Shown: positions 1 to 64,000 of the stretch, in pieces
How the letters are laid out: the number at the start of each line of letters is the position of its first letter
Position numbering within the stretch: the stretch's first letter is position 1
NCBI RefSeq assembly: GCF_003319125.1
Contig: NZ_QOHG01000006.1
Location: 186,001 to 250,000 of the forward strand
Direction of reading: 5' to 3'
Origin: Blastococcus sp. TF02A-26
GTDB taxonomy: Bacteria > Actinomycetota > Actinomycetes > Mycobacteriales > Geodermatophilaceae
Length of the DNA stretch: 64,000 nt
Position numbers and translations under genes: made by a program
The notes under the pieces: generated by a model
What the model was told of the DNA's origin: nothing
What the model saw: only the letters and a program-made list of their open reading frames with translations
The model's database searches: none

Positions 1-1297
1 ACCGTTCGGTGTGGATGCGGTCGGCGGGCACGCCGATCGTGGGAAGAGCGGCTTCCATCGCGTCGAGCATCGGGTTGGGGCCGCAGGCGAAAAACTGGAA
101 CCGCCGGTACCCGGAAGGCAGGTGGCGGCGCAGCACGTCGACGGTGACGTACCCGGTTTCCCCAGTCCAATCCGAAGGTGGCTGCTCGAGCACGTGCACG
201 ACCCGCAGGTTCATCCGGTCGGTCAGCTCGTCGAGTTCCGCACGGAACGGGATACTGTCCCAGTCCCTGTTGGCGGCGAAGAGCACCACGGGCCGGACGT
301 CGCCGCGATCGGCCAGCGTCCGAACCATGCTCATCGCCGGGGCGAGACCGACGCCGCCGGCGATCAGGACGTACCCGGCACCCTCGTACTGGTCGATCGA
401 GAACGCCCCATGCGGGCCATCGACGTAGACGGTGGTGCCCGGTGCCACCCCGCCCACGGTGGAGGTGAAGTCGCCGGCGGCCTTGATGGCGACGGCGATC
501 GTGCCGCCGTCCTCGGCGCTGGAGGCCAGGGAGAAGGGGTGGGAGGTGACGGTGAACGGGGACCGGCCGACGGTGATCCAGGCGAACTGCCCCGGGGCGA
601 ACTGCAGTCCGTCGTGCCCCTCGGCGCGGAGGGCGAGGACGGTGGTGCCTCCGGGCTCGGGGACGACCCGGTCCACGGTCCAGGGCCGGCGGCGCAGCCG
701 CAACGGCCGCAAGATCCGCACCCAGATCAGCAGCCCGACGAACGTCGCCGACATCAGGCCCCAGAGCACCTGCTTCCCGACGCTGTCGACGTAATAATTG
801 ACCAGCAACACATGAATCAGGGCGGCGAGGACCGCAACGACCGCCAGGACGGCGTGCGTCAGCTGCCAGGCCTCGTAGGACAGCCACAGCCGCCGGCGCC
901 ACACCGACGTCGCTACCAGGACGAGCAGGGCGAGCGCCGCCGCCACCCCGAACCGGACCCGCCACGGCGTGTCCGGAGAGAACAGGGCGGCGACCAGGCC
1001 CCAGTCCGCCGACAGCGCCACATGGACCATGACGAAGGTCAGTCCGATGTAGCCGATGTGCCGGTGGAACTGGACCACCGCGTCGGTGCCGAACGGCTCA
1101 GCCACCGCGCGGATGCGGGCGACGAGCGCGAACTCCACCCCCATCAGCGCCAGCCCGACAAAGCCGAGCGCGACGGAGAAGTCGGTCCAAAAGCCCTGTC
1201 CCGCCCGGTTGGTGCCCACCAGCGCGAACACCAGCGGAGCCAGGCAGATCCCGACGAACACCGCCAGCCAGACGATCCCGCGGGCGACCGGCCTCAT
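1..1297 (-). CDS. Ferric-reductase-like flavocytochrome oxidoreductase (partial, C-terminus off window)
   Basis: About 432 codons are present; the 3' end lies beyond the left edge. Residues 1-200 hold about six membrane segments with candidate haem-ligand histidines (His78, His80, His92, His148, His162). A cytosolic ferredoxin-NADP reductase-type half follows: an FAD motif HPFS at 253-256, a nucleotide-binding GGVGLAP near 310 and a CGPNPM motif near 415. The family moves electrons from NAD(P)H through FAD and haem across the membrane to ferric iron or oxygen; the acceptor here is unknown. The ATG at 1297 overlaps the upstream stop by 4 bp (ATGA), so it is translationally coupled as the last visible gene of a four-gene operon. 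Confidence 0.85.
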   Translation of the reverse strand, partial: MRPVARGIVWLAVFVGICLAPLVFALVGTNRAGQGFWTDFSVALGFVGLALMGVEFALVARIRAVAEPFGTDAVVQFHRHIGYIGLTFVMVHVALSADWGLVAALFSPDTPWRVRFGVAAALALLVLVATSVWRRRLWLSYEAWQLTHAVLAVVAVLAALIHVLLVNYYVDSVGKQVLWGLMSATFVGLLIWVRILRPLRLRRRPWTVDRVVPEPGGTTVLALRAEGHDGLQFAPGQFAWITVGRSPFTVTSHPFSLASSAEDGGTIAVAIKAAGDFTSTVGGVAPGTTVYVDGPHGAFSIDQYEGAGYVLIAGGVGLAPAMSMVRTLADRGDVRPVVLFAANRDWDSIPFRAELDELTDRMNLRVVHVLEQPPSDWTGETGYVTVDVLRRHLPSGYRRFQFFACGPNPMLDAMEAALPTIGVPADRIHTER

Positions 1298-2388
1298 GCC
1301 GCGCTCCCTGGCGTGCTACCGGCGAGCGCACCGGCCTTCCGGCGGGGTCCGTATCGGGAGCGGAAGAGCAGGTAGGCGACCGGCCCGGCGAGGATGGGCA
1401 GCCAGTAGGAGGCCAACCTATACATCAGCGTGGCCAGGACCGCCTGACCGGTGGCCACGCCGGCGAGCGTGAGGGTTCCGTACAGGCCGGCCTCGACGAA
1501 GCCGAGCCCGCCAGGGGTGATGGGGATCATCCCCAACAGCAGGGCGGAGGCGAAGACCAGCAGCACCAGCGAGGGGTGCGGACGGCTGCTGCTGGCGGCC
1601 AGGGCCGCCAGCAGGGACAGGTAGTCGAAGCCGAGCTTGCCGGCCACGGCCAGCAGCGCCTTCCACCAGCCGGCGCCGAGTACCGCGCGCACGGCGTTGC
1701 GCTCCTGCAGCAACCGCTGCGGCAGCCCCGTTGACGGCGGACGGCGGCGGACCAGCCGGTTGCGCAGGGACTGCACGGCTCCGGCCGCGGCGACCAGCGG
1801 CCGGTCGGCGACCAGCACGGCCGCGCTGAGAGCGGCGACCAGCACGAAGACGGCCCCACCGAGGATGGCTGACTGGAGCAGGGTGCGGGGTACGTAGACG
1901 CCGGTGAGCACCGCGGGCAGGGCCAGCACCGGCAGGAAGAGGACGCTGGCGGTCTGCAACACGGAGAAGGCGGTCAGCCCGGTGACCGCGGTGGCCGGTT
2001 CGATGCCGGCGCGGCCGAGCATGCGGAACTGCAGCGCCGCGCCGGCGGCCGCGCCGCCGGGCACGACCCGGCTGAACGCGTTACCCGACAGCTGGGCGGT
2101 CGCCACCGGGAACCAGGCGGTGGTGCGCAGCGCCATCCGCTGCAGCACGAGCAGGCAGCAGACGCTGGCGACCTGCCCGGTGACGACGGCGGCGAACCAC
2201 CCTGGGGCGATGTCGGACAGCTTCGGCCAGGACGCGAAGACCTCGGTGACTTGCGGCGCGAGCAGGTACAGCGCCACCCCCATCACCGTGAGCAGGAGCA
2301 CCCGCCCGACGCGGATCCGCCCGACCGGCGTCCGGGTGATCCGCTCAGCTCGCGTAGCCCCCACCCCCCAGTCGGCCGGCCCGCTCAC
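1294..2388 (-). CDS. UPF0104 / lysylphosphatidylglycerol synthase TM-domain-like integral membrane protein
   Basis: This is a 364-residue protein, hydrophobic throughout, with about eight predicted membrane spans. It carries features typical of UPF0104 (YbhN/AglD-like) proteins, such as a GGAAAGAALQFRMLG stretch and a C-terminal glycine/proline-rich ITPGGLGFVEAG motif. The soluble aminoacyl-transferase domain of MprF is absent, so lipid lysinylation is not implied; flippase-like or envelope roles are only inferred. I chose the GTG at 2388 because it overlaps the stop of the upstream glycosidase by 4 bp (GTGA). The longer open frame upstream reads through the glycosidase and is arginine-rich noise. 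Confidence 0.8.
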   Translation of the reverse strand: MSGPADWGVGATRAERITRTPVGRIRVGRVLLLTVMGVALYLLAPQVTEVFASWPKLSDIAPGWFAAVVTGQVASVCCLLVLQRMALRTTAWFPVATAQLSGNAFSRVVPGGAAAGAALQFRMLGRAGIEPATAVTGLTAFSVLQTASVLFLPVLALPAVLTGVYVPRTLLQSAILGGAVFVLVAALSAAVLVADRPLVAAAGAVQSLRNRLVRRRPPSTGLPQRLLQERNAVRAVLGAGWWKALLAVAGKLGFDYLSLLAALAASSSRPHPSLVLLVFASALLLGMIPITPGGLGFVEAGLYGTLTLAGVATGQAVLATLMYRLASYWLPILAGPVAYLLFRSRYGPRRKAGALAGSTPGSAA

Positions 2389-4315
2389 GGGCGACCGCGC
2401 CGGCCAATGGGGCTGAAGCGGCCGGGGGCGGCCCCGCCGGCCCGGATCAGGTGCATGACGGCGTTGATCAGCGCCAGGTGAGAGAATGCCTGCGGGGTGT
2501 TGCCCAAATGCCGGCCGCTGTGCGCGTCCAGCTCCTCGGCGAGCAGCCCCAGGTCGTTGGCGTGGTGCAGCAGCAGCCGGCACAGGTCGTCGGCGCGGGC
2601 GGTCTCGCCGATCTCCACCAGCGCGGAGACCAGCCAGAACGAGCAGATGACGAAGGTGCCCTCCTCGCCGGACAGGCCGTCGTCGGTCTCCTCGACCCGG
2701 TAGCGCAGCACCATCTCGTCCTCGGTGAGCTCGTCGGCGATCGCCAGCACGGTGGCCCGCGCCCGCGGGTCCTCGGGCGGCAGGAAGCCCAGCGCGGAAT
2801 TAGCAGCGCCGAGGCGTCCAGCGCGGTGCTGCCGTAGAACTGGGTGAACACGCCGCGTTCATCGACGCCGGAGGCGCAGACGTCGGCGTGGATCTCCTCG
2901 GCGGCCGCGCGCCAGCGCGCGGCCTGCTCAGTGGCGCCGCAGAGGTCAGCCAGCTTGGCGCCGCGGTCGGCGGCCACCCAGCAGAGCACCTTCGAGGAGG
3001 TGAAGTGCTGCAGCGCGCCGCGGACCTCCCAGATGCCGGAATCGGGATGCCGCCAGTGCACCAGCGCCTGCTCGACCTGCCGTTCCACCAGCGGCCACAG
3101 CCGGTCGGGCAGGGCGCCCACGGCGGTGGTGTGCAGGTAGACGGAGTCCAGCAGCATACCCCAAACGTCGTGCTGGGCCTGATCGTAGGCGCCGTTGCCG
3201 ATCCGCACCGGACGGGAGCCGGCGTAGCCGGACAGGTGCTCGAGCTCGACCTCGGTCAGCGTCCGCTCCCCGCCGATGCCGTACATGATCTGCAGTCGGT
3301 CGGTCTCCCCGCCGGCGACCTCGGCGATGAAGTCGAAGAAGTCGCCCGCCTCCGCGGTGAACCCGAGCGTGTGCAGGCCCCACAGCGTGAAGGCGGCGTC
3401 GCGGATCCAGGTGTAGCGGTAGTCCCAGTTGCGCTGCCCGCCGAGCTCCTCGGGCAGGGAGGTGGTCGCTGCGGCGACCATCGCGCCGGTGGGCGCGTAC
3501 ACCAGCCCCTTAAGCGTCAGGGCGCTGCGCTGCATGTGCGCCCGCCAGGGATGGTCGGGAAAGGTGCCGCCGGCCAGCCAGTCTCGCCAGTACGTGCCCG
3601 TGTACTCAAGCCGCTCGTGTGCCTCGGCCACCGAGCCAGGCGGTGCGGCGCCGGCCCAGGACAGGGCAACGACGGCCTCCTCACCGGCGGTCAGGACGGT
3701 GCGCCAGCCCACGCGGGCGCCCTCCGCCAGTAGCGGCCGGTCACTGGTCAGACGCAGCGAGAGCCCTGAAACGGGGTCGCTCGCCGACGCCTGTCCTTGC
3801 GTGGCGGGATCCAGCTGCCAGGCCGGCGCATGGCGGCCGTAGTCGAAGGCGGGGGTGCAGTCCACGCTCAGCTCGACACTGCCATGTTCGCAGCGGGCGG
3901 TGCGCAGCAGGACGTGCGCGGCCCGCTGGCCTGAGGCCTCGCGGCGGTAGGGCGGCAGGTCGCCGCAGGCGTCGTCGTCCCAGGGGGCGACCAGCAGCGC
4001 GTCGGTCACCGTCAACCAGCCGGAGCTTGTCATGTACGTCGTCTCTAGCACGAGCGTGCCCGGCAGGTAGCGTCGGGTGACTGGTACCGAGGTCTCCGTG
4101 GGGGCCAGCGTGAAGGTGCCGGCGTCGCGGTCGAGGACTGCGGCGAACAGGCTCGGCGAGTCCATCCGCGGCGCGCACAGCCACTCCACCGCACCGCGGG
4201 AGGTCACCAGGGCGATGGTCTCCCCGTCGGCGAGAAGCGCGTAGTCCTCGATCGGCGGAAAGCCCTGGGTGCGGTCGACATGTGTGTCCCGGGGCGAAGA
4301 GTCCGGACGGCTCAT
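2385..4315 (-). pseudogene. GH15 family glycoside hydrolase (glucoamylase/trehalase-like), frameshifted
   Basis: The gene would encode about 643 residues. The N-terminal beta domain begins near residue 20 (PPIEDYALLADGE). The (alpha/alpha)6 barrel starts near 255 and has the RNWDYRYTW motif at 296-304 and the general acid Glu430 in DSGIWEV. After residue ~507 the frame is lost near position 2797. The continuation (GFLPPEDPRARATVLAIADEL, then GEEGTF with the general base Glu) is in another frame down to 2385. One added base near the GCGGAA run would restore it. As read, the product lacks the second catalytic Glu. It overlaps its lipoprotein neighbour and the UPF0104 gene by 4 bp each. This is either a true pseudogene or a one-base sequence error. 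Confidence 0.8.
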
Positions 4316-4911
4316 GACGGGTCGGCCGGCGTGCTGGAGACCGCCGCCGGGTCGTAGGTCGCCACCGGCACCTGCAGCGTCACCGACCCGGCGCCGGTGA
4401 AGGTGAAGGTGATCTCCACGCTGGTCCCGCTGCGCAGCTCCTCTCTGAGCCCGGTCAGCTCCAGGTGCGGGCCGGCCACGTCCTGCAGGTCCGCCACCCC
4501 GCCGGCCGGCACCGGCACGTCGATCGACGACGTCGCGGCCTCCCCGCCCTGGCGGAGGACGACCTCGGCGGCCTCCTCGCTGCTGACAGCGGATAGCGTG
4601 TCGTCGGCGTCGCCGTCGTTGGCCACCGTCAGCAGCAGCTCCGCGCCGCCTTCGGGCGTGTGGGTGCTGCCCCGCTCACCCGGCGAGGCGATGTACACGT
4701 GCAGCAGCCGCAGGTCACCGACCTGCCCCTCGACGCTGTCGAGATCCGGACGGCCCACGCTGGGACTCAACGGCGAGCCGTGCTCGGCCTCGTCCTCGCC
4801 GCACCCTGCCCCCACCAGTCCGACGATCAGCAGCAGCAACAGCAGAGGAGCGGCGGTGGGAACCCAGCCCGTGCCGCGATCGACATGGAGCATTACGACC
4901 CTCCCAGCCAT
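4312..4911 (-). CDS. LpqE/PCuAC-like lipoprotein
   Basis: This 199-residue product has a hydrophobic signal segment and a lipobox ending at Cys (VGAGC). A later Met (MLHVDRG) is an alternative start. The C-terminal half follows the PCuAC/LpqE beta-fold pattern: a proline-glycine turn PVPAGGVADL, then HLELTGLREELRSG, then a GSVTLQVPV strand. The Met/His copper ligands of true PCuAC chaperones are not visible, so copper delivery should not be assumed. It is clearly paralogous to the lipoprotein at 15435-15986 (shared LDSVxGxVGDLRLL and VASPG/IASPG regions). Its stop overlaps the start of the GH15 gene by 4 bp, so it is the first gene of the operon. Confidence 0.8.
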   Translation of the reverse strand: MAGRVVMLHVDRGTGWVPTAAPLLLLLLIVGLVGAGCGEDEAEHGSPLSPSVGRPDLDSVEGQVGDLRLLHVYIASPGERGSTHTPEGGAELLLTVANDGDADDTLSAVSSEEAAEVVLRQGGEAATSSIDVPVPAGGVADLQDVAGPHLELTGLREELRSGTSVEITFTFTGAGSVTLQVPVATYDPAAVSSTPADPS

Positions 4912-5411
4912 CTCGCCTGACCGACGGACGAGCTCAAACGGTGCGGTCGGTTGCTCGACCCCGGAGCCTCTTACCCTGGTGACACCGTCGGAACCCTCGT
5001 TCGAACACCGTCCTCGTCGCCGGGTATGTCCACGTATTCGGCGGGTACCAGTCGCAGGGGCCGAGCAGACGGCGCTGCAGGACGGTCCCGGCAGAGCCGG
5101 TCGACGTGACTCGGATCCGCGCAGCGCGCCGGGCCCATGAGTTGTTCCACTGGGTGCCTGCGGGGTAGACGTCGTCGAGCGAAATGGGGGGAGACAGCGC
5201 GTGTCTCACTTTTGTGCTTAGCGTGTCGACGTCACGTCCGCGGACCCCACGGGGCACGTGCCCGCAGATGCAGCGATCAGTCCTTTACTCGGCTCGAACC
5301 CGCACGCCCTCGCCACGCATTGAATGAGTGAGAACGCCTCGACCAAGCGCGAAAGGCGTGTCAGGTCCCCTGCCTTCAGTTCCGGCCAACCCACGCCCGG
5401 AGGTACTGACA
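4912..5411. other. Intergenic region with no supported gene
   Basis: About 500 bp between the divergent lipoprotein operon (minus) and the amine oxidase (plus). It should hold both promoters. Open frames here (for example minus-strand 4934-5257 and 5218-5421) have no recognisable domain and no convincing ribosome binding site. A GGTTCGAGCC-like stretch near 5292 (minus strand) resembles a tRNA T-arm, but no tRNA can be folded around it. Confidence 0.5.
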
Positions 5412-6902
5412 ATGGCGGCACACGTGTTCGAGCAACTGAACAGACTCGTCGGTTCAGCGGTATCGGGATCGAGTCTCGCGGATCTGTCCAGATCGAAGCG
5501 GCAGGCCCTGCGGGACTCCTTCTTGATGCCCGACGCCCTCGACCTCGAGGCCGTGCACTCCAGCGAGGAATTGCAAGACATCAATGTCGTCGTCGTGGGC
5601 GGTGGGTTCGCCGGACTTTCCGCGGCCTGGTACCTGAACCGCTGTGGGGTGCTGGTCGCCGTACTCGAGGCCTCGGAGCGGCTCGGCGGTCGGGTGCGCA
5701 CCGACCGGGACTTTGTTGCGAACAGGACTGTCGAGGCGGGCGCCGAGCTGATCGGGGCGAACCATCCCATGTGGAACGACCTGGCCGACACCTTCGGATT
5801 GCAGCTCATCGAGGTTAGCGAGTCCGACCCCCGAGTACGGATCGGAGACCACGACCTCACCCACGATGAAAAGAAGCAGGTGTACGACGAACTGTTGGAC
5901 GTCATCGACGTGATCGGTCAGGACGCGAAGGACATCGACCCAGTACATCCGTGGCTCTCGCCAGGCGCCGCCGCCTTCGACGCGATGACCGTCGCCGAGC
6001 GGCTCGACGAGTTACTCGGGGCCGCCGGCTCGCTGACTCGCTCGGTCATTGACTTTCAACTAGGCAACGACAACTGCGCGCCACCCTCGCAGCAGAGCTA
6101 CCTCGGGCTGCTCGCGCTCGTAAGCGCGGGCCGCGTCGATGATTGCGACGAGACGACGAGCTTGCGCGGCTACTGGGACTACACCGAAACTTTCCGCTGC
6201 AGCGGCGGCAACGATCAGCTGGCAGCCATGCTGGTCGGCGACATCGACGCGGACAACGTGACCCTGAACGATCCAGTCACCGACATCGCGGTCCGGGAGG
6301 ACCGAGTCGACTTCACCACCGCATCGGGCACCGGGACGTGCGACTATCTCGTGCTTGCGGTGCCGCCGACGGCATGGCCGTCCATCACCTCCCACCTCGA
6401 GTGGGATCCCGCCGAACGCACTATGACCCACGGGCCGGCCGTGAAGTACCTCAACAGCTTCGTCACCGCGTTCTGGGACGACTCAGGACTCACACCCAAT
6501 GCGCTCGTGGACGGCATCGGGTCAGTGTGGGAGGGCACTGATAGTCAGCCTGTTGCGCCTGACGCGGAGTTCGCGCTGTCGGTCTACTCCGGCGGCACAT
6601 TTATCCGTGACCGAAGCAGCTACCCGACGCAGCTCGCCTCGATCTTTCCGGGCTACGCGCCGGTCGATGAACGATTCGTGGACTGGCCGAATACGCCGGG
6701 CGTGCTGACCGGGTACTCGGTGCCCGCTCCGGGCGAGGTCACCACGGTTGGGCAGGCCCTGGCTGAGCCGCACGGCCGCATGTACCTGGCGGGCGAGCAG
6801 ACCTGGATGCCGTTCTTCGGGTACATGGAGGGCGCGCTGCAGTCCGGGGCCCGCGCCGCCCGGGAAATCATCCGGCTCGAATGTCCGGAGGCGATGCCGT
6901 GA
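5412..6902 (+). CDS. Flavin-containing monoamine oxidase family protein
   Basis: This 496-residue protein has an N-terminal FAD dinucleotide fold (VVVVGGGFAGLSAAWYLN, then the conserved EASERLGGRVRT). Its C-terminal flavin-cradle motif includes LAGEQTWMPFFGYMEGALQSG. Such enzymes oxidise amines with O2 to give aldehyde, ammonia and H2O2; the substrate is not predictable. There is no signal peptide, so it is probably cytosolic. I chose the ATG at 5412 because CGGAGG lies 8 bases upstream; 28 more codons are open but proline-rich and unlike the family. Codon choice has more A/T-ending codons than its neighbours. The gene ends against an IS3 remnant, so horizontal acquisition is likely. Confidence 0.85.
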   Translation: MAAHVFEQLNRLVGSAVSGSSLADLSRSKRQALRDSFLMPDALDLEAVHSSEELQDINVVVVGGGFAGLSAAWYLNRCGVLVAVLEASERLGGRVRTDRDFVANRTVEAGAELIGANHPMWNDLADTFGLQLIEVSESDPRVRIGDHDLTHDEKKQVYDELLDVIDVIGQDAKDIDPVHPWLSPGAAAFDAMTVAERLDELLGAAGSLTRSVIDFQLGNDNCAPPSQQSYLGLLALVSAGRVDDCDETTSLRGYWDYTETFRCSGGNDQLAAMLVGDIDADNVTLNDPVTDIAVREDRVDFTTASGTGTCDYLVLAVPPTAWPSITSHLEWDPAERTMTHGPAVKYLNSFVTAFWDDSGLTPNALVDGIGSVWEGTDSQPVAPDAEFALSVYSGGTFIRDRSSYPTQLASIFPGYAPVDERFVDWPNTPGVLTGYSVPAPGEVTTVGQALAEPHGRMYLAGEQTWMPFFGYMEGALQSGARAAREIIRLECPEAMP

Positions 6903-7135
6903 TCGGCGCTGAAGCGGACGGCGAAGACCCCGGCGATCACCTCCTTGCCGCCGCGCACGGCGATCGCCATGGCCAGCGCGGTCTACGCCAGCTGCGCGTC
7001 GTGGGCTCACCGGGGCGAACCCTGTTTGACCTCAGCTCCTTGGGCCTCCTGTGCGTTCAGCTTGCCGGTCTCGAACACCAGCCGGACCGCGCCGGACTTG
7101 AAGTCCTCGTCGAGCTTCTGGTACTGCCTCGTCAT
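6895..7135 (-). mobile_element. IS3-family insertion sequence remnant (orfA and orfB fragments)
   Basis: On the minus strand an ATG at 7135 with a GAGGAGGG ribosome site opens a 42-codon frame (7007-7135) beginning MTRQYQKLDEDFKSGAVRLV. This is the N-terminus of IS3-family OrfA (typical form MTRKYQKFTPEFKAEAVRLV). It breaks off after about 35 matching residues. Immediately downstream (about 6990-6895) is an orfB-like scrap, ALAMAIAVRGG followed by SADHG, matching the integrase-core region before the second catalytic Asp. Most of the element, including the DDE core and ends, is missing. The remnant abuts the amine oxidase stop codon. Confidence 0.7.
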
Positions 7136-7419
7136 CGCTGCCCTCCTCACAGACGCGATGTCTTCACGCTATGGGGGGAAGCTCAGCGCTGTCTCCATCG
7201 ATTTGAGGGAGGAGCGCTGAGGCTCGCTGTCGGTGCGGACGGAGCCGAAGGACTCATTGTCGGGTGAATGCTCTCCGTCGCGCCGGGTATGGTTCGTGGC
7301 GGTTGAGCAGTCAGCCTCAAGCATGTGGCGTCCTTGGCAAGACTTCCGCTGGAGAGTTCGGACGGCGCCCATGGAGGGCTCTGGCCTCGGAGCGGGGTCA
7401 CGGGACGAGGAGAAGGCGC

Positions 7420-7962
7420 ATGAGTCAGTTGCTCGTGTTTGGGGTGGACAGCCCGCAGACCGCTGAGAAGGTCTTCGAGCTCGCCGGGGAACTCGATCGG
7501 CAGCAGTTGCTGGAGCTGGCCGACGCCGCCTGGGTGGAGCGGACTCCCGACGGGAAGATCAAGCTGCACCAGTCGGTCAACCTGACCGCGGCTGGAGCCA
7601 GCTACGGAGCGGCCAGCGGCGCGCTGTGGGGGTCGCTGATCGGACTGCTGTTGCTCAACCCGCTCGCCGGCGCCCTGGTGGGGGCGGGGGTGGGTGCCGG
7701 GTCGGGAGCCCTGGGTGGGTCGCTGGCCGATGTCGGCATCCCCGATGACCTGATCCGTGAGATCGGGCAGACCCTGCAGCCCGGTGGGGCGGCAGTGTTC
7801 TTCCTGGCCCGCAACGCCACCGTCGACCGGGTCGTTGAGGCGATCCGGCCCTACAACCCGACGGTGATCCAGACCAACTTGAGCCGCGACTCCGAGCGTG
7901 AGCTGGTCGCGCTTCTACAGCAGAACCACCCCGTCGGTGCCTCGGCGGCAACCGGGTTGTGA
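7420..7962 (+). CDS. DUF1269 domain-containing membrane-associated protein
   Basis: This 180-residue protein has an N-terminal soluble part (VFGVDSPQTAEKVFELAGEL). A glycine/alanine-rich hairpin-like hydrophobic region lies at about residues 65-105 (GALWGSLIGLLLLNPLAGALVGAGVGAGSGALGG). The C-terminal part (PGGAAVFFLARNATVDRVVEAI) is conserved in DUF1269. The biochemical role is unknown; members often sit near stress genes. The ATG at 7420 is preceded by GAGGAGAAGG; the longer frame upstream has no family similarity. Its stop is 4 bp before the HtrA-like protease start, which suggests co-transcription and possibly a joint envelope-stress role (inference). Confidence 0.8.
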   Translation: MSQLLVFGVDSPQTAEKVFELAGELDRQQLLELADAAWVERTPDGKIKLHQSVNLTAAGASYGAASGALWGSLIGLLLLNPLAGALVGAGVGAGSGALGGSLADVGIPDDLIREIGQTLQPGGAAVFFLARNATVDRVVEAIRPYNPTVIQTNLSRDSERELVALLQQNHPVGASAATGL

Positions 7963-7966
7963 CCCC

Positions 7967-9085
7967 ATGTCGTCCCCGCGTACCACTCGAGACGGGGCGC
8001 CGTCTGCGGGTGTGTGCCGCCACGTGGTGGCCCGACCGCGGTCAGCAGTTGCGGCAGGCGTAGTCGCGGCTGCACTGCTCACCGGCGGCTGTACCGGCTC
8101 CGACTCCTCGGCTGACCAGCAGGCGTCCAGCGCCACGACGACCGCTCAGCAGCCTGCCGAGGCGGCCGCCGGAGGCCTGGAACAGGTGCCGCAGGTCCTC
8201 GCGCGGGCGCAGCCCAGCGTGGTGACCGTGCTGGTTGCCGGCGGAAACGGCAGCGGGGTCGTCTACACCGCCGACGGGCTCATCCTCACCAACGAACACG
8301 TCGTGCGCGGCGCCTCGGACGTGGAGGTGGCCTTCGCCGACGGGCGGCGCGTCCCGGGCACCGTCACCGCCACCGACCCGGTCACCGACCTCGCCCTGGT
8401 GCAGGCCGACCGGCGCGACCTGCCACCGGCGGAGTTCCGCACCGACCTGCCCCAGGTGGGCACCCTCGCGGTCGTCGTGGGCAGCCCGCTGGGCTTTGCG
8501 AACACCGTCACCGCCGGCATCATCTCCGGCCTGCACCGGGAGATCCCTGGCAGCGCAGTGCAGTCCCAGGCGCTGGTCGACCTCATCCAGACCGACGCCC
8601 CCATCAGCCCGGGCAACTCCGGTGGCGCCCTGCTCAACGCTGCCGGTGAGGTGATCGGCATCAACGTCGCCTACATCCCACCCCAGGCCGGCGCGGTCGC
8701 CCTCGGCTTCGCCATCCCGGCGGCAACCGCCGTCGACATCGCCGACCAGCTGCAACGTTCCGGTCGCGCCCAGCACGCCTATGCCGGGCTCGTGCCCGTG
8801 CCGATCACCCCGGAGATCGCCGCGCAGCTGGGGCTCGGCGACCTGGAGGGGGTCATCGTCGCCGCTGTCGCCGCCAGCGGCCCGGCCGAGCAGGCGGGCT
8901 TGGCCCCCGGCGACGTCGTCACCGCAGTGGACGGGGAGCCGACGCCCACGCCTGAGGACTTCCTCGCCGCGCTGCGCCCGCACAGCCCCAGCGACGTCCT
9001 GACCCTGACGGTCACCCGCCCCGGTCAGAGAGAACGCGAGGTCGAACTCACGCTCGTGGACCGACCCGTCACCAGCAACCCCTGA
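7967..9085 (+). CDS. HtrA/DegP-like trypsin-type serine protease lipoprotein with PDZ domain
   Basis: This 372-residue protein has a signal peptide with lipobox LTGGC (Cys42), then a Ser/Thr/Gln-rich linker. The trypsin-like domain has the full triad: His111 (TNEHVV), Asp141 (VTDLALV) and Ser218 (SPGNSGG). A PDZ domain (about 275-360) includes GVIVAAVAASGPAEQAGLAPGDVV. Proteins of this family degrade or refold damaged envelope proteins outside the membrane. The ATG at 7967 is 4 bp after the DUF1269 stop with no strong Shine-Dalgarno of its own, so translation is probably coupled. Confidence 0.88.
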   Translation: MSSPRTTRDGAPSAGVCRHVVARPRSAVAAGVVAAALLTGGCTGSDSSADQQASSATTTAQQPAEAAAGGLEQVPQVLARAQPSVVTVLVAGGNGSGVVYTADGLILTNEHVVRGASDVEVAFADGRRVPGTVTATDPVTDLALVQADRRDLPPAEFRTDLPQVGTLAVVVGSPLGFANTVTAGIISGLHREIPGSAVQSQALVDLIQTDAPISPGNSGGALLNAAGEVIGINVAYIPPQAGAVALGFAIPAATAVDIADQLQRSGRAQHAYAGLVPVPITPEIAAQLGLGDLEGVIVAAVAASGPAEQAGLAPGDVVTAVDGEPTPTPEDFLAALRPHSPSDVLTLTVTRPGQREREVELTLVDRPVTSNP

Positions 9086-9188
9086 GGGCACTGCCGCCCT
9101 CGGCACAGTCGCCGCCCGACGCAGTCTCGTTGGCCGGCGCGGGAGCCTCCGCCCACAGGTCGGGAGCGGAGCCGATCAAGGAGACAGC

Positions 9189-10232
9189 GTGACCGACATC
9201 AGTGGCCTGACCTGGACGCTGACCATCGTGCTCATCCTCGCCCTGCTGGCCGTGGACCTCGTCCTGGCCGCGGTCCGTCCGCACCGGGTCGGCTTTCGCG
9301 AGGCCACCGCCTGGTCGATCTTCTACATCGCCCTCGCGATCGGCTTCGGGATTTGGTTCACCACGGAGTACGGCGGCGGACCGGGCACCGAGTACTTCGC
9401 CGGCTACGTCGTCGAGAAGAGCCTGTCGGTCGACAACCTGTTCGTCTTCGTCATCATCATGACGACCTTCGCCGTCCCCGAGGAGCACGAGCACAAGGTG
9501 CTGACCTTCGGCATCGTGCTCGCGCTGGTCATGCGGGCGATCTTCATCGCGCTGGGCGCCACCCTGCTGTCGCTGTTCTCCTTCATGTTCCTGCTGTTCG
9601 GCCTGCTGCTCATCTACACCGCCGTCCAGCTGTTCCGGCACCGCGACGAGGACCCCGACATCGAGAGCAACGCGATGGTCAAGGCCGCCCGCCGCCTGCT
9701 GCCGGTGACCCCCGACTACGTCGGCGGCCGGTTGCTTACCCGGGTCGAGGGCCGGCGCATGGTCACGCCGCTGATGGTCGTGCTGATCGCGATCGGCAGC
9801 GTGGACCTGCTGTTCGCCCTCGACTCCATCCCCGCGGTGTTCGGGGTGACCGATGAGCCCTACATCGTCTTCACCGCCAACGCCTTCGCCCTGCTCGGCC
9901 TGCGCGCGCTGTTCTTCCTCGTCAAGGGACTGCTCGACCGGCTGGTCTACCTGTCCGCTGGGCTGGCGTTCATCCTGGCGTTCATCGGCGTGAAGCTGAT
10001 CCTGCACTGGGCCCACGTCGACATCGACCCCAGCGTGCCCGAGATCCCCACCCCGCTCAGCCTCGGCGTGATCGTCGTGGTCCTGGCCGTCGTCACGGTG
10101 GCCAGCCTGCTCAAGACCCGCCGCGACCCCACCGCCAAGGCCCACCCCGGATCACTGCGCGCAACCGGAACCAAGGACCGGCACGCCCGTCCCGGGTCCA
10201 CCGGCGAGGGAATCGGTGCCCACGGCTCCTGA
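9189..10232 (+). CDS. TerC/Alx family integral membrane protein
   Basis: This 347-residue membrane protein has about nine spans. Family signatures are VEKSLSVDNLFVFVII near residue 75 and LLFALDSIPAVFGV near 210, the acidic intramembrane motifs linked to manganese or tellurite-associated transport in the TerC/Alx family. The GTG start at 9189 has AAGGAGA 5 bases upstream. The C-terminal tail (about 40 residues) is hydrophilic and basic. It stands alone between the protease and a reductase remnant; Mn2+ export is plausible from Alx/MeeF homologues but not shown here. Confidence 0.87.
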   Translation: MTDISGLTWTLTIVLILALLAVDLVLAAVRPHRVGFREATAWSIFYIALAIGFGIWFTTEYGGGPGTEYFAGYVVEKSLSVDNLFVFVIIMTTFAVPEEHEHKVLTFGIVLALVMRAIFIALGATLLSLFSFMFLLFGLLLIYTAVQLFRHRDEDPDIESNAMVKAARRLLPVTPDYVGGRLLTRVEGRRMVTPLMVVLIAIGSVDLLFALDSIPAVFGVTDEPYIVFTANAFALLGLRALFFLVKGLLDRLVYLSAGLAFILAFIGVKLILHWAHVDIDPSVPEIPTPLSLGVIVVVLAVVTVASLLKTRRDPTAKAHPGSLRATGTKDRHARPGSTGEGIGAHGS

Positions 10233-10344
10233 CGCACCAGCCCCCTGCGCGACCCTCCATGGGCGGTCCTGGTGGAGACCGGCGCCGATGCGCAGCCCTT
10301 GATCCATGCTGACGGGGACTCGTGAACGGTCTCGAGATCAGGTC

Positions 10345-10512
10345 TTACCTCGTCGGGCTGTACAGCGGCAGGTCGCCGATCAGAATCTCGGTGGACCGCA
10401 AGTCCGCAGGTGCGAGACGGATCAGCGAGCGGGACAAAATCCGGTTGATCGACGCGGAGAAAAGGCTCCCCACGAAGTAGCCCACCTCGTACGTGGTCTT
10501 CGGCTGTGACAT
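10345..10512 (-). pseudogene. Truncated NADPH-dependent FMN reductase (N-terminal fragment)
   Basis: The 55-codon frame begins MSQPKTTYEVGYFVGSLFSA and continues through NRILSRSLIRLAP to IGDLPLYSP before a premature stop. This is the first beta-alpha-beta unit of NADPH-dependent FMN reductases (SsuE/chromate-reductase type), including the phosphate-loop region GSLxxxSxNR. Full-length members have about 180 residues. The downstream sequence to 10233 no longer matches, so the rest is deleted. It lies in the roughly 400-bp gap between TerC and the universal stress protein, which otherwise shows no gene. Confidence 0.65.
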
Positions 10513-10627
10513 CTCGGTCCTCCGTGACCATCGGGTGCTCCTACGGCCTTGACTGGCGTGTCCGGCTCTGCAAGGTGTGCGATGGGGAAGACACCGCCCC
10601 GTCGTCGACCGGCAGGAGCACGACGCC

Positions 10628-11095
10628 ATGAGCACTCCGGGCACCGATCCGCAGTCCGGTTCCGGCCGCATCGTCGTGGGAGTGGACGGCTCGTCGCACT
10701 CGGAGGAGGCGTTGCGCTGGGCGCTCGGCCAAGCGCGGCTCACCGGCCAGCCGGTCGAGGCGGTCATCTCCTGGAGGATCCCGGCGGTCGGGGTCGATGG
10801 GGCCGGTGCCCTCATGGCCATCGACTGGGAAGGCGATGCGACCAGCATGCTGGAGAACACGGTCGCGAGGGCGGTGGACTCGTCGGATGCCGACCGGGTG
10901 TCCCAGCGCGCGGTCATGGGTCATCCGGGGCAGGTCCTGGTCGACGCGGCGGCAGATGCGGCTCTGCTCGTCGTCGGCAGTCGTGGCCGTGGCGGGTTCA
11001 CGGGGATGCTGCTGGGCTCGGTCAGCCAGCACGTCATCGCCCGCGCCGCCTGCCCGGTCGTCGTCGTCCGCGGCCCCGTCGACCCACCGGAGTGA
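10628..11095 (+). CDS. Universal stress protein (UspA family, ATP-binding type)
   Basis: This 155-residue single-domain USP begins with a beta strand RIVVGVDGS. Its C-terminal nucleotide-binding signature GSRGRGGFTGMLLGSVS matches G-2x-G-9x-G(S/T), so it is probably of the ATP-binding class. The final strand is CPVVVVRG. Such proteins accumulate under starvation, hypoxia or oxidative stress; the precise role is unknown. The ATG at 10628 has AGGAG about 9 bases upstream. It is followed by the left end of an IS5-family element. Confidence 0.88.
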   Translation: MSTPGTDPQSGSGRIVVGVDGSSHSEEALRWALGQARLTGQPVEAVISWRIPAVGVDGAGALMAIDWEGDATSMLENTVARAVDSSDADRVSQRAVMGHPGQVLVDAAADAALLVVGSRGRGGFTGMLLGSVSQHVIARAACPVVVVRGPVDPPE

Positions 11096-11188
11096 CCGGA
11101 CCGCGCGGGCGGACGGCCGGGTCGACGGCGACCTGGCCGTGCCGGTCTGCGGCCCGTTGGCCGATCGACGCCGACGTCAGACTGCTAA

Positions 11189-12156
11189 GGGCGTCCGCCA
11201 GTAGGGATGATCACCACGTTCGGCGTGGCTGGTCGTCGGGGGCAGGCACGAGGGCCACGCTCGCGAAGGTGCTGACGCTCCGTGAGCTGTGGACCGCTCG
11301 TGCCTGCCGTCCCATCGTGCATCCTTGACCCGCTGCGCGAGCAGTTCCTCGCGCTGCTGCCCACGCGTGTCGATGAGCACCCGCTGGGCTGTCACCGGCC
11401 GCGCATCGCCGACGCCGTGGTGTTCGACCACCTGGTCGCCGCGCTGGTGTTCGGCGCCGGCTACGACCGGATCGCCGACGCCGACTGCTCGGCCACCACC
11501 ATGCGCCGCCGCCGGGACGAATGGATCAGGCTGGGCATCTTCGACCGGCTACGGCTGGCCTGCCTGGACGCCTACGACACGATGATCGGCCTGGACCTGG
11601 CCGACCTGGCCGTGGACGGCTGCACCACCAAGGCGCCCTGCGGTGGACAGTGCGCCGGTCGCAGCCCGGTAGACCGCGGCAAGGGCGGCATGAAGCGGTC
11701 CCAGCTGTGCGACGGCGCCGGCGTGCCGATGGCCACGGTGTCCGCGCCGGCCAACACCCGCGACGACGCTCTGCTCGGGGAGACCCTGGACGCGCTCAAG
11801 GACTTCCAACCCCTGCCAGCGGACGTGACCGTGCACCTGGACGCCGGCTATGACTACCGGCCCTGCCGGGAAGCCCTTGACGAGCGAGGCCTCGCCGGGC
11901 AGATCGCCGCGCGCGGTACACCCGCGCCGATCCAGGTCGGCCGGCGGTGGGTTGTCGAGCGGACCAACTCCTGGCTCAACGACTTCGGCCGGCTGCGTCG
12001 CTGCACCGAACGCCGCCAGGTCTGTGTTGACGCCTTCCTTGCCCTCGCTACCGCGATCGTCACAATCCGTGCGTTGCTGCGGGCCGCCTGGTACCGCTAT
12101 CGATGGGACACCCGTCCAAGATCACCACGGATCCGCTGACCTAATGGCGGAGGCCC
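11189..12156 (+). mobile_element. IS5-family insertion sequence, apparently complete
   Basis: The element is about 968 bp. The left end reads GGGCGTCCGCCAGTAGG. The right end, reverse-complemented, reads GGGCCTCCGCCATTAGG, 15 of 17 bases identical. Both ends are flanked by TAA (11186-11188 and 12157-12159), consistent with a 3-bp target duplication of the TNA type used by some IS5-family groups. It carries one intact transposase. It inserted between the USP gene and the 3' end of zwf without disrupting an identifiable gene. Confidence 0.8.
11300..12139 (+). CDS. IS5-family transposase (DDE)
   Basis: This 279-residue product starts at a GTG (VPAVPSCILDPL), the usual N-terminus of this transposase group; an in-frame GTG at 11282 is an alternative. 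The N-terminal DUF4096-like insertion-element domain (GCHRPRIADAVVFDHLV) is followed by the DDE core: Asp in LAVDGC, Asp in HLDAGYD, and Glu in the VERTNSWLNDFGRL motif (YREK-like region). The frame is uninterrupted, so transposition may still be possible. It accounts for almost all of the element between the inverted repeats. Confidence 0.88.
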   Translation: MPAVPSCILDPLREQFLALLPTRVDEHPLGCHRPRIADAVVFDHLVAALVFGAGYDRIADADCSATTMRRRRDEWIRLGIFDRLRLACLDAYDTMIGLDLADLAVDGCTTKAPCGGQCAGRSPVDRGKGGMKRSQLCDGAGVPMATVSAPANTRDDALLGETLDALKDFQPLPADVTVHLDAGYDYRPCREALDERGLAGQIAARGTPAPIQVGRRWVVERTNSWLNDFGRLRRCTERRQVCVDAFLALATAIVTIRALLRAAWYRYRWDTRPRSPRIR

Positions 12157-12166
12157 TAAGCGCAGT

Positions 12167-13537
12167 TCAGCGCTCGCGCTGATCGAACGGCCCGTCCGAT
12201 CCGGCGGGGTACTCCTGGAGCGGAACCAGGTCCTTGGCCCATGCGTCGAGCACGGGTGTAACGACGCGCCAGGATTCCTCCGCTTCGTCACCGCGGATCG
12301 ACAGGGCAGGGTCACGGTGGAACACGTCCAGCAACAGCCGACCGTAGGCGGGTAGTTCGGCCGGTTCGAGTTCAGCGGCGAGGGTCAGCGGGACCAGCGT
12401 GTGCGCGCGGGCGCCGACGCCGGACATCTCGACGACGACGCTCTCGGGCTGGAGCCCGAAGCGCAGCACGTTGGGTTGCGGGTCGCCGCGCATGCCACGG
12501 GGCAGGTGCGGCACCGGCCGGAAGTGCACCGCCACCTCCATCCGGTTCCGCCCGAGCGCCTTGCCGGTCCGGAGCCGGAACACGGTGCCGCGCCAGCGCC
12601 AGTTGTCCAACCGGAGTTCCAGCTCGGCGAACGTCTCCGTCCGGTGGGCCGGGTCGACGCCGTCCTCCTCCACGTACGCAGGAACGGATACGCCGTCGAC
12701 GAGCCCGCTCGTGTAGCGGGCCCGACGTGTGTGACGGACGACGTCGTCGGCGCTCAGCGGGCGGATCGAGCGCAGCACGTCCACCTTGCGGTCCCGCAGG
12801 TCTCGGGCGTCGAGACTGATCGGCGGCTCCATCGCCACCAGGCAGAGCAACTGCAGCAGGTGGTTCTGCAGCATGTCCTTCAGCGCGCCGACGCCGTCGT
12901 AGTATCCGGCCCTACCCTCCAGGGCGAGCGTCTCGTCCCAGACGACGTCGATCTCCGCGATGTGCGCGCTGTTCCAGATTGGCTCCAGCACCCGGTTGGC
13001 CAACCTGGTGCCGAGGACGTTCTGCACGGTCGTCATGGCCAGGAAGTGGTCGACGCGGAACACCGATTCCTCAGGGACGACCCGGGCGAGCAGGGCGTTC
13101 AGCTCGACCGCCTGGGCGAGATCCTCACCGAACGGCTTCTCCAGCACGATCGAGCTCCCCTCCGGCAGCCCGGCACCGTGCAGCGCCGAGACGGTGGGGG
13201 CGAACAGGAACGGCGGAAGGGCGAGGTAGGCCGCGATCGGCTCGGCACCCCGGACTACGGCGCGCAGGGCGGCCGGGTCGGTGACGTCGGCCCGGTGGTA
13301 CTCGGCCGCCGACACGATCGCGTCCCGGTCAGCGGCCGGGAACTGCCCCCCGTGCTGACCGAGCTGGGCACGCGCCCACCCGCGGAACTGCTCGTTCCCC
13401 CAGTCCTCCCGGCCCACGCCGATCAGCCGGAACCCGTCGCCGAGGTGCCCGCCGTTGCCCAGCGCCGCAAGCCCGGGCAGGAGGTATCGCGCCGTCAGGT
13501 CGCCGGTGGCCCCGAGGAGGACGAAGCGCTCGATCAC
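12167..13537 (-). CDS. zwf: Glucose-6-phosphate 1-dehydrogenase family protein
   Basis: This 456-residue protein follows the G6PDH fold order: the N-terminal nucleotide site GATGDL (9-14), EKPFG (133-137), the catalytic region and a C-terminal domain with QNHLLQLL (His226). It would oxidise glucose 6-phosphate to the lactone in the oxidative pentose phosphate route, making NADPH. Oddly, the hallmark RIDHYLGKE reads RVDHFLAMT (161-169): the catalytic Asp-His are kept, but the Lys normally contacting substrate phosphate is lost. The Lys residues after GASGDLTKRKL are also missing. It overlaps the GH15 gene by 4 bp (ATGA). A divergent paralogue with altered kinetics or substrate is possible. Confidence 0.8.
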   Translation of the reverse strand: MIERFVLLGATGDLTARYLLPGLAALGNGGHLGDGFRLIGVGREDWGNEQFRGWARAQLGQHGGQFPAADRDAIVSAAEYHRADVTDPAALRAVVRGAEPIAAYLALPPFLFAPTVSALHGAGLPEGSSIVLEKPFGEDLAQAVELNALLARVVPEESVFRVDHFLAMTTVQNVLGTRLANRVLEPIWNSAHIAEIDVVWDETLALEGRAGYYDGVGALKDMLQNHLLQLLCLVAMEPPISLDARDLRDRKVDVLRSIRPLSADDVVRHTRRARYTSGLVDGVSVPAYVEEDGVDPAHRTETFAELELRLDNWRWRGTVFRLRTGKALGRNRMEVAVHFRPVPHLPRGMRGDPQPNVLRFGLQPESVVVEMSGVGARAHTLVPLTLAAELEPAELPAYGRLLLDVFHRDPALSIRGDEAEESWRVVTPVLDAWAKDLVPLQEYPAGSDGPFDQRER

Positions 13538-15360
13538 CTCCCCCTCCTCATCGCCCTGGCCAGGTTCACCCCGCTGGCGATCACTCCGATGTGGCTGAAC
13601 GCCTGGGGAAAGTTCCCGGTGAGTTCACCGCTCGACGGGTCGATCTGCTCCGACAGGAGGCCGAGCGGGCTCGCCCTGGCGCACAGCGACGCGTACAGCC
13701 CCTCGGCCTCATCCAGCTTCCCCTGGAGTACCAGGTTGTCGACGAGCCAGAAGCTGCACAGCAGGAACGCACCTTCGTCACCGGCGAGCCCGTCCGGGGA
13801 CTCGTCGTGCCGGTAGCGGTAGAGCAGGCCGTCGCCGGCCGACAGTCGCTCGGCGATCGCGGCGGTCGTGGCGACCATCCTCGGGTGATCGGCCGGGATC
13901 ACGCCGCGCAGCGGGAGCGCCAGCAGGCTGGCATCTAGGCTGTCGCCACCGTCGAGGTGCTCGGACAGGGTTTTCGCGTCCTCGTTCCACGCCCGCGTCA
14001 GGATGGTCTCCCGGAGATCGGCGGCCTCCCTCCGCCAGCGCGCGAGGGGTCCGGCGAGACCGAGTTGCTCACCTGTCGCCGCGGCCCGGTCCAGCGCCAC
14101 CTGGCACATGGCGGCGGAGTAGGTGAACACCCGGCCGCTGCTGCGCACCTCCCAGATGCCCTGGTCCGGCTGCCGCCACGCCCGGCCGGCGGCGTCGGCG
14201 ATGCCGCTCAGCCCACCCCACAGGGCGGGGTCGAGCCGGCCGCCCGCCTTGACCCACTGGTCCGCGCAGTCGAGGACCTCGCCGTAGACGTCGTGCTGGC
14301 GCTGGTCGGCCGCGCCGTTGCCCCAACGCACCGGCGCCGAGCCGCGATATCCCTCGAGCTCGACGTCCTCCCATTCGTCGGGGATCGGGTCGCCGGCGAT
14401 GGTGTACATGATCCTCGGCTGCCGGCTCCGCTCGAACGCGTCGAGGACCCAGCCGAGGTAGGCATCGGCCTCGTTGACGAAACCGATCCGGCGCAGCGCG
14501 AAGACGGCGTAGGCGGCATCGCGGACCCACGTGTAGCGGTAGTCCCAGTTGCGGATCCCCCCGACGGGCGCCGGCAGGGACGACGTCGGCGCCGCGACGA
14601 GCGACCCGTGCGCCCAGTGGTCGCAGAGCTTGAGCGTGATCGCCGCCCGCCGGACCATGTCCGGCTGCGGGCCGTCGTAGGAGAAGCCGGTCATCCACCG
14701 CCGCCACCCGTCGGCCGTCTCGGCGAGCCTCGCCTCGGCGTCGAGCGGGTGGTGCCGATGCAAGCGGCCCCACGAGAGGACCAGGTCGAGCCGATCGCCC
14801 TGCTGCAGGTCGTGGGTGCTCAGCAACCCGGGAAGCGGGCGATTGGACCGCAGGTGCAGCCGCAGTCCCGGCTGGCGGGCGCACTCGACGGCCAGGCCGT
14901 TGAACGCCGGGCGGGGCTGCGCGCCGCCGCGCGGCTGCACGGCGACGCGGAGCCGGACGTACCCGGAGAGCACCACCGCTGAGCGGACGAGTTCACCGCG
15001 GTCGGCGGGGGCATCGTCGGTGAGATCGGCCCCGGAGCGCAACGCCAGGGCGTCCGTGAGTCGCACGAGCCCGGTGTCGCTGCGCAGCTCGGTGATCAGG
15101 ACGCCGGTGTCCGGCTCGTATCGCTGCCGCGCCTCGACCAGCCGTTCCGGTACCACGATGAACGAGCCGCCGCGAGCAGAGTCCAGCAGTGAGCAGAACA
15201 GCGGTTCGGAGTCGAAGTCGGGGACGCACATCCACCGGATAACACCGTCGAGTCCGACCAACGCCGCGGTCGCTCCGTCGCCGATCAGGCCGAGGTCGGC
15301 CAGTGGCGGGTAGCCGTCGTGGAGCCGGATCGGCCGGAAGCCGGGATCGAGGTCGAGCAC
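13534..15360 (-). CDS. GH15 family glycoside hydrolase (glucoamylase/trehalase-like), intact
   Basis: This 608-residue protein has an N-terminal beta domain (PPLADLGLIGDGATAALV) and an (alpha/alpha)6 barrel with RNWDYRYTW at 270-278. The general acid is Glu404 in DQGIWEVR and the general base is Glu529 in GDEGAFLLCSFWLV. There is no signal peptide, so it is probably intracellular. Actinobacterial enzymes of this subgroup include acid trehalases and glucoamylases; substrate cannot be decided from sequence. It is an intact paralogue of the frameshifted gene at 2385-4315. The 4-bp overlap with zwf suggests that glucose released may feed the pentose phosphate route (inference). Confidence 0.86.
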   Translation of the reverse strand: MLDLDPGFRPIRLHDGYPPLADLGLIGDGATAALVGLDGVIRWMCVPDFDSEPLFCSLLDSARGGSFIVVPERLVEARQRYEPDTGVLITELRSDTGLVRLTDALALRSGADLTDDAPADRGELVRSAVVLSGYVRLRVAVQPRGGAQPRPAFNGLAVECARQPGLRLHLRSNRPLPGLLSTHDLQQGDRLDLVLSWGRLHRHHPLDAEARLAETADGWRRWMTGFSYDGPQPDMVRRAAITLKLCDHWAHGSLVAAPTSSLPAPVGGIRNWDYRYTWVRDAAYAVFALRRIGFVNEADAYLGWVLDAFERSRQPRIMYTIAGDPIPDEWEDVELEGYRGSAPVRWGNGAADQRQHDVYGEVLDCADQWVKAGGRLDPALWGGLSGIADAAGRAWRQPDQGIWEVRSSGRVFTYSAAMCQVALDRAAATGEQLGLAGPLARWRREAADLRETILTRAWNEDAKTLSEHLDGGDSLDASLLALPLRGVIPADHPRMVATTAAIAERLSAGDGLLYRYRHDESPDGLAGDEGAFLLCSFWLVDNLVLQGKLDEAEGLYASLCARASPLGLLSEQIDPSSGELTGNFPQAFSHIGVIASGVNLARAMRRGR

Positions 15361-15434
15361 CGCGGACCCTCCTAGAACTTGATGAGCACCTTGACCACGT
15401 CGTCGAGTTTTGTCTTCCAGGGGTGACAGCCCGG

Positions 15435-15986
15435 TCAGCGGCCGACCGCGTCGGCGGGCTCCGTGAACCTGTCCGGCCGGACGTCGGTGTAAGTGCGGAT
15501 CGGCACGGAGAGGGTTACCGAGCCGGCGTCGCGGAACTCGAAGGTGACCGGGACGCTGAAGCCGCTGCGCAGGGCCCCACGGAGCCCGGTCAGCTCCAGG
15601 TGGAGGCCGCTCACCTCGCGGAGGGCCGCGACCCCGCCGGCGGGCACGGGCACCTCCAGGCGCGGTTCCGCCTCCTGGTCGCCGTCCCGGAGGACGACCG
15701 CCTCGGCGACCTCGGCCGAGGCCCCGGTGAGTTCATCGTCGGCCTCGCCGCCGTTCGCGATCGTCAGCAGGAGAGCGGCGCCGTCCCCGGCGATGTGCAG
15801 GCTGCCGCGGGTCCCGGGGGACGCGACGGACACGCCGAGCAGCCGGAGGTCTCCTACCCGCCCGTCGACGCTGTCGAGCCCGATCCTGGCCCGGTCGAGG
15901 TTCGGCGGGTCGGCGCGCGCCGACGTGCAGCCGGCCAGCACCAGCAGGGTGAGCAGGGCCGCCACGGCGACTCCGGTGCGGTTCAT
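15435..15986 (-). CDS. LpqE/PCuAC-like lipoprotein (second copy)
   Basis: This 183-residue lipoprotein begins MNRTGVAVAALLTLLVLAGC, with the lipobox Cys at residue 20. The ATG at 15986 has GGAGGAGC just upstream, which decides the start over a longer frame. The core mirrors its paralogue at 4312-4911: LDSVDGRVGDLRLLGVSVAS, then PVPAGGVAALREV, HLELTGL and GSVTLSVPI. No Met/His copper motif is visible. It sits 17 bp after the antiporter gene and 74 bp before GH15 in the same direction, so it is probably part of the arc-zwf operon. Function is unknown. Confidence 0.8.
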   Translation of the reverse strand: MNRTGVAVAALLTLLVLAGCTSARADPPNLDRARIGLDSVDGRVGDLRLLGVSVASPGTRGSLHIAGDGAALLLTIANGGEADDELTGASAEVAEAVVLRDGDQEAEPRLEVPVPAGGVAALREVSGLHLELTGLRGALRSGFSVPVTFEFRDAGSVTLSVPIRTYTDVRPDRFTEPADAVGR

Positions 15987-16003
15987 GTCAGCTCCTCCGG
16001 GGC

Positions 16004-17479
16004 TCAGGTGGTGATGAAGCCGGTCCACAAGCCGACGACGCCGGTGATGCCGGCGGCCACGATCACGGCGCAGAGCACCATCTCGGTGGGGCTGAACAGC
16101 CGGCGGCTGTGCTCGCTGCGCGCTTTGACGTACAGTAGGGTGGCCGGGGCGAGAATCACCGTGGCCAGCAGCAGGAACTTCAGGCCGGCGGCCTCGAAGA
16201 GGAACAGCGTGTAGGCGGTGGCGATCCCCGCGATGATCGCCTCCTTCCGACGCGTCCTGGCGGTCACGTCCTCGTAGCCCTCCCCCGTGAGGCCGAGCTT
16301 CAGCGCGTACGCGGCGGTCAGGAAGTAGGGGATCAGCGCCAAACAGGTGGACAGATCGAGCATGAAGTTCAGCGCATCGGTCAGGACCAGCGTCGCGGCG
16401 AGGAGGCCCTGGACCGCCAGCGAGCTGACGACGAGTGCCGTGATCGGCGTGGCCTTGTCGTTCTCCCTACCCAGGAAGGCCGGGAGGTCCTCATTGCGGG
16501 CCGGGATGTACATCACCTCGGCCGCCATCAAGCTCCAGGCGAGGTAGGCGCCGAGGACGGAGACGATGACGGCCGCGCTGATGAACCAGCGGCCCCAGTC
16601 GCCGACGACGGACTCGAAGAGGCCGATCATCGACGGCTGGCGGGTCGCGGCAATCTCCGGCTGCGGCATCACCCCGTAGCTCGACAGCGTCACCAGGGCG
16701 AAGATCGACAGCACGCTCAGGAAGCCCAGGACGGTCGCCCTGCCGACGTCTTGGCGCCGCTTGGCGTAGCGCGAGTAGACGCTGGCGCCCTCGATGCCGA
16801 TGAAGACGAACGTCGTGATGATCATGGTGTTGCGGATCTGCTCGTCGAGCGAGCCCAGGTCGCCGTAGCCGGTGGCGATCCAGTTGTCGGCGAAGACGCC
16901 GGCGTCGAACGCCACGAACAGCACGACGATGAAGGTGAGGATCGGCAGAATCTTGAACACCGTCACGATGCGGTTGACGATGGCGGCGTCACGAACGCCC
17001 CGCGCGATCAGGTAGTGGAAGAGCCAGACACCGACCGTGCCGAGCGCCACCGCGAGGACCGTGTCGCCGTCACCGAACACTGGGAAGAACGCGCCGATGG
17101 TCGCCGTGATGAAGATCCAGTAGAAGGCGTTGCCGGAGACCGTGCTGGCCCAGAAGCCGATCGCCGAGTTGAACCCGACGTAGTCGCCGAACCCGGCCTT
17201 GGCGTAGATGAAGACCCCGGAGTCCAGCTGGGGCTTGCGGATCGCGAGGTTCTGGAACACGAAGGCGAGCATCAGCATGCCCGTCCCCGCGATCGTCCAG
17301 GCGATCAGCGATCCGAGGACGCCGGTTGCCACGCCGAAGCGCGCCGGCAGCGAGAAGACGCCCGCGCCGACCATGCTGCCGACCACCATCGCGGTGAGGG
17401 TGGGCAGCGACATCTTTCCCGGCGTCGCGACCGGGGCGTCGGCAACCGCGCCGGCAGCCCGTGGGGCCGTGTCGACCAT
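16004..17479 (-). CDS. arcD: APC superfamily basic amino acid antiporter (arginine/ornithine type)
   Basis: This 491-residue protein has about 12-13 membrane spans. It opens with the APC signature TLTAMVVGSMVGAGVFSLPARFG and contains FVFIGIEGASVYSRYAKRR, typical of the ArcD/LysI arginine-ornithine antiporter subgroup. It would import arginine in exchange for ornithine (or citrulline). The start is ATG 17479 with AGGAG 8 bases upstream; the longer open frame is basic and unlike the family. It lies with arginine deiminase in one minus-strand unit, which supports arginine as substrate. No arcB or arcC is present in the window. Confidence 0.82.
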   Translation of the reverse strand: MVDTAPRAAGAVADAPVATPGKMSLPTLTAMVVGSMVGAGVFSLPARFGVATGVLGSLIAWTIAGTGMLMLAFVFQNLAIRKPQLDSGVFIYAKAGFGDYVGFNSAIGFWASTVSGNAFYWIFITATIGAFFPVFGDGDTVLAVALGTVGVWLFHYLIARGVRDAAIVNRIVTVFKILPILTFIVVLFVAFDAGVFADNWIATGYGDLGSLDEQIRNTMIITTFVFIGIEGASVYSRYAKRRQDVGRATVLGFLSVLSIFALVTLSSYGVMPQPEIAATRQPSMIGLFESVVGDWGRWFISAAVIVSVLGAYLAWSLMAAEVMYIPARNEDLPAFLGRENDKATPITALVVSSLAVQGLLAATLVLTDALNFMLDLSTCLALIPYFLTAAYALKLGLTGEGYEDVTARTRRKEAIIAGIATAYTLFLFEAAGLKFLLLATVILAPATLLYVKARSEHSRRLFSPTEMVLCAVIVAAGITGVVGLWTGFITT

Positions 17480-17484
17480 CGCAG

Positions 17485-17739
17485 TCACTCCTGTCCTGGG
17501 GCTCGGCCGAGCGCCACCGGCTCGACCTTTTCGATCTTGAAGCCGACGACTCCGTACAGAACGCATAGCGCCGCGATCGCGGCGCATCCCACCAGAGCCA
17601 CCTGAAGTGGTCCGTCCAGCGCGTCGAAACCGAACAGCACGAGGGAACTTGCAATCAGGACCGCCAGGGCGACGAGGTCCAGCAGAGCATCGACGAGCAA
17701 CGTCGGCCGTCGCGCCGTCAGGACATCTCGCTCTTCCAT
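17485..17739 (-). CDS. Small two-span membrane protein of the arc operon
   Basis: This 84-residue product begins MEERDVLTARRPTLL. It has two hydrophobic segments (about 17-38 and 46-66) followed by a charged tail KIEKVEPVALGR. A GAGAGGGA ribosome site precedes the ATG at 17739. It lies between arcA and arcD, 5 bp before the arcD start, so it is co-transcribed. I do not recognise a family. By position it could assist the antiporter, but nothing in the sequence proves this. Confidence 0.6.
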   Translation of the reverse strand: MEERDVLTARRPTLLVDALLDLVALAVLIASSLVLFGFDALDGPLQVALVGCAAIAALCVLYGVVGFKIEKVEPVALGRAPGQE

Positions 17740-17864
17740 GGCGTCCCTCTCAATCGGGCAGCCGAGGCCCCGGACGCCAGGCTCGGTGACGGACTCACCG
17801 ACTGGTCTGACCGGAGCTCTCCTCAGTAGCAGCCGGACGGTGCCCGGCTCGACGAGCGATCGGC

Positions 17865-19139
17865 TCAGACGTCGACGGGGTCGCGGATGATCGGGCAGGT
17901 CATGCAGTGCCCGCCGCCACGACCCCGGCCCAACTCCGCGCCGACGATTGTGATCACTTCGATGCCGGCCTTGCGCAGCACGGTGTTGGTGTAGGTGTTG
18001 CGGTCGTAGGCGAAGACCACCCCTGGGGCGACGGCGACGACGTTGTTGCCGCTGTCCCACTGCTGGCGCTCGTTGGCGTACTCGTCACCCCCGGTCTCCA
18101 GCACCCGCAGCTCGGACAGACCCAGCGCGTCGGCGACGACGTCGGGAAAGGTCCGCTTCTCCTCGGTGACCTCGACCGGTTCCTTGTCGCCGGGCCGGAG
18201 GCTGAAGGTATGGATGCCGTCGACGATCTCCCGGTAGGCGGTGGCGACGTCACGGTCGGCGAAGGTGAACACCGTGTCCAGGTGCATGGCGGCCCGCATC
18301 TTGGGCATGCCGGCGACGATCACTCGGGTGGCGGCGCCGTGCTCGAACAGCGCTGCAGCGAGCTGGGTGATGGCCTGCCGGGAAGTGCGCTCGCTCATGC
18401 CGATGGCCACCGCGCCGTTGCCGATCGGCATGACGTCGCCGCCCTCGATGGTGGCCAGGCCCCAGTCCCGCTCGGGATCGCCCCACCACACCGTGGCGCC
18501 GGCGAAGTCGGGGTGGAAGGTGTAGATGGCCTTGTAGAGCAGCGTCTCGTCGTGCCGGGCCGGCCAGTACAGCGGGTTGAGCGTGAGCCCGCCGTAGATC
18601 CAGCAGGTGGTGTCGCGGGTGTAGAGGGTGTTCGGCAACGGCGGCATCAGGTACTCGCGGACGCCGAGCTGCTCCCGGGCGAGCGCCAGGTACCCGGACC
18701 GGAAGTCGGCGGGCAGGTCGACCGTGGCCAGCCCACCGATGAGGAGCTCTGCCAGCCGGCGGTCGTCCAGGGACTCGAGGAATGCCCGCGTCCCGTCGAC
18801 GAGCCCGAGGCCGACCTCGTTGGCCGTGACCTTGCGGTCCAGCAGCCACGCCTTCGCCCCGGGGATGGCCATCGTCTCGGTCAGCAGGTCGTGCAACTCC
18901 ACGACCTCGACACCGCGACTGCGCAGCTTGGCGACGAAGTCGAAGTGGTCCCGGCGGGCATTGTCGACCCAAAGGACGTCGTCGAACAGCAGGTCGTCGC
19001 AGTTGCGTGGTGTGAGTCGGGAATGGGCCAGACCCGGTGCGCAGACTAGGACCTTGCGAAGCACGCCGACCTCGGAGTGCACGCCGTAGGCGGCGACCGG
19101 CACGTCTGCGCCCGTCCTGGGAATAGTCGTATCGGTCAT
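17865..19139 (-). CDS. arcA: Arginine deiminase
   Basis: This 424-residue enzyme hydrolyses L-arginine to citrulline and ammonia. The guanidino-modifying fold is marked by [13 protein letters not shown] near the N-terminus, [23 protein letters not shown] in the middle and the C-terminal [20 protein letters not shown] with the nucleophilic Cys. The length matches bacterial ADI. ATG 19139 has GAGGAG upstream and overlaps the stop of the STAS-domain gene by 4 bp (ATGA). Ammonia release would raise pH. The usual partners ornithine carbamoyltransferase and carbamate kinase are absent here, so the ATP-yielding part of the pathway is missing or encoded elsewhere. Confidence 0.92.
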
Positions 19140-19603
19140 CGTCCGCGCGCTCCTCGCTTGAGAGAGGACCGGTGGCCACCGGACCAAGGCGGGACGAGGT
19201 GCCCCCACGGGAGGAGAGCTAGTTCGACGAGTCGCTCGACAGCCGCGGCTGTCGGAGGTAGATCGCCCTCAATAGGCTCGGACGCGCCGGCCGCCTTCGG
19301 TATTAGCGGGAGATGAGGCGTGGGGTTGACCAGCCGTATTCGGCACGCACGCGTGGTGGCAAGCGTCTGTGCGCAGACGGAAACCCGCAGCCCTTCATCA
19401 TCGCAGAACGAGATCGCGGAGCCGTCCACCGCGACGGTTGAATTGCCTGTGAGAGGCAGTACAGCCAGTGCATCAAACAGCCAACTGGCGCGACGGCGGT
19501 CGAGATCGCCAATGGGTCCGACCCACCCCGCGAGTGCATCCACCCACAAGACGCGGTGATCAAAGGTCTCGGCGGTGGGCGGCTGAGCAGTAACCAGACG
19601 CAT
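19136..19603 (-). CDS. STAS-domain-like protein upstream of arcA
   Basis: This 155-residue protein has a central pattern typical of anti-sigma-factor antagonists: a run of hydrophobic strands, [21 protein letters not shown] (compare VDLSxVxFxDSxGLxxLV), and a further strand CRIRLVNP. The usual phosphorylatable Ser is replaced by Asp-Glu in FCDDEGL. It overlaps arcA by 4 bp and would be the first gene of the arc operon. The start is ATG 19603 with a GGAGG site that is itself part of a hairpin. The role is inferred only; a partner-switch regulator of the arc genes is one possibility. Confidence 0.6.
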
Positions 19604-19610
19604 GAACTTG

Positions 19611-19627
19611 CCTCCGGGTGCCGGAGG
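19611..19627 (-). promoter_or_regulatory. Hairpin burying the ribosome binding site of the STAS-arcA operon
   Basis: On the coding (minus) strand the leader reads CCTCCGG-CAC-CCGGAGG, a 7-bp perfect stem with a 3-base loop. Its 3' arm contains the GGAGG Shine-Dalgarno sequence 8 bases before ATG 19603. Formation of the hairpin would hide the ribosome site. Whether it is regulatory is not known. Confidence 0.5.
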
Positions 19628-20233
19628 CCTAAGCCCTATCCGGGCGCTCCCGCACACAATGTATGTGCTGAACGGCCCGATGCTCGACCGATTTCACGGT
19701 AGAGCGGCAACCCCCGACGCGCAACTGGACGCGGCCAGCAGGTACCTGCCGCAACGCGTCCGATGATCAAGGCAGGACCGCGAGGGCAACCCCATACGTG
19801 CGATGACGTCGTGAACGCCAGCCCGCGACCGTGGACAGGATCACGACAGTGCCCGTGTGGCGGATCGACGGCAATCGCCTCCGCCTACACGCCACGCCAC
19901 GCCATCAGCCATCAGTGGCGTCCGGTGAGCAAGGTCCCCTCACGTATGTCATCGGTTCCCATGCTCAGCCGCTGCCCGTAGGGGACGGCCGTCCTTCTCA
20001 TTCATCACACGGTGAACCGCCCCGGGGCGGGACAGGCAGCGGGAATGCGGCTGCGGCGATCCAGCGGCAAGAGCCTCAACGACGACCTTGCCGAGGGGGG
20101 GCCACAGGCGGACACCCCTCCCAGGGGCTCCCACCGAGGCCTTCCACCGAACCGTCAGCAGCTCGCCATCCAACCCGTCACTCGCCCCCTACCCGACCGA
20201 TCGACCAGCACTGGAGATCTCCCCTCCCAATCA
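19628..20233. other. Gene-poor stretch upstream of the arc operon
   Basis: About 600 bp without a recognisable gene. It should contain the arc operon promoter near the right side of the STAS gene. Short frames on both strands (for example plus 19831-20370 and minus 19949-20173) show no domain, are rich in Pro/Arg/His and lack ribosome sites. It forms the left border of the integrated region. Confidence 0.4.
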
Positions 20234-20260
20234 AGATCACGAGCCGACACACCTCATGCA
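20234..20260 (+). repeat. Left inverted repeat (27 bp)
   Basis: Starts AGATCACGAGCCGACACACC. It pairs with 21021-21047 with two mismatches. A 7-bp hairpin (AACTCGT-GGTG-ACGAGTT, 20274-20291) and CTGCAG inverted half-sites (20293-20310) follow inside the element before the ORF. Confidence 0.75.
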
Positions 20261-20320
20261 CTTGCGGTCCTGGAACTCGTGGTGACGAGTTACTGCAGGG
20301 TCGTCTGCAGACTCTGTGCC

Positions 20321-20809
20321 ATGGGAACCATCGGAACCCCCGAGCACCGGGCCCGCCGCCGAGCTCGTGAGCAGCAACGGCGGCAACACGTCGCCCAGGC
20401 ACCGACCGTGTCCGCCGATGCAGAACAGACCGGCGCTTCGGCGGAAGGGCGCGAACGGCGCACCGCCGCGACGACCTGCGGATGGTGTGCTGGGCCGATC
20501 ACGCCGCGCGGCCGGGGGCCGATCCCCAAGTGGTGCTCGGCCACCTGCCGACACCGAGCCTGGGAGCAGACCCGCGCGGCGGCCTCCGGCCGATCCGCGG
20601 TGCAGGTGGTCGAACGGCGGGTGCAAGTCGGCGTCCCCCTGGAGCCGACCCGGCGGGACTGGCCGGCACTGCTCGGCGAGCTGACCCGGCAGTTGGACGA
20701 CGGCCGCATTTACGACCGTGACCTGCCCGGCCTCAGTCGGTCACTACAGCCCGTACTGGAGGCCTACCGCTGGCGGGCCGGCCGGACCGGCGCCCCCGAC
20801 GTGCGCTGA
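20321..20809 (+). CDS. Hypothetical protein with CxxC...CxxxC zinc-finger motif
   Basis: This 162-residue protein starts at ATG 20321. The N-terminal third is Arg/Gln/Ala-rich (EHRARRRAREQQRRQH). A compact cysteine motif lies at about residues 53-80: CGWCAGPITPRGRGPIPKWC then SATCRHRAWEQ, spaced C-x2-C-x16-C-x3-C, which suggests a single zinc site. The C-terminal part predicts helices and includes VQVVERRVQVGVP and a WPALLGELTRQLDDGRIYDRDLPGL segment. I do not know a characterised homologue; nucleic-acid binding is a reasonable guess from the zinc finger and basic tail. It is the only gene between the flanking inverted repeats. No strong ribosome site is visible. Confidence 0.6.
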   Translation: MGTIGTPEHRARRRAREQQRRQHVAQAPTVSADAEQTGASAEGRERRTAATTCGWCAGPITPRGRGPIPKWCSATCRHRAWEQTRAAASGRSAVQVVERRVQVGVPLEPTRRDWPALLGELTRQLDDGRIYDRDLPGLSRSLQPVLEAYRWRAGRTGAPDVR

Positions 20810-21020
20810 GCCGCGAACCTCCAGTTTTTCTCCAGTAGTAGCAGAAGACGACTGCGCCGGAGCACGTGCCCTGGAGAGCCGGTGCACCGAACCGCGGACC
20901 GATCGCACCGGCGTCGTCCGAGGTCGACGACGCACACAGACGTCACCCCATCTCCTGCTCGCTCAGCGAACCGCCCGAACCCAGCGCAGTTCTCGTCACA
21001 ACGGATTCGCTCGGCCTGGA

Positions 21021-21047
21021 TGCACCAGGTGTGTCGGCTCGTGATCT
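21021..21047 (-). repeat. Right inverted repeat (27 bp)
   Basis: Reverse complement of the left repeat with two mismatches (GG for CA at bases 22-23). It is followed by sequence unrelated to the left flank, so the repeat edge marks the likely element boundary. Confidence 0.75.
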
Positions 21048-21746
21048 GGCTGCGCGGCTCGGGCGGACGGGATAGGGGGAGGCAGCAGCACGGGCCTAGC
21101 AGAAGCGCTGCTCGGCCGGCGACCGTGGCGAGCGGCGCGGCCGGGAAAGCGAGCCAGCCTGCGGCACTGCAGTCCCATCCAGACGCCTGCACGGCCGCGT
21201 CCGTGGAGCCGGCCGCAGGCGAGGAGCCGAGCGGCCGGTGCGAAGCGCCCCGGGATAGCCGGTGCGCGAGCACGACCTGCACACGGTCTGGAGCGCCGAT
21301 GCAGCTCTGCTCTTGCGACGCCCGGCCTGGGCGCTGTCGACAGACCTGCTCCGCGAGTTCGTCCGGACGCTTGGCGACCGGGGCGTCCGATGCCCGGCCA
21401 CCGCAGCCCCCCGCAGGCGCGACGCCGTGCTGGCAAATAGCAGCCCATGGCGCCACGACCCCGCCCGAGCAGGCGCCGGTTCATGCCTTGGACGGGGTGA
21501 CGCCCACCGCCCTCCGGGGTGACACCGGGCGGTCACCTGCGTTCTGCCATGTCACCCCGGGCCGTCCCGCTGTCGCGGCCGGCCTAGCGGCCGCACGGAG
21601 GCCGCGGCCCCTGGCACACGAAGAAAACCGGAGAAAATCAGGAGATTGCCGCGGCAGTGTCACCAATCGGCCGAAAATGGCGCCTTCTCCAGGTGGGTTG
21701 CCGCGCCGAATGCCGGCGCACGAGGCCAGCCGACGAGGAGGGCGAC
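21048..21746. other. Non-coding or decayed stretch upstream of the excisionase, with clustered GTGAC repeats
   Basis: About 700 bp without a gene I can support. A GTG-initiated 86-codon frame (21262-21522, plus) has a tidy start (REHDLHTVWSADAALLLRRP) but ends in low-complexity residues and has no recognisable domain. Between 21496 and 21665 there are five GTGAC/GTCAC motifs in both orientations: GGTGACGCC 21496, GGTGACACC 21518, GGTCACC 21531, TGTCACCCC 21550 and TGTCACC 21659. These may be protein-binding sites for the xis/int control region. Confidence 0.4.
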
Positions 21747-22052
21747 ATGGGCCACGCGCAGCGACCTCGGGAGCCGGCGCCCAGCGAGCCGCTGCTGCTC
21801 ACCCCCGAGGAGGCCGCTGAGCTGCTCCGCGTCGGCCGCACCACGATCTACACCCTCATGAAGGCCGGCGACCTGCGCCCGGTGCACATCGGACGCAGTT
21901 GCCGCCTCCCCCGGGCTGAGCTCGAGCGCTACGTCCGAGGGCTCGAGGCTCCCGCGCCGAGCGCGCCGGCTCACCCGCGCCGGCACCGGCGAACCAGCAC
22001 GAGTCAGCGCGGCTTGTTCGAGCTCACCTCCGACCCGGTGGAACGAGCCTGA
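21747..22052 (+). CDS. Excisionase / helix-turn-helix DNA-binding protein (MerR-like HTH_17)
   Basis: This 101-residue protein has the excisionase-type winged helix motif LLLTPEEAAELLRVGRTTIYTLMKAGDLRPVHIGRSCRLPRAELERYV at about residues 16-65. Such proteins bend DNA at attachment sites and steer a tyrosine integrase towards excision. ATG 21747 has GAGGAGGG upstream, chosen over an earlier ATG at 21657 that lacks one. The integrase starts 82 bp downstream in the same direction, the usual xis-int order of integrative elements in actinobacteria. Confidence 0.82.
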   Translation: MGHAQRPREPAPSEPLLLTPEEAAELLRVGRTTIYTLMKAGDLRPVHIGRSCRLPRAELERYVRGLEAPAPSAPAHPRRHRRTSTSQRGLFELTSDPVERA

Positions 22053-22134
22053 CCTGTGGATTCCCAGCACCACAGGTCAGCGCGCACCACGACACTCGAC
22101 GCCGAGTCTGAACCAGCGACGCAGGGAGCGACCG

Positions 22135-23334
22135 ATGACGGACGCCAAGGAATCAGACAGCACGCCCGCGCGGCGTCGACGAACGTTGGAGCAGAGGAAG
22201 CGTGCCAGCGGCGAGTCCTCCATCTACCAGGACGAGGACGGCCGATGGCACGGCTTTGTCTCCATGGGGAAGAAGGAGAACGGCCGGCGCGACCGACGCC
22301 ACGCCTCCGGCGCCAAGCGCGCCGACGTGGTGTCCAAGGTCCGTGCCCTCGAGGCCAAGCGGGACGCTGGGATGGTGGACGCGGCCGGCCGCGCACCCAC
22401 GGTCGGTGAGTGGCTGGACCACTGGCTGGACAACATCGCGGCGCGGAAGGTCCGCGCGCGGACTCTAGAGAGCTACCGCAGCACCGTGCGGCTGCACCTG
22501 CGCCCGGGCATCGGGCACCACCGGCTGGACCGGCTGCAGCCAGAGCACCTGGAGCGTCTCTATGCCGCGCTCAGCGACAAGGGCCTGGGCCCGGCCTCGA
22601 TCCTGCGCGCCCATCGGGTCCTGTCCCGCGCCCTGCGTATCGCCTCTCAGCGCGGCAAGGTCGCGCGCAACGTTGCCACCCTCGTCGATCCGCCTGCGGT
22701 CAGGCGACCCGAAACCGCCCTGCCGCTGACCGCGCCGGAGGTCAAGCAGGTCATGGCCGCCGCGCTGACCCACCGCAACGCGGCCCGGTGGACCGTGGCG
22801 CTGGCCGTCGGGTTGCGTCAGTCCGAAGCCCTCGCGCTGCGATGGAGCGACGTGGACCTGGACAACGGCACGCTGAGCGTCCGACGCGGACTGCACCGGG
22901 TCAGCGGGCGGGGGCTGATCTATGAGGAACCGAAGGCCGACCGCAGCCGCCGCAACCTGGCGCTGCCCACACCACTCGTGCAGGCGTTGAGGGCGCACCG
23001 GGCGGCCCAACTCGAGGAGCGGATCGCCGCCGGCTCGTTGTGGGAGGACCACGACCTTGTCTTCGGGCAGCCCAACGGCCGGCCAATCGAACGCAAATCG
23101 GACTGGCGAGCCTGGAAAGCCCTCCTCCAGGAGGCGGGCGTGCGCGAGGTCCGCCTGCACGACGGGCGGCACACGGCGGCGACCCTGCTGCTGTCCGAGG
23201 GCGTGCATCCGCGGGTCGTCATGGAGGTGCTTGGCCACGCACAGATGCGCACGACGACGGACACCTACAGCCACGTCATGCCGGCCCTCGGCCGGGACGC
23301 CGCGGACCGCATGGGCCAGGCGCTGTGGGACTGA
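22135..23334 (+). CDS. Tyrosine site-specific recombinase (phage-type integrase)
   Basis: This 399-residue protein has an N-terminal AP2-like arm-binding region (SIYQDEDGRWHGFVSMGKK), a SAM-like core-binding domain (TVGEWLDHWLDNIA at about 87) and a catalytic domain with the full set: Arg228 (GLRQSE), His342-x-x-Arg345 (LHDGRHTAA), His368 (LGHAQ) and Tyr378 (DTYSHV). All key residues are present, so it is probably active. It is paired with the upstream excisionase. The tRNA-Ala 3' end faces this gene 1.2 kb away. The attachment site was not identified with certainty. Confidence 0.92.
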   Translation: MTDAKESDSTPARRRRTLEQRKRASGESSIYQDEDGRWHGFVSMGKKENGRRDRRHASGAKRADVVSKVRALEAKRDAGMVDAAGRAPTVGEWLDHWLDNIAARKVRARTLESYRSTVRLHLRPGIGHHRLDRLQPEHLERLYAALSDKGLGPASILRAHRVLSRALRIASQRGKVARNVATLVDPPAVRRPETALPLTAPEVKQVMAAALTHRNAARWTVALAVGLRQSEALALRWSDVDLDNGTLSVRRGLHRVSGRGLIYEEPKADRSRRNLALPTPLVQALRAHRAAQLEERIAAGSLWEDHDLVFGQPNGRPIERKSDWRAWKALLQEAGVREVRLHDGRHTAATLLLSEGVHPRVVMEVLGHAQMRTTTDTYSHVMPALGRDAADRMGQALWD

Positions 23335-23350
23335 CGTGGTGCACTGCGTG

Positions 23351-23374
23351 TGCTCCGGTGGTTGCCACGCTGGC
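23351..23374 (+). repeat. Imperfect direct repeat copy 1, just after the integrase
   Basis: TGCTCCGGTGGTTGCCACGC plus TGGC matches 24475-24498 at 20 of 24 bases. It lies 16 bp after the integrase stop, where attachment sites are often found. It could be an att-site trace, but the match is too short and too GC-rich to be sure. Confidence 0.3.
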
Positions 23375-23512
23375 TTAGCGGCGGCGCTTCGCCTTGCCGA
23401 TAAGCGCATCAGACTCGCGAATCAGGCATCTCGAGTGGGCGAGTTGGCGGCTCGACGGTCGTAGAGGGCGTTTTCGACTTGCGCCCCCGCGGCAACCCGG
23501 CACAGCGCGCGC

Positions 23513-23869
23513 TCACCCGACAAGGTTGGCCAAGTCCAATTCGATGTCTTGACCATCCACCGTCACGACGATGCGTGGATGGTCGCCAGCGGCCGTCAAG
23601 TACTGCGTCAGCGTGGATAGGAGCATGTCGTGCTGACGCTCCAGGCGACTGATGACCGTCTGGGCCACCCCCATCTGCGTAGCCAGTGCGACCTGCGTCA
23701 GATCGGCGGCCTTCCGGATCTCTGCGAGACCTGCTGCGTGGACTCGGTCAGTATCGACCATCTCGGCCCGGACCTGTGCGGAGCGCTCCGCCACACCGGG
23801 GATGGCACGGGCCCGCGCCATCTTCTCCGCAGCGCGCTCGGCCCCGACGAACGTGGCCTGTTCACTCAT
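23513..23869 (-). CDS. XRE-family HTH antitoxin/transcription regulator
   Basis: This 118-residue protein begins MSEQATFVGAERAAEKMARA. The HTH lies at about 52-90: IRKAADLTQVALATQMGVAQTVISRLERQHDM. The C-terminal part (VVTVDGQDIELDLANLV) is typical of HigA/XRE antitoxins. ATG 23869 has GGGAGA upstream and overlaps the toxin stop by 8 bp, so the pair is co-translated. In such modules the toxin is bound by this protein, which also represses the operon. Confidence 0.82.
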   Translation of the reverse strand: MSEQATFVGAERAAEKMARARAIPGVAERSAQVRAEMVDTDRVHAAGLAEIRKAADLTQVALATQMGVAQTVISRLERQHDMLLSTLTQYLTAAGDHPRIVVTVDGQDIELDLANLVG

Positions 23870-24272
23870 CACTGTCTCCCTCGGTACGGGTGCGAAGCAG
23901 GTAGCTCTCGATAGCGGCGTCGGCCCGCGGCCCAACGCTGTCGTAGAAGACATCGCCCATGCGGGCCTTGTCGGCGCCGAACAACACCAGGACGACCTCG
24001 CCGGGGCGATCGGGCGGAAACCAGACGATCAAGCGGATCGCGGTACCAGGGCTGAAGGGATGGGCCACCCGCCAGACCTGGTGGCGGCGCGACTGGTGAA
24101 CCCGGCGCAGCGTCGGCGTGTCCGCATCCGGTACAGCTGTGAGTTCTTGCAGGACGCCGAGCTCGGCGTCGACGAGTGCGAGCTGCTCCAACGAACGTTC
24201 ATCACCACCTACGGCGCGCTCGATCAACTGGTCGTACCAGCGATCGAACTCGCCGGTCCAGTCGATCAACAC
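23862..24272 (-). CDS. RelE/HigB-like toxin
   Basis: This 136-residue protein begins MLIDWTGEFDRWYDQLIERA (GTG start). It has the pattern of type II RelE/ParE toxins: an N-terminal helical part, a basic central stretch HQSRRHQVWRVAHPF, then strands IRLIVWFPP and VVLVLFGADKARMGDVFYDSV. Members usually cleave mRNA at the ribosome; activity here is inferred. The GTG is only about 6 bases from a TATATT -10-like box, so the mRNA is probably leaderless. Toxin-first order is the HigBA type. Confidence 0.72.
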   Translation of the reverse strand: MLIDWTGEFDRWYDQLIERAVGGDERSLEQLALVDAELGVLQELTAVPDADTPTLRRVHQSRRHQVWRVAHPFSPGTAIRLIVWFPPDRPGEVVLVLFGADKARMGDVFYDSVGPRADAAIESYLLRTRTEGDSDE

Positions 24273-24278
24273 GCCAAG

Positions 24279-24303
24279 AATATAACACGGTAGTACTAGT
24301 ACT
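24279..24303 (-). promoter_or_regulatory. Toxin-antitoxin promoter with 12-bp palindromic operator
   Basis: A TATATT -10-like hexamer (24279-24284 on the minus strand) lies 6 bases before the GTG start. Just upstream is a perfect 12-bp palindrome AGTACTAGTACT (24292-24303), which falls between the expected -35 and -10 positions. An operator for the XRE antitoxin is the natural reading. Confidence 0.55.
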
Positions 24304-24474
24304 CCAGCATACTCAGCGGGCGCCCCGGGTCCTCCCAGCCGGCAAGCCGGCTGATGACGGCTGTCGTCTCAACCCCCGACCGGGCTCCCACCCGCGCGAG
24401 TTGGGCGGGCAGAGCGCCGGGTGAGACGCGGCGACCGGATGGGACGCACTGTCTGCCTGACCCGACGCCGCATC

Positions 24475-24498
24475 TGCTCCGGTGGCCACCATGCTGGC
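24475..24498 (+). repeat. Imperfect direct repeat copy 2, beside the tRNA-Ala terminator
   Basis: TGCTCCGGTGGCCACCATGC plus TGGC is the partner of 23351-23374 (20 of 24 identical). The two copies enclose the toxin-antitoxin pair. Confidence 0.3.
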
Positions 24499-24512
24499 AC
24501 CAAACACGACTC

Positions 24513-24541
24513 AGGCCGTCCCTCCGGAGGAGGAACGGCCT
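24513..24541 (-). terminator. Hairpin terminator downstream of tRNA-Ala
   Basis: AGGCCGT and ACGGCCT arms enclose a CCTCC/GGAGG inner stem (one mismatched pair). It lies 12 bases after the tRNA 3' end in the direction of tRNA transcription. No U-run follows, as is common in actinobacteria. Confidence 0.6.
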
Positions 24542-24552
24542 GGTCATCGGGG

Positions 24553-24625
24553 TGGAGCTGAGGGGACTCGAACCCCTGACCCTCACACTGCCAGTGTGGT
24601 GCGCTACCAGCTGCGCCACAGCCCC
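24553..24625 (-). tRNA. tRNA-Ala (anticodon GGC)
   Basis: The 73-nt cloverleaf has acceptor stem GGGGCTG paired with CAGCTCC (one G-U), D-arm GCGC/GCGC, anticodon stem CCACA/TGTG(A) with loop CTGGCAG giving anticodon GGC (reads GCC), and T-arm AGGGG-TTCGAGT-CCCCT. CCA is not encoded. Its 3' end points towards the integrase region, the usual orientation for tRNA-targeted islands. Confidence 0.93.
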
Positions 24626-24718
24626 GTTCCCGGCCCCGGTCGAGTGCCCCTGAGCCGATGAGAACTGTACATCCCCCGCCGGAGGCCGACGGGGAGGGGG
24701 TCGGGGCGCGCCGTGGTC

Positions 24719-25132
24719 CTAGCCCTGCTTCAGCTGCGCGATCCGCAGGTGGTTGCCGAAGGGGTCGCGCAGGCCGAAGTCGATGCCGTAGGGCTGGTCG
24801 ACCGGCTCCTCGGTGATCTCCACGCCCTTCTCCTTGAGCTCGGCGTGGGTGCGGTACGCGTCGTCGCAGGCGAGGAAGAGGTGCCCGCCGGCCACACCCT
24901 TGCTGATCGCCTGGCGCACCTCGGCAGCGGTCTCCTCGCTCATCGAGGGCGGACCCGGCTTCTCCAGCAGGACCTGGCGGTCGGGCCGGCCGGCGGGGGC
25001 CACGGTGAGGAAGCGCATCGGCCCGAAGGCCATGTCGGTGACGACCTCGAGGCCGAGCTTGCCGACGTAGAAGTCGAGCGCGGCGTCCTGGTCGGGCACG
25101 TAGATCTGGCTGATGGTGATCCCGGTCAACAT
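24719..25132 (-). CDS. VOC/glyoxalase-family protein
   Basis: This 137-residue single-domain vicinal-oxygen-chelate protein shows ISQIYVPDQDAALDFYVGKLG at the N-terminus, GHLFLACDDAYRTHAELKEKGV in the middle and FGLRDPFGNHLRIAQL at the C-terminus. These are the two beta-alpha-beta-beta-beta repeats of glyoxalase/bleomycin-resistance proteins. The exact reaction is unknown. The gene starts 21 bp after the AraC-type regulator in the same direction; this regulator-VOC pairing recurs in actinobacteria and suggests joint control. Confidence 0.85.
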   Translation of the reverse strand: MLTGITISQIYVPDQDAALDFYVGKLGLEVVTDMAFGPMRFLTVAPAGRPDRQVLLEKPGPPSMSEETAAEVRQAISKGVAGGHLFLACDDAYRTHAELKEKGVEITEEPVDQPYGIDFGLRDPFGNHLRIAQLKQG

Positions 25133-25152
25133 GCCGACGACGCTAGGGACCC

Positions 25153-25569
25153 TCACGCCTGCGGCGCTTCTCCGAAACTGCTCGGTCGCAGCCAGGCCAT
25201 GGCGAAGCAGGACGGCGCGGGCGGCAGCGGCCCGCGCCGCCGGTGCGCGGACGGCGACTCCCCCACCACGTCGCGGAAGACACGGCTGAAGGTGCCCAGG
25301 CTGGTGAACCCGACGGCCATGCAGATGTCGGTGACGCTGCGGTCGGTCGACCGCAGCAGGGACATCGCCCGCTCCACCCGCCGCCGCTGCAGGTAGCGGT
25401 GCGGGGTCTCGCCGAACACCGCCCGGAAGGTGCGGATGAAGTGGGCCTCGGACACGTGGGCGATGCGGGCCAGCGTCGGGATGTCCAGCGGCTCGGCGTA
25501 GGCGCGGTCCATCGCGTCCCGGGCACGCAGCATCCAGCGGTTGGTGTCCTCGCTGGTCCGGCCCACCAC
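25153..25569 (-). CDS. Short AraC-family transcriptional regulator
   Basis: This 138-residue protein consists mainly of the AraC DNA-binding domain. The first HTH is in IPTLARIAHVSEAHFIRTFRAVFGETPHRYLQRRRVERAMSLL; the second is SVTDICMAVGFTSLGTFSRVFRDVVGESP. There is no effector-binding domain, so it may respond to level or partner rather than a ligand. The gene directly precedes the glyoxalase-family gene. The C-terminal 20 residues are proline-rich. Confidence 0.83.
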   Translation of the reverse strand: MVGRTSEDTNRWMLRARDAMDRAYAEPLDIPTLARIAHVSEAHFIRTFRAVFGETPHRYLQRRRVERAMSLLRSTDRSVTDICMAVGFTSLGTFSRVFRDVVGESPSAHRRRGPLPPAPSCFAMAWLRPSSFGEAPQA

Positions 25570-25587
25570 GCCATCCCAGCAGGCGGG

Positions 25588-26352
25588 TCAGCCGACCTGC
25601 ACGCCCCGGTCGGCCAGCCAGTCGACGGGGTCGACGCGCCGGCCGTCCATGCCGCCCTGGTGCACCTCGAAGTGCAGGTGCGGGCCGGTCGACTGGCCGC
25701 GGTTGCCCAGCAGCGCGATCGTGTCGCCGGCGTCCACGTAGTCGCCGACCTCGACGAGGATCTCGTCCATGTGGCCGTAGACGGTGACGTCGCCGTTCTC
25801 GTGGAGGATGTAGACGGCCAGGCCGAACCCGCTGGCCGAGCCCGCCCGCAGCACCACGCCGTCGGCGGCGGCGTACTCCGGCGTGCGCATCGGCGCCGCC
25901 AGGTCGATCCCGTAGTGGAAGGTCCCCCACCGCGAGCCGTAGCCGCTGGTGAACCGCGCCCCGGCGACCGGCAGCACGGTCTTCGGCCGGGCGGCCTCCG
26001 CGGCGGCCGCCTCGGCCTGCGCCTCGGCCTCCGCCCGTGCCGCACGGGTGGCCGCGACCTCCTGGAGGCGGACCTGCGCCTCGGCCTCGGTGATGGAGGC
26101 CATCGGCATGACCTCCTGCGTCTCGTCGGCGATCCCGAGCTCCTGCTGGGCCGCGAGGACGCTGGTCGCCTCGGCTGCGGCCTCCGGCGGGTTGTGCAGG
26201 CCGAGGAACGCCGCACCGATGCCGCCGGCGACCAGCGCCCCGAGCAGGGCGGCCGGCCGCCGTGCCCGGACACCGCCGGGGGTCACGGCGCGGTGCGACC
26301 CGGTGGACGGGCCGCTCCCGGTCTCGCCGGCACGGGGAGGGGTGCTGCGCAT
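25588..26352 (-). CDS. M23-family peptidoglycan endopeptidase (LytM type)
   Basis: This 254-residue protein has an N-terminal basic stretch and one membrane/signal segment (ALLGALVAGGIGAAFLGL). A long Ala/Glu/Arg coiled-coil region (about 85-125) leads to a LytM/M23 domain with metal ligands in HYGIDLAAP (His, Asp) and GPHLHFEVHQGG (HxH), plus VYGHMDEI. All zinc ligands are present, so it may be an active cell-wall hydrolase acting outside the membrane. ATG 26352 was chosen because the longer frame to 26487 lacks family-like sequence. GTCAC repeats resembling an MtrA site lie about 70 bp upstream. Confidence 0.85.
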   Translation of the reverse strand: MRSTPPRAGETGSGPSTGSHRAVTPGGVRARRPAALLGALVAGGIGAAFLGLHNPPEAAAEATSVLAAQQELGIADETQEVMPMASITEAEAQVRLQEVAATRAARAEAEAQAEAAAAEAARPKTVLPVAGARFTSGYGSRWGTFHYGIDLAAPMRTPEYAAADGVVLRAGSASGFGLAVYILHENGDVTVYGHMDEILVEVGDYVDAGDTIALLGNRGQSTGPHLHFEVHQGGMDGRRVDPVDWLADRGVQVG

Positions 26353-26420
26353 GTAGCTGCCTGCTCCGAGGGGGGAAGAGCCCGCGAGGGCCGGATCGCT
26401 GGCGTGCTCATGCAAACACC

Positions 26421-26438
26421 CTGTGACCGATCCGTGAC
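26421..26438 (-). promoter_or_regulatory. MtrA-like direct repeat upstream of the M23 peptidase
   Basis: On the minus strand GTCACGG and GTCACAG occur as direct repeats with an 11-bp period (GTCACGGATCGGTCACAG), about 70 bp before the start at 26352. MtrA in actinobacteria binds tandem GTCACAG-type repeats and controls cell-wall hydrolases. The match is by eye only. Confidence 0.4.
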
Positions 26439-26822
26439 CCCCTGCACGGCGTGTCGGCGAGGACACGCGGACTGTGAGGTCCCACACGCCCCAGCAGTCT
26501 CGGTCCGGTCACATCGCGGCACCAACGGAACCACTCCGGCCGCCCGGTAGTTTGACTGTCCGAGGGGATGGGCATGGATGCCTTCCCGGCGTGGAGCCAA
26601 CGCGCCGGTCCGACGTCCCCGTCGGGCCGCCGATCCCGCCGGTGATCGAGGAGTCGCTCCTCGTCCCCCCAGTGGACAGCGGCTCCGACGTGAACCGATG
26701 ATCAGCTCCCCCGCTGATCCGCCCTGCGCCGTCACGGCGCTCGGCACCCGCCTGCGGGACCACCGAGTGGTGGACCCAACTGGAGGTCATCGCACCGACG
26801 AGAGTGAAGGAACGGATGCCGC
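26439..26822. other. Divergent intergenic region without a supported gene
   Basis: It separates the M23 gene (minus) from the mannitol dehydrogenase operon (plus). Short frames such as plus 26578-26826 have no domain. It presumably carries the promoter of the polyol operon; no clear -35/-10 pair was seen. Confidence 0.4.
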
Positions 26823-28370
26823 ATGACGACGCCGGAGCTCGTTCTCGGCTCGCCGGCCACGGCCGGCCCTGCCGCCTGCCCGACCGCCCCGGCAGTCGCC
26901 CCCGTCCGTCCGCTCTCCGACAAGACGCTGGTGCTGCACGGTGAGCACCTCACCGTGCCCACCTACGACCGCACGGCGCTCACGCCCGCCGTCGTGCACC
27001 TCAGCGTCGGCGGCTTCCACCGCTCGCACCAGCTGACCTACTTCGACGACCTGGCCCAGCTCCGCATCTCCGCCGACTGGGGCGTGGTCGGGGTCGGCCT
27101 CCGGCACCGCGCCATGCAGGACGCCCTGGCTCCGCAGGACCACCTGTACACGGTGGTCGAGCGCAGCCCCGACGGCGAGCGCGCCCGCGTGGTCGGCGTG
27201 ATGGTCGACTACCTCTTCGCCCCCGACGCGCCCGACGCCGTGCTCGACCGGCTCGCCGACCCGCGGACGCGGATGGTGACCATGACCATCACCGGCGCCG
27301 GCTACCCCCTGGACCCGCACACCGGTGCGCTGGACCTGACCTGCCCGGACCTGCAGCCCGACCTCGCCGATCCACGCCGGCCGTCCACCGCCATCGGCTA
27401 CGTCGTCGAGGCCCTCGACCGGCGGCGGCGGGCCGGCACGCCGCCGTTCACGGTCGTCTCCTGCGACAACATGCACCGCAACGGCGACGCGACGCGTGCC
27501 GCGGTGGTCGGGCTCGCCCGGCAGCGAGACGAGGTGCTCGCCCGCTGGATCACCGATCGGGTCTCCTTCCCGAGCAGCATGGTCGACCGGATCACCCCGC
27601 AGACGACCGAGCAGGAACGAGCCGCGGTGGCCCGCCGCTACGGCGTCGACGACCGCTGGCCGGTCATCACCGAGCCGTTCTCGCAGTGGTTCATCGAGGA
27701 CGACTTCTGCAACGGCCGCCCCCCGCTGGACGCGGTCGGTGTCCGGTTCGTCCCGGACGTCGCCCCGTACGAGCTGATGAAGACGCGGCTGCTGAACGCC
27801 AGCCACTCCGCGCTCGGCTACCTCGGGACGCTGGCCGGCTACGAGCAAATCGACGAGCTGATGGGCGACGAGGTGTTCGCCGCCTACGCCGCGCGGTTCA
27901 TGGACGCCGAGGTGACCCCGCTGCTTCCGCACCCCGCCGGGGTGGACCTCGACGAGTACAAGGCCGTCCTCCTGCAGCGCTTCGCCAACCCGGCCATCGG
28001 CGACCGGCTGCCGCGGCTGTGCCGGCGCGGCTCGACGAAGATGGCCCATCACCTCCTGCCCTCGCTGCGCCAGTCGCTGACGGCGGGCCGGCGTCCTCCG
28101 CTCCTCACGCTCGCCGTGGCGGGCTGGATCCGCTACCTGCAGCTGCACGACGCGGTGGAGGACGAGCGCGGAGCCGAGCTGCAGTCGCTGGCCCGGGCGG
28201 GTGGGACCGACCCCCGGTCCGTCCTGTCCGTCCGCCCGGTCTTCGGCGACCTGGCCGACGAGCCCGCGTTCGTGGCCGACCTGACGACGGCGCTGCGCGA
28301 CCTCGTCCGTGACGGCGTCCGGCAGACCGTGGGCGCGGCCGTGCGCCGTTCGCGGGTGCTGGGCCGATGA
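26823..28370 (+). CDS. Mannitol dehydrogenase family (polyol-specific long-chain dehydrogenase)
   Basis: This 515-residue protein has an N-terminal Rossmann region (VVHLSVGGFHRSHQLTYFDD, then GVVGVGLRHRAMQDAL) and the family's catalytic signature ELMKTRLLNASHSAL, with Lys320 in K-x4-N-x2-H. Members interconvert fructose/mannitol, fructose-6-P/mannitol-1-P, arabinitol or uronates with NAD(P)H; the specificity is not decided by sequence. ATG 26823 has a GAAGGAA site upstream. It is the first of four genes overlapping by 4-14 bp with a HAD phosphatase, a CDP-glycerol-type transferase and a nucleotidyltransferase, which points to making a polyol (phosphate) for a wall polymer. Confidence 0.85.
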   Translation: MTTPELVLGSPATAGPAACPTAPAVAPVRPLSDKTLVLHGEHLTVPTYDRTALTPAVVHLSVGGFHRSHQLTYFDDLAQLRISADWGVVGVGLRHRAMQDALAPQDHLYTVVERSPDGERARVVGVMVDYLFAPDAPDAVLDRLADPRTRMVTMTITGAGYPLDPHTGALDLTCPDLQPDLADPRRPSTAIGYVVEALDRRRRAGTPPFTVVSCDNMHRNGDATRAAVVGLARQRDEVLARWITDRVSFPSSMVDRITPQTTEQERAAVARRYGVDDRWPVITEPFSQWFIEDDFCNGRPPLDAVGVRFVPDVAPYELMKTRLLNASHSALGYLGTLAGYEQIDELMGDEVFAAYAARFMDAEVTPLLPHPAGVDLDEYKAVLLQRFANPAIGDRLPRLCRRGSTKMAHHLLPSLRQSLTAGRRPPLLTLAVAGWIRYLQLHDAVEDERGAELQSLARAGGTDPRSVLSVRPVFGDLADEPAFVADLTTALRDLVRDGVRQTVGAAVRRSRVLGR

Positions 28371-29167
28371 GCGCTCCGACCCCGCCGGCGGTGGCCGGCG
28401 CCGCCGTCCTGCCCGACGACGTCGTGGCAGGGCTCGACGCTCTGCTGTGCGACGCCGACGGCAACCTCTTCCCCAGCGAGGAGCCGGCGTTCGTCGCCTC
28501 CGCCGACGTCACCAACCGCTTCCTCGCCTCGCTCGGGTCCGCGCAGCGCTTCACCGCGGAGGAGCTGCGGCTGGCCACGACCGGGATGAACTTCCGCACG
28601 ACCTCGAGGCGGCTGGCCGTCGAGGCCGGCGTCCCCGACGCCGACATCGAGCCGTGGGTCGTGGAGGAGAAGCGGGCCGTCACCGCGTACCTGGGCGAGG
28701 TGCTCCGCCCGCACGAGGAGACGACGGCCGCGGTCACCGAGCTCGCCCGGTACCTGCGCCCCGCCGTCGTCAGCTCGAGCGCGCTGACCCGCCTCGACGC
28801 CTGCTTCCGGGCGACCGGCCTGGACGGCGTCCTGCCGCCGGAGGCCCGCTACAGCGCCGAGGACTCGCTGCCGGTCCCCACGAGCAAGCCCGACCCGGCC
28901 GTCTACCTGCACGCCTGCGAGCGGCTGGGCATCGCACCGGCCGCCGGCCTGGCGGTCGAGGACTCGGTGGCCGGCACGCTGTCGGCGGTCCGCGCCGGCT
29001 GCCCCACGGTCGGCAACCTGCTGTTCGTCCAGCCGCAGGAGCGCGCCGAGCGCGAGGCCGCCCTGCGCGAGGCCGGCGCGCTGACCGTCGTCGGCTCCTG
29101 GCGGGAGCTGGCCGACCTGCTGTTGCCGGTGCTCACCCGCCGCGACACCACGGGAGGAACCCGGTGA
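28367..29167 (+). CDS. HAD-superfamily hydrolase
   Basis: This 266-residue protein has all four HAD motifs: DxD nucleophile and acid (LLCDADGN, Asp29/Asp31), Ser in VVSSSA, Lys in TSKPDP and acidic AVEDS. An alpha-helical cap (about 45-120) is of the beta-phosphoglucomutase-like type. The likely activity is phosphatase or phosphomutase on a sugar or polyol phosphate. ATG overlaps the preceding stop by 4 bp (ATGA), so it is translationally coupled within the polyol operon. Confidence 0.82.
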   Translation: MSAPTPPAVAGAAVLPDDVVAGLDALLCDADGNLFPSEEPAFVASADVTNRFLASLGSAQRFTAEELRLATTGMNFRTTSRRLAVEAGVPDADIEPWVVEEKRAVTAYLGEVLRPHEETTAAVTELARYLRPAVVSSSALTRLDACFRATGLDGVLPPEARYSAEDSLPVPTSKPDPAVYLHACERLGIAPAAGLAVEDSVAGTLSAVRAGCPTVGNLLFVQPQERAEREAALREAGALTVVGSWRELADLLLPVLTRRDTTGGTR

Positions 29168-30291
29168 ACATCGTCTACGTGGCCTTCCGCGGCCACTTCT
29201 CCGACAGCCCGCGGGCGATCTACGAGGAGCTCGTGCGCCGCGGGGTCGACGCCACCCACACCTGGCTGTCGGCGCCGCACACCCGGGCGTCGTTCCCCGC
29301 CGACGTCGCGACGGTCGAGTTCGGCTCCCCCGAGTCGATCGCCGCGCTCGAGGCGGCCGACCTCGTCGTCTCCAACGACCACATCCCGCTGGACTGGGAG
29401 AAGCGGCCGGGGACGACGTACCTGCAGACCTGGCACGGCACCCCGCTCAAGCGGATCCACAACGACGTCCTCTGGGCACCGGAGGGCCGGCTGGCCTACC
29501 TGGAGCACGACATCGCGCGGTGGGACCACCTGCTGTCGCCCAACCCGGCCAGCACTCCTCGCTTCCGCCAGGCCTTCGGCTTCCAGGGACCGGTGCACGA
29601 GACCGGCTACCCCCGCAACGACGTGCTGAGCAGCCCCGAGCGGGACGCCGTCCGCGCCCGGGTGCGCGCCGAGCTCGGCATCGCCGACGGGCAGACCGCC
29701 GTCCTGTACACGCCCACGTGGCGCGACGACCTGGTGTTCAACAAGACCGGGCCGCGGGACTTCGAGTTCGCCATCGACATCGACGACTTCTCCGCCCGGC
29801 TCGGCGACGACCACGTGCTGCTGCTCCGGCTGCACAACATGGTCATGGACCGGCTGGAGGTCGCCGAGGGCTCGGCCGTCCGCGACGTCTGCGGCCACCC
29901 CGACATCAGCGAGCTCTACCTCGCCGCCGACGTGATGGTCACCGACTACTCGTCGACGATGTTCGACTTCGCGATCACCGGCAAGCCGCTGCTGTTCCTG
30001 ACCTACGACCTGGAGTACTTCCAGGGCGAGCTGCGCGGCTTCTACTTCGACCTGGCGGAGGTCGCACCGACGCCGCTGCTGCGCACCAGCGCCGAGCTGG
30101 TCGAGGCGCTGGCCGACCTCGACGCCGTGATGGCGCGCAGCGCCGACCGCTACGCGCGGTTCCGGGAGACCTTCTGCTCCCTGGAGGACGGTCACGCCAC
30201 CGAGCGCGTCCTCGACCTGATCTCCCCGGCGGGCACCGTGCCCGCCGGTCCCGTGAACACCCGAGGAGGGGACGACAGTGCGCATTCTTGA
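29164..30291 (+). CDS. CDP-glycerol:poly(glycerophosphate) glycerophosphotransferase-like (TagF/TarF/TarK-type) enzyme
   Basis: This 375-residue GT-B-like transferase has YLQTWHGTPLKRI (conserved WHGTPLK), ETGYPRND, LYTPTWRDD, LLLRLHNM and the C-terminal DVMVTDYSSTMFDFAITGKPLLFLTYD with the catalytic-site DYSS motif. These enzymes polymerise or add polyol phosphate from a CDP-polyol to teichoic acid. GTG 29164 overlaps the HAD stop by 4 bp (GTGA), and the product starts NIVYVAFRGHFSD without the helical membrane-anchoring domain of large TagF proteins. Together with its neighbours it indicates teichoic-acid-like polymer synthesis at the inner membrane face. Confidence 0.88.
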   Translation: MNIVYVAFRGHFSDSPRAIYEELVRRGVDATHTWLSAPHTRASFPADVATVEFGSPESIAALEAADLVVSNDHIPLDWEKRPGTTYLQTWHGTPLKRIHNDVLWAPEGRLAYLEHDIARWDHLLSPNPASTPRFRQAFGFQGPVHETGYPRNDVLSSPERDAVRARVRAELGIADGQTAVLYTPTWRDDLVFNKTGPRDFEFAIDIDDFSARLGDDHVLLLRLHNMVMDRLEVAEGSAVRDVCGHPDISELYLAADVMVTDYSSTMFDFAITGKPLLFLTYDLEYFQGELRGFYFDLAEVAPTPLLRTSAELVEALADLDAVMARSADRYARFRETFCSLEDGHATERVLDLISPAGTVPAGPVNTRGGDDSAHS

Positions 30292-31096
30292 CAGCGCTCT
30301 CGACGCCGTACCGGCCACCGGTCTGCTGGAACTCGCCCGCTCCGCCAGTACCCGACAGCCCGCGACCGCTCCGGTCCAGGTCGTGATCCTGGCCGCCGGC
30401 ATGGGCACCCGGCTGGGGCGTCCGCACCCCAAGCCGCTGACGCCGCTGCACGACGGGCGCAGCATCATGCAGCGCCAGCTGGACACCCTGCGCCAGGTCC
30501 TCGGCGAGAACGTGGACATCACCGTCGTCGTGGGCTTCAAGGCCAAGCGCATCATGCGGGCCGCGTCCGACGTCCGGTTCACCTACAACCCGGACTACGC
30601 CAAGACGAACACCTCGAAGAGCCTGCTCCGCGCGCTGCGTGCCACCCGGGACGGCGGCGTGCTGTGGCTCAACGGCGACGTCGTGTTCGACCCCGAGGTG
30701 CTCGAGGCGGCCCTGCCGCTGGTGCAGGCCGACGAGAGCTTCGTCTGCGTCGACACCTCCACCGTCGCCGACGAGGAGGTCAAGTACACCCTCGACGCCG
30801 ACGGCTGCATCGCCGAGCTGTCCAAGAAGGTGACCGGCGGTCTCGGCGAGGCGGTCGGCATCAACTACGTCTCCGCGGCCGACAAGGCGATGCTGATCGA
30901 GCACCTGACCGCGTGCGACGCGCAGGACTACTTCGAGCGCGGCATCGAGACCGCGATCGGCACCGAGGGGCTGCGCTTCCGGCCGGTGGACATCAGCCGG
31001 TTCTCCGCGGTCGAGGTCGACTTCGAGACCGACCTGGAGCGCGCCAACGAGCTGTTCTCGGCCCGTGCCCGGCTCCGGGTGGCCGAGACCGCCTGA
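30278..31096 (+). CDS. Nucleotidyltransferase (CTP:polyol/choline-phosphate cytidylyltransferase-like)
   Basis: This 272-residue protein has an N-terminal extension of about 30 residues, then the NTP-binding signature VVILAAGMGTRLGRPHPKPL (GxGTR loop and Lys), the TNTSKSLLRAL motif typical of LicC-like cytidylyltransferases, and WLNGDVVFD with the metal-binding Asp. It likely activates a polyol phosphate (or phosphocholine) with CTP, supplying the transferase upstream. GTG 30278 has GAGGAGGGG 7 bases before and overlaps the upstream gene by 14 bp. A hairpin at 31114-31153 follows. Confidence 0.82.
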   Translation: MRILDSALDAVPATGLLELARSASTRQPATAPVQVVILAAGMGTRLGRPHPKPLTPLHDGRSIMQRQLDTLRQVLGENVDITVVVGFKAKRIMRAASDVRFTYNPDYAKTNTSKSLLRALRATRDGGVLWLNGDVVFDPEVLEAALPLVQADESFVCVDTSTVADEEVKYTLDADGCIAELSKKVTGGLGEAVGINYVSAADKAMLIEHLTACDAQDYFERGIETAIGTEGLRFRPVDISRFSAVEVDFETDLERANELFSARARLRVAETA

Positions 31097-31113
31097 GGTC
31101 CTCCCTCGCCGTC

Positions 31114-31153
31114 GCGCGTCCTCCCTCACCGCACACCGTGAGGGAGGACGCGC
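31114..31153. terminator. Bidirectional hairpin terminator
   Basis: Perfect 16-bp inverted repeat GCGCGTCCTCCCTCAC (31114-31129) with GTGAGGGAGGACGCGC (31138-31153) and an 8-base loop. It lies between convergent genes ending at 31096 (plus) and 31164 (minus). Confidence 0.8.
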
Positions 31154-31163
31154 CACGATCAGG

Positions 31164-32222
31164 TCACCTGATCCCGGCAGCCTCCGTCCGGGCACCCGAT
31201 TCCCGGAACCGGCGGACGGCCGCGGTGCCGCCGCCCACGAGCCCGGCGCCGAGCCCGAGCAGCAGGGCGACGACGACGCGGGCCAGCGCGTCGGGGCCGG
31301 TGGCCAGCACGTTCGCGCTCCACATCACGTCGACGTCCGGCAGGCCCTGCACGAGCAGCAGCCAGCCGAGCACGACGGCGAACAGCCCCGCCATCGCGCC
31401 ACGGCCCCGCCACGCCGCCCGGGCGCCCAGAGCCGCGACGGCGACCGCGGCCAGCGCCGGCAGCAGCGCCGAGGCGATCGCCCCGCCGTGCGAGGCGATG
31501 CTCGCCGGGGGCTCCGGCGTCGTGAGGGCGTGCACCAGCGCCGCCGCTCCCCCGAGGACCAGCAGCCCGCCCAGCGGCCGGGCGTCGCGGGCGACCAGGC
31601 CGGCGGCGAGCGCGACGCCGGCGACGGCGAGGTGCGCCGGCCAGACCACCCAGGGCGAGGGCGGCGGCTCCCAGGTGAGCTCGCCGGCCACCTCGATGTC
31701 CGTGCCGCCGTGCGACATCGGCACGACCCAGGTGGCCACGAGGTGCTCGCGGTCCGGGTCGGCGGCCACCGCCGGCGGCAGCTGGTCCTCGCTCATCCAG
31801 TGCGTGCGGTGGTCGTGCCACACGTACTGCGGCTGGGTCGAGACCTGCACCCACTCCGGCTCGGCGTCGACGTCCACGGTCTCCGGGACGTCGGCGCCGC
31901 CGAAGCGGTCCAGGTTGAGGTAGGTGGCGGGGCTGCGGCTGTTGCGCCAGACGCCGTCCGGGCCGATCCGCAGGTAGGGCTCGTCGCTGTAGCCGGGGAT
32001 CTCCACCTCGGTGCCGGTGGTGTTGACGACCTCGAACTCGTCGCCGAACTGGAGCACCCGCACGGTGAGTCCGGGCACCTCCGGGGTGACCGACGTGACC
32101 CGGCCGTCGAAGTCGCTGCCGGCGACGTCCCCCCCGACGTGCGCGACCGCGGGCCCGCCGAGCGCGAGCACCGCGACGACCCCCGCCAGCAGCACCAGGA
32201 GGCGGGCAGCTGTCCGCCGCAC
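31164..32222 (-). CDS. Exported membrane protein of the SCO/copper operon, unknown function
   Basis: This 352-residue protein has a signal peptide (LLVLLAGVVAVLALGGPAVAHVGG) and an extracytoplasmic beta-rich domain with RVTSVTPEVPGLTVRVLQFGDEFEVVN and EPYLRIGPDGVWRNSRSPATYLN. About five C-terminal membrane spans follow. The mature N-terminus carries a His (AHVGG), like the neighbouring YcnI and CopC, and His residues recur in YVWHDHRTHW, so metal contact is conceivable. GTG 32222 follows the SCO stop by 2 bp. It is the last gene of the copper/cytochrome assembly operon. No characterised family was recognised. Confidence 0.72.
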   Translation of the reverse strand: MRRTAARLLVLLAGVVAVLALGGPAVAHVGGDVAGSDFDGRVTSVTPEVPGLTVRVLQFGDEFEVVNTTGTEVEIPGYSDEPYLRIGPDGVWRNSRSPATYLNLDRFGGADVPETVDVDAEPEWVQVSTQPQYVWHDHRTHWMSEDQLPPAVAADPDREHLVATWVVPMSHGGTDIEVAGELTWEPPPSPWVVWPAHLAVAGVALAAGLVARDARPLGGLLVLGGAAALVHALTTPEPPASIASHGGAIASALLPALAAVAVAALGARAAWRGRGAMAGLFAVVLGWLLLVQGLPDVDVMWSANVLATGPDALARVVVALLLGLGAGLVGGGTAAVRRFRESGARTEAAGIR

Positions 32223-32224
32223 GG

Positions 32225-32881
32225 CTACCCCTCCACGATGGCGGCGACGTCCGCGGCGATGTCCGCGGGCGTGTTGCCGCCGTCGAACGCCACCTGCGCC
32301 TCGTCGTCGGCGCCGTAGAGCAGCATCTGCGTCGAGTGCAGCCGGCCCTGGTCCTCGGCCAGCGGGACCCCGGCGGCGAGCTGCGCCCGGTCGATGGCGC
32401 CCTGCTCGCCGGTGAGACCGACGAAGGGCACCGGCAGGTCGGCGTCGAAGCGGTCCAGGTACTCCCGCAACACCTCGGGGGTGTCGGTCGCCGGGTCCGT
32501 CGTCACGAACACCATCTGCACCTGCTCGGCGACCGCCGGGTCGAGCCGGCCCAGGGCCAGCCCGACGTCGAGCATCGTCGTCGGGCAGATGTCGGGACAG
32601 CTCGTGTAGCCGAAGAACAGCAGCGTCGGCCGGCCCACCGTCCGCTCGGCGAAGTCGTACTCCGCGCCCGAGGTGTCGGTCAGCGTGAACGACGGGCGCT
32701 GGAACGGATCCGGCAGGTCGATCCCGGCGAACCGGTCGTCGGGCCCCTCGACCGAGACCCCCGAGGAGTGGTCGTGGCCTCCCGGGGAGGCGTCCGCCCC
32801 GTCGTCGTCCGAGGAGCAGGCACCGAGGAGCAGGCCGGCGGCCAGCAGCACGGCGGGCAGTCGGCGGGCGCGGACGGTCAC
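32225..32881 (-). CDS. SCO1/SenC-family copper chaperone lipoprotein
   Basis: This 218-residue lipoprotein has the lipobox LLLGACSS. A thioredoxin fold carries GYTSCPDICPTTM (CxxxC copper ligands) and the later conserved His in LHSTQMLLYG. SCO proteins deliver copper to the CuA site of cytochrome c oxidase or reduce its cysteines. The region after the signal is His/Asp-rich (GGHDHSSG). GTG 32881 overlaps the YcnI stop by 4 bp (GTGA). Context with CopC/CopD and YcnI supports copper handling. Confidence 0.9.
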   Translation of the reverse strand: MTVRARRLPAVLLAAGLLLGACSSDDDGADASPGGHDHSSGVSVEGPDDRFAGIDLPDPFQRPSFTLTDTSGAEYDFAERTVGRPTLLFFGYTSCPDICPTTMLDVGLALGRLDPAVAEQVQMVFVTTDPATDTPEVLREYLDRFDADLPVPFVGLTGEQGAIDRAQLAAGVPLAEDQGRLHSTQMLLYGADDEAQVAFDGGNTPADIAADVAAIVEG

Positions 32882-33615
32882 GAGGACACGGTACGTCGAC
32901 CGGCCCGGTAGCCGAGGACGACGCCGGCGACGCCGGTGAAGAGCGCCAGGATGGCCAGGAAGAGGGCCAGGCCGCTGGCGTCCCCGGAGTCCGACACGTC
33001 ACCGTGGCCGTGCCCGCTGTCCTCCTCGGCGGCCGCCGTACCGTCGCCGTTCGCCTCGGCCGACGCGAGCGTCAGCACCGGCGCCGGGCGCTCGGGCTCG
33101 TCCTGGCCCTCGACGGTCGGCTCGATCCAGGCGGCCTCGGTGCCGTCGTCGTAGGTCTGCACCGTCGGGAAGTTCACCGTGTCGGCGTCGGGGAACGGCC
33201 CGCCGGACAGCGCGAACACCTGGAACTGGCCGGGGGCGATGCCGGCGCCGGCGTCGGCGCGGAACTCCACGACCGACACGTAGCGGGTGATCTCCTGGCC
33301 GTGGCTCTCCAGGGGCTCGTCGAGCTCGCTCTCGGTGAGCGTCGCCGTCCACCCGGGCACCGGCTGGATGCGCAGCGACGCCAGGGCCGCCTCCTCCGGG
33401 ATGGAGATCCGCAGCGCCACCGTGCGGGCCGTGTCGCTCTCGTTGGGGACCCGGAAGGCGAGCAAGCCGTAGCCGCCGGGGGCCGCGTCGCCGGAGGAGA
33501 CGGTGACGTGCGCCGAGGCCGTGCTCGCGACGGCCACCGAGGCGGCGAGCGCGGTGAGGACCGCCAGCAGGACGAGGCCCAGCCGGGCCACGGGGCGGGG
33601 CGGGGAGAGGGACAC
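32878..33615 (-). CDS. YcnI-family (DUF1775) copper-binding envelope protein
   Basis: This 245-residue protein has a signal peptide ending ASTASAHVTVSSG; the mature N-terminal His is the copper-brace ligand known for YcnI. The DUF1775 body includes VPNESDTARTVALRISIPEEAALASL, FRADAGAGIAPGQF and FPTVQTYDDGTEAAWIE. A His-rich linker (GHGHGD) and a C-terminal membrane anchor follow. GTG 33615 has AGGAG upstream. It lies between CopC-CopD and SCO in one operon, as expected for copper trafficking outside the membrane. Confidence 0.88.
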   Translation of the reverse strand: MSLSPPRPVARLGLVLLAVLTALAASVAVASTASAHVTVSSGDAAPGGYGLLAFRVPNESDTARTVALRISIPEEAALASLRIQPVPGWTATLTESELDEPLESHGQEITRYVSVVEFRADAGAGIAPGQFQVFALSGGPFPDADTVNFPTVQTYDDGTEAAWIEPTVEGQDEPERPAPVLTLASAEANGDGTAAAEEDSGHGHGDVSDSGDASGLALFLAILALFTGVAGVVLGYRAGRRTVSS

Positions 33616-33644
33616 AGTGCTCCTGTCGGACGGGGGCGGGACGC

Positions 33645-35441
33645 TCAGCGGACCGGGAAGTCGGTGCGGGCGGTGGTGGCGGTGAACTCGTCGAGGCGGA
33701 CCGAGACGGCGAGCGTCCAGGTGCCGGCCGACGGGAGGACGACGTCGTCGCCGACGTAGTGGCCGGGGCCGGCCGGCTCGAGGTCGACGTCGAGCGGGCC
33801 GATCTCCTGGCCGGACTCGGTGAGGGTGACCCGGATGTCCTCGGGCTGGGTGAGCTGTCCGGCGTCGTCGAAGAGGTAGACGTGCAGGGTGTTCGCGCCG
33901 GTCGACGCGGGGTCCAGGGAGATCTGCACCGAGCCGTCCTCGCCGGCCGCCGACTGCAGCGGCAGCGTGACGTCGACCGGCTCGGCCGCCGTGGCGCGCG
34001 CCGGCGGTGTGCCGACCAGGACGGCGGACAGCGCCAGGACGACGACGGCGAGCCCCGCCTCGACCAGGACCGAGCGCCGCAGCGCCCCCCGCTCGGCGGC
34101 CGCCGACTGGGCGAGGTCCTCGTCGCGGGCGGCCGCGGCGGCGGCGACCTCGGGCGCCGGCTCGGCAGGAGCGGCGAAGGCGTGCGCGGTCACCCGGCGG
34201 CGGGGAGCACGGGCGCGGCGGACGCCGAGCCGCTGCTGGACCCACACCCGGGAGACCCCGGCGGCGGCCAGGAGCAGCAGCACCAGGGCCAGCTTGGCCA
34301 GCAGCAGCCGCCCGTAGCCGGTGGAGAACAGCGCGGACGGCGAGCCGACCTCCCGGACCGACTGGACGACGCCGGAGACCACCAGGACGGCCACCGACGC
34401 CGCGGCCAGCCGGGAGAAGCGGGGCAGGACCGTGGCGAGCTGCCCCGGCGGCACCCCGTCGCGCAGCGCACCGGCCAGCAGCACCCCCAGCCCGCCCAGC
34501 CACACCGCCATGGCGGCGACGTGCGCGGTGGCGGCCAGGATGGCGATCGCCGGATAGGGCCCGGCCACCGGGTGGCCGACCGCGGCGGTGGTGACGACGA
34601 CGCCGGCGGCGAGGACGCCGCCCAGCACCAGCCCCTGCGCGACCGGCGGCTCGTCGCGGCGCAGCCAGGGCAGGAGCAGCAGCGCGAGCCCGGCGGCCAG
34701 GGCCAGGCGGGCCAGCAGGGTGAGGCCGACCTGGGAGCCGGCGGTGGCCGACAGCAGCGCCGGGTCGGCGACGGAGCCGAGCCCGGTCGCGGCCGAGTAC
34801 GGGCCCTGCAGCAGGAAGGCCAGCGCCGCGCCGACCGCCGTCGCGGCGAGCCCGGCCGCCGTCAGGCGGCGCAGCAGGGACGAGCCCCATCCGCCGGGCC
34901 AGCAGAGGGCGAGGACGGTGGGGATGCCGATGCCCAGCGCCACGCCGGCGAAGCCGATCCAGCGGGCCAGCGGGAGCGCCGCGGCGACGGCCGGGTCGTC
35001 GTCGTCGGCCGCGCCGGCCACGGAGGCGTCGACCAGCGAACCCTCGCCGACGACGAAGGAGAACGAGCCGGCGATCGGGTGCGAGTCGGCGGAGATGATC
35101 CGGTAGGTGACGAGGTAGCCGCCGTCGCCGAGGTCGCCGCGCAGGGCGACGCCGACCGTGGCGCCGTCCGCCTCGGCCGACCCGGTGTCCACCCGGTTGC
35201 CGGAGGCGTCGAGGACGCGCAGGTACCCGGCGCCCACGGAGACGCCCTCGCTGAACTCCAGCGACACCCGCTCGGGGGCCGCGGACAGCCGCGCCCCCTC
35301 CCCCGGGTCGGTGCCGACCAGCTCCGCGTGCGCGGCCGCGGGCCCGGCGGTGACCACCCCGGCCACCAGCCAGCCCACCAGCAGCCGGAGCAGCACGGCG
35401 GCCGGACGCCGCCGCTCGACGGCCCGCGGGGCAGGGCTCAC
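33645..35441 (-). CDS. CopC-CopD fusion copper resistance/uptake protein
   Basis: This 598-residue fusion has a signal peptide, then a CopC domain starting AAHAELVGTDPGEGARL with SADSHPIAGSFSFVV (N-terminal His and HxP ligands). A CopD membrane domain of about eight spans follows (LARWIGFAGVALGIGI through LAKLALVLLLLAAAGVSRVW), and then a C-terminal extracytoplasmic Ig-like domain (LPLQSAAGEDGSVQISLDP). CopCD fusions import or buffer periplasmic copper. GTG 35441 overlaps the anti-sigma gene stop by 4 bp, so copper genes and sigma control are in one transcript. Confidence 0.9.
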   Translation of the reverse strand: MSPAPRAVERRRPAAVLLRLLVGWLVAGVVTAGPAAAHAELVGTDPGEGARLSAAPERVSLEFSEGVSVGAGYLRVLDASGNRVDTGSAEADGATVGVALRGDLGDGGYLVTYRIISADSHPIAGSFSFVVGEGSLVDASVAGAADDDDPAVAAALPLARWIGFAGVALGIGIPTVLALCWPGGWGSSLLRRLTAAGLAATAVGAALAFLLQGPYSAATGLGSVADPALLSATAGSQVGLTLLARLALAAGLALLLLPWLRRDEPPVAQGLVLGGVLAAGVVVTTAAVGHPVAGPYPAIAILAATAHVAAMAVWLGGLGVLLAGALRDGVPPGQLATVLPRFSRLAAASVAVLVVSGVVQSVREVGSPSALFSTGYGRLLLAKLALVLLLLAAAGVSRVWVQQRLGVRRARAPRRRVTAHAFAAPAEPAPEVAAAAAARDEDLAQSAAAERGALRRSVLVEAGLAVVVLALSAVLVGTPPARATAAEPVDVTLPLQSAAGEDGSVQISLDPASTGANTLHVYLFDDAGQLTQPEDIRVTLTESGQEIGPLDVDLEPAGPGHYVGDDVVLPSAGTWTLAVSVRLDEFTATTARTDFPVR

Positions 35442-36079
35442 GCGGGCACCCGCTCGGCGGAGACCGCCCGGGCGGTCCGCCGGCGGCCCCGCCAGGCCGT
35501 GGCGGCCACGAGCGCGACGCCTCCCAGGAGGAGGAGGTGGGTCACCGCACGGTCGGCGTGCACGTGCCCGGCGCCCAGGTCGCGGGCGGTGAGCAGGGTG
35601 AGCAGCACCGCGAAGGTGCCGAGGAACGGCAGCGCACCGGCCGCCAGCCGCGGGGCCACCGCCACCGCGAGGAAGGCCGTGCCGGCGGCGAGGTTCCACG
35701 CACCGGTCTCGTGCGCCATGTGCACCGGAGCGCTCATCGCGGCCGTGCCGGTGACCAGCGCTGGCCAGGCCAGCAGCGCCTGCGCCGCGCCCACCGCGAG
35801 CAGCGCCAGCCGCAGCACCGACGTCACCAGCCGCGCGCGGGCGGCCGCCGCGCCGCCGGGGAGCCGGCGCGGCAGGGACGTCAGGACCGCGACGGTCAGG
35901 TCGGGCACCGGCGGGGCCGGGGCCAGCCGGGCCCGGCGGGTCACGGTGGCCGCGTCGGCGACCCACGCGGCGCAGGCGGGGCATGCGGCGAGGTGCGCGT
36001 CGAGCTCGGCTCCGGGCACCGCCGGGGACTCGCCGTCGAGCCGCGCCGAGGCCGCCTCGCGGAATGCGGGACACTGCAT
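35438..36079 (-). CDS. Zinc-finger (zf-HC2) anti-sigma-like membrane protein
   Basis: This 213-residue protein starts MQCPAFREAASARLDGE. The zf-HC2 motif is HLAACPACAAW (HxxxCxxC) at about 29-37. The rest holds four or five membrane spans with His-rich external loops (SAPVHMAHETGAW, GAGHVHADRAVTH). ZAS-type proteins bind ECF sigma factors in the cytosol until a signal releases them. The cognate sigma is divergently encoded 74 bp away. The His-rich loops suggest copper could be the signal (inference). Confidence 0.78.
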   Translation of the reverse strand: MQCPAFREAASARLDGESPAVPGAELDAHLAACPACAAWVADAATVTRRARLAPAPPVPDLTVAVLTSLPRRLPGGAAAARARLVTSVLRLALLAVGAAQALLAWPALVTGTAAMSAPVHMAHETGAWNLAAGTAFLAVAVAPRLAAGALPFLGTFAVLLTLLTARDLGAGHVHADRAVTHLLLLGGVALVAATAWRGRRRTARAVSAERVPA

Positions 36080-36153
36080 GAGGTCATAGTCGTCCCCCGC
36101 GCCCGCGCGGTTCCCGGTCGGCCGTGTGACCCGGACGACAGACGAGAGCGGGC

Positions 36154-36708
36154 ATGGACGAGCTGGAGCGGTACGCGGCCGCGGCGGTGGAGGGCGACGC
36201 CCTCGCGGCCGCGGCCCTCGTGCGTGCCACCCAGTCGGACGTGTGGCGGCTCTGCGCGGCGCTGGTCGACCGCGCCAGCGCCGACGACCTCACCCAGGAG
36301 ACCTACCTGCGGGCCTTCGGGGCGATGCACCGCTTCGCCGGCCGCTCGACCCTGCGGACCTGGCTGCTGGCGATCGCCCGGCGGGTCTGCGCCGACGCCC
36401 TGCGGTCCCGTCGCCGCCGTCGGCTCACCCTGGTCTCCGACGACGCCGTCCAGCAGGCGCTGGAAGGTCCGGCCGCCGGTTCCGCCGACACCGTGGGCGA
36501 GAGCGCGGCCGTCGCCGACCTGCTGGCCCGGCTGACCGCCGAGCGGCGCGAGGCCTTCGTCCTCACCCAGCTGCTGGGCCTGTCCTACGCCGACGCCGCG
36601 GAGGTGGCCGGCTGCCCGGTCGGCACGATCCGCTCTCGCGTCGCCCGTGCGCGTGACGACCTCGTCACAGCCCTCACCGATCAGGGGGACGACGCGGCGC
36701 ACGGATGA
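36154..36708 (+). CDS. ECF RNA polymerase sigma factor (SigC-like)
   Basis: This 184-residue protein has region 2 (VWRLCAALVDRASADDLTQETYLRAFGAMHRFAGRSTLRTWLLAIARRVCADALR) and region 4 (LTAERREAFVLTQLLGLSYADAAEVAGCPVGTIRSRVARARDDL). It resembles mycobacterial SigC in length and region 2 sequence. SigC of M. tuberculosis is linked to copper acquisition, which fits the divergent CopCD/YcnI/SCO operon. ATG 36154 is supported by the divergent layout; the anti-sigma gene is in the opposite operon rather than downstream. Confidence 0.87.
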   Translation: MDELERYAAAAVEGDALAAAALVRATQSDVWRLCAALVDRASADDLTQETYLRAFGAMHRFAGRSTLRTWLLAIARRVCADALRSRRRRRLTLVSDDAVQQALEGPAAGSADTVGESAAVADLLARLTAERREAFVLTQLLGLSYADAAEVAGCPVGTIRSRVARARDDLVTALTDQGDDAAHG

Positions 36709-36732
36709 CGGCACGGTGAACGGCAGGCGAAC
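36704..36732 (-). promoter_or_regulatory. Putative PHO box upstream of the phosphate transporter operon
   Basis: On the minus strand GTTCGCC (36726-36732) and GTTCACC (36715-36721) form direct repeats with exactly 11-bp spacing. A degenerate third unit lies at 36704-36710. This matches the GTTCACC-N4 direct-repeat units bound by PhoP in streptomycetes. It sits about 85 bp before the DUF47-pit genes. Confidence 0.55.
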
Positions 36733-36816
36733 TGGGGCACCTATGCTGCCCGACGGCCGTGCGCCCGCTCCCGAGCGGGGAAGCGGACGTCCCCCCACTG
36801 CCGACCGGAGCGACAC

Positions 36817-37434
36817 GTGCCCTTCAGCCTCACTCCCAAGGACTCGAGCTTCTACCCGCTCTTCACCGCCTCCGCGGAGAACCTGGTGGCCGCGACCGAC
36901 GTCCTGAGCGAGTTCATCCACGACCACGCCCGCCGCGACGAGCTGGCGGCCAAGCTGCGCGAGCTGGAGCACGTCGGCGACCAGTCGACGCACGCCATCT
37001 TCCGGCAGCTCAACTCGAGCTTCGTGACCCCGTTCGACCGCGAGGACATCTACAACCTGGCCAGCGACCTGGACGACGTCATGGACTTCGTCGAGGCGGC
37101 CGCGGACCTGGTGGTCCTGACCGGGCTGGGCACGCTGCCGGCCGAGATGCACCAGCAGACGGCGCTGCTGCAGCGTGCCGCGCAGACGACCGCCGAGGCG
37201 ATGCCCCGGCTGCGCACCCTCAAGGACCTCTCCGAGTACTGGATCGAGGTCAACCGGATCGAGAACGAGGCCGACAAGCTGTACCGGCGGCTGCTCTCGA
37301 GGCTGTACAGCGGTGAGTTCGACGCGCTGGAGATCCTCAAGCTGAAGGAGGTCGCCGACCAGCTCGAGGAGGCCGCCGACGCCTTCGAGCACGTCGCCAA
37401 CGTCGTCGAGACGATCAGCGTCAAGGAGTCCTGA
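36817..37434 (+). CDS. DUF47 family (PhoU-like) phosphate transport accessory protein
   Basis: This 205-residue, entirely helical protein begins PFSLTPKDSSFYPLFTASAENLV and contains FVTPFDREDIYNLASDLDDVMDFVEAAADL, the conserved acidic metal-binding motif of DUF47/PhoU-like proteins. A second half reads IEVNRIENEADKLYRRLLSRL. Members regulate or assist the neighbouring Pit transporter. It starts with GTG and ends 5 bp before pit, a classic DUF47-pit operon, and has a candidate PHO box upstream. Confidence 0.9.
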   Translation: MPFSLTPKDSSFYPLFTASAENLVAATDVLSEFIHDHARRDELAAKLRELEHVGDQSTHAIFRQLNSSFVTPFDREDIYNLASDLDDVMDFVEAAADLVVLTGLGTLPAEMHQQTALLQRAAQTTAEAMPRLRTLKDLSEYWIEVNRIENEADKLYRRLLSRLYSGEFDALEILKLKEVADQLEEAADAFEHVANVVETISVKES

Positions 37435-37439
37435 CGCCG

Positions 37440-38441
37440 ATGGACGGCGCCTTCATCGCGCTCATCGTCATCGTCCTCGTCGCCCTCGCCTTCGACTACA
37501 CCAACGGCTTCCACGACGCCGCGAACGCGATCGCCGTCGCGGTGTCGACCAAGGCCCTCACCCCGCGGGTGGCGCTCGCCCTCGCCGCGGTGTTGAACCT
37601 GATCGGCGCCCTGCTGTCGACCGAGGTCGCCAAGACCGTGGGTGCCGGCATCATCGACGCCCCGGAGGGCGACGAGGGGTTGAAGATCGTCTTCGCCGCG
37701 CTCATCGGCGCGATCGTGTGGAACCTGATCACCTGGTACTTCGGCCTGCCGTCGTCGTCGTCGCACGCGCTCATCGGCGGCCTGGTCGGCGCCGCGCTGG
37801 CGGCCGCGCACAGCGTCCAGTGGATGGGCATCCTCGACAAGGTCGTCATCCCGATGGTCGTGTCGCCGCTCGTCGGGTTCGGCCTGGGCTACCTGTTCAT
37901 GCTGGCGATCCTGTGGAGCTTCCGCGGCGCCAACGTCACGCGGGCCAACCGGGGCTTCCGGTACGCCCAGATCGCCAGCTCGGCGACGATGGCGCTGGGC
38001 CACGGGCTCCAGGACGCGCAGAAGACCATGGGCGTGATCACCCTGGCGCTGTTCACCGCCGGGGAGATCGACTCCTTCGAGGTCCCGCTGTGGGTGGTCC
38101 TGGCCGCGGCCCTGGCGCTCAGCGCCGGCACCTACGCCGGCGGGTTCCGCATCATGCGGACCCTGGGCCGGCGGATCATCCAGCTCACGCCGGCCGGCGG
38201 CTTCTCCGCCCAGACCGTCGCCTCCGGCGTCATGGTGACGACGGCGACCGTGTTCGCCGTCCCCGTGTCGACCACCCACATCACCACCACCTCGATCATG
38301 GGCGTGGGGGCGACCCGGCGCTTCTCCGCGGTCCGGTGGGGCGTGGCCCGCAGCATCGTCGTCGCCTGGATCGTCACGCTGCCGGCCGCGGGCTCGGTGG
38401 CCGCGCTGGCCTTCTTCGCCACGGACCTCGTCGTCGGCTGA
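37440..38441 (+). CDS. pit: Low-affinity inorganic phosphate transporter (PiT family)
   Basis: This 333-residue membrane protein has about ten spans and the duplicated PiT signature: FDYTNGFHDAANAIAVAVSTKALTPRVAL near the N-terminus and GHGLQDAQKTMGVITLAL in the second half. The intermediate GLPSSSSHALIGGLVGAAL and the C-terminal VPVSTTHITTTSIMGVGATRR are also typical. It carries phosphate with a proton or metal ion. The start is 6 bp after the DUF47 stop, so they are co-transcribed. Confidence 0.93.
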   Translation: MDGAFIALIVIVLVALAFDYTNGFHDAANAIAVAVSTKALTPRVALALAAVLNLIGALLSTEVAKTVGAGIIDAPEGDEGLKIVFAALIGAIVWNLITWYFGLPSSSSHALIGGLVGAALAAAHSVQWMGILDKVVIPMVVSPLVGFGLGYLFMLAILWSFRGANVTRANRGFRYAQIASSATMALGHGLQDAQKTMGVITLALFTAGEIDSFEVPLWVVLAAALALSAGTYAGGFRIMRTLGRRIIQLTPAGGFSAQTVASGVMVTTATVFAVPVSTTHITTTSIMGVGATRRFSAVRWGVARSIVVAWIVTLPAAGSVAALAFFATDLVVG

Positions 38442-38460
38442 CGGCGGGGGGTGACAGGAG

Positions 38461-38480
38461 CCACCCGACCTCCGGGGTGG
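38461..38480 (+). promoter_or_regulatory. Hairpin just before the leader-peptide start
   Basis: CCACCC-GACCTCCG-GGGTGG forms a 6-bp stem ending 2 bases before the ATG at 38483. It could terminate pit transcription or modulate initiation on the leader ORF; neither is shown. Confidence 0.35.
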
Positions 38481-38482
38481 CA

Positions 38483-38596
38483 ATGTCGATCGATCTGGTA
38501 GACATTGGAGTCGTGGCGGCGACGGCGGTGCTCCTGGTGGGGCGGATCCACGTCGACCTGCTGCGCGTCTGCGCGGCACGCTGTCCGGGCTGCTGA
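38483..38596 (+). CDS. Cysteine-responsive leader peptide upstream of a TauE/SafE gene
   Basis: This 37-residue ORF begins MSIDLVDIGVVAATAVLLVG and ends RIHVDLLRVCAARCPGC. The (R)xHVDLLRV core followed by clustered Cys is the hallmark of the actinobacterial putative leader peptides found before sulfur and cysteine metabolism genes. Three Cys codons lie in the last nine. Slow translation at Cys codons when cysteine is scarce would alter downstream RNA folding and let the exporter/importer gene 90 bp downstream be expressed. The peptide itself likely has no other role. The ORF is short, so identification rests on the motif and the position before a sulfur-related permease. Confidence 0.7.
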   Translation: MSIDLVDIGVVAATAVLLVGRIHVDLLRVCAARCPGC

Positions 38597-38685
38597 GCGC
38601 CCGCACCCCTGATCCGCCCGCTCTCCCCTGCGCTGCCGCGTGCCCTGCCGCGCGCCGTGGGCCGTGACACCCGGAGTCCCGCACC

Positions 38686-39681
38686 GTGAAGACCCTGATC
38701 CTGCTCGCCCTGGCCGGCTTCGGCGCCCAGCTGGTCGACGGCAGCCTCGGCATGGCCTACGGGGTCACGTCAACGACCCTGCTGCTGGCCATCGGGACCA
38801 ACCCGGCCGCGGCGTCGGCGACCATCCACCTGGCCGAGATCGGCACCACGCTGATGTCGGGCGTGGCCCACTGGAAGTTCGGCAACGTCGACTGGAAGGT
38901 CGTCGCGAAGATCGGCGTCCCCGGCGCGATCGGGGCCTTCGTCGGCGCGACGCTGCTGTCGAGCATCTCGACCGAGGTCGCCGCCCCGCTGATGTCGCTG
39001 ATCCTGCTGTCGCTCGGGATCTACCTGCTGGTCCGCTTCACGCTGCGCGGCATCGACCGGCGCAACATCGGCAAGCCGATGCGCAAGCGCTTCCTGGGCC
39101 CGCTCGGCCTGGTCGCCGGCTTCATCGACGCCACGGGCGGCGGCGGCTGGGGGCCGGTCGGCACCCCGGCGATCCTCGCCAGCGGCCGCATGGAGCCCCG
39201 CAAGGTGATCGGCTCGATCGACACCTCGGAGTTCCTCGTCGCGCTGGCCGCCAGCGTCGGCTTCCTGGTCGCCCTGGGCTCGCAGGGCATCGACTTCGCC
39301 TGGGTGCTGGCGCTGCTGATCGGCGGCATGGTCGCCGCCCCGATCGCCGCCTGGCTGGTGCGCCACGTCCCGCCGCGGCTGCTCGGCTCGCTCGTCGGGG
39401 GGATGATCATCATCACCAACACCCGCACGCTCCTGCGCAGCGACTGGCTCGACGCCCCCGACGCGGTCGCCTACCCCGTGTACGCCGCCCTCTACGTCGT
39501 CTGGGCCGCCGCCGTCGCCTGGTCCTACCTCCAGTACCGCAAGGACAAGGCGCAGGAGTCCGCCGACGCCGTCGCCGCGGCGGCCGCCGACCTCGAGCGG
39601 GCCCAGCACCTCGAGCCCCCGGTGGAGGACCGCGCCGAGCGTCCGCTGGTCGCCGGCCGGCCGAGCGCGCCGCAGGACTGA
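38686..39681 (+). CDS. TauE/SafE family sulfite/anion permease
   Basis: This 331-residue protein has about eight membrane spans. Family features are the N-terminal FGAQLVDGSLGMAYGVTSTTLLLAIG and the repeated second half GLVAGFIDATGGGGWGPVGTPAILASGRMEPRKVIGSIDTSEF. Members export sulfite, sulfoacetate or related anions, or import sulfur compounds. The GTG start at 38686 is unambiguous in alignment terms. A hydrophilic tail of about 45 residues (AQESADAVAAAAADLERAQHLEPP) extends beyond the last span. The upstream Cys-leader peptide points to control by cysteine supply. Confidence 0.88.
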   Translation: MKTLILLALAGFGAQLVDGSLGMAYGVTSTTLLLAIGTNPAAASATIHLAEIGTTLMSGVAHWKFGNVDWKVVAKIGVPGAIGAFVGATLLSSISTEVAAPLMSLILLSLGIYLLVRFTLRGIDRRNIGKPMRKRFLGPLGLVAGFIDATGGGGWGPVGTPAILASGRMEPRKVIGSIDTSEFLVALAASVGFLVALGSQGIDFAWVLALLIGGMVAAPIAAWLVRHVPPRLLGSLVGGMIIITNTRTLLRSDWLDAPDAVAYPVYAALYVVWAAAVAWSYLQYRKDKAQESADAVAAAAADLERAQHLEPPVEDRAERPLVAGRPSAPQD

Positions 39682-39691
39682 CCCGGGGCGC

Positions 39692-40672
39692 TCAGCGTCG
39701 GAGTCCCAGCAGCGCCGCCTCCCGGTCGGGGTCGAGGCCGGGGCGGGCGAGCCCGCGCGGCGGGGGCGCCAGCTCGCCGGCGTCGCGCAGCCAGTCCCAG
39801 GTGTCCGCGACGGACTCGCGCACCGGGCGGACGGGCAGGCCGAGCTGCCGGGCGCGGGTGGTGTCGACGTCCCAGGCGGTCGCGGCCACCTCCCGCGGCA
39901 GCCACAGCGGCAGGTCCTGCCACGGCTCCACCCCGGCCGCCACGAGGTCCGCCTCCGGGACCGGCACCAGGTCGGCGTCGCCCCCCGTCACCTCCCGGCA
40001 GACCTCCAGCAGCCCGCCGAGCGTCGTCATGCCCGCCGGGCCCGTGGCGTTGACCGCGCCGCCGATCCCGCGCTCGGCCACGTCGACCAGCCAGCCGGCG
40101 AGGTCCCGGGCGTCCACCAGGGCGATGGGCTGGTCCAGCGCGTCCGGGACGACCACGCGCCCGCCGCGCGCCATGCGCCGCAGCCACCAGCCGAGCCGGT
40201 CCACGATGTCGTGCGGACCGACGATCAGCCCGGCCCGGGCGGTGAGGAAGCGGTCGCCGAGCACGGCGGCCAGCTCCCGCTCGGCGAACGCCTTGACCGG
40301 TCCGTACTCGTCGTCGTCGGTCTCCCAGACCGGCTCGTCCTCCCCGCGGATCGGGCCGGGCGGCCAGTTCCGGTAGGCGTTGAGGCTGCTGACGAACGCG
40401 TAGCCGCGGACGTCGCCCAGCGCGGCCGCGGCGTTGCGGGCGGCGGCGCGGGTCTGGCACGAGGTGTCGACGACGAGCTCGGGCGCCCAGCCGGCCAGCG
40501 CAGCCGGGAGGGCCGCGGCGTCGTCCCGGTCGCCGTGGAGAGCGCGGGCGCCGTCGGGCGGCGAGCCGGTGACGCCGCGCGTGAGGGTCGCCACCTCGTG
40601 CCCCCGGTCGAGGGCTGCCCGGACGACGTGCCGGCCGAGGAACAGGGTGCCGCCGAGGACGAGGAGTCTCAT
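39692..40672 (-). CDS. NAD-dependent epimerase/dehydratase-type (extended SDR) protein
   Basis: This 326-residue protein has the atypical nucleotide motif LVLGGTLFLGRHVV, VSSLNAYRN and the active-site-like YGPVKAFAE (YxxxK). A C-terminal substrate region ends with VRESVADTWDWLRD. It resembles the group of actinobacterial SDRs annotated as nucleoside-diphosphate-sugar epimerases or isoflavone-reductase-like; the substrate is unknown. It stands alone, convergent with the TauE gene (10 bp between stops). Confidence 0.82.
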   Translation of the reverse strand: MRLLVLGGTLFLGRHVVRAALDRGHEVATLTRGVTGSPPDGARALHGDRDDAAALPAALAGWAPELVVDTSCQTRAAARNAAAALGDVRGYAFVSSLNAYRNWPPGPIRGEDEPVWETDDDEYGPVKAFAERELAAVLGDRFLTARAGLIVGPHDIVDRLGWWLRRMARGGRVVVPDALDQPIALVDARDLAGWLVDVAERGIGGAVNATGPAGMTTLGGLLEVCREVTGGDADLVPVPEADLVAAGVEPWQDLPLWLPREVAATAWDVDTTRARQLGLPVRPVRESVADTWDWLRDAGELAPPPRGLARPGLDPDREAALLGLRR

Positions 40673-40743
40673 GCCGCCAGCCCAGCGCCTCTCGGAGGCC
40701 GCCGTCCAGCGGGTTCACCGACGGCGCAACGCGGTCCGTCCGC

Positions 40744-41238
40744 TCAGACGGCGCGGAGAGCGGGGACCTGGGGCAGCGGCGTGGCCCGTGCGGCGGCCAT
40801 GACCATCTGCGGCGAGCGGGGCAGGCCGCGGCGGGTGCACAGCCGCAGCGCCCGGGCCCCGGTCACGACGTCGGTCTCCGGCGGGACGACGAGCAGGTCG
40901 GCGCGCTTGTTGCCGCCGGCCCAGGTCAGGCAGACCGCGCCGGGCTCCATGCTGCGGAAGCCGCCGGTGCGGACGACGCGGCCGCCCACGACGACCTTGC
41001 GCGGGGCGGGCAGCCACGCGTCGAGGGCGTAGGTGAAGCGCTCGACCCGGACGCCGTGGCGGTCCAGGGCGGCGATCAGCTCGGGTACCTCGACGGCGAG
41101 GTCGCGACTGCGCGGGAACCAGGCCCCGTCGAACCCCTGACCCCCGTCACCGGCGTCGCTGCGGATGCTCACCCGGACGTCGATGCCACCCCGGTGCCCC
41201 TCGGCCTCGAACAGCGGTCCCGTACGGGTGGTCCTCAT
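40744..41238 (-). CDS. DUF5994 family protein
   Basis: This 164-residue soluble protein contains FDGAWFPRSRDLAVEVPELIAAL, RVERFTYALDAWLPAPRKVVVGGRVVRTGGFRSMEP and NKRADLLVVPPETD, matching the conserved blocks of DUF5994, an actinobacteria-restricted family of unknown function. ATG 41238 (MRTTRTGPLF) was chosen since the longer frame is unlike the family. No neighbours suggest a pathway. Confidence 0.75.
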   Translation of the reverse strand: MRTTRTGPLFEAEGHRGGIDVRVSIRSDAGDGGQGFDGAWFPRSRDLAVEVPELIAALDRHGVRVERFTYALDAWLPAPRKVVVGGRVVRTGGFRSMEPGAVCLTWAGGNKRADLLVVPPETDVVTGARALRLCTRRGLPRSPQMVMAAARATPLPQVPALRAV

Positions 41239-41413
41239 CAGCGCCAGCCTGCCTCTCGTCCACGTGTCCCTGCCGAGCGCACAGGGCTCCGACACGAACG
41301 TAGGTGTGGTGACCGGCGCCGACGCACGCGTCCCGGCCGGGCGCGCCGCGCTCCCCCGGCCGGTCATCACGACACGTCACGGAACGGTCACGACACTGCC
41401 GTGACCTCGTCGT

Positions 41414-41683
41414 TCAGGCGGAGAGGGCGCGTCCGGCCACCGGCTCGGACAGCTCGGCGACCAGTCGGTCGAGCGGGACGTCGAGCACCCGGGCGAGCGC
41501 GGCGACGGTGAAGAAGGCCGGGGTGGGCACCCGGCCGGACTCGATCTTCCGCAGCGCCTCGGGGCTCACCCCGGAGGCCGCCGCGACCTCGGCCGGTGAG
41601 CGCTCCCCGCGGGCCGCGCGCAGCAGGGCGCCCAGCCGGCGTCCGCGCTCGCGCTCCTCGGGGCTCAGCGGGGGTCGCACCAT
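41414..41683 (-). CDS. XRE-family HTH transcriptional regulator
   Basis: This 89-residue protein has an HTH at about 27-60 (GERSPAEVAAASGVSPEALRKIESGRVPTPAFFTVAALARVLDV). It is divergent from the methionine aminopeptidase gene with only 45 bp between starts. Two AATACCGG direct repeats (41696-41703 and 41710-41717) lie in that gap, so it probably represses or activates both genes. Confidence 0.85.
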   Translation of the reverse strand: MVRPPLSPEERERGRRLGALLRAARGERSPAEVAAASGVSPEALRKIESGRVPTPAFFTVAALARVLDVPLDRLVAELSEPVAGRALSA

Positions 41684-41695
41684 GGGCGTGATAGT

Positions 41696-41717
41696 AATAC
41701 CGGGATACCAATACCGG
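41696..41717. promoter_or_regulatory. Tandem AATACCGG repeats between XRE and map
   Basis: AATACCGG occurs at 41696-41703 and 41710-41717, a 14-bp period, inside the 45-bp divergent intergenic region. On the minus strand TATTACTAT near 41690-41698 could serve as a -10 for the XRE gene. A binding site for the XRE protein is inferred. Confidence 0.45.
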
Positions 41718-41728
41718 AAGGGGACGAG

Positions 41729-42499
41729 ATGATCGAGCTGCGGACACCCGGGGAGCTCGACGCCATGCGGGCGGCCGGGGCGGTGGTCGCGGACATGCAC
41801 GCCGCCGTGCAGGCGCTGGCCGCGCCGGGGGTGCGGCTGACCCAGCTGGACGCCGTCGCGCGCGACGTCCTCGCCGACGCCGGCGCCACCTCCCCGTTCC
41901 TCGGCTACGCGCCGTCGCGGACGACCCCGCCGTTCCCCGGAGTGGTCTGCCTGTCGGTCAACGACGTCGCGCTCCACGGCATCCCCACCCCCCAGGAGCT
42001 GGAGGACGGCGACCTGCTGAGCGTGGACGCCGGAGCGACGCTCGACGGCTGGGTGGGTGACGCCGCCCGGACCTACCCGATCGGCACGCCCCGCCCGGAG
42101 GACCTGGCGCTGGTCGAGACCACGGAGCGGGCGCTGGCCGCGGGGATCGCCGCGGCGGTGGTCGGCAACCGGATCGGCGACGTCTCGGCCGCGATCGGCG
42201 CGGTCGGCCGGGCCGGCGGGTGCGGCATCAACACCGACCAGGGCGGACACGGCGTGGGCCGCTCCATGCACGAGGCGCCGAGCGTGCCGAACGAGGGCCG
42301 CCCGGGCCGGGGCCTGCGGATGCGGGCGGGCCTGGTCATCGCCATCGAGCCGTGGTTCCTGGCCGGAGGGAGCGACGACTACCGGGTGGACGCCGACGGC
42401 TGGACCCTGCGGAGCGCCGACGGCAGCCGCGCGGCGCACGTGGAGCACACGGTCGCCGTCACCGAGGACGGCCCGCGCATCCTCACCGCCCCCCGCTGA
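41729..42499 (+). CDS. map: Type I methionine aminopeptidase
   Basis: This 256-residue metallopeptidase removes N-terminal Met from nascent proteins. Conserved residues are all visible: His in VALHGIP, Asp in LLSVDAG, Asp in VGDAARTYP, His in GGHGVGRSMHEAP, Glu in VIAIEPW and Glu in VEHTVAVTED. ATG 41729 has AAGGGGA upstream. It lacks the N-terminal SH3/zinc extension of some actinobacterial MAPs. Unusually for a housekeeping enzyme, it is paired with a divergent XRE regulator, so this may be a secondary, regulated copy. Confidence 0.92.
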   Translation: MIELRTPGELDAMRAAGAVVADMHAAVQALAAPGVRLTQLDAVARDVLADAGATSPFLGYAPSRTTPPFPGVVCLSVNDVALHGIPTPQELEDGDLLSVDAGATLDGWVGDAARTYPIGTPRPEDLALVETTERALAAGIAAAVVGNRIGDVSAAIGAVGRAGGCGINTDQGGHGVGRSMHEAPSVPNEGRPGRGLRMRAGLVIAIEPWFLAGGSDDYRVDADGWTLRSADGSRAAHVEHTVAVTEDGPRILTAPR

Positions 42500-42500
42500 G

Positions 42501-42538
42501 CGACGAGAGCCCCCTCCCGGAGGAGGGGGCTCTCGTCG
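42501..42538 (+). terminator. Strong hairpin terminator after map
   Basis: A 17-bp perfect stem (CGACGAGAGCCCCCTCC with its complement) and CGGA tetraloop begins 1 base after the map stop codon. Confidence 0.85.
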
Positions 42539-42542
42539 TCGG

Positions 42543-42591
42543 CCCCGTCCAGAGGCTCGCCCCGAGCTAGCGAGGGGTGAGGAGGACGGGG
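42543..42591 (-). terminator. Hairpin terminator after typA
   Basis: Outer stem CCCCGTCC/GGACGGGG (42543-42550 with 42584-42591) and inner stem CTCGCCCC/GGGGTGAG (one mismatch), 6 bases beyond the typA stop in its reading direction. Confidence 0.7.
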
Positions 42592-42596
42592 TCCTT

Positions 42597-44498
<1,902 letters not shown>

Positions 44499-44690
44499 CT
44501 CAGGGAGTTCAGGGGGGTCGGCGCCTTCCGGACACTCAGCCTCGGGGCACCACAGACACCACAGGTAACAGCCGCCGGCCCGGCGACCTTCCCATGGTAG
44601 GGGAAGGACCCCCTTCCCCCTCCGCTCGCGAGCGCGCGAGGGACCCTGCAGGGGGCCTTCGTGACCAGTCTCACCGACCGGCGGAGCAGG

Positions 44691-45020
44691 TCAGGGCCGG
44701 TCGGCGACCACCGCGGTCACACCGGCGGCGGCCAGCGTCACGACGCCGACCGCCAGCCAGGCCGGCCACCCGGCGCCGATGGCCAGCACGTGCGCGAGCA
44801 CGAAGGCGCCGACGTAGAGCCCGCCCAGCCCGAGCGCGGTCGCCCAGCCACGGCGCTGCACCCACAGCGCCGCTGCGGCCGCTCCCCCGGCGAGGAAGAC
44901 CGCCCCGCCGAGCGCGCGGACGCCGGTGCCCTGGGCGATCCCGAAGCCGGCGGCCAGACCGACGGCCACCAACGCGGCCGAGGGGAAGCGGGTACGGGCG
45001 CGGGTCAGCACGGTCGTCAT
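44691..45020 (-). CDS. Small hypothetical membrane protein
   Basis: This 109-residue product begins MTTVLTRARTRFPSAALVAVG and has four hydrophobic segments separated by short basic turns (VQRRGW). No motif identifies a function. It follows the DUF4232 membrane protein at 45048-46406 in the same direction with a 27-bp gap, so the two may be co-transcribed. Confidence 0.6.
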   Translation of the reverse strand: MTTVLTRARTRFPSAALVAVGLAAGFGIAQGTGVRALGGAVFLAGGAAAAALWVQRRGWATALGLGGLYVGAFVLAHVLAIGAGWPAWLAVGVVTLAAAGVTAVVADRP

Positions 45021-45047
45021 TCCCCGAGTCTCCCCGTCAGTGCGTCG

Positions 45048-46406
45048 TCAGTTCCACGGCGGCGCCCACGGGGCGATCCCCCACGTGCCGCCGTCGGCGA
45101 TGTCGAACGGTGCCGGCTGCCCCCGCCCCTCGACCCGCACCTCGACCGGGAGCGCCGACGGGTCGACCGCGACGGTCACCGACTGCGGCGTGACGTCGTC
45201 CGCCCAGCCGGCGTAGGTCCGCCAGGTGAGCAGCGCGTACGCCGAGCCACCCGGGGCGATCCCCACCCGCTGCACCACCGCCGGGCCGCCGGTCGGCACG
45301 CTGCCCGGCTCCACGACCAGCCGCAGCGGCCGGCCGCCCTGCCAGAGGGTCACCGCGGGCACCCCCTCCAGCCAGCAGGGCGCGGCGCCGGCGTTGGTCG
45401 CCTCCACGCTCGCGGCGCGGGCGCCCAGCGCCGCGTCGAAGCCGCCGACCGACAGCAGCAGGTCGGCCGGATCGCAGGGCACGTCGGCGAGGACCGGCTC
45501 CGGCGGGGTGGCCTCGGGCACGGTGGGCGCCGGCGGAACGGGCACCGGCGGCGGGACGGCGTCGGGCGGCGGGTAGGCCGGCTCCGGCAGCGACGGGAAC
45601 GCCGCGACGCGGTCCTGCTCCACGGTCGACGTCGCCGCGACCAGCACCCCGGCCACGATGGCGAGGACGGCGAGGACACCGGCCACCCGCAGCCCCGTGC
45701 CGGCGCGCGCGGTCCGCCAGGGTCCGGCGACGGCCCGGGTCACCAGAACCGCGCCGGCGACCGCCACCCCCTGGGCGAGCAGCACCGCCCACGCATCTCC
45801 GAGGTGGACGCCGGCGAGGGACACAGGCACGGCGGCGGCGAGGCCCGCGGCGCTCGCGGTGAGTCCGGCCGCCCAGCTCCGGCGGGACGAGACCGCCGTC
45901 GCCCACGCGTGAACGGCGGCCAGCAGCACCGCCTCCGCGAGCCACCCTCCCACCGCGACCATCGGGAGCAGGTGCTCGCCGAGCAGCAGCGAGAACCAGG
46001 CGGGCAGCGCCAGGACGACGGTGGCTCCGGCCACCACGGCGGCCGCTGCCAGCGCGTGCAGGCCCGCTGGCCGCGGGCGCGCGGCGGCCCGGGCTCCCGA
46101 GCGCGAGGTCGTCGACGGCAGGGCGAGAGTCAGCAGGACGACGCCCAGGAGGGTGAGCACGCCCCCGGCGCCGACCCACCACCACAGGCCGCGCAGGGCC
46201 GCGTCGAGGTCGGCGGGGCACCCCTCCGGCCGGAAGGCGCACGAGGGTCCGTCGTCCGGGTCGAACCACCCGGGCCGGTAGCGGGAGGACCGCAGCCCGG
46301 CGACGGTCATCCAGACCAGGCCGGCCGCGATCAGTGCGCTCCCCCAGCCGGGGCCCAGTCGTCGTCGCACCGCACACCTCCTCCGGAACCGGTCGGTCCG
46401 CTGCAT
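45048..46406 (-). CDS. Membrane protein with C-terminal DUF4232-like domain
   Basis: This 452-residue protein has about seven to eight membrane spans in residues 20-260. A proline-rich linker (EPAYPPPDAVPPPVPVPPAPTVPEATPPEP) leads to an extracytoplasmic domain resembling DUF4232 (VPCDPADLLLSVGGFDAALGARAASVEATNAGAAPCWLEGVPAVTLWQGG), with two Cys that could form a disulfide. The function is unknown. The linker likely spans part of the cell wall. No clear operon partner apart from the small membrane protein downstream. Confidence 0.72.
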   Translation of the reverse strand: MQRTDRFRRRCAVRRRLGPGWGSALIAAGLVWMTVAGLRSSRYRPGWFDPDDGPSCAFRPEGCPADLDAALRGLWWWVGAGGVLTLLGVVLLTLALPSTTSRSGARAAARPRPAGLHALAAAAVVAGATVVLALPAWFSLLLGEHLLPMVAVGGWLAEAVLLAAVHAWATAVSSRRSWAAGLTASAAGLAAAVPVSLAGVHLGDAWAVLLAQGVAVAGAVLVTRAVAGPWRTARAGTGLRVAGVLAVLAIVAGVLVAATSTVEQDRVAAFPSLPEPAYPPPDAVPPPVPVPPAPTVPEATPPEPVLADVPCDPADLLLSVGGFDAALGARAASVEATNAGAAPCWLEGVPAVTLWQGGRPLRLVVEPGSVPTGGPAVVQRVGIAPGGSAYALLTWRTYAGWADDVTPQSVTVAVDPSALPVEVRVEGRGQPAPFDIADGGTWGIAPWAPPWN

Positions 46407-46461
46407 CGTGCGGCACGTCCTCGTCGACCGGGGAGGCGGCTCGCCGGGCCGGAACGCGCGA

Positions 46462-46491
46462 GGGCCCCGGACGGTTGACCGTCCGGGGCCC
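46462..46491 (-). terminator. Hairpin terminator after the YceI gene
   Basis: A perfect 13-bp stem GGGCCCCGGACGG with its complement and TTGA loop, between the YceI stop (46568) and the next minus-strand gene start (46406). Confidence 0.8.
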
Positions 46492-46567
46492 TTCGGAACG
46501 TGATGGAACGGCCACCCTCAGGGTCCCGCGGCGGGCCTGCGAGTCGCGAGGGGAGGGTGGTCCTCCA

Positions 46568-47131
46568 TCAGGCGGCGCGGAGCACGGCCTCGATCTCGAG
46601 CTCGACGGTGATCTTGTCGCCGACCACGACGCCGCCGCCGTCCATCGGCATGTCGATGTCGACGCCGTACTCCTTGCGGGAGATCTCGGTCTTCGCGCTG
46701 AAGCCGGCGCGGGTGCCGCCGTAGGCGTCCGGGCCGAAGCCGTTGAGCTCCAGCTCCAGGGTGACCGGCTTGGTGATGCCCTTGATGGTCAGGTCGCCGA
46801 CGATGCTCCAGTCGGCGCCGTCGGTGCGGACCTCGGTGGACCGGAAGGTCATCTCGGTGTGGTTGCCCACGTCGAAGAAGTCGGCAGAGCGGATGTGCGC
46901 GTCGCGCTGCTCCTGCCGGGTGTCGATCGAGTCCATGTTGATGCGGGCGGTCACGGTCGACTGCGCCGGGTCTGCGGCGGTGGTGATCTCGCCCGAGAAG
47001 TCGCGGAAGTAGCCGCGGACCTTGCTGACCATCATGTGGCGGACCGAGAAGCCGACGGTCGAGTGGGAGGCGTCGATGTCCCAGGTGCCGACGACGTAGC
47101 CGGGGATCTGGGTGGCGGTGGAGCTGGTCAC
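46568..47131 (-). CDS. YceI-family lipid-binding beta-barrel protein
   Basis: This 187-residue protein is of the YceI lipocalin-like family: GTWDIDASHSTVGFSVRHMMVSKVRGYFRDFSGEI, then NMDSIDTRQEQRDAHIRSADFFDVGNHTEMTFRST and LTIKGITKPVTLELELNGFG. It lacks a signal peptide, unlike E. coli YceI, so it is likely cytosolic. The family binds isoprenoid chains. GTG 47131 has GGAGA upstream; the longer frame runs into the divergent promoter. It is divergent from a MarR-type regulator. Confidence 0.9.
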   Translation of the reverse strand: MTSSTATQIPGYVVGTWDIDASHSTVGFSVRHMMVSKVRGYFRDFSGEITTAADPAQSTVTARINMDSIDTRQEQRDAHIRSADFFDVGNHTEMTFRSTEVRTDGADWSIVGDLTIKGITKPVTLELELNGFGPDAYGGTRAGFSAKTEISRKEYGVDIDMPMDGGGVVVGDKITVELEIEAVLRAA

Positions 47132-47145
47132 GGGATTCTCCAAGT

Positions 47146-47193
47146 GGTTGAGCGTTTGACCTTCTGCCCGCAGAGCGTAGTTGAAGGCTTGAC
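47146..47193. promoter_or_regulatory. Tandem operator-like repeats between YceI and MarR
   Basis: GGTTGAGCGTTTGAC (47146-47160) and AGTTGAAGGCTTGAC (47179-47193) match at 11 of 15 bases, 33 bp apart. The second lies within an imperfect palindrome TAGTTGAAGGCTTGACTA (47178-47195). This is a plausible MarR binding region controlling both divergent genes. Confidence 0.5.
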
Positions 47194-47216
47194 TATTCCG
47201 CCAGTACCCTGAGGAC

Positions 47217-47705
47217 ATGACGTCGACCGTGTCCCCGGACCCCTCCCCGGGCGGAACGCGCTGGCTCGACGCGGAGGAGCAGAAGGCCTGGCGCGCGTAC
47301 CTCTACAGCACCCAGCTGCTGACCGACCGCCTCGACCGCGAGCTCACGCAGGCGACCGGGATCTCCCACGCCTACTACGAGATCCTGGTGGCGCTGTCGG
47401 AGACCCCCGGCCGATCCCTGCGGATGAGCGAGCTGGCCGACCGCTGCCTCTCCTCGCGCAGCCGGCTCTCGCACGCGGTGTCCCGGCTCGAGGAGCGCGG
47501 CTGGGTGCGCCGGCAGGTGTGCCCCGAGGACGGCCGGGGTCAGCTCGCCGTCCTCACCGACGAGGGGTTCGCCGCACTCGAGGCGGCCGCGCACGTGCAC
47601 GTCGAGAGCGTCCGCACCCACCTGTTCGACCAGCTCACCCCGGAGCAGGTCGCCTCGATGCGGGACGTCGGCGAGACGCTGCTGCGCCACCTCGGCCCGC
47701 GCTGA
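47217..47705 (+). CDS. MarR-family transcriptional regulator
   Basis: This 162-residue winged-helix regulator has ISHAYYEILVALSETPGRSLRMSELADRCLSSRSRLSHAVSRLEERGWVRRQVCPEDGRGQLAVLTDEGFAAL, the canonical MarR DNA-binding core with the DxR wing. It likely represses itself and the YceI gene in response to a lipophilic or oxidative signal; one Cys (VCPEDGR) in the wing could act as a redox switch. The start is ATG 47217, divergent from yceI. Confidence 0.9.
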   Translation: MTSTVSPDPSPGGTRWLDAEEQKAWRAYLYSTQLLTDRLDRELTQATGISHAYYEILVALSETPGRSLRMSELADRCLSSRSRLSHAVSRLEERGWVRRQVCPEDGRGQLAVLTDEGFAALEAAAHVHVESVRTHLFDQLTPEQVASMRDVGETLLRHLGPR

Positions 47706-47722
47706 CCGACCCGCGGACGGCA

Positions 47723-47760
47723 GGAACGCCCCGCCGGACCGGAGTCCGGCGGGGCGTTCC
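47723..47760. terminator. Bidirectional hairpin terminator
   Basis: A perfect 17-bp stem starting GGAACGCCCCGCCGGAC with a 4-base loop, between the convergent MarR gene (plus) and substrate-binding protein gene (minus). Confidence 0.85.
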
Positions 47761-47795
47761 GCTTCCCGCTGTGCCGGGCCCTGCCCGGCGGAGGA

Positions 47796-49379
47796 TCAGC
47801 TCTCGGCCAGCCAGAGGCCGTCGACCGGCGTGCTGCCCGATCCGTAGAACCGGATGCCGCCCACACCCTCGCCCGTGACGAGGAACGCCGGGCTCCACGT
47901 GTAGACGATCATCGCGTGCTGGTCGACGAGGACCTGCTGCACCTCGGCGTAGGCCTCGCGCCGCTCCTCCGGGTCGTCGGAGAGACGGCCGCGCTCGAGG
48001 GCGGCGTCGAGGGTCGGGTCGCTGATCCGGTTGAAGTTCGTCGCCGAACCGGTGCCGACCAGCGTGTCCAGGACCGGGCTCGGGTCCACGTAGGCCGCCC
48101 CGTAGATGGTCGCTTCGTAGTCGTTCTGCGACAGCCGGCCGAACCAGCTCGCCGACTCCTGGGACTCCACCGAGACGGTCAGGTTGTCGAACTCCTCGAG
48201 CTGCGCCTGCATGGCCTGGCCGGCCCGGGAGACGTCGCTGTTGTCGCTCGACAGGATCGTGAACTCCAGCGGCTTGCCCTCGTCGGCGAGCTCGTCGAGC
48301 AGTTCCTGGGCCCGCTCGGCGTCCGGCTCGGGGAAGCTCGACGACTCGTCGTAGAGCGCGGAGGTCTCCCGGATCAGCGAGTCCGGCGGCGCGTCGCCGG
48401 CCCCGCCGTACAGGGTGTCGACCAGCGCCTGCCGGTCGATGGCCAGCGTGATGGCCTCACGGGCCCGCGGGTCGTCGAACGGCGCCTTGGAGAAGTTGAA
48501 CATCAGGTTCGTGAAGCCGGAGAAGCCCGCGGGGAGCGTGGTCATCCCGGCGTCCCCGGCAAGCTGCACGGTCTCGTAGTTGTTGCTGATCGCGATGTCG
48601 ACCTCGCCGGCCTGCAGCGAGTTGTACCGCTGGTTGTCGTCGGGGTTGGCCCGGATGACCAGCTCGTCCAGGTAGGGCTTCGGGGCGTCCCAGTAGTCGG
48701 GGTTGGCCTTGAGCACCATCCGGTCCTGCCGCGCCCACGACTCCAGCGTGAACGGCCCCGCGCCGACCGGGTTGGCCGTGAAGGCCTCCGGCCCCTGGGC
48801 GAGAGCGGTCGGGGAACCGACGAAGTTGATGGCCATGATCAGCGACGCGAACTGCGCCGTGGGCTTGGCCAGGGTCACCTCGAGAGTGCGCTCGTCGACC
48901 ACGGTCGTGCTGGCGATCGCCGAGGCCGACGCGACGGTCTGCGACCCGGCGACGGTGCGGTCCTTGGAACGGTCCCAGTTGTACTTCAGGGCCTCGGCGT
49001 CCAGCGGCGTCCCGTCGGTGAAGGTCAGCCCCTCCCGCAGGGTGACCACCCAGGTCGTGTTGTCCCGGTTCTCCAGGTTCTCGATCAGCCCGTACTCGAG
49101 GTCACCCTCGGGCGTGATCTCGATCAGCTGCCCGTAGATCGCGTTGCCGTAGACGGCCTGGGTCACCAGCGAGTTGCTGAGCGAGGCCGGGTCCAGGTTC
49201 GCCGGCTCGGTGACCGCCAGGTAGGTGAGCGAGCCACCCTCGACCGGGTCGCCGCTGGCCTGCGCGCCACTGCCCTCGGTGCCCCCGCCGCCGTCGTCGT
49301 CCCCACCGCACCCGGCGAGCGCGAGCGAAGCGGCGAGTGCGGCAGCGATGAGGGTGCTGCGCCGTCGGGTGAGTTTCAC
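47796..49379 (-). CDS. ABC transporter substrate-binding lipoprotein (SBP_bac_5, dipeptide/oligopeptide type)
   Basis: This 527-residue lipoprotein has the lipobox LALAGCGG (Cys24), a Gly/Asp-rich linker and a family 5 binding fold (GGSLTYLAVTEPANLDPAS; VVTLREGLTFTDGTPLDAEALKYNWDRSKD; NPVGAGPFTLESW). It captures peptides or similar solutes outside the membrane. GTG 49379. It is the last gene after dppB-dppC-dppD-dppF in the same direction, 110 bp downstream, so it is probably the binding protein of this transporter. Confidence 0.9.
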   Translation of the reverse strand: MKLTRRRSTLIAAALAASLALAGCGGDDDGGGGTEGSGAQASGDPVEGGSLTYLAVTEPANLDPASLSNSLVTQAVYGNAIYGQLIEITPEGDLEYGLIENLENRDNTTWVVTLREGLTFTDGTPLDAEALKYNWDRSKDRTVAGSQTVASASAIASTTVVDERTLEVTLAKPTAQFASLIMAINFVGSPTALAQGPEAFTANPVGAGPFTLESWARQDRMVLKANPDYWDAPKPYLDELVIRANPDDNQRYNSLQAGEVDIAISNNYETVQLAGDAGMTTLPAGFSGFTNLMFNFSKAPFDDPRAREAITLAIDRQALVDTLYGGAGDAPPDSLIRETSALYDESSSFPEPDAERAQELLDELADEGKPLEFTILSSDNSDVSRAGQAMQAQLEEFDNLTVSVESQESASWFGRLSQNDYEATIYGAAYVDPSPVLDTLVGTGSATNFNRISDPTLDAALERGRLSDDPEERREAYAEVQQVLVDQHAMIVYTWSPAFLVTGEGVGGIRFYGSGSTPVDGLWLAES

Positions 49380-49489
49380 GAGGCCTGCCTCTGGTCGAAG
49401 GGTCGGAGCTTCCCGGTGATGTACGTCATAGATAGCAATGATTGGTTCGCACGACCGTCACAAGTCGGTCACGAAGCGGGCGGTCGTCC

Positions 49490-50509
49490 TCAGACGCCGG
49501 CCGGCACCCGCACCGTGTCGGCGGTGATCCCGGCGTAGTGGCAGGCCGCGAAGTGCCCGTCGCCGACCGGGCGGACCTCGGGGACCTCCTCGGCGCAGCG
49601 GTCGGTCGCCAGGGGGCAGCGCGTGCGGAAGCGGCACCCCGAGGGCGGGTCGAGCGGTGTGGGGATGTCGCCCTCCAGCGCCGGCCCGGTGAAACCGCCG
49701 GCGGCCCGTCGCCGCGGCACCGAGTCCAGCAGCGCCCGGGTGTAGGGGTGCGCCGGCGCGGCGAACACCGACTCCACGTCGCCGACCTCGCAGATCCGGC
49801 CGAGGTACATGACCATCACCCGGTCGCAGACCGAGCGGACCACCGACAGGTCGTGGCTGATGAAGACCAGCGTCAGGTCGTGCTCGTCCTTGAGGTCGTG
49901 GAGCAGGTTGACGATCTGCGCCTGCACCGAGACGTCGAGGGCCGACACGGGCTCGTCGCACACGATGAGGTCGGGGCGGATGGCCAGCGCCCGGGCGATC
50001 GCCACCCGCTGGGCCTGCCCACCGGACAGCTGCCGCGGGTACAGCGGGCCGAACCGCTCGGGGTCCAGGCCGACGTCGGCCAGCACCCGGTCGGCGGCCT
50101 CCCGCCGCTCGGCCGCGGGACGGCCGGCGATGGTGAGCCCCTCGACGACGAGCTCGCGGACCGACCGCCGCGGGTTCAGCGACGACACCGGGTCCTGGAA
50201 GATCATCTGCAGCTTGCGGCGCAGCCGGCGCAGCGGGCCGCGCTTGGTCGCCGCGAGGTCCTCGCCCCGGTACACGACCCGCCCGGACGCGATCTTCTCC
50301 AGCCTCAGCACGGCCTTGCCGGTGGTCGACTTGCCGCACCCCGACTCGCCGACCAGCCCCAGGGTCTCCCCCGGCCGGACGTCGAAGCTGACGTCGCTCA
50401 CCGCCTGCACCACCCCGCCGGGGGTCCGGTACTCGACCTGCAGGTGGTGCACCGACAGCACGGTGTCGGCGGCGTCGGTCAGCAGGTGCGCCTCGCCGGT
50501 GCCGGCCAT
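49490..50509 (-). CDS. Dipeptide/oligopeptide ABC transporter ATP-binding protein (DppF-like)
   Basis: This 339-residue ATPase has Walker A GESGCGKST, the signature LSGGQAQRVAIARALA, Walker B LIVCDEPVSALDV and switch His in FISHDLSVV. A C-terminal oligopeptide-transport domain has four Cys in GCRFRTRCPLATDRC and AACHY, consistent with the Fe-S cluster of OppD/DppD-like proteins. ATG 50509 with GAGGAGC upstream was chosen over a longer frame. It begins 1 bp after the DppD stop. Confidence 0.9.
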   Translation of the reverse strand: MAGTGEAHLLTDAADTVLSVHHLQVEYRTPGGVVQAVSDVSFDVRPGETLGLVGESGCGKSTTGKAVLRLEKIASGRVVYRGEDLAATKRGPLRRLRRKLQMIFQDPVSSLNPRRSVRELVVEGLTIAGRPAAERREAADRVLADVGLDPERFGPLYPRQLSGGQAQRVAIARALAIRPDLIVCDEPVSALDVSVQAQIVNLLHDLKDEHDLTLVFISHDLSVVRSVCDRVMVMYLGRICEVGDVESVFAAPAHPYTRALLDSVPRRRAAGGFTGPALEGDIPTPLDPPSGCRFRTRCPLATDRCAEEVPEVRPVGDGHFAACHYAGITADTVRVPAGV

Positions 50510-50510
50510 G

Positions 50511-51557
50511 TCAGCTCCTCGTCTCGTCGGCGGGCATGAGCGCGGCGTCCCGGTCGGCCGCGACGCCGCCCGCACCGGGCGGGACCGGGTGGACGCAGGC
50601 GTGCCGGTGCCCGAGCACGCCGTCGCGCAGGGAGTCGGCGCCGGGCACCTCGCACGCGGCGTCGGCCGCGGCGCAGCGAGGGGCGAAGCGGCAGCCGGCC
50701 GGAGGGCGGCGCGGGTCGGGCAGCGCGCCCTCGATGACCCGCATCCGCCGGGCCCGCGGCGCGTCCAGTGACGGCGTGGAGGCCAGCAGCGCCTCGGTGT
50801 AGCGGTGCCGAGGACTGTCGAAGACCGCGTCGGTCGGCCCCTCCTCGACCATCCGGCCCGAGTACATGACCGCCACCCGGTCGGTGCGGCCGGCGACCAG
50901 GCCGAGGTCGTGGCTGATGAGGACCAGCCCCATGCCGCGGGTGGTGCGCACCCGGTCGAGCAGGTCGAGGATCTGGCGCTGGACGGTCACGTCGAGCGCC
51001 GTCGTCGGCTCGTCGGCGATGAGCAGGTCGGGCTCGCAGGCCAGCGCGATCGCGATCATGATGCGCTGTCGCATGCCGCCGGAGAGCTGGAACGGGTAGT
51101 TCGCCAGCCGCCGGCGCGGATCGGGCACGCCCACCTCGGTGAGCAGGCCGACCGCCCGCTCCCGCGCCTCGGCACGGGAGATACCGAGGTGGCGGACCAT
51201 CCCCTCGGTGATCTGGCGGCCGATCCGCACCACCGGGTTGAGCGCGCGGCCGGCGTCCTGGAACACCATGGCGACCTTCGGGCCCAGCAGCGACTGCCGG
51301 ACCCGCGTCGACGCGGTGAGCACGTCGACGCCGTCGAGCAGCACCGTCCCGGAAGTGCCCGCCCGGTCCGGCAGCAGGCCCATCACGGTCCTGGCCAGCA
51401 TCGACTTGCCCGAGCCGGACTCCCCGACCAGGCCGACGGCCTCGCCGGCGGCGACGGTCAGCGACACCCCGTCGACGGCGCGGACCGGACCGGAGTCGGT
51501 GGCGATCCAGGTGCGGAGGTCCTCGACCTGCAGCAGCGGCCGGGTCGGGGCGGTCAT
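50511..51557 (-). CDS. Dipeptide/oligopeptide ABC transporter ATP-binding protein (DppD-like)
   Basis: This 348-residue ATPase has Walker A GESGSGKSM, the signature LSGGMRQRIMIAIALA, Walker B LLIADEPTTALDV and LISHDLGLVAGR. The C-terminal Cys-rich region (GCRFAPRCAAADAAC) is typical of DppD. It overlaps the DppC stop by 4 bp (ATGA). It forms a heterodimeric motor with the DppF-like protein. Confidence 0.9.
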   Translation of the reverse strand: MTAPTRPLLQVEDLRTWIATDSGPVRAVDGVSLTVAAGEAVGLVGESGSGKSMLARTVMGLLPDRAGTSGTVLLDGVDVLTASTRVRQSLLGPKVAMVFQDAGRALNPVVRIGRQITEGMVRHLGISRAEARERAVGLLTEVGVPDPRRRLANYPFQLSGGMRQRIMIAIALACEPDLLIADEPTTALDVTVQRQILDLLDRVRTTRGMGLVLISHDLGLVAGRTDRVAVMYSGRMVEEGPTDAVFDSPRHRYTEALLASTPSLDAPRARRMRVIEGALPDPRRPPAGCRFAPRCAAADAACEVPGADSLRDGVLGHRHACVHPVPPGAGGVAADRDAALMPADETRS

Positions 51558-52441
51558 CGGGTCCGCTCCCCGAAGCGGACCCGCAGCCGGTCGCCGACGA
51601 TGTTCAGCGCCAGGACCGTGAGCAGGATCGTGGCGGCCGGGACGAAGACCAGGTTCGGGAAGCGGGAGATGAGGTCCTGGCCGTCGTTGATCATCCCGCC
51701 CCAGCTGGGGGTGGGGGCCGGGACGCCCAGGCCGAGGAAGCTCAGCGAGCCCTCCGCGACGATCAGCGCCGCGATCACGACCGGCAGGTAGGCCGCCACC
51801 GACGGCAGCACGTTCGGCAGCACCTCGCGCCCCATCAGCCGGGGCAGCCCGGCGCCCATGTTGGTGGCCGCCATGACGAACTCCCGAGACGCCCAGCGCA
51901 TCGTGTTGGCCCGCGCGAGGCGGGCGAAGGTGGGCGTCATCAGCAGGGAGAGCGACACGATCAGCGTCCCGATGCTGGGCCGCAGGACCGAGGCCAGCGC
52001 CAGCAGCATCACCAGCGGCGGGAAGGCCAGCAGCGTGTCGGTGACGAAGGAGATGACCGTGTCGACGACGCCGCGGAGGAAGCCGGCCAGCAGCCCCAGG
52101 AACGAGCCGACGACGAACGCGATCAGGCCGGAGACCACACCGACGAGCAGCGAGGCCTGCGCGCCGGAGACGATCCGCGACAGCATGCTGCGTCCCAGGA
52201 CGTCGTAGCCGAGCAGCCCATCGAGGGAGAGCTCGGGCTTCCCGCGCGGTGGCCCGGCGACCTGTCCGTAGTCGGTCAGCGGGAGGACCGGCGCCAGCAC
52301 CGCGGCCAGCACCACGAGTGCCAGCCAGCCGGCGGAGAGCGCGACCAGCCAGGACCGGTGGGCGCGGACGGCCGGCAGCCGGGGGCCGGGGTCGTCCGCC
52401 GGTTGCAGCGGCGAGCCCACACCGGGGTCGACGACGGTCAT
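51554..52441 (-). CDS. Dipeptide/oligopeptide ABC transporter permease (DppC-like)
   Basis: This 295-residue permease has an N-terminal cytosolic stretch and a first span (WLVALSAGWLALVVLAAVLAPVLPL). The BPD_transp_1 domain includes the OppC-like periplasmic motif GTDxLGRD-related LLGYDVLGRSMLSRIVSGA and the EAA loop (EFVMAATNMGAGLPRLMGREVLPNVLPS). ATG 52441 overlaps the DppB stop by 4 bp; earlier codons in the frame belong to another frame of dppB. Confidence 0.88.
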   Translation of the reverse strand: MTVVDPGVGSPLQPADDPGPRLPAVRAHRSWLVALSAGWLALVVLAAVLAPVLPLTDYGQVAGPPRGKPELSLDGLLGYDVLGRSMLSRIVSGAQASLLVGVVSGLIAFVVGSFLGLLAGFLRGVVDTVISFVTDTLLAFPPLVMLLALASVLRPSIGTLIVSLSLLMTPTFARLARANTMRWASREFVMAATNMGAGLPRLMGREVLPNVLPSVAAYLPVVIAALIVAEGSLSFLGLGVPAPTPSWGGMINDGQDLISRFPNLVFVPAATILLTVLALNIVGDRLRVRFGERTR

Positions 52442-53391
52442 CGGACGGCCTCCCGTCGGACGCGGGGATCGAGGAACCCGTAGCCGATGTCGACCAGGGT
52501 GTTGAGGACGACGTAGGCGACGACGATGAAGGCGACCGCTCCCTGGACCATGATCACGTCGCGGGCGGAGATGGAGCCCGCGATCAGCGACCCCAGGCCG
52601 GGCAGCGAGAACACCGCCTCGACGATCACCGTGCCGCCCAGCAGCCGGCCGAACGAGATGCCGGCGAGGGTGACCAGCGAGAACGACGACGGGCGCAGCG
52701 CGTGCCGCCAGAGGACGTAGCCGCTGGGCATCCCGCGGGCCCGGGCGGCGGAGATGAAGTCCTCGTGCAGCGTCGAGTCCAGGTCGGTGCGCAGCAGTCG
52801 CTGGAAGGCGGCGATCTCGGGGATGGCCACCCCGATCGCCGGCAGCAGGGCGTGGTGCAGGTTGTCGCCCAGCCCGTCGCCGATCCGCTCCCACCCGGCG
52901 ACCGGGAAGAGGCCGGCCTTGAGCGAGAGGAAGTAGACGAGCACGGGGGCGACGACGAACGCGGGCAGCGCCAGGCCGACCGACGCGAGGAAGGTCGACA
53001 CCCGGTCGACGAGGCTGCCGGGGCGGTTGGCGGCCAGCAGCGCCATGGGGACGGCCACCAGGAGGGCGATCACCAGCGCGAGGAGGGCCAGCTCCAGCGT
53101 GACCGGGAGCCGCTCGACCACGGCGTCGAGGACGTCCTGACGGGTGCGCAGCGACGTGCCGAGGTCACCGGTCACGGCGTCGCCGAGCCAGCTGGAGTAC
53201 TGCTCCCACAGGGGCTCGTCGAGCCCGAGCCGGGCCTCGAGGTCGGCGATGGCGTCCGGCGTCGCCGCGTCCCCGAGCAGGGTCACTGCGAGCGAGCCGG
53301 GGGCGATGGACAGCAGCGCGACCACGAGGAACGTGGCGAAGAGGATGACGAGCAGAGCGCGGACGACCCGATTCGCGGCGAAGAGCAGCAT
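52438..53391 (-). CDS. Dipeptide/oligopeptide ABC transporter permease (DppB-like)
   Basis: This 317-residue permease has six spans. It starts MLLFAANRVVRALLVILFATFLVVALLS and includes RLGLDEPLWEQYSSWLGDAVTGDLGTSLRTRQDV, then the EAA motif (DFISAARARGMPSGYVLWRHALRPS). It forms the channel with the DppC-like subunit and is the first gene of the five-gene operon. Confidence 0.9.
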   Translation of the reverse strand: MLLFAANRVVRALLVILFATFLVVALLSIAPGSLAVTLLGDAATPDAIADLEARLGLDEPLWEQYSSWLGDAVTGDLGTSLRTRQDVLDAVVERLPVTLELALLALVIALLVAVPMALLAANRPGSLVDRVSTFLASVGLALPAFVVAPVLVYFLSLKAGLFPVAGWERIGDGLGDNLHHALLPAIGVAIPEIAAFQRLLRTDLDSTLHEDFISAARARGMPSGYVLWRHALRPSSFSLVTLAGISFGRLLGGTVIVEAVFSLPGLGSLIAGSISARDVIMVQGAVAFIVVAYVVLNTLVDIGYGFLDPRVRREAVR

Positions 53392-53617
53392 CGGCCCACT
53401 TCCCCATCGCAGGACCGTGACCGACGGACGTCGCGCAGGTCACAGCTGTCAGGGCAATCTTTATACAGATGGAGTGATGGAGGGCAAGGCCCGCCCGGCG
53501 AGCCGTGACGGCCTCGTGACGTCCCCGCCCGTCGTCGCCGTCGTCCCGGGGCACGACGGGCGGGTCATCCCGCAGGAGGACGACGGCGGCCCGTCCACTG
53601 CCTAGATTCGACGGGCG

Positions 53618-54808
53618 ATGGAGCACCCCCTGGAGACCCTGGCGACCGCGATGCGCCGGCACCCGCTCGCCGTGGACGCGGCGATCGCCGGGTGCCTGTG
53701 GTTCACCCTGGTGGTGCTGCCGGCCGCGGCGTGGAACCCCTACGAGGTCACGGCCGCGGTGCTCGGCACCCTGCTGATGGTCCCGCTGGTGTGGCGGCGG
53801 CGCGCTCCGGTGGCGGCCGCCGCGGCGGTCACCGTCGTGGGGCTGCTGGAACTCGGTGGCGTCCCCGACTTCCTGCCGGCCAACGTCGCCGCCCTCGTGA
53901 TGGTGCACGCGCTGGCCGCCTACGGACCCCGCTGGGCGGGCGCAGCAGGGCTGGTCCTGGGCCTGTTCGGGGCGGTCCTGGTGGCCACCTTCTACTACGC
54001 GGCGTCGGAAGCCCCGGAGAACCTCGTGCTCATCACCGGGACGATCGGCATCGCCGTCGTCGCCGCCTGGGCGCTGGGCCACCTGCGCCGGCTGCGCGTC
54101 CAGCGGGAGCTCTCCCTCGAGGAGCGCGCCCGGCTGCTGGAGATCGAGCGCGACCAGGAGATGCGGCTGGCCGCCACCGCCGAGCGCGCCCGGATCGCCC
54201 GGGAGATGCACGACGTCGTCGCCCACTCCCTGTCGGTGGTCATCGCCCAGGCCGACGGCGGCCGCTACGCCGGGAAGACCGACCCCGAGGCGGCCACCGG
54301 CGCGCTGGAGGCCATCGCCGCGACCGGCCGGCAGGCGCTCACCGACATGCGCTCCCTGCTCGGGGTGCTGCGCGAGGGCCCGGGCGAGGAGTACGCCCCG
54401 CAGCCCGACGTCGACGCCGTCCCCGCGCTGGTCGAGGACGTGCGGGCCAGCGGTCTCGACGTCGACCTGCTGGTCGAGGGCACCCCGCGACCGCTGCCGG
54501 CCGGACCGCAGCTGGCGGCCTACCGGATCGTGCAGGAGTCGCTCACCAACGTGCTCAAGCACGCCGGCTCGGCCACCCGCGCCTGGGTCCGGCTCTCCTG
54601 GCGGGACGACGGACTGGAGATCGCGGTGCTGGACGACGGACGCGGTGCCTCGGCCGCACTGGTGCACGGCGGCTCCGACGGCGCCGGCCAGGGGCTGCGC
54701 GGCATGGTGGAGCGGGCGCAGCTGCACGGCGGCCGACTGACCGCGGGCCCCCGGACCGGCGGCGGCTTCGCGGTCACCGCGCTGCTGCCCTACCGTCCGC
54801 GGCGATGA
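53618..54808 (+). CDS. Sensor histidine kinase (NarL/DesK type, HisKA_3)
   Basis: This 396-residue kinase has about five N-terminal membrane spans (20-155), a short linker coiled coil, the H-box ARIAREMHDVVAHSLSVVIAQADGG with the phosphoacceptor His, and an HATPase domain (IVQESLTNVLKHAGSATRAWV; VLDDGRG; GQGLRGMVERAQLHGG). No extracellular sensor domain is evident, so it may sense membrane or transporter state. Its stop overlaps the response regulator start by 4 bp. An ABC exporter follows, as in antibiotic or peptide detoxification loci. Confidence 0.9.
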   Translation: MEHPLETLATAMRRHPLAVDAAIAGCLWFTLVVLPAAAWNPYEVTAAVLGTLLMVPLVWRRRAPVAAAAAVTVVGLLELGGVPDFLPANVAALVMVHALAAYGPRWAGAAGLVLGLFGAVLVATFYYAASEAPENLVLITGTIGIAVVAAWALGHLRRLRVQRELSLEERARLLEIERDQEMRLAATAERARIAREMHDVVAHSLSVVIAQADGGRYAGKTDPEAATGALEAIAATGRQALTDMRSLLGVLREGPGEEYAPQPDVDAVPALVEDVRASGLDVDLLVEGTPRPLPAGPQLAAYRIVQESLTNVLKHAGSATRAWVRLSWRDDGLEIAVLDDGRGASAALVHGGSDGAGQGLRGMVERAQLHGGRLTAGPRTGGGFAVTALLPYRPRR

Positions 54809-55512
54809 ACCCCACCCCCGACGGCCGCATCCGGGTCGTGCTCGTCGACGACCAGCAGATGGTGCGGGCCGGCTTCCGCATGGTCATCGACTCCCAGCCC
54901 GACCTCACCGTGGTCGGCGAGGCCGGCACCGGCGACGAGGCGGTGCGGCTGCTCGCCCGCACGCCCGCCGACGTCGTCCTCATGGACGTGCGCATGCCCG
55001 GCACCGACGGCATCGAGGCGACCCGGCAGGTGACCGCCCGGGAGGGTGCGCCGCGCGTCGTCGTCCTCACCACGTTCGACCTCGACGAGTACGTCGTGGC
55101 CGCGATCGGCGCCGGCGCGAGCGGCTTCCTGCTCAAGGACGCCCCGCCGGAGGAGATGCTCACCGCGATCCGGACCGTGCACGCCGGCGACTCGGTCATC
55201 GCGGCGTCGTCCACCCGGCGGCTGCTGCAGCACGTGGCGCCCATGCTGCGCGGGACGTCGACCGCCTCCCCCGCCGCCGAGCCGCGCGAGCTGACCGAGC
55301 TGACCCCGCGGGAGCGCGAGGTGCTCGTGCAGATGGCCTACGGGGCGACGAACGCCGAGTTGGCGGCGCACTTCGTGGTCAGCGAGGCCACGGTGAAGAC
55401 GCACGTCGGGCGGGTGCTGGCCAAGACCGGCTCGCGCGACCGGGTGCAGGCCGTCGTCCTCGCCTACCGGACGGGCCTGGTGCAGCCGGCCGACCTCCTC
55501 CGCGACGCCTGA
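54805..55512 (+). CDS. LuxR/NarL-family response regulator
   Basis: This 235-residue regulator has a receiver domain (RVVLVDDQQMVRAGFRMVIDSQ; phospho-Asp in VVLMDVRMPGTDG; Lys in GFLLKDAPPEEML) and a C-terminal LuxR HTH (ELTPREREVLVQMAYGATNAELAAHFVVSEATVKTHVGRVLAKTGSRDR). ATG overlaps the kinase stop by 4 bp. It likely controls the downstream ABC exporter. Confidence 0.92.
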   Translation: MNPTPDGRIRVVLVDDQQMVRAGFRMVIDSQPDLTVVGEAGTGDEAVRLLARTPADVVLMDVRMPGTDGIEATRQVTAREGAPRVVVLTTFDLDEYVVAAIGAGASGFLLKDAPPEEMLTAIRTVHAGDSVIAASSTRRLLQHVAPMLRGTSTASPAAEPRELTELTPREREVLVQMAYGATNAELAAHFVVSEATVKTHVGRVLAKTGSRDRVQAVVLAYRTGLVQPADLLRDA

Positions 55513-55514
55513 GG

Positions 55515-55570
55515 CATGGGTACCGATACCCGCGCCTGAGCAGCTCCCGACGGAGGTATCGGTACCCATG
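55515..55570. repeat. 16-bp perfect inverted repeat after the response regulator
   Basis: CATGGGTACCGATACC (55515-55530) and its exact complement (55555-55570) are separated by 24 bases and start 2 bases after the stop codon. It may be a terminator or an operator for the downstream ABC genes; the AT-richer, long spacer is unlike the other hairpins in this window. Confidence 0.6.
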
Positions 55571-55731
55571 CCCAGGGGGAGGTCGCGCCTCGTCCGACCC
55601 GGGGATGACGGCGGGGTCAGCCCGCGGGAGCACGGCGAGAGGTGCAGGACCAGTCGCTGCTCCGACGCGGACCGAGGGCTCCGGACGGCAGCGTGGACGA
55701 CGTCCCGCTCCCGTGTCGGAAGGCCTCTCCC

Positions 55732-56505
55732 GTGTCCGCTCCCGTCCCCGTCATGACGATCCCCGGCGAGCCCCCGCCGGCCGCCGACGCCGTCCGCGCC
55801 ACCGGCCTGACCCGCACCTACGGTCGCGGCGCCACCGCCGTGCACGCGCTGGCCGGCGTCGACGTCGCCTTCACCCGCGGGGCCTTCACCGCGATCATGG
55901 GCCCGTCGGGCTCGGGCAAGTCCACGCTGATGCACTGCCTCGCCGGCCTGGACACCCCGACCGGCGGGCAGGTGTTCCTCGGCGACACCGAGCTGACCCG
56001 GCTGCGCGACGACCAGCTCACCAAGCTGCGCCGCGAGCGGATCGGCTTCGTCTTCCAGTCGTTCAACCTGCTCCCGGTGCTCGACGCCCGGGAGAACATC
56101 GTGCTGCCGATGCAGCTGGCCGGCCGCCGTCCCGACCCCGCGTGGTTCGACGCGGTCGTCGCCCGGCTGGGGCTGCGCGACCGGCTGCGGCACCGCCCCT
56201 CGGAGCTCTCCGGCGGTCAGCAGCAGCGCGTCGCCGTGGCCCGGGCGCTGCTGTCGCGGCCCGACGTCGTCTTCGCCGACGAGCCGACCGGCAACCTGGA
56301 CTCCCGCTCCGGCGCGGAGGTGCTCGACCTGCTGCGCAGCAGCGTCCGGGAGACCGGCCAGACCGTCGTCATGGTCACCCACGACCCGGCCGCCGCCGCC
56401 TACGCCGATCGCGTCGTCCTGCTCGCCGACGGCCGGCTCGCCGGCGAGATCGACCGGCCCACCGCCGACTCCGTCCTCAGCGCACTCCGCGGACTGGGTG
56501 CGTGA
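55732..56505 (+). CDS. ABC exporter ATP-binding protein (MacB/LolD type)
   Basis: This 257-residue ATPase has Walker [10 protein letters not shown], the Q-loop [12 protein letters not shown], the signature [16 protein letters not shown], Walker [13 protein letters not shown] and His in [13 protein letters not shown]. It has the size and FNLLP motif of the MacB/LolD/FtsE group that works with FtsX-like permeases. GTG 55732 has GGAAGG 8 bases upstream; ATG 55753 is an alternative. Its stop overlaps the permease start by one base (TGATG). Confidence 0.9.
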
Positions 56506-58958
56506 TGTTCCGCGTCATCACCGCCGGCCTCCGGGCGCACGCCGCCCGGCTGGTCGCCTCCACCATCGCCATCGTCATCGCGGTCGGCTTCGTCGTCGCC
56601 ACCCTGACCATCGGCGCCACCACACGCTCCACCGTGCTCGAGGCGGTCGGCGCCCGCTATGTCAGCGCCGACGTCGTCGTCACCGGGATCCAGGACCCGG
56701 CGGGCCTCGATGCGGACGTCGCCGGCCTGCCCGGCGTCGGCGCCGTCGACCTCGCCACCTCCACGTCCGTGCAGGCCGTCGTCCCCGGCCGCTCCGGCGC
56801 GCAGTTCCTCCTGGTCGACTCCGTGGCCGAGGACCCGGCGCTGCGCTGGCAGCAGCTGGCCGAGGGCGCGCTGCCCGACCGGCCGGGTGAGGTCGCGGTC
56901 AGCGAGCGGGTCGGCGCCGACGTCGGCGACGTGCTCACCGTGGCCACCTACGACGAGGAGGGGCGCGAGGACGCCTCGCAGGCCACCGTCGTCGGCGTCG
57001 TCGACCTCGGCGGCGACCCCTCCGCGGGGATCAACGGCCGCGCCTTCGTCACGCCGGAGCAGGTCGCCGCCTGGGGCGGGCTCGGGCCCAGCGAGCTGCG
57101 GATCGCCGCGGCCGACGGCACCGACCCCGACTCCCTCGTGGCCGACGTGCGAGCCGCCCTGGCCGACCGCGACGTCGAGGTCCGCACCGGCGAGGAGCAG
57201 GCCGAGCAGGAGGCCGCCTCGGTCACCGGCGACGCCGAGATCCTGACCACGGTGCTCCTGGTCTTCGGCGCCGTCGCGCTGCTGGTGGCCGGCCTCGTCA
57301 TCGCCAACACCTTCGCCGTCCTGCTCGCGCAGCGGACCCGTGAGCTCGCCCTGCTGCGCTGCATCGGGGCCACGTCCCGCCAGGTGCGGCGCAGCGTGCT
57401 GGCCGAGGCCGCCGCCACCGGGCTCGGTGCCTCCGTGCTCGGCGTCGGAGCGGGCATCGGGCTCGCCGTGCTGGCCTCGGCGCTGGTCGGCACCGACTCG
57501 CCGGTGCCGCTGGCCGGGGTCGAGGTGCCCCTGTCGGCCGTGGTCCTCGGTCTGGTCGTCGGCACCGGGACGACGCTGCTCGCCGCCCTGGCCCCGGCCC
57601 GCGCGGCCACCCGGATCGCACCGCTCGCCGCGCTGCGCCCGCTGGACCCGGCGCCGCTGCGCTCCCGCGGCGGGCTGCTCCGGCTGGCCGCGGGCCTGCT
57701 GCTCCTGGTCCCCGGCGTGCTGCTCATGGCCGGCGGCGTGGTGGGCGGGGAGATCCTGTTCTCCGTCGGCGGTGGCGCGCTGAGCTTCCTCGGCGTGGTG
57801 CTGCTGGCCCAGCGGGCCGTCCCGCCGGTGGTCGCCGCGGCCGGCCGGCTCGTCCGCTCCGGTGGGGTCACCGCCCGGCTGGCCGGCGGCAACGCGACCC
57901 GCAACCCCCGCCGGACGGCGGCGACCGCGACCGCGCTGCTGATCGGCGTCACGCTGACCACCGCGATGGTGGTGGGCGCGGCCTCCACCCGGGCCACGGC
58001 GCAGGCCGAGCTGACGGCGCAGTACCCGACCGATGTCGTCGTCACCGGCAACACCGAGGACGGCGTCCCCGCCTCGCTGGCCGAGCGTCTCGCCGCGGTC
58101 GACGGCGTCCGCGCCGCCGCCGGCCTGCAGGCCGGTGGGGTGACCGGGCCCGACGGCTACGAGGGCTGGACGCTCGGGGTCGACCCCGCCGCGGCCGCCG
58201 GGGTGCTGCGCTCGACCGGGGACCTGCCGCTGCCGGCCGAGGGCACCGCCGTCCTGCCGTGGTGGACCGTCGAGGGCTGGGGCGTCGAGGACGGCGGCCG
58301 GGTCACGCTGACCGGCGACGACGGGCCGCGGACGTTCACCGTCGCGCTGGGCGACACCGACTACCCGCTGCTGACCGTGGGCGACCTCACCGCGCTCGAC
58401 CCGGACGCGGTGGCCGACACCGTGTGGCTGCGGCTCGACGACGGCGTCGACCCGGCGGCGGTGGTCGACGAGGTGACCGACGTGGCCGGCAGCATCGTGC
58501 CGACGGCCGCGGTGACCGGTCTGGCCAGCGAGCGGGCCGCGCTGGACGAGGTGCTCGACGTGCTGCTGCTGGTCGTCACGGGGCTGCTCGGGGTGGCGGT
58601 GCTCATCGCGCTGATCGGCGTGGGCAACACGCTGGCACTGTCGGTGGTGGAGCGGCGGCAGGAGAACGGCCTGCTGCGGGCGCTGGGGCTGACCCGCGGC
58701 CAGGTGCGCGGTCTGCTGGCGTGGGAGGCGACGCTGGTCGCCGGCGTCGCGGCCGTCCTCGGGGTGGTGCTGGGCGCCGGCTACGGGCTGGTCGGGGTCG
58801 CCTCGTTGCTCGGCGACCAGGGCGAGCTGGTGCTCAGCTTCCCCTGGCTGCAGGTGGGCGCGATCGTCGTCGTCGCCACGGTGGCCGGGCTGCTGGCCTC
58901 GGTGCTGCCGGCCCGCCGCGCCGCCCGCACCCCCCCGGTCGCCGCACTGGCGGCCTGA
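56505..58958 (+). CDS. FtsX-like ABC permease with duplicated core
   Basis: This 817-residue protein has two FtsX units. The N-terminal span (LVASTIAIVIAVGFVVATLTIG) leads to an extracytoplasmic domain. The first membrane core reads LIANTFAVLLAQRTRELALLRCIGATSRQVRRSVLAEA; a second large external domain and the C-terminal core IGVGNTLALSVVERRQENGLLRALGLTRGQVR follow. Members export lipids, peptides or drugs mechanically without a channel. It is coupled to the ATPase gene by TGATG. Confidence 0.9.
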   Translation: MFRVITAGLRAHAARLVASTIAIVIAVGFVVATLTIGATTRSTVLEAVGARYVSADVVVTGIQDPAGLDADVAGLPGVGAVDLATSTSVQAVVPGRSGAQFLLVDSVAEDPALRWQQLAEGALPDRPGEVAVSERVGADVGDVLTVATYDEEGREDASQATVVGVVDLGGDPSAGINGRAFVTPEQVAAWGGLGPSELRIAAADGTDPDSLVADVRAALADRDVEVRTGEEQAEQEAASVTGDAEILTTVLLVFGAVALLVAGLVIANTFAVLLAQRTRELALLRCIGATSRQVRRSVLAEAAATGLGASVLGVGAGIGLAVLASALVGTDSPVPLAGVEVPLSAVVLGLVVGTGTTLLAALAPARAATRIAPLAALRPLDPAPLRSRGGLLRLAAGLLLLVPGVLLMAGGVVGGEILFSVGGGALSFLGVVLLAQRAVPPVVAAAGRLVRSGGVTARLAGGNATRNPRRTAATATALLIGVTLTTAMVVGAASTRATAQAELTAQYPTDVVVTGNTEDGVPASLAERLAAVDGVRAAAGLQAGGVTGPDGYEGWTLGVDPAAAAGVLRSTGDLPLPAEGTAVLPWWTVEGWGVEDGGRVTLTGDDGPRTFTVALGDTDYPLLTVGDLTALDPDAVADTVWLRLDDGVDPAAVVDEVTDVAGSIVPTAAVTGLASERAALDEVLDVLLLVVTGLLGVAVLIALIGVGNTLALSVVERRQENGLLRALGLTRGQVRGLLAWEATLVAGVAAVLGVVLGAGYGLVGVASLLGDQGELVLSFPWLQVGAIVVVATVAGLLASVLPARRAARTPPVAALAA

Positions 58959-58959
58959 G

Positions 58960-59008
58960 TGAGCGGAGTCGCTCGAGTGCGGTTTCCGCACGCGAGCGAC
59001 TCCGCTCA
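58960..59008. terminator. Long convergent hairpin terminator
   Basis: Outer 16-bp arms TGAGCGGAGTCGCTCG (58960-58975) with 58993-59008 and inner GTGCGG/CCGCAC arms around TTT. It begins 1 base after the permease stop; the stop codon of the convergent patatin gene (59006-59008) lies within it. Confidence 0.8.
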
Positions 59009-59857
59009 GCCCAGCCAGGTGTCGCGGACCTGCTGGGCCACCGCGGCCGCCTGCGCCCGACCGGCCTCCGCCGAGGGACGGCGGGCCGCGGGGTCGAGCA
59101 CGTTCCTCCCGATCGCCCGGCGGCTCGCCTGGTCGGGGCTGACGACGGAGACCCGCGCCACCATCCCGGTGACCTGGGCGTCGACGCTGGCCAGCGGGCC
59201 CACCCCGCGGGCGATCGGCGCCAGGACCACCACCCGCTCGTGGCCCTCGGCCAGGTCGGCGTTCGCGGCCGACCGCATGCCGCCGTCGATGTAGCGCCGG
59301 CCCTCGATGGTGACCGGCGGGTACACCCCCGGCACGGCGCAGCTGGCGGCGACGGCGTGCACCAGCGGCACCCCGGAGTCCCGGTCGAGGGCGCGGAACT
59401 CCCCGCTCTCGGCGTCCACCGCGGTGACGACGAACCGGCGGTCGGGCCAGGAGCTGCTGACCAGCCGCGAGCCGATGACGTCCAGCCGCTCCTGCTCGGC
59501 CGGCGTGAGACCGGCGTCGGCGGCGGCGCGGGCCAGCGCGCCGACGCGGCGCCGGAACTCCTCGTCCCGGCCCCGGCTGCGCAGCATCGCCCACGCGTAG
59601 CGGGCGAGCGCCGCGCGCGACAGCTGCGCGACCCGCTCCGAGGCCGGCGACTCCAGCTGCCGCGCGTACAGCTCCTCGAGCGTCGCCCCGCTCGTGACCT
59701 GCGCCCCCACGACCGACCCGGCCGAGGTGCCGACGACCAGGTCGGCCCCCGTCAGGTCCACCCCCGCCTCGGCCAGGCCGGCCAGCAGCCCGATCTCCCA
59801 GGCGATCCCCGTGATGCCCCCGCCGCCCAGCACGAGGGCGCGACCCGTTCCGCTCAT
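59006..59857 (-). CDS. Patatin-like phospholipase family protein
   Basis: This 283-residue protein has the patatin oxyanion loop LVLGGGGITGIAWEIGLL, the nucleophile elbow GTSAGS (Ser about 47) and the catalytic Asp in YIDGGMRSA. It probably hydrolyses acyl esters of lipids in the cytosol or at the membrane. ATG 59857 (MSGTGRALV) is the natural start; the longer frame upstream overlaps the divergent ligase gene's promoter. It is convergent with the ABC permease. Confidence 0.88.
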   Translation of the reverse strand: MSGTGRALVLGGGGITGIAWEIGLLAGLAEAGVDLTGADLVVGTSAGSVVGAQVTSGATLEELYARQLESPASERVAQLSRAALARYAWAMLRSRGRDEEFRRRVGALARAAADAGLTPAEQERLDVIGSRLVSSSWPDRRFVVTAVDAESGEFRALDRDSGVPLVHAVAASCAVPGVYPPVTIEGRRYIDGGMRSAANADLAEGHERVVVLAPIARGVGPLASVDAQVTGMVARVSVVSPDQASRRAIGRNVLDPAARRPSAEAGRAQAAAVAQQVRDTWLG

Positions 59858-59951
59858 CCCGGCACAGTCCCCCGGGCGCTCCCACTCGACACGGGGAAGT
59901 GACGTGGGACACGCTGGGGCCTTCGCTGAGGGAACGGCCGAGAGGACGCAC

Positions 59952-61682
59952 ATGACCGCGACGGACACCCCGACGACCGTCTCCTGGCCGCCCGGCCTGC
60001 CGCGGTCGCTGGAGTACCCCACGGTCCCGGTCGGCTCGGTGCTGCGCGCGGCAGTCCGTCGCTGGGGCGACCGGACCGCGTTCGTCGAGGAGGACGTCGC
60101 GCTGACGTTCACCGAGCTGGGCCGGCGGGCGCACGCGGTGGCGAACTGGCTGGCCGACCACGGCATCGGCCGGGGCGACGTCGTCGCCGTCCACGCACCG
60201 AACTGCCGGCAGTACCCGGCCGTCTACTACGGGATCCTGCTGGCCGGAGCGACCTTCTCCCCGACCAACCCGCTGCTGCCCGCGCCCGAGCTCGCCGCCC
60301 AGCTCACCGACTGCGGCGCGCGGGTGCTGGTCACCTGGGACCAGGTCCTGCCGTTCGTGCGCGGTGCGCTGTCCAGCACCCCGGTGGAGACCGTGGTCGT
60401 GACCGGCCCGGCGCACACCACCGACTTCGCCGCCCGCGCGACCACCGAGCCCGGGGACGTCGACCTCGCCGACCTGCTCGCCGCCGACCCCACCGACCGG
60501 CACCTGGACGCCGCGGTCGACCCCGCCGGCGACCTCGCCCACCTGGCCTACACCGGCGGCACGACCGGCGTGAGCAAGGGCGTGGAGCTGACCCACCGCA
60601 ACGTCGTCACCAACGTCCTGCAGTCGGGGTGCTGGGTCAGCGGCTCGGTGCCCGAGCTCGACGAGGCCGGGGACGTCACCCTCCGCCAGGTCCTCGGTCC
60701 CGAGGAGCAGCCCACCCGGCTCGGCGAGGCCCGGATGGTCACCATCGCGCCGTGGTTCCACGCCATGGGCGTCATCGGCTACCTCAACGGCCTGGTGATG
60801 GCCGGGACGACGTCGGTGATCCACATGCGCTTCGACCCGGTCCGGTACCTCGAGGACGCCGTCCGGTACCGCGTCACCGGCTTCGGCGGGGCGCCGCCGG
60901 TGTTCGTCGCACTGCTGCAGGTGCCGGGCATCGAGACCGCCGACCTCTCCCAGGTGCGCGGCATCTCCAGCGGTGCCGCCCCCCTGCCGGTCCCGCTGAT
61001 CGACCGGCTCAAGGCGCTGCTGCCCGATGCCGTGATCGGGGAGGGCTACGGGCTCACCGAGGTGACGATGCAGGCGACCGGCAACCCGGCGTTCCGATCC
61101 GGCACGCGCAAGGCCGGCACGGTGGGCGTCCCGATCTTCGACACCGAGATCACCATCCGGCCGCTCGGCGGCGGCGACCCGCTGCCGACCGGCGAGCGCG
61201 GCGAGGTGTGCATCCGCGGACCGCAGGTCATGCGCGGCTACTGGCGCCGGCCGCAGGCCACCGCGAAGTCCATCGACGCCGACGGCTGGTTCCACACCGG
61301 CGACGTCGGCGTGCTCGACGAGGACGGTTTCCTCTCGATCGTCGACCGCACCAAGGACATGCTCCTCTACAAGGGCTACAACGTGTTCCCGCGCGAGCTG
61401 GAGGAGCACCTGTTCGCCGTCCCGGGGGTGGCCGGCGCCGCGGTGGTGGGCCGCCCCGACACCGAGGCCGGGGAGCTGCCGGTCGCCTACGTCGTCCGCC
61501 GGGACGACGACGCGGGCGCCGCGCTGACCCGCGAGTCGGTGATGGCCGCGGTCAACGAGCACGTCACGCCGTACAAGCGGCTGCGCGACGTGGTGTTCAT
61601 CGACGCCATCCCGGTGTCCGCGGCGGGCAAGGTGCTCAAGCGGGAGCTCGCCGAGCGGGAGCGCGCGACGACGTCGGCCTGA
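59952..61682 (+). CDS. AMP-dependent acyl-CoA synthetase/ligase (4-coumarate/fatty acid type)
   Basis: This 576-residue adenylate-forming enzyme has the P-loop LAYTGGTTGVSKGVELTHRN, A-motifs ISSGAAPLP and GEGYGLTEVTMQ, WFHTGDVGVLDEDGF (Asp), RTKDMLLYKGYNVFPRELEE (Arg, Lys) and the catalytic Lys in SAAGKVLKRELAE. It activates a carboxylic acid with ATP and joins it to CoA. The extra segment near residues 230-260 (VPELDEAGDVTLRQVLGPEEQP) is unusual in length. The substrate is unknown. Confidence 0.92.
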   Translation: MTATDTPTTVSWPPGLPRSLEYPTVPVGSVLRAAVRRWGDRTAFVEEDVALTFTELGRRAHAVANWLADHGIGRGDVVAVHAPNCRQYPAVYYGILLAGATFSPTNPLLPAPELAAQLTDCGARVLVTWDQVLPFVRGALSSTPVETVVVTGPAHTTDFAARATTEPGDVDLADLLAADPTDRHLDAAVDPAGDLAHLAYTGGTTGVSKGVELTHRNVVTNVLQSGCWVSGSVPELDEAGDVTLRQVLGPEEQPTRLGEARMVTIAPWFHAMGVIGYLNGLVMAGTTSVIHMRFDPVRYLEDAVRYRVTGFGGAPPVFVALLQVPGIETADLSQVRGISSGAAPLPVPLIDRLKALLPDAVIGEGYGLTEVTMQATGNPAFRSGTRKAGTVGVPIFDTEITIRPLGGGDPLPTGERGEVCIRGPQVMRGYWRRPQATAKSIDADGWFHTGDVGVLDEDGFLSIVDRTKDMLLYKGYNVFPRELEEHLFAVPGVAGAAVVGRPDTEAGELPVAYVVRRDDDAGAALTRESVMAAVNEHVTPYKRLRDVVFIDAIPVSAAGKVLKRELAERERATTSA

Positions 61683-61690
61683 CCCGGACG

Positions 61691-61742
61691 CCCCCCGTCC
61701 GGAGGACGCACGGCCGCCGAACCCTCCCCCGGACGGAGGGGG
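61691..61742 (+). terminator. Hairpin terminator after the acyl-CoA ligase
   Basis: CCCCCCGTCCGG (61691-61702) pairs with CCGGACGGAGGGGG (61729-61742) with one bulged base. It begins 8 bases after the stop codon. Confidence 0.65.
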
Positions 61743-61782
61743 CTCGGCCCTGACGGGCCCTCGGCTCACTATCGTCCGCGGG

Positions 61783-62814
61783 GTGAGAGGCCACGCGGGA
61801 GACGCCGACGACCCGCACACCGGGGTCATCCTGGCGCACATCGAGGAGTCCCCCGTCCGCCAGGTGTGGCGGCGGGTCCTCCTCGCGATGACCGTCCTGG
61901 TCGTCGTCGTCCTCATCGTCTGGCTGGACGGCGACGCCTACCGGGACGGCGACGAGCGCGGTCTCACGCTCCTGGACTCCTTCTACTACGCCACGGTCAC
62001 CCTCTCGACCACCGGCTACGGCGACATCACCCCGGTGACCGAGGGCGCCCGCCTGGTCAACATCATCGTGATCACGCCGCTGCGGATCATGTTCCTGATC
62101 GTCCTCATCGGGACCACGCTCGAGGCGCTCACGGCGCGCTCGCGCGAGGAGTTCCGCATCCGCCGGTGGAGGTCCACGGTGCGTCAGCACGTCATCGTCT
62201 GCGGTTACGGCACCAAGGGCCGCAGCGCCATCCGCGCGCTGCGCGCGGACGGCACGCCGGCCGAGCAGATCGTCGTCGTCGACATCGACGAACGGCTGGT
62301 CGAGGAGGCGACGACGACCGGGCTGACCGGCATCGTCGGGGACGCCAGCCGGCGCGAGGTGCTCAAGCGGGCAGCGGTCGAGAAGGCCCGCGCGGTCATC
62401 GTCGCCGCCAACCGGGACGACGCGGCGGTCCTCATCACCCTCACCGTGCGGCAGCTCAACCCGACCGTGCCGCTGACCACCTCGGTCCGCGAGGAGGAGA
62501 ACGCCAACCTGCTGCGGCAGTCCGGCGCGACCACCGTGATCACCACCTCGGCGACGTCGGGCCGGCTGCTCGGCCTGTCCACCGACCACCCCCGCGTGGT
62601 CAACGTGGTCGAGGACCTGGTCACCGGCGGGCAGGGACTGGACCTGCACCAGCGCACGGTCAAGGCCGGGGAGGTCGGCCTGGGCCCGCGCCAGCTGACC
62701 GACATCGTCCTGTCGGTGACCCGCGGCGGCCGCACCCTGCGCTTCGACGACCCGCTGATCGGCACGCTGCAGGCGGAGGACGAGCTGGTCGTCGTCCGCG
62801 CGCACCTCTCCTAG
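61783..62814 (+). CDS. Potassium channel family protein with RCK (TrkA-N) domain
   Basis: This 343-residue protein has a first span (VLLAMTVLVVVVLIVWL), pore helix and selectivity filter STTGYGD (76-81), then a second span (IMFLIVLIGTTLEAL). The cytosolic TrkA-N/RCK domain (HVIVCGYGTKGRSAIRALRADG; VVVDIDERLVEEA; GDASRREVLKRA) and a TrkA-C-like end (VGLGPRQLTDIVLSVTRGGRTLRF) follow. It is a two-span ligand-gated K+ channel of the MthK/Kch kind. GTG 61783. Its stop TAG shares the CTAG tetranucleotide with the convergent cyclase stop. Confidence 0.92.
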   Translation: MRGHAGDADDPHTGVILAHIEESPVRQVWRRVLLAMTVLVVVVLIVWLDGDAYRDGDERGLTLLDSFYYATVTLSTTGYGDITPVTEGARLVNIIVITPLRIMFLIVLIGTTLEALTARSREEFRIRRWRSTVRQHVIVCGYGTKGRSAIRALRADGTPAEQIVVVDIDERLVEEATTTGLTGIVGDASRREVLKRAAVEKARAVIVAANRDDAAVLITLTVRQLNPTVPLTTSVREEENANLLRQSGATTVITTSATSGRLLGLSTDHPRVVNVVEDLVTGGQGLDLHQRTVKAGEVGLGPRQLTDIVLSVTRGGRTLRFDDPLIGTLQAEDELVVVRAHLS

Positions 62815-64000
62815 CGGCGCACCCAGGTCCGCGTCGGCTCGCCGCGGCCGCGCAGCTCGACCGCGCGGTCGGGCACCCAGTGCTCCCGCTCGTCCCTGCC
62901 GGCCGCGGTCACGGTGGACTCGCTGGCCACCGCCCGCCCGGCGGAGTCCTTGGCCAGCTCGGTGAGCCGTGCCGCCTCGTTCACCGGGTCGCCGATCACG
63001 GTGTACTCCAGCCGGCTGGCCGCGCCGACCTGACCGGCCCACACCGGACCGCAGGCGACGCCGACCCCGACGTCGACCTCCCCGGCATCCCGGACGGCGT
63101 CGCAGATGCGGCGGGCCGCGCGCAGCGCCGCACCGGCCGGGTCGGGGTGGTCGGTGGGGGCGCCGAAGACGCACAGCGCGGCGTCGCCCTCGAACTTGTT
63201 CACCAGCCCGCCCTCGTCCTCGATGGTGTCGACGACGACGGCGAAGAAGCGGTTGAGCAGCCCGACCATCTCCTCGGGCCCGGTCCGGCGGACCAGCGAG
63301 GTGGACCCGGCGATGTCGACGAACAGCGCCGCGACCGTGCGCAGCTCGCCACCGAGGGAGACGCCGTCGGTCAGGGCGCGCTGGGCGACCGTCGTCCCCA
63401 CGTGCCGGCCGAACAGGTCCCGCAGCCGCTCCCGCTCGGCGAGCCCGGCGGCCATCGCGTTGACGCCGTCCTGCAGCAGGCCGATCTCGCCGCCGTCGTC
63501 GACGACGACGCGCACCGAGTGGTCGCCCTTCCCGACCCGCTGCACGGCCTGGCGCAGGTCGCGCAGCGGCGCCCCGACGGCGCGGGCGGTGAGCAGCGTG
63601 GCGAGCAGGCCGACGAGGAGTGCGACGACGACGAGGAAGACCACCGCGGTGGCGCCCGGCCCGTCGGGGTTGGTCGGGTCGAGGAAGAGCAGCACCACGC
63701 CGACCAGCGGCACGCCGCTGGGTGATCCCCCAGGTGAGCACCAGGCGTGGGCGCACACCGAGGGTCAGCCGGCCGGTCGGCGGGTGGGCGGCCAGGGCGC
63801 GGGCGGTGACGGCGCGGGCAGCACGGGCGACGAGCAGGTAGGTGACGCCGGCGGTGACCACGCCGCCGAGGACGACGGCCACGCCGACGCGGATGCCCAC
63901 CCGGGAGTCGGGGAACGCCACGGCCGCCACGACCCCGACCAGGACCGCTCCGACCAGCCACACCGCGCCGGCGACCAACGCGGTGTCCACCGGCAGGCGC
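62811..64000 (-). pseudogene. Class III adenylate/guanylate cyclase with HAMP domain (partial, frameshifted)
   Basis: The gene enters from the right edge. The visible part holds about four membrane spans, a HAMP domain (LTARAVGAPLRDLRQAVQRVGKGDHSVRVVVDDGGEIGLLQDGVNAM) and a complete class III catalytic domain. Metal-binding Asp residues are in LFVDIAGST and FEGDAALCVFG, purine-selecting Lys is in NKFEGDA, and the transition-state Asn/Arg are in VNEAARL. The N-terminal frame (GVRPRLVLTWGI, to 63725) and the rest (SGVPLVGVVLLFLDP) are in different frames; removing one base near 63723 would join them. It resembles the mycobacterial Rv1318c-Rv1320c type. A sequence error is as likely as a real break. 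Confidence 0.8.

Follow-up and report, generated by a model that had tools for sequence, protein, structure and literature searches.

The window analysed here, a 64,000-nucleotide stretch of the genome of Blastococcus sp. TF02A-26, contains a small zinc-finger gene (ZF; 20321-20809, plus strand) next to the genes for an excisionase and an integrase. The order is a ~59-bp site (site L; 20232-20290, plus strand), ZF, an inverted copy of the site (site R; 20991-21049, minus strand), xis, int and a tRNA-Ala gene. The xis gene (21657-22052, plus strand; start codon uncertain) encodes an excisionase-type HTH_17 protein (PF12728, 3.8e-16; TIGR01764, 1.8e-13), and int (22135-23334, plus strand) encodes the tyrosine recombinase of a tRNA-Ala island (PF00589, 1.7e-25; phrog_1, 4.2e-71). 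The tRNA-Ala(GGC) gene (24550-24625, minus strand) is the likely attachment site of the island. Two overlapping minus-strand ORFs, one with an HTH antitoxin-like domain, lie between int and the tRNA gene (23513-24272), and nucleotide alignment across them is found only in L008 and L010 among the compared loci (loci are designated L and genomes G).

The ZF gene is enclosed by an inverted repeat that was described in an initial annotation of the window. Its arms (20234-20260 and 21021-21047) are 27 nt long and complementary at 25 of 27 positions (93%), and they are the sole inverted pair of at least 12 nt reported in 19800-21500; in 60 dinucleotide shuffles of that segment the best inverted 27-mer reaches 22/27 and most reach 19-20. 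The inner blocks given in the same annotation are present as well, with GTGACGAG at 20282-20289 pairing with CTCGTCAC at 20992-20999 and ACTGC at 20292-20296 pairing with GCAGT at 20986-20990. So are the perfect 7-bp hairpin at the left end (AACTCGT-ggtg-ACGAGTT, 20274-20291) and CTGCAG, of which two copies lie within 20290-20320, and the interval between the arms is indeed free of any transposase gene. Judged by sequence, the two arms are copies of one dispersed site of ~59 bp (roughly 60 bases). Site L reads CAAGATC-N9-CACAC-CTCATGCAC-spacer-AACTCGTggtGACGAGT, with the CACAC core at 20248-20252, the right palindrome at 20274-20291 and a weight-matrix (PWM) score of 56.8, and site R, with its CACAC core at 21029-21033, scores 44.5. 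Genome-wide, the outer 21 bp with at most three mismatches occur in two places, both of them in the window pair; with a looser, two-block pattern a third one appears, at contig C10:1625. The same genome (G000) has a second ZF copy at C10:1625-2414 (L203), which is 48% identical and has a downstream site only, its upstream region not being conserved.

The ZF gene encodes a basic protein of 162 residues with a zinc finger and a C-terminal helical hairpin, as seen in the family alignment and an AlphaFold2 model. The finger, annotated as C-x2-C-x16-C-x3-C, is one residue shorter and reads C53-x2-C56-x15-C72-x3-C76. The ORF is a conserved gene, because cysteine, tryptophan and arginine residues are invariant in 37 aligned relatives and dN/dS is 0.19-0.39 (7 pairs computed). 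The invariant positions are C53, W55, C56, P69, W71, C72, S73, C76, R77, A80, W81, Q83, R85, A86, R99, W114, G128, Y131 and R133. The window protein matches no Pfam or NCBIfam family at its cutoff, and its best PHROG is of unknown function (1.2e-5). The AlphaFold2 model (mean pLDDT 73, pTM 0.34) has no significant fold match in the PDB; MYND fingers rank first (E 1.5), and a YacG chain is among the very weak matches (E 8.1). YacG-type zinc fingers have the C-x2-C-x15-C-x3-C spacing. ZF shares this spacing but differs from them in its basic N-terminus, its C-terminal helical hairpin and its lack of a Pfam match. A scan of genome contigs yielded 80 loci coding for ZF relatives, which come mostly from Geodermatophilaceae, a family of soil bacteria, and also from a Nostocoides and from metagenome bins labelled Propionibacteriaceae, Subtercola and others. 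ZF is present in 73 of 112 family genomes and has no match in plasmids. Among titles and the opening lines of abstracts, nothing was found on the site or the ZF protein.

The tRNA-Ala island has the features of a tRNA-integrated island, with the integrase beside the tRNA gene and the 3' end of that gene (24550-24594) recurring at the far end in related islands (L013:1937-1981, L162:8309-8353 and L164:11151-11193). The left repeat of the window island itself was not found within the 64-kb window. Integrases of other site-bearing loci are ~28-41% identical to the window enzyme, and a tRNA gene (Pro, Lys, Arg, Gly, Asn, Met, Thr or Ala), whose role in attachment is only putative, is present in 14 of the 54 site-bearing loci scanned. 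A tyrosine recombinase, detected with an HMM built from nine integrases, is present in 51 of the 60 loci of at least 9 kb, against about 3% expected per 10 kb. In the 52 loci where one lies downstream of ZF, it does so at a median distance of 512 bp. Long stretches of the island (1-24671) are 99.4-99.9% identical in three other genomes from two genera: G017 is 99.4-99.6% identical over 1-24671 and 77-79% identical beyond the tRNA gene, G012 is 99.9% identical over 3090-20264, and G065 is 99.9% identical over 2573-20264 and 93% over 20259-26502. Elsewhere in the window there is an IS5-type transposase (11282-12139) with the same DDE_Tnp_1 domain as the transposase of the L012 cargo insert. Cross-matches to other genomes also reveal a 372-nt stretch that is repeated at 72% identity (4376-4743 and 15511-15878), each copy sitting in a small ORF that reads, in translation, as lipoprotein-like and lies beside a glucoamylase-like gene.

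The region 5' of the ZF ORF is conserved in most relatives. The consensus of 135 unique sites is CAAGATC-N6-ssaCACACsTCnTGCAyc-GGg-A-TCGTkGTGACGrGT, and its edges are sharp. A two-block weight matrix, which was trained on the same ZF loci that it scored, gives most sites 40-57, whereas base-shuffled loci reach 9.9 at most. A site lies just upstream of ZF in 70 of the 80 loci, four of which are outside Geodermatophilaceae (L081, L083, L085 and L087; scores 27-47). In L009 and L010, two of the ten loci without it, the site is interrupted by an IS110-family element. The inverted copy downstream of ZF is found in 15 of the 73 loci that extend 1 kb downstream, and the other 58 have no second copy within 1 kb. 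The initial annotation had proposed a mobile unit bounded by inverted repeats; these counts argue against such a unit, as does the usual position of ZF beside an integrase. Homologues lacking the repeats, which were named there, for conserved synteny, as a finding that would speak against mobility, are seen in part, in that most homologues keep one repeat copy only.

The exact site pattern occurs in 58 of the 112 family genomes, with one match to a reversed control in all 112, and, among 346 genomes sampled across the phylum, in the window genome alone, none of the 345 others having it. ZF is present in 57 of the 58 site-bearing genomes versus 16 of the 54 genomes without an exact match (Fisher p 1e-15), and in the remaining one, G103, the ZF next to the site is broken. 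Reverse-strand coding of the repeat (a shared CxRCV peptide) was rejected because the spacing of the blocks varies from 9 to 13 nt and does not change in threes, and RNAalifold finds no base pairs in the 135 sites. A promoter for left-hand cargo was likewise rejected, on the near-random orientation of the genes at the left edge (65 pointing out, 54 pointing in and 7 with none, by crude ORF calls). The exact site is also present in three viral contigs; the score is about 19 for two of them and under the listing threshold of 18 for the third. Three human faecal scaffolds labelled 'Bacteriophage sp.' (L124, L125 and L126) carry ZF relatives and the site, and L125 has an inverted pair of sites at a similar spacing (874 bp). 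These records are not taken as proof of a phage origin because the neighbouring genes in L125 look, in translation, like a BTAD-type regulator and an IS3-like transposase.

Flanking sequences were compared for 152 unique sites. For mapping of the crossover, 26 sites interrupted by an IS110-family element and three with short flanks were dropped, leaving 123. Identical site pairs were counted once. Among the 123 sites, 26 pairs share the left flank only, 180 share the right flank only and eight share both. The 5' part of an SRPBCC-like gene (a reading of the translation) forms the left flank of L-type and c-type sites in nine loci, L023 and L165 have a DUF429 gene to the left of the site but differ on the right, and six c-type sites have a common right flank but not a common left one. 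In the 26 left-shared pairs identity is 1.00 through core position 7 and is at background at position 8 (0.54 vs 0.57). In the 180 right-shared pairs positions 0-2 are at background and position 8 is above it (0.76 vs 0.57). As read from these alignments, left and right flanks have been joined in new combinations at the site, and the crossover maps to the 5-bp CACAC (positions 3-7), within which it cannot be placed more finely because these positions do not vary. The limit is not perfectly sharp, since positions 10 and 11 stay above background in left-shared pairs (0.92 vs 0.65 and 0.69 vs 0.37) and position -1 is raised in right-shared pairs (0.62 vs 0.42). Independent events are also far fewer than pairs, since a single left-flank group (SRPBCC) accounts for 23 of the 26 left-shared pairs.

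A single empty/occupied pair has both flanks at high identity. L021 has the arrangement X-site-ZF, and L012 has X-site-3.0 kb-site-ZF; the two agree at 82.8% over 157 nt on the left and 93.4% over 700 nt on the right, with 3,041 bp inserted at the core. The cores of the three sites are CACAC, CACGC and CACAC, with CACGC in the left site. The insert encodes an IS5-type transposase (DDE_Tnp_1) and a 523-residue ORF without a Pfam family. The SRPBCC-like gene lies directly at the ZF site in five loci and is separated from it by cargo and a second site in three; this set gives weaker support because the right sides agree at 64-72% only.

The orientation of the sites depends on what lies between them. 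After removal of 19 loci judged to be duplicate or overlapping, 39 intervals between neighbouring sites were counted. All 21 intervals that hold ZF have inverted sites, the divergent L125 included, whereas 16 of the 18 other (cargo) intervals have direct sites (p 0.0013); without two weak sites (L015:4220, score 24.8; L032:4844, score 26.0) the count is 14 of 16. L157 is the only cargo interval whose sites face inward, and in L032 the right site has CCAAG in place of CACAC. The cargo of L032 includes DarT and DarG (DarTG), and that of L157 includes DUF3644 (PDC-S19) together with a KAP/PifA-like protein. Further cargo is a STAND-type NTPase with an HTH (L042), an AAA protein (L036), a Pycsar-effector domain (L030) and HNH (L038). 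Ten cargo proteins were compared with PADLOC, of which two have no family and three have weak or HTH-level matches only, and the list is not an enrichment test because the proteins were hand-picked.

The site belongs with ZF in an integration module, site-ZF-(site)-xis-int, on islands of Geodermatophilaceae and some other Actinobacteria. The favoured explanation, held at about even confidence, is that it is a conservative recombination site with its own DNA-binding protein, similar in its working to integron attI/attC but not an integron. The evidence that points to it is comparative: unlike flanks joined at the site, exchange at CACAC, one clean insertion there and cargo mostly between direct copies. 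Two sites would recombine conservatively at the core, and a circle with cargo and one site would integrate at another site. CACAC lies between the imperfect inverted arms GATCACGAG and CTCnTGCAC, a layout like that of a tyrosine-recombinase core, the right-hand palindrome TCGTkGTGACGA may be an accessory site, and ZF would bind the site and assist or regulate the reaction. Candidates for the recombinase are the integrase of the island itself and an enzyme supplied in trans. Of the broader suggestion of mobility in the initial annotation, what is supported is a recurring mobility-associated site, a conserved basic zinc-finger protein and DNA inserted and exchanged at the site; the repeat-bounded unit is not supported.

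IS110-family elements offer another route to swapped flanks. An element of ~1.5 kb encoding a DEDD enzyme (PF01548, PF02371) interrupts the site at a defined point just before CACAC, and copies at the same point of different sites could recombine by homology and then excise precisely, leaving the site itself with some other role. The insertion point is the edge of the mapped crossover window, 26 of the 152 unique sites fall in the IS110 flank group, and of the 11 junctions listed, seven retain the left half-site, two adjoin a further IS110 remnant and the other two show no recognisable half-site. A second IS110-family element has inserted elsewhere in the L site, following the A block, in L010 (3500-4935) and in L009, two species with identical left and right junctions. 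However, the first element is found in only 19 of the 112 family genomes at E 1e-100, no match at that level was obtained in G003, to which L032 belongs, or in G022, to which L021 belongs, and the joint conservation of the whole site and ZF is left unexplained, making this origin unlikely. In L018 and L158, full copies at the site are directly adjoined by IS110 right-end remnants, a pattern expected if the element reinserts at its own junction. Reference titles in PMC11187229 record IS110/IS1111 targeting of attC and insertion sequences that target transposon ends or Xer sites. Because of this record, IS110 in the site marks a common mobility-associated target and is not proof of recombination.

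Two other roles for the site are each improbable. As an operator, bound by ZF or another regulator and controlling ZF and neighbouring genes, it would account for the palindromic right block and for the distance of 31-33 nt between the site edge and the first in-frame ATG of ZF in 63 of the 92 unique genes with a site (11 of the 92 have no such ATG within 120 nt). An operator fits poorly with left-hand genes that face away from and towards the site about equally, with cargo inserted at the core and with R copies that face the 3' end of ZF. Marginally less credible is that helper-dependent islands use the site as their origin of transfer or replication (oriT or nick site), where a relaxase or Rep protein would recombine it at the nick. 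Such an origin would agree with a site that is common to loci with different integrases, and the arm-GTGTG-arm layout of the site is one that we take to resemble a MOBV nick region. However, a MOBV origin was rejected since the cognate relaxase is almost absent (PF01076, the family searched, in 2 of 112 family genomes), and the seven window proteins that were scanned include no relaxase or Rep. A non-autonomous transposon that carries ZF and has the repeats as its inverted ends would fit the 21 inverted intervals but is very unlikely, as the right copy is missing in 58 of 73 loci, most cargo intervals have direct sites, CAAGATC, the conserved left arm, falls outside the mapped crossover point, and neither an empty site nor a target duplication for the L-ZF-R unit turned up in the flank comparison, which was not dedicated to that search.

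If a conservative recombination site with a dedicated protein is the right explanation, a zinc-finger family that is conserved and lacks a Pfam model gains a partner site. A wider proposal, offered tentatively, is a cassette-exchange system distinct from integrons, in which a ~59-bp duplex site with a CACAC crossover would work with a dedicated zinc-finger protein. On actinobacterial islands this protein may enable tyrosine integrases that are unrelated to one another, or a single recombinase acting in trans, to load anti-phage cargo and to swap it. How defence systems gather and swap on islands outside integrons is an open question, and a short site with an exchange point makes it testable. 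The site could locate new cargo, including unrecognised defence genes, and is a defined substrate for a recombinase hunt.

The closest parallel is the integron. Like attI/attC, the site is conserved and lies beside a platform gene, its direct copies enclose cargo, the exchange point is fixed (with one clean empty/occupied pair), and IS110/IS1111-type elements insert in it. The system differs in having a zinc-finger gene as its constant partner, and a simple analogy is opposed by the placement of ZF between inverted sites and of cargo between direct ones. In the window island, the integrase scores 44.2 bits with the integron integrase model TIGR02249, the cutoff of which is 265. Folding of single strands as in attC is not supported by four sites examined on both strands, seven of the eight z-scores being -0.78 to 0.42 and the bottom strand of window site L giving -2.36.

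In pdif modules the site is 28 bp long and dif-like, and its flanks are in opposite orientation. The present site differs from pdif in its length of ~59 bp, its layout and its cargo mostly between direct copies. Such modules (XerC/XerD) are reported to be bounded by short sites, to be moved by a recombinase in trans and to carry adaptive cargo (PMC9455709, PMC7399989). Modules bounded by short sites and adaptive cargo are common to both systems. Among tRNA-integrated islands, those of the tycheposon, PICMI and satellite type have a tyrosine integrase, xis, a tRNA attachment site and defence cargo, all of which are shared by islands of the window type. To our knowledge, no such cargo-exchange site occurs in those islands, and the window-type islands are set apart from them by a dispersed site for cargo exchange that is accompanied by ZF.
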